Part shown: positions 1-34,765 of the stretch, piece by piece | Layout of the letters: the number at the start of each line of letters is the position of its first letter | Numbering within the stretch: position 1 is the stretch's first letter | Assembly (NCBI GenBank): GCA_019751895.1 | Contig: JAIEMU010000046.1 | Coordinates: 1 to 34,765 of the forward strand | Direction: 5' to 3' | Origin: Sphingobacteriaceae bacterium | GTDB taxonomy: Bacteria; Bacteroidota; Bacteroidia; Sphingobacteriales; Sphingobacteriaceae | DNA: 34,765 nt | Translations under genes and position numbers: made by a program | Notes under the pieces: model-generated | Seen by the model: only the letters and a program-made list of their open reading frames with translations | The model's database searches: none | What the model was told of the DNA's origin: nothing

Positions 1-1
1 G

Positions 2-589
2 GTAAAACCAGTGCCAAAAGACATTGTGGAGGTATTGAAGCACGAAACACGCTACATTTCTTTTTCCACAAAGCAAAAAGTTAGCATTCGCAATCGCTAT
101 AAAAGTCCACAAAGTTTGGGTTTGGATAGATGGGCAAAGGTAATTGCAGCACATCAATTATATCCCCATCAAAATTGTTTGTTGATAGATGCGGGCACTT
201 GCCTCACTTACGATGTGCTAACGGCAAGCAGCGAGTACTTTGGTGGAAGTATAAGTTTGGGGATAGCGATGCGTTTGAAAGCGTTAAACCATTATACATC
301 GGCTTTGCCTTTGGTAGATAGACCCCAAAAAGGGAAGAAGATACCGAAAGGAACAAATACTGAAAACGCAATTTTGAATGGTGTTTTGCAAGGTTTTCTG
401 CATGAGGTAAGGGGGGTTATTGCAGAAACAAACGAGCAATATCCACAATGTAAAATATTGATTACAGGTGGCGACTCGGATTTTTTGCGTAAAGAATTAA
501 AAAAAAATACATTTGCTTCGCAAATTGATTATAATAAATATTTGGTTTTAAAAGGATTAAATGAAGTTATTAAACTTACCTATGTATAA
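2..589 (+). CDS. coaX: Type III pantothenate kinase, 5'-truncated by the window edge
   Basis: Frame is open to the window edge. Motifs LGLDRWAKVIAAHQLYP, LLIDAGTCLTYDVL, GGSISLGIAMRLKAL and ILITGGDS are typical of CoaX. The N-terminal DxGNT segment is missing, so the GTG at 11 is probably not the real start. Confidence 0.93.
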   Translation, partial: VKPVPKDIVEVLKHETRYISFSTKQKVSIRNRYKSPQSLGLDRWAKVIAAHQLYPHQNCLLIDAGTCLTYDVLTASSEYFGGSISLGIAMRLKALNHYTSALPLVDRPQKGKKIPKGTNTENAILNGVLQGFLHEVRGVIAETNEQYPQCKILITGGDSDFLRKELKKNTFASQIDYNKYLVLKGLNEVIKLTYV

Positions 590-1871
590 AAAAATTATCG
601 GCTTGGTCAGCTTATTTGTTTGGCTAGGTGTGCAGACAAATGCGCAAATTACCATTCAATCGCCGTATTCAAAATTTGGTATCGGAAATTTAAAAGCACA
701 ACCTAGTGCACAAACCCGTGCCATTGGTGGTTTGGCTACCGCAATTGGTTCCTTAACTACGTATAGTTCTGTAATTAACATGCAAAATCCAGCGTCTTAT
801 GTGGGTTTGTATAGTACTACGGTTGATGTGGGTGCTATTGCCAATTTTACCACTTTAGCGCAAAATGGGCATCCTGCCGAAAAAAGTTTTACAGGAAATT
901 TCAGCCATTTAGCATTGGGTTTCAATACCAGCAAAAAATCGGGATTAAGTTTTGGCTTGGTTCCTTATTCGGAGTTGGGTTATGATATTAAAAATAGCAT
1001 AAAAATTGACACCATGAATGTAGATCAGATTTATCGTGGCGAAGGCGGTTTGTCGAAAGCTTACATGGGTTTTGGGCATCGCATTGGTGAAAAATTAAGC
1101 GTAGGTTTGAATGTTGAGTATGTGTTTGGTAACTTGTTGTCCACCAAGTCGGTTGAGTTTCCAGCAGACCGCAATGTAATCAGTTCTCGCATGCAGCAAA
1201 AAAATAGTGTGGGTGGTTTAACACTTTCTTATGGTGCGCAATATGCAACCAAATGGCGCAAAACAACCGTAACTTTTGGTTATTCAGGATCGATGCCTAC
1301 CAATATTAATTCAAAATCGACTGAAATTTTAACACAATATGCAAGAGATTCGGGCGGAAATGAAAGCTCGGCTTTGGATACTTTACAGAACATTCAAAAA
1401 GATAAAGTAGCTTTTAAAATACCAATGACACATAATTTTGGTGTTGTTTTTCACCAAGATAATAAATGGATGTTGGGAGCGGATTTGAGAACAGGAAACT
1501 GGTCGAAATATTCGGTAGGTGGACAAAATCAAGGTTTGCAAGACAGTTGGGGCTTGTCGTTGGGTGGTCAAATTATTCCCGACATCACCTCAATAGGTAG
1601 TTATTTTAACCGTGTTGAATACAGAGCGGGGTTTATGTACGACAAAACCTATGTACGTTTCAACAATCAAGATATTAAACAAATGGCCTTCACTGTTGGT
1701 TTAGGTTTGCCTTTGGCGTCCAATCGTTTTTCGTTTTATAAAATGAACATAGCAGCCGAATTTGGCAATAAGGGTTCTTTGACCAATAATTTGATTAAAG
1801 AAAATTATGTGAATATTCATTTTGGCATCACTTTAAACGATACTTGGTTTAGAAGATACAAATTTGACTAA
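582..1871 (+). CDS. Outer-membrane beta-barrel-like hypothetical protein
   Basis: Signal peptide MYKKIIGLVSLFVWLGVQTNAQ if started at ATG 582 (the ORF track starts at 561). Alternating beta-strand composition with an aromatic C-terminus. Overlaps the coaX stop by 8 nt. Confidence 0.75.
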   Translation: MYKKIIGLVSLFVWLGVQTNAQITIQSPYSKFGIGNLKAQPSAQTRAIGGLATAIGSLTTYSSVINMQNPASYVGLYSTTVDVGAIANFTTLAQNGHPAEKSFTGNFSHLALGFNTSKKSGLSFGLVPYSELGYDIKNSIKIDTMNVDQIYRGEGGLSKAYMGFGHRIGEKLSVGLNVEYVFGNLLSTKSVEFPADRNVISSRMQQKNSVGGLTLSYGAQYATKWRKTTVTFGYSGSMPTNINSKSTEILTQYARDSGGNESSALDTLQNIQKDKVAFKIPMTHNFGVVFHQDNKWMLGADLRTGNWSKYSVGGQNQGLQDSWGLSLGGQIIPDITSIGSYFNRVEYRAGFMYDKTYVRFNNQDIKQMAFTVGLGLPLASNRFSFYKMNIAAEFGNKGSLTNNLIKENYVNIHFGITLNDTWFRRYKFD

Positions 1872-2429
1872 ATGTTGAAATCAAAAAAGCATTTGATTTT
1901 TGTTTTTTTTGTCGCTTTAAGCGCCTGCAATAGCGATGATTTTAAACAAGCCGCTACGATAAAAGTGAGTAAGGAAGCGTTGAGTGTCGACCGTTCCTAT
2001 GATGTAGATGTAGTTTATAGCGACTCGGCAGTGGTGAAAGCCAAAGGCAAAGCGCCAATATTGGATAAAATAACACCAAAAACGGGCATGCCTTATCAAG
2101 AAATGCCGAAAGGTGTTTTTATTGAATTTTATGACGCCAATCTTCAGGTTACAGGTTCACTTTCTTCGGGCTATGCTTTGAAAAAAGAAAATGAAAGACA
2201 AACCGTTTTTAGAAAAAATGTAATTCTTAAAGGACCCAAAGGGAGTTATCAAACCGAAGAATTAATTTGGGACGAAAACACAAGAATGTACAGTTCGCCA
2301 AGTGGCACTTTTACTCAAATAGATGGCACAAGCCTATCAGGTAGTAATTTTTCGGCAGATCAAAAGTTTACCAACATACACATGAACAATGGAAATGGGG
2401 TAGGTTTTTTGAAAAATGGAATCGAATAA
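1872..2429 (+). CDS. lptC: LPS export periplasmic protein LptC-like lipoprotein
   Basis: Lipobox-like ALSACNSD. Typical LptC sequence MPKGVFIEFYDANLQVTGSLSSGYALKKENERQTVFRKNVIL...QTEELIWDE. Confidence 0.85.
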   Translation: MLKSKKHLIFVFFVALSACNSDDFKQAATIKVSKEALSVDRSYDVDVVYSDSAVVKAKGKAPILDKITPKTGMPYQEMPKGVFIEFYDANLQVTGSLSSGYALKKENERQTVFRKNVILKGPKGSYQTEELIWDENTRMYSSPSGTFTQIDGTSLSGSNFSADQKFTNIHMNNGNGVGFLKNGIE

Positions 2430-2512
2430 ATTATAAAATTAACCTTTTTTAATTAAAGTACTTTTTTTTTGTCAAAATTTGTATCTTGCGCACTTTAAAA
2501 AAATAAAAGAAT

Positions 2513-4606
2513 ATGGGAATAATGACATTTTTACGCGAGCGTGCCGGCTATATATTGGTAGGTACAATCGGTTTTTCAATCGTTGCATTTTTAGTGGGCG
2601 ATGCAATCAGCGTAGGCTCTCCGTTTTGGGCTGATTCACAAAGAGTAGTAGGTACAATTGATGGAGTAGATGTTAAAATCGAAGACTTTAGTCCTAAAGT
2701 AGAAGAGAATTTAAACAGATTGAAACAACAATACGGCATGGCAAACGGTGCACAATTGCAATCGATGGCCGTGGATAATGCATGGAATGCAGAAATGTCG
2801 AATATTCTTTTGAAGAAAGAATATGAAAGATTAGGATTGACCATTTCAGGTGATGAATTATTTGATTTGCTTCAAGGCGAAAATCCAAGTCCGATTATTG
2901 TTCAGTATTTTGGCAACAAACAAACCGGTCAAATTGATAGAGCAACCATTATCAATTCATTGAAAGAGCAAACTAAAAATGCTGAATTGAAAAAACAATG
3001 GGACATGTTGAAAGACCAAATCGAAAAAGAAGCTTTGCAAAACAAATACAGCAACTTGGTTCGTAATTCGGTTTACGTTACGTCTTTAGAAGCCAATGAT
3101 GAGCACATCAACAGAAATAAATTGGCGAATTTTAAATATGTAGCTTTAGATTATAGCAGTGTAGCGGACAACAGCATCAAGTTAACGGATGAAGATTATT
3201 CAGATTATTATGCTAAAAACAAAAAACGTTTTGAAAACCCTGTTGAAACTAGATCTTTTAACTTTGTTTCTTTTCCTTTAAAAGCTTCAAAAGAAGATTC
3301 TTTAGCGATTAAACAAAACATAGAGAAATTGGCGTTGGATTTTAAAACCACTAAAAACGATTCGTTGTTTGCTGCGGTAAATTCGGATGTACAAGTTCCT
3401 TATGCTTACTTAGCCAAATCAAACCTGCCTTCAGGTCTTGATTCAGTAGTGTTCAACTATCCTGCGGGTAGTTATTATGGACCTAAATTGATTGGCAATT
3501 CGTACCGATTGATTAAAATTGTAGGTGCTCGTATCTCTCCAGATTCGGTAAAAGCAAGTCATATATTATTAGACCCAGCCAAAATGGGTGGATTAGATAA
3601 AGCTAAAAAAACTGCCGATTCATTAAAAGCGGTTGTTTTAGGCGGTGGCGATTTTGCACAATTGGCAAGTATTTATGGAACGGATGGCACCAAAGAAAAA
3701 GGAGGTTCATTGGGTACTTTTGGTCGTGGAAACATGGTTGCTGAATTTGAAGACGCTGCTTTTGGAGGTAGAATAGGAGAAATTAAAATCGTAACGACTC
3801 AATTTGGGGTACATCTTATTAAAATTGAAAATCAAAAAGGATCGTCAAAAGTGGTGAAATTAGCTTACATAGAAAAAGCAATTGCACCAAGCACCAAAAC
3901 ACAAACTGCGGCTTATCGTTTGGCACAATCTTTTTTCACAGATTTGAAGCCTGAAAGCTTTAATTCAGCTGCAAAAAGCAAAGGTTTGACCGTAGCTTTA
4001 GCCGAGAACGTAAGTTCAAGCCAAGGATATGTACAAGGAATGTTAAATCCTCGTCAGTTGATTCGTGAAGGATACGAAGCCAAACAAGGTGAAGTATTGC
4101 CTCAGGTATATCAAATGGACGATAGTTATGTAGTAGCTCGATTGATTTCGATTAAACCAAAAGGAACTCTAGCATTAGAGGAGGTTAAAAAAGACATCGA
4201 ACCGATGGTGCGCAATGCTGCAAAAGCAAAAATTTTGGTAGAGAAATTAAACAATGCCTTAAAAGGAACTAACGATTTGAACGCTGTGGCGCAAAAATTA
4301 GGTAAAGTAGTTACGCCAGTTCAAAATGTGGTATTTGCAAATCCAATTATTCCAGGATTGGCACAAGAAAACAAAGTAGTAGGCGCCGTGTTTGGAAGTC
4401 AACCAAACAAAGTTTCTGCAGCTATTGAAGGACAGAGCGGTGTGTTTGCAATTAGTGTAGATGGATTTTTAAATCCTTCAGCAGCAAATGTAGCTAGTCA
4501 AAAACAAATGATGGTGTCGAGTTCAATTCAAAAAACATTGAACGCCACTTTTCAAGCTTTGCAAGATAAGAGTGCGATAAAAGACAATAGAGTTAAATTC
4601 TATTAG
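2513..4606 (+). CDS. SurA/PpiD-type peptidylprolyl isomerase with N-terminal membrane anchor
   Basis: N-terminal MTFLRERAGYILVGTIGFSIVAFLVGDA. Parvulin domain VKASHILLDPAK...DFAQLASIYGTDGTKEKGGSLGTFGRGNMVAEFEDAAFGGRIGEI...TQFGVHLIKI. Confidence 0.93.
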   Translation: MGIMTFLRERAGYILVGTIGFSIVAFLVGDAISVGSPFWADSQRVVGTIDGVDVKIEDFSPKVEENLNRLKQQYGMANGAQLQSMAVDNAWNAEMSNILLKKEYERLGLTISGDELFDLLQGENPSPIIVQYFGNKQTGQIDRATIINSLKEQTKNAELKKQWDMLKDQIEKEALQNKYSNLVRNSVYVTSLEANDEHINRNKLANFKYVALDYSSVADNSIKLTDEDYSDYYAKNKKRFENPVETRSFNFVSFPLKASKEDSLAIKQNIEKLALDFKTTKNDSLFAAVNSDVQVPYAYLAKSNLPSGLDSVVFNYPAGSYYGPKLIGNSYRLIKIVGARISPDSVKASHILLDPAKMGGLDKAKKTADSLKAVVLGGGDFAQLASIYGTDGTKEKGGSLGTFGRGNMVAEFEDAAFGGRIGEIKIVTTQFGVHLIKIENQKGSSKVVKLAYIEKAIAPSTKTQTAAYRLAQSFFTDLKPESFNSAAKSKGLTVALAENVSSSQGYVQGMLNPRQLIREGYEAKQGEVLPQVYQMDDSYVVARLISIKPKGTLALEEVKKDIEPMVRNAAKAKILVEKLNNALKGTNDLNAVAQKLGKVVTPVQNVVFANPIIPGLAQENKVVGAVFGSQPNKVSAAIEGQSGVFAISVDGFLNPSAANVASQKQMMVSSSIQKTLNATFQALQDKSAIKDNRVKFY

Positions 4607-4627
4607 TATTTTTAATTAGTTTTGTAG

Positions 4628-4670
4628 CCGTGTAGCCTTTTTAATAAGGTTACACGGTTTTTTATTTTTT
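4628..4670 (+). terminator. Rho-independent-like terminator after the PPIase gene
   Basis: Stem CCGTGTAGCC (4628-4637) pairs with GGTTACACGG (4648-4657), with one G-T pair, followed by TTTTTTATTTTTT. Confidence 0.85.
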
Positions 4671-4675
4671 ATAGC

Positions 4676-5191
4676 ATGGAAATTCAAGAAAACTTTGTGA
4701 ATAAAGTAGCATCAAGCGGTTTAATAACCTTAAATCTTGAAGACTACTACGATAAAAACGAACGTGTAGTTTATGATTTGAAAGATAACCTTTTTAAAGG
4801 TTTGATTTTGAAAGAGCAGGATTTTAGGGCTTTTGTAAAAGATAACGATTGGAAAGCCTATGCGGGTAAAAATGTAGCTATTGTGTGCAGCGCAGATGCT
4901 ATTGTGCCTACTTGGGCCTACATGTTGTTGGCAACCAAGCTAAAACCTTATGTCAATGAATTGGTGTTTGGTGGTTTGGAGGCTTTAGAAGCGGTGCTGT
5001 TTACCAAAAAGCTAGCCACTTTAGATTTGGCGCAATATGCCGACCAAAGGGTGGTTGTAAAAGGTTGTGCCGATTTTGATGTACCCATCGCAGCTTATGT
5101 TGAAATTTCAAACTTGCTGTTGCCTGTTGTAAAAAGCATTATGTATGGCGAACCTTGCTCTACGGTGCCAATTTTTAAAAGAAAAGATTAA
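4676..5191 (+). CDS. DUF2480 family protein
   Basis: 171 aa. NKVASSGLITLNLEDYYDKNERVVYDLKDNLFKGLILKEQDFRAFVKDNDW is typical of this Bacteroidetes family. Confidence 0.8.
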   Translation: MEIQENFVNKVASSGLITLNLEDYYDKNERVVYDLKDNLFKGLILKEQDFRAFVKDNDWKAYAGKNVAIVCSADAIVPTWAYMLLATKLKPYVNELVFGGLEALEAVLFTKKLATLDLAQYADQRVVVKGCADFDVPIAAYVEISNLLLPVVKSIMYGEPCSTVPIFKRKD

Positions 5192-5221
5192 CAATTATTA
5201 CCTAATTTTAAAACAATCAAG

Positions 5222-6001
5222 ATGAAAAAAATAATTTTATTAGTTGGGATTTTTCTTGTCAATTTTCATGTTTTGGCGCAAGATTTGAAATTAAAAAAAG
5301 AAGTGGTTTTTCAGGAAGGAGAGGTTTTAACCTATAAGTTGAAATATGGTTTTATCACCGCGGGGGAAGGGAAAATCAAAATTTTACCATCCGATTTGAT
5401 GTTTGACACCAAACCTACTTATCGCATTTCGGTTGATGTGCGTACTTCAGGGACTTTTGATATTTTTTATAAAATCCGTGACCACTACGATTCGTATGTA
5501 GATAGACAAAATTTAACCCCTTATTTTTATCAAGAAAACATTAGAGAGGGAAGGTATCAAAGACAAGATAAAGCTCGTTTTTATCAAGATACTAAAAAAG
5601 TAGTTTCCAATCGTGGAAATTTTGATACCGAAACCAATCAAACTTTCGATTTGGTATCAACCTATTATTTTGCAAGAAATTTAGACTTGTCGAAAACCAA
5701 AATTGGGGATAGAATTAAATTCAACTATTTCTTAGGAGATGCCATCTCAACCTTGCAAATTGAATATGTAGGTAGAGAGGTTATAGAAACCAAAATTGGC
5801 AAATTAAAATGCTTGAAATTCATTCCCTCAATCAATCCTGGAAGGGTGTTTAAAAAAGATAGTAAAATGTTTCTTTGGGTAACAGACGATGAAAACAGAA
5901 TTCCTGTAAAGGCAGAAGTGGAAATTTTAGTAGGTTCTGTAAAATTAGAAATTGACGCTGTGAATGGACTGAAACATCCTTTATCTGTACAAGAAAATTA
6001 A
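5222..6001 (+). CDS. DUF3108 domain-containing protein
   Basis: Signal peptide, then FQEGEVLTYKLKYGFITAGEGKI...YRISVDVRTSGTFDIFYKIRDHYDSYVD...GKLKCLKFIPSI. Confidence 0.82.
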   Translation: MKKIILLVGIFLVNFHVLAQDLKLKKEVVFQEGEVLTYKLKYGFITAGEGKIKILPSDLMFDTKPTYRISVDVRTSGTFDIFYKIRDHYDSYVDRQNLTPYFYQENIREGRYQRQDKARFYQDTKKVVSNRGNFDTETNQTFDLVSTYYFARNLDLSKTKIGDRIKFNYFLGDAISTLQIEYVGREVIETKIGKLKCLKFIPSINPGRVFKKDSKMFLWVTDDENRIPVKAEVEILVGSVKLEIDAVNGLKHPLSVQEN

Positions 6002-6004
6002 AAT

Positions 6005-6568
6005 ATGATAGAAATTCAAGGTGTGCTGGTGCATGAAGATGTGGTGAGCGAAAATTTTGTTTGTAACCTCAATAAGTGTAAAGGCATTTGCTGTATTGAA
6101 GGTGATTCGGGTGCGCCATTGGAGGCTTCAGAAGTAAATATTTTGCAAGAAATTTACCCAAAAATAAAACATTTGCTTTCTGAAAAAGGAATTACGGCGA
6201 TTGAAGAGCAAGGCACTTCGGTAGTAGATAGCGATGGCGATTTGACCACGCCTTGTGTAGATACCAATAAAGAATGTGCTTATGTAACTTTTGAAAATGG
6301 AATTACCAAATGTGGAATTGAAAAAGCCTACGAGCAAGGTTTGGTAGCTTGGAAAAAACCCATTTCTTGCCATCTTTATCCCATCCGCATTACGGCATAT
6401 CCCCAGTTTGATGTGTTGAATTACGACAGATGGCACATTTGTAAAGATGCTTGTTCATTTGGCAGAGAATTAAAAGTACCTGTGTATCAGTTTTTAAAAG
6501 AACCATTGATAAGAAAATATGGAGCGGAATGGTACACAGAATTAGAAAATACCGTTAAAACAATTTAA
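6005..6568 (+). CDS. DUF3109 family protein (Cys-rich)
   Basis: CNLNKCKGICCIEGDSGAPLEASE, CGIEKAYEQGLVAWKKPISCHLYPIRI and WHICKDACSFG. Confidence 0.85.
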   Translation: MIEIQGVLVHEDVVSENFVCNLNKCKGICCIEGDSGAPLEASEVNILQEIYPKIKHLLSEKGITAIEEQGTSVVDSDGDLTTPCVDTNKECAYVTFENGITKCGIEKAYEQGLVAWKKPISCHLYPIRITAYPQFDVLNYDRWHICKDACSFGRELKVPVYQFLKEPLIRKYGAEWYTELENTVKTI

Positions 6569-6580
6569 ATACAAAATATT

Positions 6581-7441
6581 TTGAAAGGAATAATTTTAGC
6601 AGGTGGCAGTGGCACAAGGTTGCACCCACTTACCTTGGTAATGAGTAAACAAATGATGCCTGTTTACGACAAGCCGATGATTTACTATCCTTTGTCAACC
6701 TTAATGTTGGCGGGAATTAAAGAAATTTTAATTATTTCTACCCCCCACGATTTGCCTAATTTCGAGAAATTACTTGGAGATGGAAGTCGTTTGGGTTGTA
6801 AATTTAGTTATGCTGTACAACACGAACCCAATGGATTGGCGCAAGCCTTTGTAATTGGCGCCGATTTTATTGGCAACGATAGCGTGGCCTTGGTGTTGGG
6901 CGATAATATTTTTTATGGTGATGGAATGGCAAAATTATTACAAGCAAGCAGTAAGCCCGAAGGAGGAGTGGTGTTTGCCTATCCTGTTTCTGATCCTGAA
7001 CGTTATGGGGTAGTAGAATTTGATGCGCAAAAAAATGCAATTTCGATAGAAGAAAAACCTGAACAACCCAAATCAGATTATGCAGTGCCTGGACTTTATT
7101 TTTACGACAATTCGGTAGTAGAAATTGCTAAAAATATACAGCCCTCTGCCCGTGGAGAATATGAAATTACGGATGTAAATAAAGTGTATTTAGCACAAGG
7201 TAAACTCAAAGTAGGGGTTTTGAGTAGAGGAACCGCTTGGTTAGATACAGGAACTTTTGCGTCTTTGATGCAGGCAGGTCAGTTTGTGCAAATCATTGAA
7301 GAACGACAAGGTTTGAAAATTGGTTGCATTGAAGAGGTTGCTTTTAGAATGGGGTTTATTGATGCAGCACAATTGAAAAACATTGCCAATCCACTTGTTA
7401 AAAGCGGTTATGGCACGTATTTGTTAAGGTTGATTAAATAA
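6581..7441 (+). CDS. rfbA: Glucose-1-phosphate thymidylyltransferase
   Basis: [45 protein letters not shown]...LGDNIFYG...VPGLYFYDN...[12 protein letters not shown] start. Confidence 0.95.
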
Positions 7442-7468
7442 TCCTTTTGGGAATTTATATGTAGGTTT

Positions 7469-7502
7469 TTGACCTCGTTTTTATAAAATAATGCTACATT
7501 TG
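7469..7502 (+). promoter_or_regulatory. Putative Bacteroidetes-type promoter upstream of gmd
   Basis: Exact TAnnTTTG match TACATTTG at 7495-7502. TTG at 7469-7471 with 23-nt spacing, at the long end of the described range. Lies 28 bp upstream of the gmd ATG. Confidence 0.5.
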
Positions 7503-7529
7503 TAGCTAAAACATAATTTTTTAAAAACA

Positions 7530-8675
7530 ATGAAGGTAGCTTTAGTAACTGGTGTAACTGGACAAGATGGTGCGTATTTAGCAGAATTTTTGTTGAAAAA
7601 AGGATATTTTGTGCATGGGGTGAAACGCCGTTCATCGAGTTTCAATACCGAAAGAATTGATCATCTCTATCAAGACCAACACGAAGGAACTTCAAATTTT
7701 AAATTACATTATGGCGATTTAACAGATTCTACCAATTTAATTCGCATCATTCAAGAAACGCAACCGGATGAAATTTACAACCTAGCGGCGATGAGCCATG
7801 TAAAAGTAAGTTTCGATACACCAGAATATACGGCAAATGCCGATGGTATAGGTACTTTACGTTTGCTAGAAGCACTAAGGATTTTAAATTTAGCAAAAAA
7901 AACAAAGTTATATCAAGCCTCTACTTCTGAATTGTATGGCTTGGTACAGGCGGTGCCACAAAGCGAAACCACGCCATTTTATCCTCGCTCACCTTATGCG
8001 GTAGCCAAAATTTATGGCTATTGGATAACGGTTAATTATCGTGAAGCCTACAATATGTTTGCTTGTAATGGTATTCTGTTTAACCACGAAAGCCCTTTAA
8101 GAGGCGAAACTTTTGTGACTCGAAAAATTACACAAGCAGCAGCTAAAATTGTATTGGGCTTGCAAAAATGTCTGTACTTAGGTAATCTTTCTGCGCAACG
8201 TGACTGGGGGCATGCCAAAGATTATATCGAAGCCATGTGGCTGATTTTGCAACAAGAAAAAGCCGAAGATTATGTAATTGCCACAGGGGTAACCACCACG
8301 GTAAGAGAATTTGTGAAAATGACTTTCGCTGAATTGGGAATTACCATTGAATTTAGTGGAAAAGATGCCAACGAAATAGGTGTAATTATTGATGTAGATG
8401 ACCAAAAAGTAAAAGAATTAGGCTTGGTAGCCGACGGTTTGAAATTGGGCACTACGGTAGTTAGAGTAGATGAGGAATATTATAGACCTACTGAAGTAGA
8501 TTTACTTTTGGGCGACCCTACCAAAGCTAAAACACAATTAGGTTGGAAACCAAAATACGATTTAGAAGCTTTAGTAAAAGAAATGACACATGCAGATTTA
8601 AAACTCATGAAAAAAGAAGAATACCTTAAAAAAGGTGGTTTTAAAGTCGTTTCACATTTTGACAATCAAATTTAA
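7530..8675 (+). CDS. gmd: GDP-mannose 4,6-dehydratase
   Basis: [47 protein letters not shown]...[18 protein letters not shown]...[23 protein letters not shown]. Confidence 0.97.
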
Positions 8676-8693
8676 ATTCAAACAAATCTTAGC

Positions 8694-11174
8694 ATGTTTA
8701 AAAAAATCATTTTTGTTTTCGTACTTTTTTTTAGTGTTTCGTTTGCTTTTGCGCAAGACATCACCCAAGTAAACGTAGATCAATTAACAGATGAGCAAAT
8801 AAAAAATTATTTGACACAAGCGCAGGCTGCGGGCGTGCAAGTAGATCAAATTGAAAGTTTAGCAATTGCCAAAGGAATGGCGCCTTCGGAAGCACAAAAA
8901 CTAGTAGAAAGAATTAATAAACTTAATGGAGGCATGAGTACTGCTACGCTTTCTGAATCAGGACTGATCAATAAAAACGAAGTTATCAGAATCGTAAATC
9001 CTGATGAATCGAAAATACAGCATACCCCACAGGTTGAAAAACCTAAAGCAATAGCTACTAAATTAAACGTTTTTGGTGCGGCACTTTTTGAAAATAGCGC
9101 TATTACCTTTGAACCAAATTTGCGTTTAGCAACGCCATTAAATTATCAAATAGGTGCTCAGGACCAGTTGCTAATTTCTGTAACAGGGAATTCATCGGTT
9201 GAATGGCAACCTAAAGTGTCGCCAGAAGGCAATATCAATATTCCAACCGTTGGTTTTGTAAGTGTAAACGGATTAACCATTGAGCAGGCTACGGCAAGAA
9301 TTAAAGCCAAGCTGATTGCTAACAAATATGCCATTGGTAATGGAACAAATTTGGCGGTAAACTTAGGTCAAGTAAAAAGCATTAAAGTAACGATTACGGG
9401 CAATGGCGCAAAAAAACCAGGCACTTATACTTTGAGCTCTTTGGCTACAGTTTTTAATGCTTTGTATGTGTCGGGAGGGCCGAGCGACAATGGCTCGTTT
9501 AGAAACATTGAGTTGATTAGAAACAACAAAGTAATTAGAAAATTAGACGCTTATAATTTTCTGACCAAAGGCATTCAAGAAGACAATATAACCCTTAGAG
9601 ATCAAGATGTAATCAACATTCCTACCTACAGCAAACGTGTGGTTTTAAATGGACAAGTAAAACAACCAGCTATTTTTGAAGTCGTTCCATCCGATCGATT
9701 AAAAGACGTAATTAATTATGCAGGAGGTTTTACCAATTATGCTTATACCGATCGAATAAAAGTATTGCAGGTAACAGGCAAAGAACGTAAAATAGCAGAT
9801 TTAGAAAGCGCAGCTTTTAACACCTACCAACCGCAACGTGGGGATGAATTTTTTGTAGATTCGATTTTGGAACGTTATGTCAATCGTGTGATTATTCAAG
9901 GAGCGGTGTTTAGACCAGGAGAGTTTCAGCTTTCAGAAGGATTAACGCTTTCTCAATTGATAAAAAAAGCAGATGGCTTAAAAGAGGATGCTTTTACGGC
10001 TCGTGGAAGTATTACAAGATTGAAAACAGACAACACCACCGAATTGATTTCCTTTGATTTGGCTGCGGTTTTGAATGGTCAACAAGAAGATGTGAAATTG
10101 CAAAGAGAAGATATTGTGGTGATTTCGTCCTTGTTTGATTTGAAAGATAGATACAAAGTAACCATTAGTGGAGAGGTGAGGACACCGGGTAGTTTTTATT
10201 TTGCATCGCAAATGAGCCTTGAGGATTTGATTTTAAAATCAGGTGGTTTTATGGAAGGGGCGAGCGCTAAACGCATTGAGATATCAAGAAGAGTGAAAAA
10301 AGAAGATGCAACGGCAAATAACAATATCATTGCCGAAATTTTCACCATTGATGTAGAAAATGATTTGGCAAGCAAAGGCGCAAGCTTCAAATTACAACCC
10401 TTTGATAGGGTAATGGTGCGAAGCCAACCTGGTTACGAAAAACAACGCATGGTGAAAATTGAGGGAGAAGTTCTTTTCCCTGGTTATTATGCTTTGCAAA
10501 GTAAAGACGAAAAATTATCGGAATTGATAGAAAGAGCAGGCGGATTAACCAATTTTGCGGATGCAACAGGTGGTTCGTTAAAAAGACCAGGTGCAAGTCA
10601 AGAAAGTGAAGATAAATTTAGCCAAGCTGAAATTGAAAGAGAAAATCTTGAAAAACAACAAAAGCTAGTAGCCTCTACCCTTGAAGCCAGTAAAGAAGTG
10701 TTGAAAAACCCTGCTGAATTGGATAAAATGGCGCATCAAAATGTTTTTGTAGATATCAATTTAGTGAAAATTCTAAAGCACCCCAATTCTAAATGGGATG
10801 TAATTATGGAAGAAGGAGATGTGTTGAGAGTACCAAAATTATTACAAGTGGTAAAAATCAATGGAGAGGTGCTGTATCCAACCGCTAGGTTATACAACAA
10901 AGGAACCAGCTTTAGAGGTTACATACGCCAAGCAGGAGGATATACACAAAGCGCTTTAAAAAGAGGATACATCATTTACTCGAACGGTTCGGTGCGCAGT
11001 GTTAAAAAATTCTTAGGTTTTAGCTTCTACCCGAAAGTGAAACCAGGGGCAGAAATTATCATCCCGAAAGCAAAAGATAAAAAACCAATGTCGCCACAAG
11101 AGGTTTTAACTTTAACAACAGGTGTAGCATCGTTTGCAACCATTATTATTGGACTTTTAAATTTAATTAAATAA
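8694..11174 (+). CDS. Polysaccharide biosynthesis/export protein (Wza-like) with multiple SLBB domains
   Basis: Signal peptide. Poly_export segment YQIGAQDQLLISVTGNSS...VSPEGNINIPTVGFVSVNGLTIEQA. Repeated SLBB starts: VVLNGQVKQPAIFEV, VIIQGAVFRPGEFQL, VTISGEVRTPGSFYF, VKIEGEVLFPGYYAL, VKINGEVLYPTARLY. C-terminal TM helix. Confidence 0.93.
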   Translation: MFKKIIFVFVLFFSVSFAFAQDITQVNVDQLTDEQIKNYLTQAQAAGVQVDQIESLAIAKGMAPSEAQKLVERINKLNGGMSTATLSESGLINKNEVIRIVNPDESKIQHTPQVEKPKAIATKLNVFGAALFENSAITFEPNLRLATPLNYQIGAQDQLLISVTGNSSVEWQPKVSPEGNINIPTVGFVSVNGLTIEQATARIKAKLIANKYAIGNGTNLAVNLGQVKSIKVTITGNGAKKPGTYTLSSLATVFNALYVSGGPSDNGSFRNIELIRNNKVIRKLDAYNFLTKGIQEDNITLRDQDVINIPTYSKRVVLNGQVKQPAIFEVVPSDRLKDVINYAGGFTNYAYTDRIKVLQVTGKERKIADLESAAFNTYQPQRGDEFFVDSILERYVNRVIIQGAVFRPGEFQLSEGLTLSQLIKKADGLKEDAFTARGSITRLKTDNTTELISFDLAAVLNGQQEDVKLQREDIVVISSLFDLKDRYKVTISGEVRTPGSFYFASQMSLEDLILKSGGFMEGASAKRIEISRRVKKEDATANNNIIAEIFTIDVENDLASKGASFKLQPFDRVMVRSQPGYEKQRMVKIEGEVLFPGYYALQSKDEKLSELIERAGGLTNFADATGGSLKRPGASQESEDKFSQAEIERENLEKQQKLVASTLEASKEVLKNPAELDKMAHQNVFVDINLVKILKHPNSKWDVIMEEGDVLRVPKLLQVVKINGEVLYPTARLYNKGTSFRGYIRQAGGYTQSALKRGYIIYSNGSVRSVKKFLGFSFYPKVKPGAEIIIPKAKDKKPMSPQEVLTLTTGVASFATIIIGLLNLIK

Positions 11175-11178
11175 AAAA

Positions 11179-12252
11179 ATGAGTTTAGAAAACAATCAAG
11201 CTACCGACGAAATAAGTTTAAAAGAACTGATTTTGAAAAGCCAAGAGTGGTTTCGTTTTTTAGTATCCAAATGGAAAATTATTCTGATTTGTGGTTTTTT
11301 TGGCGGGCTTGTGGGTTTAACTATTGCTTGGTTAGATAAACCAATTTATACCGCTACTACTTCGTTTGTTTTGGAAGATGCTGCAGGTGGTAGTGGAGGC
11401 TTAGGTTCGTTATCAGGCTTAGCATCTATTGCAGGGCTAGATTTAGGAGGGAAAAGTGGCGGCTTATTTCAAGGAGATAATCTTTTGGAGTTTTACAAAT
11501 CTAGGTTGATGATTGTAAAAACTTTGTTGACGGAAGTAAATTTTGAGGGCAAAAAACAATTATTGATTGAACGGTACATAGAAAAAAATGAATTGAGAGA
11601 ACAGTGGGAAGATAAACCAAAATTAAAAAACATACAATTTAGAGATACGGTTTTTTCAAGAACGCAAGATAGTGTGCTGAGTGAAATTGTGAAGATGATA
11701 ACTAAAGAAGACTTAGAAGTAATTAAAAAAGATAAAAAATTAAGCATTATTACTGCGAAAATGAGGTCTAAGGACGAATTTTTTGCTAAAACTTTTAACG
11801 AAAAAATTGTTGCTAATGTAAATGATTTTTATGTGAAGACTCGAACCAAAAAATCGATAGACAATGTAAAAATATTACAAGAAAAAACAGACTCGGTTCG
11901 TGCCGTAATGAATGGCGCCATTGTAAAGGTAGCGAGTGTAGTCGATCGTACACCGAATTTAAACACTACCCGTATGTCGCAACGTACGGCGCCTTCACAG
12001 CGTTCTCAATTTACCATTGAAACGAACAAAGCCATGTTATCGCAATTGATTCAAAATTTAGAATTAGCCAAGGTAAGTTTACTAAAAGAATCTCCTTTAA
12101 TTCAAATTATTGATGAGCCTGTTTATCCTTTAGAAAAGAAAAAAAGCAGTCGTTTGATTGGCCTTATATTAGGTGGTTTTTTAGGTGGTTTTTTAGCTTG
12201 TTTGGTAATTCTTATGCGTAAAGTTTTCAGCAATGTATTAGGGGCTGCTTAA
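11179..12252 (+). CDS. Wzz-type chain-length determinant / LPS biosynthesis protein (no kinase domain)
   Basis: Two TM helices (IILICGFFGGLVGLTIAWL, LIGLILGGFLGGFLACLVILM) flank a coiled periplasmic segment. C-terminal QIIDEPVYPLEKKKSSR motif. Confidence 0.88.
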   Translation: MSLENNQATDEISLKELILKSQEWFRFLVSKWKIILICGFFGGLVGLTIAWLDKPIYTATTSFVLEDAAGGSGGLGSLSGLASIAGLDLGGKSGGLFQGDNLLEFYKSRLMIVKTLLTEVNFEGKKQLLIERYIEKNELREQWEDKPKLKNIQFRDTVFSRTQDSVLSEIVKMITKEDLEVIKKDKKLSIITAKMRSKDEFFAKTFNEKIVANVNDFYVKTRTKKSIDNVKILQEKTDSVRAVMNGAIVKVASVVDRTPNLNTTRMSQRTAPSQRSQFTIETNKAMLSQLIQNLELAKVSLLKESPLIQIIDEPVYPLEKKKSSRLIGLILGGFLGGFLACLVILMRKVFSNVLGAA

Positions 12253-12305
12253 TTTAAAAACTAACAGACAACATAGGTGAAAAAAAAATTTTTGAATTTC
12301 ACAAA

Positions 12306-13340
12306 ATGAAAAATTACACTTTAAAAGTTCAAGATATTCGTAAAGAAACAGAAGACACTATAACGCTATGTTTTAAACAACCGGGATTAAAAAAAATAAA
12401 ATACCAAGCAGGCCAGTATATAACACTTTCTTGTCGAATTAATAATAGAAAGTACAATCGACCTTATTCTTTTTCTTCATCTCCGCTATCTGAAAGTTTT
12501 TTAGAAATTACAATTAAACGTGTTCCGAATGGCCTTTTTTCAAATTATATACATGACACAGTGAAAATTGGTGATGCAATAGAAATAATGGAGCCTATGG
12601 GTGATTTTGTTTTTACGCCTACCGATAATGTTACAACTTTGTTTTTTTGGGGAGTGGGAAGTGGTATTACACCTTTAATTTCCATAATTAAAGAAGTTTT
12701 AATTTCAAATAAACATTTAAATGTTGTTTTAACTTATGGCAACAAAAACCCAGAAACGACTATTTTTTTGGACATATTAAATAATTTACAAAAACAGTAC
12801 GCTTCTCAATTTAAAGTTTTTTATTTCTATTCTCAATGCAAAATTATTGAATCGAAACAAACTAATAGTCACTACGGTAGAATAAGCAATGAATTTATCA
12901 CTACTTTAGTTCAAGATATTAATATTACAGCTACAAATCATTTTATTTGTGGGCCTTTAGCACTTAAAAACACACTTAAAGATATTTTATTGGCTTTAAA
13001 CTGTCCTGAAAGCAATATATTTTCTGAGGATTTTGAGTTGGTAAAAAATCCTAAAGATTTTGAGGATATTGTGTCACAAAATGTACAATTACTATACAAA
13101 GGTGTAACCAGCCAAGTTTTGGTGCCAAAAGGAAAAAGTGTTTTAGAAGCAGCTTTGGATACAGGGCTAGAGTTGCCCTATTCTTGTCAAACGGGTAATT
13201 GTGACACATGTAAAGGTAAATTACATAAAGGTACATTACGTATGATAGGATTATCGAAAAATCGTGACGACTTAAATAATAATGAATTTTTATTGTGTTG
13301 TAGTCATCCTTTGTCTGATAATGTTTTGATAGAAATTTAG
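12306..13340 (+). CDS. FAD/NAD(P)H [2Fe-2S] oxidoreductase, probable E3 partner of RfbH (CDP-6-deoxy-delta-3,4-glucoseen reductase-like) with C-terminal ferredoxin domain
   Basis: FAD-binding RPYSFSSSP. NAD-binding FFWGVGSGITPLISIIKE and FICGPLAL. C-terminal plant-type ferredoxin Cx4Cx2C (PYSCQTGNCDTCKG) plus a distal Cys (LLCCSHP). Adjacent to rfbF/rfbG. Confidence 0.85.
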   Translation: MKNYTLKVQDIRKETEDTITLCFKQPGLKKIKYQAGQYITLSCRINNRKYNRPYSFSSSPLSESFLEITIKRVPNGLFSNYIHDTVKIGDAIEIMEPMGDFVFTPTDNVTTLFFWGVGSGITPLISIIKEVLISNKHLNVVLTYGNKNPETTIFLDILNNLQKQYASQFKVFYFYSQCKIIESKQTNSHYGRISNEFITTLVQDINITATNHFICGPLALKNTLKDILLALNCPESNIFSEDFELVKNPKDFEDIVSQNVQLLYKGVTSQVLVPKGKSVLEAALDTGLELPYSCQTGNCDTCKGKLHKGTLRMIGLSKNRDDLNNNEFLLCCSHPLSDNVLIEI

Positions 13341-13356
13341 ATTTAAAATTTTAAAT

Positions 13357-14136
13357 ATGAAAGTAGTAATTTTTGCAGGTGGTTTTGGTACTCGATTGAT
13401 GGAAGAAACTGAAGCTAGACCTAAACCAATGGTGGAAATAGGAGGCAAACCTATTTTATGGCATGTTTTGAAAATGTACGAACATTATGGTTACAATGAC
13501 TTTGTGATTTGCTTGGGTTATAAAGCTACTTTTATTAAAGAATACTTTTATAATTATTATTTACACAATTCGGACGTAACTATTGAATTGGCGAACAATA
13601 AAGTAGAAGTGCATTATTCCGAATCAGAATCGTTTAAAGTTACTTTAATAGACACGGGTTTAAATACCAATACTGCTGGAAGATTAAAACGTATTGAAAA
13701 ATATGTAAAAGGAGAAACCTTTATGTTGACCTACGGAGACGGTGTATCGAATGTTGATATTAAAGCTCTATTGAAATTTCATAAGCAACATGGTCGTTTG
13801 GCAACCTTAACAAGTGTGCAAGTGCCCGGACGTTTTGGTAATTTAGATATTAATGCTGCGGGAGAAGTAGGTTATTTTGAAGAAAAACCTATGGGAGACG
13901 GCATGTGGATTAATGGTGGTTTCTTTGTTTTGGAACCAGGTATTTTTAAATATTTAGAGGGCGATGTTACTGATATTCAATGGGAAAAAGGACCATTGGC
14001 GGAAATAGCCAAAGACAATCAATTGGCAGCATACAAGCACCATGGATTTTGGAAATGTATGGATGCGCTTAGAGATAGAATTGAATTGGAAGAATTGTGG
14101 AGTTCTGGAAATGCTAAATGGAAAACATGGAAGTAA
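13357..14136 (+). CDS. rfbF: Glucose-1-phosphate cytidylyltransferase
   Basis: MKVVIFAGGFGTRLMEETEARPKPMVEIGGKPILWHVLKMYEHYGYNDFVICLGYK...LTYGDGVSNVDI...GFWKCMDALRDRIELEELW. Confidence 0.96.
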   Translation: MKVVIFAGGFGTRLMEETEARPKPMVEIGGKPILWHVLKMYEHYGYNDFVICLGYKATFIKEYFYNYYLHNSDVTIELANNKVEVHYSESESFKVTLIDTGLNTNTAGRLKRIEKYVKGETFMLTYGDGVSNVDIKALLKFHKQHGRLATLTSVQVPGRFGNLDINAAGEVGYFEEKPMGDGMWINGGFFVLEPGIFKYLEGDVTDIQWEKGPLAEIAKDNQLAAYKHHGFWKCMDALRDRIELEELWSSGNAKWKTWK

Positions 14137-15215
14137 CTACATTTCAAAAGTTAGAAAACACCTATAAAGGAAAAAAAGTTTTTTTAACGGGGCATACGGG
14201 TTTTAAAGGAGCTTGGATGTTAAAAGTATTATCTTTATTAGGTGCAGAAGTAAAAGGCTATGCTTTAGCTCCTTATACTGAAAATGATTTGTATCATTTA
14301 ATTAAAGGAGATGCGCTTTGTGATTCAGTATTAGCCGATTTAAGAAATAAAAAACGATTAGAACAAGAAATACTTGATTTTCAGCCCGATTTTGTATTTC
14401 ATTTGGCAGCGCAGCCTTTGGTGCGCTTGTCTTATGAAATTCCTGCTGAAACTTTTGAAGTCAATGTAATTGGAACTGCCAATGTTTTGGACGCCGTTCG
14501 ATTATTAAATAAAAAATGTGATGTTGTTTTAATCACAACTGATAAAGTATATCATAACAACGAATGGATTTATCCCTATAGAGAAAATGATAGATTGGGC
14601 GGTTACGATCCGTATAGTGCCAGCAAAGCCTGTACAGAATTAGTTATTGACTCGTATCGGAATTCTTTTTTTAATACTAAAACCTATACTTCGCATCAAA
14701 AAGCCATTGCGGTTGCCAGAGCGGGTAATGTGATAGGGGGAGGCGATTGGTCGCAAGATCGTTTGATACCCGATATCGCCAAAGCTTTTGCTTTAGAAAA
14801 ACCTGTAGTGATAAGAAACCCAAATTCTGTTAGACCTTGGCAACATGTTTTGGAACCCGTTGTAGGATATTTATTATTAGGAGCTCATTTAGCCATTGAA
14901 CCTTTGCAATTTAGTCAAGCCTATAATTTTGGACCTCATTTATCCGATGCGCTTCCTGTAGCCGAAATGCTCAAATTAGCCATTGGTAGTTGGGGGAAAG
15001 GGGAATATATAGTAGAACAAACAGAAAAACAACCTCACGAAGCGGGATTGTTGAAATTGGATATTAGCAAAGCGATAAATGAGCTGAAATGGCAACCTAA
15101 AATGAATGCCAAACAAGCTGTTAGTATGACGATGGATTGGTATAGCGAATTTGCTAAGAATAAAGAAAATATTTCTGAGTTTACAACTGAACAGATAAAT
15201 GAGTTTACATCTTAA
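14118..15215 (+). CDS. rfbG: CDP-glucose 4,6-dehydratase
   Basis: GKKVFLTGHTGFKGAWMLKVLSLLGAEVKGYALAP...HLAAQPLVRLSY...VLITTDKVYHNNEW...YDPYSASKACTELV...ARAGNVIGGGDWSQDRLIPDI. Start overlaps rfbF by 19 nt (alternative ATG at 14127). Confidence 0.96.
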   Translation: MENMEVTTFQKLENTYKGKKVFLTGHTGFKGAWMLKVLSLLGAEVKGYALAPYTENDLYHLIKGDALCDSVLADLRNKKRLEQEILDFQPDFVFHLAAQPLVRLSYEIPAETFEVNVIGTANVLDAVRLLNKKCDVVLITTDKVYHNNEWIYPYRENDRLGGYDPYSASKACTELVIDSYRNSFFNTKTYTSHQKAIAVARAGNVIGGGDWSQDRLIPDIAKAFALEKPVVIRNPNSVRPWQHVLEPVVGYLLLGAHLAIEPLQFSQAYNFGPHLSDALPVAEMLKLAIGSWGKGEYIVEQTEKQPHEAGLLKLDISKAINELKWQPKMNAKQAVSMTMDWYSEFAKNKENISEFTTEQINEFTS

Positions 15216-15219
15216 AAAT

Positions 15220-16281
15220 ATGACTACTAATAGTATTATAAAAGAAGATTTAGAAACTATATATAATTCGGATGTCGACTGGTCTAAATTTCAAAATACC
15301 GTGGTTCTTATAACAGGTGCCAATGGTTTTTTGCCAGCTTATCTGGTTGAGTCTTTATTATATCTAAATTTTATTGATCCTAAAAATAATGTTAAAGTTA
15401 TTTGTTTAGTCAGAAATATAGAAAATGCTGAGAGTAGATTTATAGATTATAAACAATGTACTAACTTAGAATTTATAGTTCAAGATGTTTCAGATTCTAT
15501 AAAACTAACAGAAAAAGTTGATTATATAATTCATGCCGCAAGTCAGGCGAGTCCTAAATTTTATGGAACTGACCCTGTCGGAACACTAAAAGCGAATGTT
15601 TTAGGGACTATGAATTTGCTAAACTATGCAAAAGAGAATAAAATAAAATCATTTTTATATTTTAGTTCAGGAGAAGTTTATGGAGAATTAGATTCAGAGC
15701 ATATACCAATAAAAGAAAATACTTTTGGTTATATTAATCCCACAAATGTTAGGTCATGTTATGCAGAGAGCAAGCGTATGGGAGAAAATATATGTGTAAG
15801 TTATCATCATCAATACGGTGTGTCAGTTAAAATTGTCAGACCATTTCATACTTATGGACCTAAAATGAAATTGGATGACGGGAGAGTATATGCTGATTTT
15901 GTCTCGGATATTTTAAATGAAAAAGATATTTGTATGCATAGTGATGGATCTGCGACTAGAGCTTTTTGTTATTTGACTGATGCAACAGTTGGTTTTTTAA
16001 AGATTCTCCTCGATGGAAAAAATGGTGAAGCTTATAATGTGGGAAATCCGAATGAAGAGCATAGCATTTTGGAATTGGCAGAGACCTTAGTTAATTTATA
16101 TCCGGAAAAAGGACTAAAAGTAATTAAACAATTAAATAAAGAGGATAATAATTATTTAAAAAGTCCTTTAAAGAGAAATTCTCCTAATATTAGTAAAATT
16201 AACGAATTAAATTGGCATCCTTTGGTTTCTATTAAAGATGGTTTTAAAAGAACAATTCAAAGTTATGTATCAGGAATATAA
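15220..16281 (+). CDS. NAD-dependent epimerase/dehydratase family protein (extended SDR; UDP-glucuronate decarboxylase-like annotation likely)
   Basis: VVLITGANGFLPAYLVESLLYL nucleotide-binding motif with a Pro at the third Gly position. Catalytic YAESK, RPFHTYGP and YNVGNP motifs. The ORF track starts at 15199; ATG 15220 just after the rfbG stop is more likely. Confidence 0.88.
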   Translation: MTTNSIIKEDLETIYNSDVDWSKFQNTVVLITGANGFLPAYLVESLLYLNFIDPKNNVKVICLVRNIENAESRFIDYKQCTNLEFIVQDVSDSIKLTEKVDYIIHAASQASPKFYGTDPVGTLKANVLGTMNLLNYAKENKIKSFLYFSSGEVYGELDSEHIPIKENTFGYINPTNVRSCYAESKRMGENICVSYHHQYGVSVKIVRPFHTYGPKMKLDDGRVYADFVSDILNEKDICMHSDGSATRAFCYLTDATVGFLKILLDGKNGEAYNVGNPNEEHSILELAETLVNLYPEKGLKVIKQLNKEDNNYLKSPLKRNSPNISKINELNWHPLVSIKDGFKRTIQSYVSGI

Positions 16282-16292
16282 AAAAAGCACTA

Positions 16293-18128
16293 ATGAAAAA
16301 CAGTATAAAAGTAAGTGATTTAATAGCGGACTTCTTAATAGAAAAAGAAATAAAACACGTTTTTGGAATTATAGGAGCTGGTAATGCTCATATTTTCGAT
16401 TCGATACAACAGAAAGGATATACAGAAATAATTTGTGTACATCATGAGCAAGCGGCTTGTATGGCGATGCAAACTTATTATAGAACTACTGGTAAAGTTA
16501 CAGCTGCTTTACTTACAACAGGGGCTGGCTCTACAAATGGAATTACTGGTGTTGTAAGTGCTTGGGCAGATTCGATTCCTGGAATTGTCATTTCAGGAAA
16601 CGAACATTCAAAATACGTTGATTCGCATAAAGATTTAAGAATGTGGGGGGTACAAGGGTACGATAGTCCTGCTATGGTAGAAAAAGTTACTAAATATGCC
16701 ATGCAGACTTCAAATCCCAATACAGTTGTATATGAATTAGAAAAAGCGTATTCAATTGCAACGCATGGGAGACCAGGCCCTTGTTGGATTGATGTGCCTA
16801 TGAATTTGCAATCCACTAATATACAAAAGGAAGAGGTTGTCCATTTTATAGATTCAGAATTGCCAGATTTGAATTTAGATTCTGAAAATGATTTATCCAA
16901 TAGTATTGATTCTATTGTGGAGGCTTTAAAAACAGCCAAACGTCCATTGTTTTGGTTGGGTAATGGTATAAGATTGGCTGGAGCAGAAAAATTGTTAGAG
17001 CCACTATTAGAAAAATACAATATTCCGGCACTTGTTACTTGGGCTGGTATAGACGCAATAGATTCTTATCATCCTTTGGTTTTTGGACGAGCAGGAACTT
17101 ATGGACAAAGATGTGCTAATTTTATACTTCAAAATTGCGATTTATTGATTTGTATAGGAACCAGAATGGCAATTTCTCAAATAGGCTATGATATTACTGA
17201 GCTTGCCAGAGAAGCCGATATTGCTGTTGTGGACATCGATAAATTTGAATTGGATAAATATAAAGAAAGATATAAGTATTCAATAAATGCTGATGCAGGG
17301 AAGTTTATCAAAGGATTGTTGGATAAAGAAATAAATGAATCTTTAAATTTTTCTAATTGGCTTGAAAATTGTAATAAATACAGAAAAGATTATCCGTGGG
17401 TAAATGAAAGAGACCATTCAGATAAAGATGGTTTTATTAATTCATATCAATTCATGGAAAAATTAAATACTTATTTTAAAGAAGATCAACATGTAACCAC
17501 TGATATGGGTACAGCTCTTTTGAGTGGTCACCAAGTTTTGAAAATAGGAAAGAATCAAAGATTAATGACCTCTACAGGCTTGGGTGAAATGGGCTATGGA
17601 TTGCCAGCAGCAATTGGGGTTTCTGTTGCCAGAAATAAGGGTGAAGTGATGTGCTTGAATTGTGACGGGGGTATGATGATGAACTTACAAGAACTACAAA
17701 CGGTAGTACATTATAAGTTACCTGTGAAATTATTTATTTTTAATAATGATGGTTATTTGATGATTAAGAATACTCAAAATGCATTGTTTAACGGTAGAAG
17801 AGCAGGTGTAGATTCTAGTTCAGGAGTAACGTGTCCTGATTTTAGTGCATTGGCAACTGCTTTTGGAATGCCTTCTTTTCAGATTAAAACATGGGAAGAA
17901 TTCGATGAAGTTATACCAAAAGTACAAGAAATTGAAGGTCCTGTAATTTGTGAGGTTTTTATGCATCCACATCAGTTGTTTGTACCTAAACTGGGATTGG
18001 TAGCGCAAAGTGATGGAACTTTGATTTCTCCACCCTTAGAGGACTTGTCACCTTTTATTCCAAGAGAAGAATTGAAAAGGAATATGTTAAACGGATTGCA
18101 TCCTAAATCAAATAAGATTGAAGCTTAA
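16293..18128 (+). CDS. Thiamine diphosphate-dependent enzyme, acetolactate synthase/YerE-like
   Basis: N-terminal Pyr domain with catalytic Glu (IICVHHEQAACMAMQTYYRTTGKVTAALLTTGAGSTNGITG). Central domain GNGIRLAGAEKLLEPLL. PP domain TSTGLGEMGYGLPAAIG...NCDGGMMMNLQELQTVVHYKLPVKLFIFNNDGY. Confidence 0.92.
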   Translation: MKNSIKVSDLIADFLIEKEIKHVFGIIGAGNAHIFDSIQQKGYTEIICVHHEQAACMAMQTYYRTTGKVTAALLTTGAGSTNGITGVVSAWADSIPGIVISGNEHSKYVDSHKDLRMWGVQGYDSPAMVEKVTKYAMQTSNPNTVVYELEKAYSIATHGRPGPCWIDVPMNLQSTNIQKEEVVHFIDSELPDLNLDSENDLSNSIDSIVEALKTAKRPLFWLGNGIRLAGAEKLLEPLLEKYNIPALVTWAGIDAIDSYHPLVFGRAGTYGQRCANFILQNCDLLICIGTRMAISQIGYDITELAREADIAVVDIDKFELDKYKERYKYSINADAGKFIKGLLDKEINESLNFSNWLENCNKYRKDYPWVNERDHSDKDGFINSYQFMEKLNTYFKEDQHVTTDMGTALLSGHQVLKIGKNQRLMTSTGLGEMGYGLPAAIGVSVARNKGEVMCLNCDGGMMMNLQELQTVVHYKLPVKLFIFNNDGYLMIKNTQNALFNGRRAGVDSSSGVTCPDFSALATAFGMPSFQIKTWEEFDEVIPKVQEIEGPVICEVFMHPHQLFVPKLGLVAQSDGTLISPPLEDLSPFIPREELKRNMLNGLHPKSNKIEA

Positions 18129-18136
18129 TAGAAAAC

Positions 18137-19012
18137 ATGAAAAAACTTAGAGTAGCCATATTAGGCAGTGGAAATATAGGAACAGATTTATTAATTAAAA
18201 TCCAACGTTCCGAATTTTTAGAATGTGTTTTATTTATCGGAAGAAATTTGTCTTCACCAGGGATGGCGAAAGCCATTGCTATGGGGGTAAAAGTTTCAGA
18301 CGAAAGCATCAATGCTATTGTAAAAAATCCAGATGCAGTTGATTTGATTTTTGATGCCACTTCGGCAAAAGATGCAAAGATACATTGGGAGGTTTTAGAT
18401 AAATTAGGAAAAATAGTGGTAGATATGACTCCTGCTAAATTAGGCGTTTTCTGCATTCCGGCTGTAAATTTAGATGAAGTTTTGGAACACAGAAATGTGA
18501 ATATGATTACCTGCGGAGGACAAGCTTCAATACCAATTGCTTATGTTATTGGCAAAACACAAAAAAACGTGGAATATATTGAAGTAGTATCAAGTATAGC
18601 TTCAAGAAGTGCTGGGCCTGCAACAAGGCTTAATTTAGATGAATATATTGACACCACCGAAAATGGAATTAAGCACTTTTCTAAAGTGCCTAGAACAAAA
18701 GCGATTCTGAATTTGAATCCTGCTGATCCTTGCATTGATATGCAAACAACTATATTTGCTCAAGTAGAAAATCCAGATATGGATTCTTTATTATACGAAG
18801 TAGATATTATGGTGAAAAAAATACAAGAGTATGTGCCAGGATATAGTTTGTTAGTTCCTCCCATTTTTGAAAATGGTAGAATTGTAATTATGGTTAAAGC
18901 ACAAGGATTAGGGGATTACTTACCTAAATATGCAGGGAATTTGGATATTATAAACTGTGCTGCAATTGCAGTTGCAGAACAATATTCGAAAAATTTTAAC
19001 AACATTAAATAG
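18137..19012 (+). CDS. Acetaldehyde dehydrogenase (acylating), MhpF/DmpF-like
   Basis: RVAILGSGNIGTDLLIKI Rossmann motif. Catalytic-Cys segment NMITCGGQASIPIAYVI. SIASRSAGPATRLNLDEYIDTT. Followed directly by the aldolase. Confidence 0.93.
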   Translation: MKKLRVAILGSGNIGTDLLIKIQRSEFLECVLFIGRNLSSPGMAKAIAMGVKVSDESINAIVKNPDAVDLIFDATSAKDAKIHWEVLDKLGKIVVDMTPAKLGVFCIPAVNLDEVLEHRNVNMITCGGQASIPIAYVIGKTQKNVEYIEVVSSIASRSAGPATRLNLDEYIDTTENGIKHFSKVPRTKAILNLNPADPCIDMQTTIFAQVENPDMDSLLYEVDIMVKKIQEYVPGYSLLVPPIFENGRIVIMVKAQGLGDYLPKYAGNLDIINCAAIAVAEQYSKNFNNIK

Positions 19013-19019
19013 TAATTTC

Positions 19020-20030
19020 ATGATTAAGCAAATATTAATTAGTGACCCTACATTGCGTGATGGAAATCATGCTTGTGCACATCAATTGAGTCTTGAGCAA
19101 ATAGCTATTTATGCAGCAGCGGCTGATAAAGCAGGTGTTCCCATTGTGGAGGTTGGTCATGGAAATGGTTTAGGAGCTTCTTCGCTCCAAGTTGGTCTAT
19201 GCAAAGAAACCGACAAAGATATGCTTGAAACTGCAAGAAAGCATCTTAGCAAAAGTAAGTTAGGAATTCATGTAATTCCAGGCTTTGCAACCATAAAAAG
19301 AGATTTAATTAGAGCGATAGACATAGGTGTTGACGTGATTCGAATTGCATCACATTGTACGGAGGCTGACATTACGCAACGTCATTTAGGATACGTAAGA
19401 GAAAGAGGTAAAGAAGCTTATGGTGTATTGATGATGAGTCATATGGCATCAGCAACGGTTTTGGTTGAAGAAGCCCAAAAAATGGAGTTGTATGGAGCAG
19501 AAGGAATTATAATAATGGATTCTGCAGGAGCTTATTTACCATCTGATGTTCAAGAAAAGGTTACTGCGCTAGTAAACGGATTGAAAGTACCAGTGGGTTT
19601 TCATGCGCATAATAACTTGGGAATGGCTGTGGCGAATTCAATTACAGCTATAGAATCTGGAGCTAAAATCCTTGATGGTACAGCAAGAGGTTTTGGAGCA
19701 GGTGCAGGGAATACACAATTAGAGGTTTTGGTTGCTGTTTTGGAGAAAATGGGTTATGTAACGGGTATTGATTTGTATAAAATGTTAGATGCATCAGATA
19801 TAGCCGAAGATAAAATAATGAAAAATGTTCCGATTATAAAATCGGAAAGTATCATAAGCGGATTATCTGGAGTATTTTCTGGTTTTGCAAAACATGTTAC
19901 AAGAATTTCAAGTGAATATAAAGTTGATCCAAGAGATGTATATCGTGAATTGGGTAAAAGAAAAATCGTTGGAGGGCAAGAGGATATGATTATTGAGGTA
20001 GTTATGGATTTAATTAGAAATCGAAAATAA
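19020..20030 (+). CDS. 4-hydroxy-2-oxovalerate aldolase, MhpE/DmpG-like
   Basis: ISDPTLRDGNHACAHQLSLEQIAIYAAAADKAGVPIVEVGHGNGLGASS, VGFHAHNNLGMAVANS and the C-terminal communication-domain-like YKVDPRDVYRELGKRKIVGGQEDMIIEVVMDL. The track start at 18957 overlaps the upstream gene; ATG 19020 gives the canonical N-terminus MIKQILISDPTLRDG. Confidence 0.94.
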   Translation: MIKQILISDPTLRDGNHACAHQLSLEQIAIYAAAADKAGVPIVEVGHGNGLGASSLQVGLCKETDKDMLETARKHLSKSKLGIHVIPGFATIKRDLIRAIDIGVDVIRIASHCTEADITQRHLGYVRERGKEAYGVLMMSHMASATVLVEEAQKMELYGAEGIIIMDSAGAYLPSDVQEKVTALVNGLKVPVGFHAHNNLGMAVANSITAIESGAKILDGTARGFGAGAGNTQLEVLVAVLEKMGYVTGIDLYKMLDASDIAEDKIMKNVPIIKSESIISGLSGVFSGFAKHVTRISSEYKVDPRDVYRELGKRKIVGGQEDMIIEVVMDLIRNRK

Positions 20031-21079
20031 TGAAATTAGCTAAAAATAAAGTTGTATTCGAGGATTGTAAAAAATCATGTACAGAAATTGAATGTTTTTC
20101 AATTTTAGACAATCAATCGATTCTTGTAACTGGAGGTACTGGTTTTATGGGAAAATGGATTGCTGAAATGGTTTCTTATATTAATGAAACGGGTAATTAC
20201 AATATAAAATTATATTTATTAGGACGTGATATAAGTAAATTTAAAGAAGAGGTTCCGCATTTAGCAGAAAAACCATTTGTTAGTCTAATTAAGCAGGATG
20301 TTAGGTATCTTCATAATTTACCGAGTGATGTAAATTATATTATTCATGCCGCAGGAACACCTGATAATAGGGAACATGTTTCTAATCCTTTGAAAACAAT
20401 TGAAACATTCTACAAAGGAACTCAATCAGTCTTGGATGCAGCAACACGGTTAACCGATTTAAGAAAGGTAGTGCATTTGAGTTCTCATCAGGTTTATGGG
20501 AAAAACGAAACCGAACAATTCATAAATGAAAATGCATTTGGAGCTTTTGAAGCTTTAAATGTAGCTTCTTGTTATGCCGAAGCGAAAAGAATAGCCGAAA
20601 CTTTATGTTCTCACTATAAGAATAGTATGAGATTGCCCATTGTCATTTTAAGGCCTTTTGCTTTCATAGGCCCTTATCAAGATTTAGAAAAGCCTTGGGC
20701 AATTAACAGCTTTATTAGAGATGCTATGTTAGGAGGACCGATTCGTGTGTTGGGTAATGGATTAACGCAAAGAAGTTATTTGTATGCTAGCGACATGGCT
20801 TATTGTATTTTATTGTCATTAATTAAAGGCGAAAATGGGGGCATTTATAATTTTGGAAGTAAAGTTGGCATATCGTTAAATGATTTGGCAATTAAAATAC
20901 AAAATCAATCGGTATCAAAAATTGAAATTTTATCTAGATCATCGAAAGATTTCGACAATGTTTCTAAGTTAGTACCCAATACCGATAAAATAACTAGACA
21001 ATTAAATTTTAAAGAAACAATCACGCTTGATAAAGCAATTGAAAGAACAATATTGTGGAATCAATTAAATAACGACTAA
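20030..21079 (+). CDS. NAD-dependent epimerase/dehydratase family protein (extended SDR), related to the 15220-16281 product
   Basis: ILVTGGTGFMGKWIAEMV (GxxGxxG), catalytic YAEAK, VILRPFAFIGP, YNFGSK. Overlaps the aldolase stop by 1 nt. Confidence 0.88.
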   Translation: MKLAKNKVVFEDCKKSCTEIECFSILDNQSILVTGGTGFMGKWIAEMVSYINETGNYNIKLYLLGRDISKFKEEVPHLAEKPFVSLIKQDVRYLHNLPSDVNYIIHAAGTPDNREHVSNPLKTIETFYKGTQSVLDAATRLTDLRKVVHLSSHQVYGKNETEQFINENAFGAFEALNVASCYAEAKRIAETLCSHYKNSMRLPIVILRPFAFIGPYQDLEKPWAINSFIRDAMLGGPIRVLGNGLTQRSYLYASDMAYCILLSLIKGENGGIYNFGSKVGISLNDLAIKIQNQSVSKIEILSRSSKDFDNVSKLVPNTDKITRQLNFKETITLDKAIERTILWNQLNND

Positions 21080-21082
21080 AAA

Positions 21083-22021
21083 ATGAATATTAAGAATATT
21101 AAAGATAAATTTTCAAAAAATGAAATCAATAAAGCTAATTTTGTTGCTGCAATGCATGAGTTTCACATGGCGCTTTTTGAATTTTCTAAAAATTTAAGCG
21201 ACACAGAAATTGAAAAAATTGAAATTGAAGATAATAAAGTTATTTTTACTTCACGTAAAACAAAATTCCATCCAGGAGGGGTTAAATTTTATGTAGATTG
21301 CTTAGATAAAAGAATTACACCAATAGAAGCTTTTAATTTCAATTATTATGAGCAGGAAGAGTCTGAAATGCTTTATAATCTTGTAGGTAATGATGAAGTG
21401 ATTTTTGATATTGGTGCAAATATTGGATGGTATTCTAATCATTTATCAAAGAAATTGCCAAACAGTTTGATTTATGCTTTTGAGCCTATTCCTGAAACTT
21501 TTGAACAGATTTCTAAAAATACGCAATTAAATAAGGCCATTAATATTAAATTGAATAATGTTGCTTTATCCGATAAAGTTCAAAAACTATCTTTTTTTTA
21601 TTCTCCTAACATAACTGGTGCATCATCATCGGTTAACATCACAGAGAACGAAAATATGTTAAAGTTAGAGTGCCAAACCAATACAATTGATCTTTTTATA
21701 AAAGAACAAAATATTTCTAAACTTGATTTTATAAAATGTGATGTGGAAGGAGCTGAATTATTGGTTTACAAAGGAGGTGCTGAAAGTATTGAAAAGTATA
21801 AGCCTATAGTTTTTACTGAGATGTTAAGAAAATGGGCATTGAAATTTGATTATCATCCAAACGATATAATTGATTTTTTTACCAAATTAGGATACAAGTG
21901 TTTTGTTGCTTCAGAAGGTAGATTGAAATCTATAGAAAAGGTAACGGATGATACAATTGAGACAAACTTCTTCTTTTTACATTCAAATAAACATGCAGAT
22001 AAAATAAAAAATTTAAGTTAA
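21083..22021 (+). CDS. FkbM family methyltransferase
   Basis: [46 protein letters not shown]...[19 protein letters not shown]. Confidence 0.9.
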
Positions 22022-22022
22022 C

Positions 22023-23327
22023 ATGTTACAAAACATTACAGATGCTACACTTTTGAATAGTTTAAGAGAAATAGCCAAGAAAAACTCAACACAGGTAATC
22101 GTACCTGGCGAAAACTATATACCCGTTACCGGGAAAGTATTGGATGCAGAGGATATTTTAATGGGAGTGGATGCAGCTTTAGATGGCTGGCTTACTGCAG
22201 GTCGTTTTGCTTCAAAATTTGAAACAGATTTTGCAGCATATTTTGGAGCGCACAGAGCGTTATTAGTAAATTCAGGATCATCGGCGAATTTGGTTGCTTT
22301 TTATGCTTTGACCTCTCCGAAATTAGGAGAACGTGCCATCAAACCAGGAGACGAAGTAATTACGGTTGCAGCAGGTTTTCCAACAACTATAAACCCAATC
22401 ATTCAGTTTGGAGCGATACCTGTTTTTATAGATGTGGATATTGCCACGCATAATGTAAAAGCCGATATGCTAGAGGCAGCAGTAAGCCCAAAAACCAAAG
22501 CCATTATGATTGCACACTCCTTGGGTAATCCTTTTGATTTGGATGAGGTAATGCGTGTTGCTAAGAAATACAATCTTTGGGTTGTTGAGGATGATTGTGA
22601 TTCTTTGGGAGCAACCTATAAAGGACAAAAAACAGGAACTTTTGGTGATATATCTACTTTCTCGTTCTATCCAGCGCATCATATCACCATGGGTGAAGGT
22701 GGAGCTGTTTTAATTAATAATCCAGTTTTATCCAAACTAGCTGAAAGTTTCCGTGACTGGGGACGTGATTGTTATTGTGAGCCAGGGAAAGACAATACTT
22801 GTGGCTGTCGTTTCGGGCAACAATTAGGAACTTTACCATATGGGTATGACCATAAATATACGTATTCGCATATTGGTTTCAACTTAAAAGTAACCGATAT
22901 GCAGGCTGCTTTTGGTGTGTCTCAAATTAAAAAGATAGACGGATTTGTACAAAGACGTAGAGAAAATTACGTTGCTTTGTACGAACGTATGAAAGAGTTT
23001 GAAGAAGTGTTTATTTTACCAGAACCAACACCGAATTCTGATCCTTCTTGGTTTGGTTTTTTATTAACACTTAGAGAGGGTGATGCTGCCGACAGACACA
23101 TGTTGGTGCAACATTTGGAAGAAAAGAAAATTGGAACTCGTTTGTTGTTTGGCGGTAATTTATTGCGCCAGCCTGCTTATGCCAATATTGAGCACAGAGT
23201 AGTTGGTGATTTGACGAATACTGATGCCATTATGAATCAATCGTTTTGGTTGGGGGTTTGGCCGGGATTGAATGAAACGCATTATGATTATATTGCGGAT
23301 GTGATTAGAGAATATTTAAACTCTTGA
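22023..23327 (+). CDS. rfbH: CDP-4-dehydro-6-deoxyglucose-3-dehydrase (E1), RfbH
   Basis: Aspartate-aminotransferase fold with His in place of the PLP lysine ([19 protein letters not shown], His219-His220). Cys-rich insert [17 protein letters not shown] (22770-22808) expected for the [2Fe-2S] cluster. Confidence 0.96.
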
Positions 23328-23328
23328 T

Positions 23329-24699
23329 GTGCTAAAACTAATAAAAAAAGGGTCTAACAAAATAGGAATAGACGGCGCTATAGCTTTCACTGTATTGTCG
23401 AGAGTTATTCAAGCTGCTGGTGGCGTTGTAACATTGTTGTTCGTGGCAAAATGCTTGACCAAAGTGGAACAGGGATATTATTATACTTTTGGGAGTATTT
23501 TGGCAATACAAATCTTCTTTGAGTTGGGTTTATCTAGTATTATAACACAGTTTGTGGCACATGAAAATGCCAATTTAATGTGGCACGACCGAATACGTTT
23601 TACAGGCTCGGAAGAATCGAGTTCAAGATTAGCATCCTTATTACGGTTTACAGTAAAATGGTTTACAGTTATTTCAGTATTGCTGTTTTTTTGTTTACTT
23701 ATAGCTGGGTATGTGTTTTTTAGTACATACGGAAAAGGGAATGTTGATGTCAATTGGCATATTCCATGGGTAATTCTATCCGTTACAACTTCTCTTTCGT
23801 TGATGGTTTCGCCAATATTAGCCTTTTTTGAAGGACTGGGGTCGGTAAAAGAAGTGTCAAGAATTCGAATGATACAACAAATCATACAGCTTAGTTTTGT
23901 GCTGATTTTGTTTTCTTTGGATTTTAAGCTTTTTTCTGTACCAGTCGCCGCAGTTGTTTCTTTTTCGATAGTGCCTTTTTGGATTTTTTTCGGAAAGAAA
24001 AGGAAATTGTTGACTTTTATTTGGAATAAAATAGGAAATTGGCATGTTAATTATCGTTTGGAAATTTTTCCTTATCAATGGAAAATAGCTTTAAGCTGGA
24101 TTAGTGGGTATTTTATTTTTCAATTGTTTAATCCTGTTCTCTTTGCTACCGAAGGACCTGTCGTAGCAGGACAAATGGGAATGACATTAGCGATTTTAAA
24201 TGCCATTTTGATGCTTACTTTGAGTTGGGTGAGTACTAAGGTTCCTATTTTTTCGGGATTAATTGCCAAAAAAGAATATGTACAATTGGATTACTTGTTT
24301 AATAAAACTGTAATACAATCTACCTTGTTAAATATTTTTGCGCTAACTGTTTTTTTTACCCTAATTTTTATATTGCGTTCTTATGATATCAAAATAGCAG
24401 GAAAGAGTTTTTGGGATCGATTTTTGCCTCTTTTGCCCATGCTATTTATGATGATTCCAGTTTTGTTAAATCATGTGATAGCAGCTTGGGCGACTTACCT
24501 CCGTTGCCATAAAAAAGAGCCTATGATGATTCAGAGTATTGTTATCGGGATTCTTTGTTCTATTTCAACAATCACTTTAGGAAAGTATTTTGGCGTGATA
24601 GGAATGACTTTAGGGTACATGATATTGACAGTTATAGGTTTTATTTGGACTTATTTTATTTTTACAACTAAGAAAAAAGAATGGCATAATGAAGGTTAA
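23329..24699 (+). CDS. O-antigen flippase (Wzx-like), multi-TM membrane protein
   Basis: About 12 hydrophobic segments. GTG start directly after rfbH. GAIAFTVLSRVIQAAGGVVTLLFVAKCLTKVEQGYYYTFGSILAIQIFFELGLSSIITQFVAHE resembles polysaccharide flippases. Confidence 0.85.
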   Translation: MLKLIKKGSNKIGIDGAIAFTVLSRVIQAAGGVVTLLFVAKCLTKVEQGYYYTFGSILAIQIFFELGLSSIITQFVAHENANLMWHDRIRFTGSEESSSRLASLLRFTVKWFTVISVLLFFCLLIAGYVFFSTYGKGNVDVNWHIPWVILSVTTSLSLMVSPILAFFEGLGSVKEVSRIRMIQQIIQLSFVLILFSLDFKLFSVPVAAVVSFSIVPFWIFFGKKRKLLTFIWNKIGNWHVNYRLEIFPYQWKIALSWISGYFIFQLFNPVLFATEGPVVAGQMGMTLAILNAILMLTLSWVSTKVPIFSGLIAKKEYVQLDYLFNKTVIQSTLLNIFALTVFFTLIFILRSYDIKIAGKSFWDRFLPLLPMLFMMIPVLLNHVIAAWATYLRCHKKEPMMIQSIVIGILCSISTITLGKYFGVIGMTLGYMILTVIGFIWTYFIFTTKKKEWHNEG

Positions 24700-25588
24700 A
24701 TTATTATCAATTTGTATTCCTACATACAATCGAGCCGAAGTATTAGATAGTACATTGAATTCTCTTTTTTCTAATCCAGATTTTGATGCAGAAAAAATTG
24801 AAGTTGTTGTTGTGGATAATTGTTCTACAGATGATACCAAAGAAATAGTAAGTGGTTATCCATTAGTTAATTATTATAGAAATTCGCATCATGTTAAAGA
24901 CGTTGATTTTACCATAGTCTTGGGTTATGCTACAGGAGACTATATTAGATTGCTTAATGACACTATTTCTTTTAAGCCTGGAAAGTTGAAAGAAATGTTA
25001 GAAAGGATAGAGAAACAAAAAGATATTGGTGTGAACTTATTTTTTTGTCAAAATATTTTTTTGCATAAAAATTGTCGTGTAGACGTAGATAATAAAGAAT
25101 CATATCTAAAAGAGATTAGTTTCTATTCAACTTGGATTGCAAATTTCGGGGTTTGGAGAGAAGACTATTTGAAAATTGACGATAAACACCGCTATGATGC
25201 TTTATTATTTAGTCAAGTAGATTGGTGCTACCGTATTGTATCTAATAATAAAAAGACTATCATTTATTTCGAGGATTTATTTGATGTAACTACACCAAAC
25301 AAAAAAGGTGGCTACAACATTTTTAAAACTTTTGTTGAGGATTATCTTTATATTATAAAACAGGAAAGAATAAGTTTTTTTGCGTATGAAGTAGAAAAAT
25401 ACAGACTTTTAAGGTACTTTGTTTATGGTTGGTTAGGTACTTTGCTCGTAACACATAAAGACAATTATAGTTTTGATACTAAAGGGGCTTTTAAAATAGT
25501 ATTAAAAAAATATTGGTACGAGCCTTATTTTTATATTGCTATAATTTTTTTTTGGTGTAAAAGAATTAAAAGTAAGGGGATAATTTAG
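24689..25588 (+). CDS. Glycosyltransferase family 2 protein (abequosyltransferase-like N-terminus)
   Basis: KLLSICIPTYNRAEVLDSTLNSLF...EVVVVDNCSTDDTKEIV...GDYIRLLNDTI. Overlaps the flippase end by 11 nt. Confidence 0.87.
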   Translation: MKVKLLSICIPTYNRAEVLDSTLNSLFSNPDFDAEKIEVVVVDNCSTDDTKEIVSGYPLVNYYRNSHHVKDVDFTIVLGYATGDYIRLLNDTISFKPGKLKEMLERIEKQKDIGVNLFFCQNIFLHKNCRVDVDNKESYLKEISFYSTWIANFGVWREDYLKIDDKHRYDALLFSQVDWCYRIVSNNKKTIIYFEDLFDVTTPNKKGGYNIFKTFVEDYLYIIKQERISFFAYEVEKYRLLRYFVYGWLGTLLVTHKDNYSFDTKGAFKIVLKKYWYEPYFYIAIIFFWCKRIKSKGII

Positions 25589-25591
25589 TAA

Positions 25592-25699
25592 GTTATTATT
25601 TACATTTGCGAAAAAATTATAGTAGGAGCCAATACAATCAATACCAAAAATTGTGTAATTGCAGGTAATCCTGCAAAAATAATTAAGCATTTAAAATAA
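25592..25699 (+). pseudogene. C-terminal remnant of a hexapeptide-repeat (left-handed beta-helix) acyltransferase
   Basis: The frame between stops reads VIIYICEKIIVGANTINTKNCVIAGNPAKIIKHLK*. VIAGNPAKIIK followed by a stop is the classic C-terminus of LbetaH acetyltransferases. No start codon or upstream domain is present. Confidence 0.7.
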
Positions 25700-25706
25700 T
25701 TCATTT

Positions 25707-26798
25707 ATGCAAATAATAGCGTATTATCTGCCACAGTACTATCCGTTTAAGGAGAACAATGAGTGGTGGGGCGAAGGTTTTACTGAATGGACTAATGTTG
25801 GAAAAGCAAAACCGTTATTTCGGACACATTATCAGCCTAAAGTTCCAGCAGATCTTGGATATTATGATTTAAGAATTGCAGAAGTTAGACAAAAACAGAT
25901 TGAACTAGCTATTGAAGCAGGTGTAACAGGTTTTTGCTATTGGCATTATTGGTTTGGTGATGGAAAACGTTTGTTGGATATGCCATTTCGTGAGGTTTTG
26001 AGTTCTGATGCACATAACTTTCCTTTCTGTCTCGGATGGGCAAATGAATCTTGGAAATCTAAAGTTTGGAATTCTCTAGATGCTAAAAAAGACGTTTTGT
26101 TGATGGAACAAACTTACCCAGGGAAGGTCGATATTGAGAATCATTTTTATGAAATATTACCTGCGATAAAAGATTCTCGTTATATAAAAATCGAAAATAG
26201 ACCTGTATTTGTAATATACAAACCTTTTTTAATGCCTAATGCAGGTGACTTTATTGACACATGGAATAAACTAGCAAAATTAAATGGTTTTGATGAAGGG
26301 TTCTTTTTCATAGGTCATGCTATTAATAGCAAAGAGAAAGAATCTATTTTAAAAATGGGCTTTGATGCTGTAAACATTGTTCGCATAGGGGAACATAGAT
26401 ACAATCTGGATGTTATTAAAAAGATTCCATTAAAATTATTTAAGTTTAAATTTTTGAGAAGGCCACTAATACTAAAGTACGCATTTATCTCTAAGTATTT
26501 TATTCAAGAATTAGACAAAGACGAGAATGTATTTCCAACGATTATCCCTAATTGGGATCATACCCCTAGGAGTGGTAATCATGGGACTATATTTCATAAA
26601 TCTAACCCAGAATTGTTTAAAAAACATGTTTTAGAGGCATTAAAGGCGGTTAAAAATAAAAGCAATAGTCGCCAAGTTTTATTTTTGAAATCTTGGAATG
26701 AATGGGGCGAAGGAAATTATATGGAGCCAGATTTGAGATATGGAAAGCAATATATACAAGCGTTAAGAAGTGCAATTGAAGAAAATTCGAACATATAG
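25707..26798 (+). CDS. WbsX-like protein (GH99-like domain) of polysaccharide clusters
   Basis: IIAYYLPQYYPFKENNEWWGEGFTEWTNVGKAKPLFRTHYQPKVPADLGYYDLR...GFCYWHYWFGDGKRLLDMPF...LFLKSWNEWGEGNYMEPD. Confidence 0.93.
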   Translation: MQIIAYYLPQYYPFKENNEWWGEGFTEWTNVGKAKPLFRTHYQPKVPADLGYYDLRIAEVRQKQIELAIEAGVTGFCYWHYWFGDGKRLLDMPFREVLSSDAHNFPFCLGWANESWKSKVWNSLDAKKDVLLMEQTYPGKVDIENHFYEILPAIKDSRYIKIENRPVFVIYKPFLMPNAGDFIDTWNKLAKLNGFDEGFFFIGHAINSKEKESILKMGFDAVNIVRIGEHRYNLDVIKKIPLKLFKFKFLRRPLILKYAFISKYFIQELDKDENVFPTIIPNWDHTPRSGNHGTIFHKSNPELFKKHVLEALKAVKNKSNSRQVLFLKSWNEWGEGNYMEPDLRYGKQYIQALRSAIEENSNI

Positions 26799-27088
26799 TT
26801 ATGTTCACATAGAAGAGAGGTTTTCGTAAATTTGATGATTGTTGTGAAAGGCGATTTACTTGATTTTTAAAGAATATAAATTTTAAAATAGGATTAATTT
26901 TGGTTCGGTTTTAAATGATGCTTTGATATAAGTTTATCTAAACTTTTTGATGCTGTTCAAGTTTATATTTGTATAAGATTACTTGTTTTTGTAGATTTAA
27001 AGCTTATCCATATATAGTAGTCAGATAATGAACTCTTATTTTAAATTGATTGAATAGGTGATTCTAAATTAAACAGCTAGATTTTTTT

Positions 27089-28228
27089 ATGATTTACCTA
27101 TCGGTATATGTTTTATTATTACTTACGTCTTTTTTTGAAATAAGAAACAAAAAAGAGGGAAATAATAACGCAATTTTTTATGTCACTTCAACAGTACTTG
27201 TACTTTTTTGCATCTTAGACTTTGGAGTAAGCCTTGATTATTTGGGTTATTTAGAGATTTTCTATAAATTGCCGAATGATTTTTCAAATATTCAGAAAAT
27301 CAAAAAATCACATGCAGAGTTTTTATTTGCTAGTTTTTTTCTTTTAATGAAAGTGTTGGGGTTAAAATACTACCTCATAAATTTGATTACAAGTTTAGTT
27401 ACTATTTTGCTGTTTGTTTCGTTCATTTATAAGTATAGCAAATACAAAACTTTAAGCCTATTAGTTCTTTTTTCTTTATATTTTGTGTATAATTTTGGTA
27501 TTTTAAGACAAGGTTTAGCGCTAGCTATTGCTTTGCGTTTTGCTTACCCTTATTTGGTAAATAAAAATTATTTTAAATATTATGTATTGTGTGGCATTAT
27601 TTTTTTCATTCACTACTCTTCTGCGGTTTTACTTTTGGCGCCACTAATTGATAAATTTTACAAACTAAAAAAAGCACAAGAAGTAACGATACTAATCCTT
27701 TCTTTTTTGTTTTCATTTTTCGTTAAAAGTGTAATCGTTCAAGGTTTACATTTAATAGGAGCTTCTGGTTATGCTGAAAATTTTCATACAAATTACGGAG
27801 CGCTAGCAATTAGGTTCTTATTGTTTTTGTTCGTTTATTTGTTGCTTTATAAGAATAATAATGAGCAAGTAAATCGCATTAAAAATATTTATTTTGTTGG
27901 ATTCATTATTTATGTTTTGTTGTCTCCAATTGATATTTTAGCATCACGTATAGCTGTTTATTATAAGGTTTTTGATCTTTTGTTAATTCCATATTGTTTG
28001 TATGAGTATAGATTTAAAATTTACGCATACTTTTTTGTGGCAGCTTATACCCTAACTGTTTATGTTAATACTTTAATCGGAATAAGTGCTCAACTTAAAT
28101 TGAATTTTTACGAATATCCATATATAACGATTTTTAATAAAGAGGACGTCCCTAAAACTATTACTTTAAAAGAGCGTGATTTAGAACGCAGAAAACATAT
28201 CTTCGCTGCAGAAAATGAGTCCAATTGA
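27089..28228 (+). CDS. EpsG/Wzy-like polysaccharide polymerase, multi-TM
   Basis: Multiple TM helices. FGILRQGLALAIALRFAYPYLVNKNYFKYYVLCGIIFFIHYSSAVLLLAPLI is typical of EpsG-family proteins. Confidence 0.83.
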   Translation: MIYLSVYVLLLLTSFFEIRNKKEGNNNAIFYVTSTVLVLFCILDFGVSLDYLGYLEIFYKLPNDFSNIQKIKKSHAEFLFASFFLLMKVLGLKYYLINLITSLVTILLFVSFIYKYSKYKTLSLLVLFSLYFVYNFGILRQGLALAIALRFAYPYLVNKNYFKYYVLCGIIFFIHYSSAVLLLAPLIDKFYKLKKAQEVTILILSFLFSFFVKSVIVQGLHLIGASGYAENFHTNYGALAIRFLLFLFVYLLLYKNNNEQVNRIKNIYFVGFIIYVLLSPIDILASRIAVYYKVFDLLLIPYCLYEYRFKIYAYFFVAAYTLTVYVNTLIGISAQLKLNFYEYPYITIFNKEDVPKTITLKERDLERRKHIFAAENESN

Positions 28229-28343
28229 TGAATTGAATTAGCTATGTAAGGTTTTTGAAAGCTAAACCATAAGGTCTTCATCTAAGTTGTTTGAAACAGT
28301 GTTTTTTGACTGTTGAAATAAAAAAAAAGTATAATTTTACAGC

Positions 28344-29438
28344 ATGAATAAACCAACCTTAGTTATAGATGCGTTATCTCAAAAAAAAAATAAAGCATTC
28401 GGTTTTCAAGAGTATTTATTTAACTTGTTAAATGACTTATATAATTATAGCGATCGCTTAAATTATAGTAAAGTATTGATTGTTTGCGATTTTTCTGAAA
28501 TAGATAGTTTTAGTCGTTTTTCTGATAAGTTTGAAATACTCGGTTTTAAGGTGTTTAATTTGCCCCATCGACTTTTTTTACAAACCTATCTCCCTTTTAA
28601 ACTAAAACTAAATAAGCAAGATGTTGTTTTAAATTTAGTTAATTATTCAGGTTTGTGGAAACGCAGTAAAAATATATTGGTTATACATGATTTGTTGTAT
28701 TTGAGAAAAGAATTGCTAAAAAACAAGCTTATGCGCTTGCAAAGGCTTATTTGGGTTGGTAGGTCAATTGCTTTAGCGGATACAATTGTTGCTATATCAG
28801 ATTATACCAAAAATGATATTTTGCGAAATTTTAAAGTCTCAAAATCTCAAAAAGTATTAAGGATTTATAATTATTTTAATTTCGAAAAATTTGGCAATGA
28901 ATATGTGAATTCAGAAATAAACTCAGAGCACTATTTTTTGGCTGTTTCTAGTGCTGCATATCATAAAAATTCAGTTACAATTTTAAGGGCTTTTGAAAAA
29001 TTTTGTCAATTAAATTCGAATGTCAAGATGGTTTTTGTGGGTTCTATAAATGAAGAAAACGCAAATTTATTTTATCAAAAAATGCCCGATAATATTAAGC
29101 AAAGAATCGAAATTAAGTCTAATGTTTCTAATCAAGAGCTTTCTCTTTTATATAAAAATTGTAAAGCGTATATTTCCGCAAGTTTTTTTGAAGGATTGGG
29201 GATGCCAGTTGTAGAGGCAATGTATTTTAATGCAACGCTACTTCTTTCTGATATAGAGGTTTTTAGAGAAATAACAAATGGCGAGGCTATTTTTTTTAAT
29301 CAAAACTCTAGCAATTCTTTATGTGAGGCAATGCTGAAATCAAATGAAACTTGTATAGAATCAAGGCAACAAATATTAGATAAGTTTTCGTCAATCAATA
29401 CATCTTTAAAGTATATTGATGCTTTAAATAATGTTTAA
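28344..29438 (+). CDS. Glycosyltransferase family 4/1 protein
   Basis: LVIHDLLYLRK, ADTIVAISDYTKNDI, HYFLAVSSAAYHKNSVTILRAFE, ISASFFEGLGMPVVEAMYFNATLLLSD. Confidence 0.9.
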   Translation: MNKPTLVIDALSQKKNKAFGFQEYLFNLLNDLYNYSDRLNYSKVLIVCDFSEIDSFSRFSDKFEILGFKVFNLPHRLFLQTYLPFKLKLNKQDVVLNLVNYSGLWKRSKNILVIHDLLYLRKELLKNKLMRLQRLIWVGRSIALADTIVAISDYTKNDILRNFKVSKSQKVLRIYNYFNFEKFGNEYVNSEINSEHYFLAVSSAAYHKNSVTILRAFEKFCQLNSNVKMVFVGSINEENANLFYQKMPDNIKQRIEIKSNVSNQELSLLYKNCKAYISASFFEGLGMPVVEAMYFNATLLLSDIEVFREITNGEAIFFNQNSSNSLCEAMLKSNETCIESRQQILDKFSSINTSLKYIDALNNV

Positions 29439-29468
29439 TATGTATATTAAACGAATAACACTTACAAA

Positions 29469-30503
29469 ATGAAAATACAAAATAAAACACTTTTAATTAC
29501 CGGCGGCACAGGTTCTTTTGGGCATGCTGTGCTCAATCGTTTTTTACTTACAGATCATTTTTCTGAAATTAGAATTTTTTCTCGTGATGAGAAAAAACAA
29601 GACGACATGCGCATTCAACTCAACAACGACAAACTGAAATTTTATATCGGTGATGTGCGAGATTACAACAGTGTGGAAAGGGCTATGCGTGGGGTAGATT
29701 ATGTGTTTCATGCGGCGGCCTTAAAACAAGTGCCTTCTTGTGAGTTTTTTCCTTTGGAGGCAGCCAAAACCAATGTTTTTGGTACGCAAAATGTAATTGA
29801 TGCGGCGGTAGTGAACAAGGTCAATAAAGTAATTTGTTTGAGCACCGACAAAGCTGCCTACCCAATCAATGCAATGGGAATTTCGAAAGCCTTGATGGAA
29901 AAAGTGGCGGTAGCGGCGTCTAGAAATTTGAAAGATACCACTGTATGTCTGACTCGTTATGGAAATGTAATGGCCTCAAGAGGCTCAGTTATCCCTTTGT
30001 TTTTAAAACAAATTAAAGAAGGTAATCCCATCACCATCACCGACCCCAACATGACCCGTTTTTTAATGTCCTTGGACGAAGCCGTAGAGTTGGTGCTTTT
30101 TGCTTTTGAACACGGTAATCCTGGAGATTTATTTGTAAACAAAGCGCCGGCGGGCACCATTGGTGATTTGGCACAAGCCTTGAAAGAATTGTGCAATGTC
30201 GATACGGAAATAAAAATTATAGGCACCCGCCATGGCGAAAAGTTATACGAAACCTTATGTACGCGTGAAGAAATGCAAAAAGCGGAAGACATGGGTGATT
30301 TTTACAGAATACCTGCCGATAACCGTGATTTGAATTATGCGCAGTATTTTTCAGAAGGCGAAGTAGCGGTGGCTAAAATAGAAGATTACCATTCGCACAA
30401 CACCGAGCAACAAGATGTGGAGGGAATGAAAAAATTATTGTCTAATTTGCCTTTGATCCGCAAAGAAGTGTTTGGTGAAAATGTGGCTCAAATGCCAGGT
30501 TAG
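29469..30503 (+). CDS. capE: UDP-N-acetylglucosamine 4,6-dehydratase/5-epimerase (CapE/WbjB-like)
   Basis: KTLLITGGTGSFGHAVLNRFL...IRIFSRDEKKQDDMRIQL...FHAAALKQVPSCEFFPLEAAKTNVFGTQNVIDAA...STDKAAYPINAMGISKALMEKV. Confidence 0.93.
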   Translation: MKIQNKTLLITGGTGSFGHAVLNRFLLTDHFSEIRIFSRDEKKQDDMRIQLNNDKLKFYIGDVRDYNSVERAMRGVDYVFHAAALKQVPSCEFFPLEAAKTNVFGTQNVIDAAVVNKVNKVICLSTDKAAYPINAMGISKALMEKVAVAASRNLKDTTVCLTRYGNVMASRGSVIPLFLKQIKEGNPITITDPNMTRFLMSLDEAVELVLFAFEHGNPGDLFVNKAPAGTIGDLAQALKELCNVDTEIKIIGTRHGEKLYETLCTREEMQKAEDMGDFYRIPADNRDLNYAQYFSEGEVAVAKIEDYHSHNTEQQDVEGMKKLLSNLPLIRKEVFGENVAQMPG

Positions 30504-30514
30504 ATTTCAAATGA

Positions 30515-30946
30515 ATGGAAGACAAAAAAACACCTCAACTGTTAAAAGGCGGCCTTCACTCAGACCATAGAGGCGAATTGCGCTACAACAATTTGTTTGA
30601 TGCTGCAGACATTAGAAGGATGTATGTAATCGAGAATAAAGACACCGATTTGGTTAGGGCTTGGCAAGGACATCGTATCGAACAACGCTGGTTTAGCGCC
30701 ATACAAGGTAGGTTCAAAATTCAATTGATAGCGATTGACAATTGGGAAAATACGCCAAAAAATTTAAAGCCCATCACTTTTGAATTAAATGCAACTACTT
30801 TTGATGTGCTTTATGTACCCAATGGATATGCAAACAGTGTGCAAGCACTAGACGAAAATGCAAAACTTTTGGTGATGGCAGATCATCCCCTTGGAACCAA
30901 GGGTGATGAGTATCGCTATGCAACGGATTATTTTGTAAATGAATAG
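30515..30946 (+). CDS. Small cupin / sugar epimerase-like protein (dTDP-4-dehydrorhamnose 3,5-epimerase- or WxcM-like)
   Basis: GGLHSDHRGELRYNNLFD...RAWQGHRIEQRWFSAIQGRFKIQLIAID...FDVLYVPNGYANSVQALDENAKLLVMADHPLG. Confidence 0.8.
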   Translation: MEDKKTPQLLKGGLHSDHRGELRYNNLFDAADIRRMYVIENKDTDLVRAWQGHRIEQRWFSAIQGRFKIQLIAIDNWENTPKNLKPITFELNATTFDVLYVPNGYANSVQALDENAKLLVMADHPLGTKGDEYRYATDYFVNE

Positions 30947-30981
30947 AAAATTTATTTCCTTTAAGTTGATTATTTTAAATT

Positions 30982-32100
30982 ATGATTAAAATTGGTGTAA
31001 CGGGGCAGTCGGGTTTTGTAGGTTCACATTTATACAATACAATAGCTTTATTTGCAAATGAATTTGAAAGCGTTCCTTTCGATAAAGATTTTTTTACAGA
31101 CGAATCTAAGCTGAACGCATTTGTTGCCCAATGTGATGTGATTGTACATTTAGCAGCAATGAATCGCAATCAAGATCCGCAAGTAATTTATGATACGAAC
31201 ATTTTATTGGTTCAAAAATTAATAAAATCATTAGAAGTAAGTCAATCAAAAGCACATGTGATATTTTCATCTTCTACCCAAGAAAACAATAATAATTTAT
31301 ACGGAAATTCTAAAAAAGAAGGCCGTGAGTTGATGCAATCTTGGGCAGAAAAATCAGGAGGTAAATTTACGGGGATGGTTATTCCCAACGTTTTTGGTCC
31401 TTTTGGTCAGCCAAACTACAATTCAGTTGTGGCTACTTTTTGTTATCAATTGGCAAATCATCAAACACCAAGCATAGATGTAGATGCTAACATTAAATTG
31501 ATTTATGTGGGCGAATTGGTTGAATTTATCCTTTCTGAAATTAGAAACAACAAAGGAAACACCCAATTGCAGGTAGCGCATAGCTCCGAAATTAAAGTGT
31601 CAGAATTGTTGAAATTACTGCAAAACTTTAAACACGAATATCAAGACAAAGGCAATATTCCAACGTTACAAACTAATTTTGAGCTTAATTTGTTCAATAC
31701 CTATCGTTGCTACATGGACATCAAAAATCATTTTCCTGTGAAATTTGTGCAACACATCGATAACAGAGGTATGTTTATGGAAATAATAAGGTTAGGCGTT
31801 GGTGGACAAGTGTCACTTTCAACCACAGCCCCAAACATCACCAGAGGAAATCATTTTCATACTCGAAAAATAGAAAGGTTTGCCGTAATTAAAGGCAAAG
31901 CATTGATTCAATTAAGACGTATTGGAACAAATGAAGTGTTAGATTTTTATTTAGATGGAGATAACCCATCCTATGTAGATATGCCCATTTGGTACACGCA
32001 CAACATTAAGAATATTGGAGAAGATGTTTTATACACTAATTTCTGGATTAATGAGTGTTACGATCCTAAAGATGGGGATACTTATTTTGAGAATGTATAA
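30982..32100 (+). CDS. capF: CapF-like bifunctional SDR reductase with C-terminal cupin (UDP-2-acetamido-2,6-dideoxy-hexulose reductase)
   Basis: IGVTGQSGFVGSHL SDR domain. Cupin QHIDNRGMFMEIIRLGVGGQVSLSTTAPNITRGNHFHTRKIERFAVIKGKALIQLRRIGTNEVLDFYLDG...PIWYTHNIKNIGEDVLYTNFWINE. Confidence 0.93.
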   Translation: MIKIGVTGQSGFVGSHLYNTIALFANEFESVPFDKDFFTDESKLNAFVAQCDVIVHLAAMNRNQDPQVIYDTNILLVQKLIKSLEVSQSKAHVIFSSSTQENNNNLYGNSKKEGRELMQSWAEKSGGKFTGMVIPNVFGPFGQPNYNSVVATFCYQLANHQTPSIDVDANIKLIYVGELVEFILSEIRNNKGNTQLQVAHSSEIKVSELLKLLQNFKHEYQDKGNIPTLQTNFELNLFNTYRCYMDIKNHFPVKFVQHIDNRGMFMEIIRLGVGGQVSLSTTAPNITRGNHFHTRKIERFAVIKGKALIQLRRIGTNEVLDFYLDGDNPSYVDMPIWYTHNIKNIGEDVLYTNFWINECYDPKDGDTYFENV

Positions 32101-32102
32101 AA

Positions 32103-32133
32103 ATTTCACGCAGATATCGCTGATTTTCGCAGA
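32103..32133 (+). repeat. Left arm of an inverted repeat flanking the GxxExxY gene
   Basis: ATTTCACGCAGATATCGCTGATTTTCGCAGA. 27 of 31 positions match the reverse complement of 32637-32667. Confidence 0.85.
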
Positions 32134-32190
32134 AAAAGATAAAGTGAATTTTCAGATTAAAGTTTAGTGTTTTTTGATGATTCAAAAATA

Positions 32191-32208
32191 ATTTCACGTT
32201 GATATTTG
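32191..32208 (+). repeat. Degenerate partial copy of the left arm (direct orientation)
   Basis: ATTTCACGTTGATATTTG shares ATTTCACG--GATAT with ATTTCACGCAGATAT at 32103. Confidence 0.45.
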
Positions 32209-32239
32209 TAATTTTATCAGAAGATAATATTGAACTATA

Positions 32240-32620
32240 ATGGAAGAAAATGATATTACCTATAAAATCAGGGGGTGTATATTTGCAGTTTATAATCACC
32301 TTGGACCTGGCTTACTTGAGTCAATTTATGAATCAGCTTTGCTTTACGAACTTAAAAAGTGTAATCTTGTAGTCAAAAATCAAGCTCCACTCCCAGTTTT
32401 ATACGATGGTGTTAAATTAGTAGAGGTTGGATTTAGGCTAGATATATTAGTTGAGGAAAAAGTAATTGTTGAAATAAAATCAGTTGAGGATCTATCTAAA
32501 TTGCATTTTAAACAATTGCTTACCTATATGAAGTTGTCAGAAAAAAAAGTTGGAATATTAGTTAATTTTAACTGCGAAAATATTCAAGAAAATATAAAAA
32601 GAATTGTAAAAGATTTTTAA
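32240..32620 (+). CDS. GxxExxY family protein (PD-(D/E)XK nuclease-like, PDDEXK_3)
   Basis: YNHLGPGLLESIYESALLYELKK (GPGLLESIY) and VGFRLDILVEEKVIVEIKSVEDLSKLHFKQLLTYMKL, with D/E-x-K-type residues. Confidence 0.93.
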   Translation: MEENDITYKIRGCIFAVYNHLGPGLLESIYESALLYELKKCNLVVKNQAPLPVLYDGVKLVEVGFRLDILVEEKVIVEIKSVEDLSKLHFKQLLTYMKLSEKKVGILVNFNCENIQENIKRIVKDF

Positions 32621-32636
32621 AGTAATAAAAAAACAA

Positions 32637-32667
32637 TCTGCGTAAATCTGCGCAATCTGCGTGAAAT
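32637..32667 (-). repeat. Right arm of the inverted repeat flanking the GxxExxY gene
   Basis: The + strand reads TCTGCGTAAATCTGCGCAATCTGCGTGAAAT. Its reverse complement ATTTCACGCAGATTGCGCAGATTTACGCAGA matches 32103-32133 with 4 mismatches. Confidence 0.85.
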
Positions 32668-32676
32668 ACAAATAAA

Positions 32677-33819
32677 ATGAAAACAAAACTAAAAGTAATG
32701 ACCGTCGTGGGTACACGACCAGAAATTATAAGATTGGCAAGAGTAATGGCGGCTTTAGATGCTTCTGATGCGATAGAACACATCATTGTGCATACAGGTC
32801 AAAATTATGATTACGAATTAAATCAAATATTTTTTGATGATTTAGGGATTCGTAAACCAGATTTTTTTCTAGATGCAGCAGGTGCAACGGCTATCGAAAC
32901 AGTAGGACAAATTTTAATTAAAATTGACCCTTTGTTGCTAAGCGAAAAACCAGATGCCTTTTTAGTTTTGGGCGATACCAATAGTTGTTTATGTGCTATT
33001 CCTGCCAAAAAAAGACACATTCCTATTTTTCATATGGAGGCAGGAAATCGTTGTTTCGACCAAAGAGTACCTGAAGAAACCAATCGTAAAATAGTAGATC
33101 ATGTGTCGGATGTGAATTTGACTTATAGCGACATCGCAAGAGAATACCTGTTGAAAGAAGGACTTCCTGCCGATAGAATTATCAAAACAGGATCGCCTAT
33201 GTTTGAAGTGTTAAACCATTACTTGCCTTCAATTTCAGCATCCGCTATTTTAGAAAAATTGAATTTAACCAAGCATAAATACTTTGTAGTTTCTGCACAC
33301 AGAGAGGAAAATATCAGTAGCGACAAAAATTTCAAAAATTTGATGGACAGTTTGAATTTAGTTGCCGAAAAATATAAATATCCAATCATTGTGAGCACCC
33401 ACCCACGTACCCAAAAGATGATTGATGTCAAGCAAATCGCTATGCGACCAGAAGTTCAATTCTTAAAACCAATGGGTTTTAATGATTACAATGCTTTACA
33501 AATGCATGCTTATGCTGTTTTATCAGACAGTGGAACGATTTCTGAAGAATCATCAATTTTAAATTTTCCTGCCTTAAACATTCGTGAAGCACACGAACGC
33601 CCAGAAGCGATGGAAGAAGCCTCAGTAATGATGGTGGGACTAAATCCAGAAAGAATTATGCAGGCTTTAACCGAATTGCAAACGCAAAAAAGAGGCGCAG
33701 AACGCAATTTTAGACCCGTAGCCGATTATTCGATGCCAAATGTATCGCAAAAAATGGTGCGCATTATTTTGAGTTATACCGATTATGTAAAAAGAGTAGT
33801 TTGGAGAGAGGAAAATTAA
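32677..33819 (+). CDS. capG: UDP-N-acetylglucosamine 2-epimerase family (CapG/WbjD-like)
   Basis: KVMTVVGTRPEIIRLARVMAALD...VHTGQNYDYELNQIFFDDLGIRKPDFFL...LGDTNSCLCAIPAKKRHIPIFHMEAGNRCFDQRVPEETNRKIVDHVSDVNLTYSDIAREYL...SDSGTISEESSILNFPALNIREAHERPEAME. Confidence 0.93.
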   Translation: MKTKLKVMTVVGTRPEIIRLARVMAALDASDAIEHIIVHTGQNYDYELNQIFFDDLGIRKPDFFLDAAGATAIETVGQILIKIDPLLLSEKPDAFLVLGDTNSCLCAIPAKKRHIPIFHMEAGNRCFDQRVPEETNRKIVDHVSDVNLTYSDIAREYLLKEGLPADRIIKTGSPMFEVLNHYLPSISASAILEKLNLTKHKYFVVSAHREENISSDKNFKNLMDSLNLVAEKYKYPIIVSTHPRTQKMIDVKQIAMRPEVQFLKPMGFNDYNALQMHAYAVLSDSGTISEESSILNFPALNIREAHERPEAMEEASVMMVGLNPERIMQALTELQTQKRGAERNFRPVADYSMPNVSQKMVRIILSYTDYVKRVVWREEN

Positions 33820-34765
33820 TGAATGTACTTTTTCTAACTTTAGTAGCCATCGATTCTTTAGAAGAGCGGGGATTGTACCAAGATTTGTTGCGAAAATTTC
33901 GAAACGAAGGGCATCAAGTACACATTGTTACACCCGTAGAACGCAGAACGAAAACCAAAACCAATTTAAGAAAGGTTGAAGGCGCTACCATTCTACAAGT
34001 CAAAACATTTAACATTCAAAAAGCAAATATTCTTGAAAAAGGATTGGCTACGCTTGCCATCGAACACCAATATTTAAGGGCAATAAAAAAACACTTTAAA
34101 GACATAAAGTTTGATTTAATACTCTATTCAACACCTCCTATTACTTTGGTAAAAGTGATAGAATATATAAAAAAAAGAGATCAGGCTTTTTCATATTTAT
34201 TACTCAAAGATATTTTTCCGCAAAATGCGGTAGATATGAAAATGCTTAAAAAAAATGGCTTATTGCACACCATGTTGCTGCGGAAAGAAAAAAAATTATA
34301 TCAAATATCGGATGTAATTGGCACCATGTCGGAAGCAAATAGCAAGTTTGTGATTACGCACAATCCTGAAATTTCGCCCGCTAAAGTGGAAGTAAACCCC
34401 AATACAATTGAGCCCATTTCTATTTCTTACGCTGTGGAAGAAGGCATGGCGATTAGAAAAAAATATAATCTACCGCTGGATAAAAAAATATTTGTGTATG
34501 GTGGAAATTTGGGAAAACCTCAAGGGTTAGACTTTCTGCTTGAAACCATTCAAAAAACTAAAAATGAACAAGTTTATTTTTTAGTAGTGGGCAATGGTAC
34601 CGAATTTGTAAGAATAAATAAGTGGTTTGAACAAGAAAAACCAGCCAACGCAACTTTGCTCAAAAGTTTACCAAAACAAGATTATGATACATTGCTTAGT
34701 GCTTGTGATGTAGGTATGATTTTTTTGCACCCCGATTTTTTAATTCCCAATTTCCCTTCTCGGTT
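33819..34765 (+). CDS. Glycosyltransferase family 4 (WbuB-like), 3'-truncated by the window edge
   Basis: ATG overlaps the capG TAA (TAATG). Open frame to the end: MNVLFLTLVAIDSLEERGLYQDLLRKFRNEGHQVHIVTPVERR...LILYSTPPITLVKVIEYIKKR...FVYGGNLGKPQGLDFLLETI. Not in the ORF track because it runs off the window. Confidence 0.88.
   Translation, partial: MNVLFLTLVAIDSLEERGLYQDLLRKFRNEGHQVHIVTPVERRTKTKTNLRKVEGATILQVKTFNIQKANILEKGLATLAIEHQYLRAIKKHFKDIKFDLILYSTPPITLVKVIEYIKKRDQAFSYLLLKDIFPQNAVDMKMLKKNGLLHTMLLRKEKKLYQISDVIGTMSEANSKFVITHNPEISPAKVEVNPNTIEPISISYAVEEGMAIRKKYNLPLDKKIFVYGGNLGKPQGLDFLLETIQKTKNEQVYFLVVGNGTEFVRINKWFEQEKPANATLLKSLPKQDYDTLLSACDVGMIFLHPDFLIPNFPSR

Follow-up and report, generated by a model that had tools for sequence, protein, structure and literature searches.

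The closest described systems are pathways in which a ThDP-dependent carboligase adds a carbon branch to a sugar. In the yersiniose A pathway of Yersinia pseudotuberculosis the enzyme is YerE, which draws on pyruvate as donor, while erwiniose, a sugar of ten carbons (PMC8657720), is the product of the ErwE pathway of Pectobacterium atrosepticum. Janthinobacterium sp. HH01 contributes a further YerE-like carboligase, JanthE (PDB 8rph). The literature describes its physiological substrates as unidentified; it accepts 4-hydroxy-2-oxovalerate with benzaldehyde and, likewise in vitro, pyruvate (PMC12188165). According to a review, the CDG motif of JanthE is unique when set against the canonical GDG, so that ErwE should fall in a different clade. 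The review also cites an in silico catalogue of over 200 YerE-like clusters.

The window – the whole stretch of 34,765 nucleotides analysed here – carries a run of ten complete open reading frames at positions 12306–23327, all on the plus strand, in the order FAD/[2Fe-2S] reductase, RfbF, RfbG, SDR-A, ThDP enzyme, MhpF, MhpE, SDR-B, FkbM and RfbH (family names follow NCBIfam curated cut-offs, domains follow Pfam). Successive intergenic gaps measure +16, -19, -17, +11, +8, +7, -1, +3 and +1 bases, and a check of the reading frames confirmed the preliminary description of a unidirectional, tightly packed ten-gene run (gaps from -19 to +16 bases). The arrangement is not a product of chance, since the identical gene set is found again in dozens of unrelated genomes.

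Four of these genes would supply the sugar acceptor. RfbF (13357–14136; glucose-1-phosphate cytidylyltransferase, TIGR02623, 388 bits against a cut-off of 300), RfbG (14118–15215; CDP-glucose 4,6-dehydratase, TIGR02622, 470 bits against 278) and RfbH, or E1 (22023–23327; CDP-4-keto-6-deoxyglucose 3-dehydrase, NF011936, 706 bits against 423) all pass their cut-offs, and RfbH keeps His220 and the four cluster cysteines of 3bcx (Cys193, 251, 253 and 261); together these features point to supply of CDP-4-keto-3,6-dideoxyglucose. The reductase (12306–13340; Pfam FAD_binding_6, NAD_binding_1 and Fer2) is presumed to serve as electron donor of RfbH, the E3 role. It shares 51–58% identity with its counterparts at the equivalent position in the yersiniose-type operons of sister genomes and has the domain order FAD-NAD-[2Fe-2S]; the counterpart at the equal operon position in a Pseudomonas cassette (L024) places the [2Fe-2S] domain first.

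The next enzyme to place is the carboligase (16293–18128). Among solved structures its best match is JanthE (849 bits to 8rph), followed by 5ahk (258 bits), and identity to JanthE across the entire protein is 61.3%. The cofactor motif is CDG (NCDGG), with Cys in 78/78 relatives and Gly in YerE-type and other enzymes; a tree sets the window enzyme and JanthE on one side of a branch with SH-aLRT support of 100 and a single label change, and the JanthE residues Val121, Tyr268, Tyr297 and Lys567 are kept. Motif and common descent with JanthE thus argue for membership of the JanthE (CDG) clade, and a decarboxylase-superfamily ThDP enzyme that stands beside rfbFGH and is kin to a ketone-coupling YerE-like enzyme may be predicted to transfer an acyl unit onto the C4 ketone of the CDP-sugar. 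Assignment as YerE proper – the pyruvate-using GDG enzyme – was ruled out by 29% identity to PpYerE, by the CDG motif and by position on the opposite side of the supported branch. Nor is it an acetolactate synthase, because its TIGR00118 score (363 bits) falls under the curated cut-off of 538. A search of plasmids and phages with the protein returned only matches of about 30%, most of them either labelled acetolactate synthase or lacking any annotation. The carboligase alone does not fix the donor, since JanthE takes pyruvate as well.

Evidence on the donor comes from the two genes that follow. MhpF (18137–19012; TIGR03215, acetylating acetaldehyde dehydrogenase, 376 bits against 282) has PDB relatives 7z3s and 1nvm_B and carries the TCGGQ cysteine at residue 126; MhpE (19020–20030; TIGR03217, 4-hydroxy-2-oxovalerate aldolase, 390 bits against 286) has a DmpG_comm domain and scores 271 bits to DmpG (1nvm), and R17, D18, H21, H200 and H202 are invariant in the alignment of cassette MhpE proteins. 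Class II aldolase residues and a DmpG_comm domain next to a dehydrogenase with its catalytic Cys indicate a DmpFG-type pair. A place in aromatic catabolism was ruled out, given that meta-cleavage genes do not adjoin and that the residues are unlike those of catabolic members. The window's own genome yielded one other HMGL-like gene (a 510-aa frame) and no second DmpG-type aldolase.

The aldolase bears a distinctive signature. The window aldolase and 76/76 cassette aldolases have His and Phe at residues 88 and 291 in DmpG numbering (87 and 290 in BphI), which sets them outside the 4S-specific DmpG/BphI class with Leu88 and Tyr291; among control aldolases Tyr is kept in 31/31 and Leu in 30/31. 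The BphI double variants L87N/Y290F and L87W/Y290F switch selectivity from 4S to 4R (PMC3962088), and we therefore predict, by analogy with engineered pairs that were Asn or Trp with Phe, that cassette MhpE is 4R-selective and delivers a 4R donor. A reciprocal search from the aldolase recovered three His/Phe enzymes among 369 genomes of the class and two among 386 of the phylum, all in loci with a JanthE-type ThDP gene (aldolase L148 being linked to its ThDP gene through the longer locus L021), while the Leu/Tyr aldolases from that search had no JanthE-type ThDP gene within about 1.5 kb.

Our preferred reading, to which we assign a probability of roughly three in four, is that the product of the operon is a ten-carbon, CDP-activated 3,6-dideoxy sugar with a branch at C4, destined for a surface polysaccharide and built with a donor from MhpF and MhpE. 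RfbF and RfbG would yield CDP-4-keto-6-deoxyglucose, from which RfbH with the reductase would remove the C3 hydroxyl to give CDP-4-keto-3,6-dideoxyglucose. MhpF would convert acetyl-CoA to acetaldehyde and pass it on to MhpE, which would join it to pyruvate as 4-hydroxy-2-oxopentanoate, probably 4R; the JanthE-type enzyme would decarboxylate this donor and attach the resulting 3-hydroxybutanoyl (C4) unit to the C4 ketone. Reduction of the branch ketone by SDR-B (or SDR-A) would give a 4-C-(1,3-dihydroxybutyl)-3,6-dideoxyhexose – erwiniose or a stereoisomer – which SDR-A and FkbM may tailor further. The earlier expectation of a product larger than yersiniose, at about C10, finds support in the conserved catalytic residues and in the donors that ErwE and JanthE are reported to accept, although the closest known sugar is erwiniose rather than caryophyllose, the likeness then drawn. 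The alternative then entertained, that the aldolase extends the branch, gained no support because the branch has no aldehyde group on which a pyruvate aldolase could act.

The distribution of the cassette bears directly on the donor. Among 80 relatives of the ThDP enzyme, MhpF accompanies 73, MhpE 72, SDR-B 69, RfbH 64 and FkbM 17; where more than 5 kb is available on both sides (n = 54), MhpF and MhpE occur together in 52/54 and RfbF, RfbG and RfbH in 50/54. The full cassette is found in 12 phyla, so that the co-occurrence of rfbFGH, ThDP enzyme and MhpE/F, which the preliminary description had proposed as a check, proved recurrent; Flavobacterium hercynium DSM 18292 is one strain that bears the cassette. 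RfbH and a ThDP enzyme appear without MhpF/E at L062 and L069, where a split transketolase is present and the ThDP enzymes are more divergent (51–52%), and at L023, within 4.6 kb of downstream sequence. Five genomes from the genus to which the window belongs carry instead a plain yersiniose-type operon (reductase-RfbF-RfbG-SDR-YerE-RfbH) with RfbH 86–90% identical; their YerE proteins all group with PpYerE in the tree, one of them scoring 476 bits with PpYerE and 256 bits with JanthE, and a DmpG-type aldolase was not found in these five genomes, which gave only 27–29% matches. The window therefore differs by the swap of a carboligase block together with MhpF/E.

It might nevertheless be supposed that the pathway is of the yersiniose type, the ThDP enzyme transferring two carbons of pyruvate while MhpE/F have another function, such as handling acetaldehyde; the use of pyruvate by JanthE in vitro (PMC12188165) and the matching rfb genes that flank YerE in the sister operons speak for it. 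We consider this unlikely: 52/54 loci of this ThDP clade, drawn from 12 phyla, also contain MhpF and MhpE and the aldolase is missing from the five YerE-bearing genomes, the carboligase falls in a separate clade with different active-site residues, and the specialised aldolase residues are common to all cassette members. The linkage and the absence from sister genomes support the inference, made at the outset, of an RfbFGH-derived acceptor, ThDP carboligation and a longer 2-oxoacid donor from MhpE/F.

The remaining genes raise the question of a second product. SDR-A (15199–16281; extended SDR with YxxxK and an SSGEVY motif) is a candidate tailoring reductase or epimerase. SDR-B (20030–21079; extended SDR), which keeps YxxxK and has its dehydratase Asp-Glu pair replaced (SSHQVY), is the top candidate for reduction of the branch ketone, a YerF-like role; PDB matches of both are generic (UDP-glucuronate decarboxylase, sugar dehydratases), and in Pseudomonas L022 and L024 another SDR occupies the position beside the ThDP gene. 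The FkbM-family methyltransferase (21083–22021; TIGR01444, 107 bits against 38), which possibly O-methylates the sugar, is optional, being found in 17 of the 80 relatives. Since SDR-A and FkbM are also neighbours of rfbFGH in L169 and L171, without ThDP or MhpEF genes, they might make an unbranched (methylated) 3,6-dideoxyhexose of their own, leaving the ThDP enzyme, MhpEF and SDR-B to make a branched one. Yet a split transketolase adjoins SDR-A/FkbM in both loci, so that a C-branching step is likely there too, and in the window both genes lie within one operon with the branching genes; two separate sugars thus seem improbable. The frame that follows rfbH (23329–24699, plus strand) resembles an apparently orthologous protein after rfbH in sister locus L110 and probably encodes the Wzx flippase of this polysaccharide locus, its name resting on this context, as a Pfam search gave no match.

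That MhpF and MhpE instead act on propionyl-CoA, or on an acyl-CoA that is longer or functionalised, leading to a caryophyllose-like sugar of C11 or more, is very unlikely, for although BphI-type aldolases accept several aldehydes (PMC3962088) and ErwE also accepts 4-hydroxy-2-oxohexanoate, MhpF scores over the cut-off of an acetylating model and the position of BphI Leu-89, which opens the site to long aldehydes when shrunk, is still bulky in the cassette (Ile in 61, Met in 11).

A broader proposal, on which we would offer even odds, is that the aldolases of the cassette clade, spread over 12 phyla, are DmpG-family enzymes whose stereoselectivity has been inverted in nature (His88/Phe291) and whose product, 4R-hydroxy-2-oxopentanoate, serves only as acyl donor for CDG-type ThDP enzymes. 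If so, a catabolic enzyme pair has been reversed and re-tuned for erwiniose-type C10 sugars, and the natural donor of JanthE is identified. JanthE has been crystallised and is a biocatalyst for making tertiary alcohols, and its conserved MhpF/MhpE partners point to a donor that can be tested; the aldolase signature suggests natural use of a switch of the kind engineered in BphI, and a possible ready source of 4R-hydroxy-2-oxoacids. C10 branched sugars of this type have so far been reported from a few strains of plant pathogens; they may prove widespread among environmental bacteria, with possible makers in cultured Flavobacterium, Pedobacter, Mucilaginibacter, Pseudomonas and Oxalobacteraceae.

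Comparison with known systems places the enzyme type among those already described; the supply of its donor through MhpF/E is the new proposal, though the ErwE and JanthE literature may already state the donor logic. With the catabolic DmpFG, BphIJ and MhpEF pairs the window shares family scores over cut-off, catalytic residues and the DmpG_comm domain, but it differs in its neighbours, which include no meta-cleavage genes, and in the change of Leu-87/Tyr-290 to His/Phe throughout the cassette. With the YerE/YerF pathway and the sister operons it shares the RfbFGH acceptor, ThDP carboligation and subsequent SDR reduction, whereas YerE, to whose PpYerE representative the window enzyme is 29% identical, has a GDG motif, adds a C2 branch to give a C8 sugar and has no MhpE/F. 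ErwE was compared by description, since our class and order samples did not extend to Pectobacterium, their best genomes having 85–87% 16S identity to E. coli; by that description the donor (4-hydroxy-2-oxopentanoate), the acceptor and the C10 product type match our prediction. Closest of all is the cluster type of JanthE, known here from Rugamonas rivuli (L033), whose ThDP enzyme is 99% identical to JanthE and which holds RfbF, RfbG, RfbH, ThDP enzyme, MhpF, MhpE, SDR-B, SDR-A and FkbM – nine of the ten genes. The preliminary description had known of no characterised pathway with this exact gene set, a claim of novelty that is weakened now that the cluster type is seen to be that of the published JanthE and erwiniose is already known. 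The window operon and the JanthE type have in common the CDG motif, the 61.3% ThDP identity and the rfbFGH and MhpF/E gene set; they differ in gene order and at Pro293 of JanthE, which is Ser in the window enzyme.

The ten genes at 12306-23327 – reductase, RfbF, RfbG, SDR-A, ThDP enzyme, MhpF, MhpE, SDR-B, FkbM and RfbH – lie, just as the preliminary description placed them, near-contiguously on a single strand, with gaps of -19 to +16. RfbF, RfbG, MhpF, MhpE, FkbM and RfbH pass curated cut-offs in a profile search, and MhpE contains the DmpG communication domain. RfbH keeps His220 of Yersinia E1, the PMP dehydrase residue, and Cys193/251/253/261, those of the [2Fe-2S] cluster. The reductase (12306-13340), presumed to be E3, has the domain order FAD-NAD-[2Fe-2S], with [2Fe-2S] C-terminal, whereas the reductase in the equivalent slot of a Pseudomonas cassette has [2Fe-2S] first. 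The genes flanking the operon belong to a polysaccharide locus and include glycosyltransferases (WbsX among them), an EpsG/Wzy-like protein and enzymes for nucleotide sugars. At 29469-33819 a Polysacc_synt_2 dehydratase, a WxcM-like protein, a Polysacc_synt_C-domain epimerase and UDP-GlcNAc 2-epimerase-like genes form a group resembling a UDP-L-FucNAc set; a PDDEXK_3 gene (32240-32620) sits amid them.

Of the solved structures that match the ThDP enzyme, the best, 8rph (849 bits), we identify as JanthE, a YerE-like carboligase of Janthinobacterium sp. HH01, from the CDG cofactor motif and numbering that matches the published V121, Y268, P293, Y297 and K567; 5ahk (258 bits) we take to be PpYerE because of how it relates to YerE-type operons. 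Identity of the window enzyme is 61.3% with JanthE but 29.0% with PpYerE, and in a tree a branch of support 100 sets the window enzyme, JanthE and the relatives apart from the rest. The CDG cysteine is found in 78 of 78 relatives; YerE-type and other sugar-cluster enzymes have Gly at that site. JanthE takes 2-oxoacids from short to long, including 4-hydroxy-2-oxovalerate (with benzaldehyde as partner), and its physiological substrates are described as unidentified (PMC12188165).

A contig scan yielded 93 ThDP relatives, and genes were counted in the 80 loci retrieved, which span 12 phyla: MhpF 73, MhpE 72, SDR-B 69, RfbH 64, RfbF 61, RfbG 58, SDR-A 35, FkbM 17 and window-type reductase 14, counts that favour close relatives and are not independent events because the query was the window's own ThDP sequence. 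The gene set is recurrent: where more than 5 kb was available on both sides (n=54), MhpF and MhpE occur in 52 loci and RfbF, RfbG and RfbH in 50. In the two well-flanked exceptions (L062, L069) a split transketolase replaces MhpF/E, and their CDG-type enzymes are the most divergent (51-52%). One Pseudomonas locus (L024:8212-14757) carries YerE-type and CDG-type ThDP enzymes in tandem, followed by SDR, MhpF and MhpE.

MhpE-type aldolases were aligned to DmpG (DmpG numbering). Cassette aldolases keep R17, D18, H21, H200 and H202, yet Leu88 is His and Tyr291 is Phe in 72 of 72 (76 of 76 once the window and three more cassettes are included), against Tyr in 31 of 31 non-cassette controls and Leu in 30, Ile in the other; only eight columns separate the groups in this way, positions 88 and 291 being two of the eight. 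When the search was seeded by aldolases instead of ThDP enzymes, 369 class-level genomes held three H/F aldolases, all at loci with a CDG-type ThDP enzyme (for one, L148, this was seen in L021, which covers more of that locus). The other 24, of L/Y or I/Y type, lacked a ThDP gene inside ~1.5 kb. The 386 phylum genomes held two H/F aldolases, those of the window and of G1133, each within a cassette, and three L/Y, outside cassettes. What seems new is this aldolase signature, together with the almost constant presence of MhpF/E beside CDG-clade enzymes. At the BphI counterparts, Leu-87 and Tyr-290, Y290F abolishes stereocontrol and L87N/Y290F or L87W/Y290F switches 4S to 4R (PMC3962088, PMC4012138). 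By analogy a 4R product is predicted for the cassette aldolases, a prediction only, because the engineered pairs were Asn or Trp with Phe, not His with Phe. The equivalent of BphI Leu-89, the length gate, is Ile or Met; bulk is retained, and acetaldehyde should therefore be favoured over longer aldehydes.

It is established chemistry that DmpFG/BphIJ, run in reverse, convert acetyl-CoA via acetaldehyde to 4-hydroxy-2-oxopentanoate. MhpF running in reverse would likewise provide acetaldehyde, from which MhpE would make 4-hydroxy-2-oxopentanoate as the donor. With this donor a 1,3-dihydroxybutyl branch is expected, and erwiniose, the C10 sugar of the ErwE pathway of Pectobacterium atrosepticum, named 3,6,8-trideoxy-4-C-(1-hydroxyethyl)-D-gulo-octose, is when numbered from the other end exactly a 3,6-dideoxyhexose with such a branch; in the D-gulo configuration its C7 would be R, in agreement with a 4R donor. 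The chemistry of the preliminary description, a longer 2-oxoacid donor, is supported, but its caryophyllose-like sugar gives way to a product most likely erwiniose-like.

Carboligation would leave a single ketone on the branch, to be reduced next. We assign this step provisionally to SDR-B because it is the commonest partner (69/80 loci), with YxxxK kept and the dehydratase acid pair lost; SDR-A ranks second. At L169:8959-14148 and L171:8933-13913, loci without a decarboxylase-type ThDP enzyme, SDR-A, FkbM and a split transketolase pair adjoin rfbFGH, which suggests that SDR-A and FkbM may tailor C4-branched sugars in general; the branch there is probably hydroxyacyl, a two-carbon ketol. Other rfbFGH clusters carry other neighbours. 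In L173:2074-8328, L121:8312-13304 and L115:2403-8488 a ThDP enzyme (34-37% identical) lies near a NeuB/SpsE-like synthase (NeuB Pfam-confirmed in L173 only) that could supply a longer ulosonic-acid donor: a different module, the same logic. In L165:6238-10553 a class I aminotransferase, perhaps turning an amino acid into a 2-oxoacid donor, adjoins the ThDP enzyme (37%).

Among 36 other genomes searched in the window's genus none has a CDG-type ThDP enzyme, and five carry a reductase-RfbF-RfbG-SDR-YerE-RfbH operon, its RfbH 86-90% identical to the window's. All five carboligases group with PpYerE in the tree (that of L108 scores 476 bits to PpYerE versus 256 to JanthE). These operons share the window's reductase-RfbF-RfbG-...-RfbH frame but lack MhpF/MhpE, and a DmpG-type aldolase is absent from all five genomes (only matches of 27-29%); the window therefore looks like the same operon with the SDR-YerE block swapped for SDR-A, ThDP enzyme, MhpF, MhpE, SDR-B and FkbM. 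Relative to them the acceptor should be unchanged and the donor different. In a Rugamonas rivuli locus (L033) the ThDP enzyme shares 99% identity with JanthE, and the window's gene set recurs minus the reductase, in the order RfbF-RfbG-RfbH-ThDP-MhpF-MhpE-SDR-B-SDR-A-FkbM. The window cluster is thus a further JanthE/YerE-like cluster; according to a review, an in silico search found more than 200 clusters of this kind.
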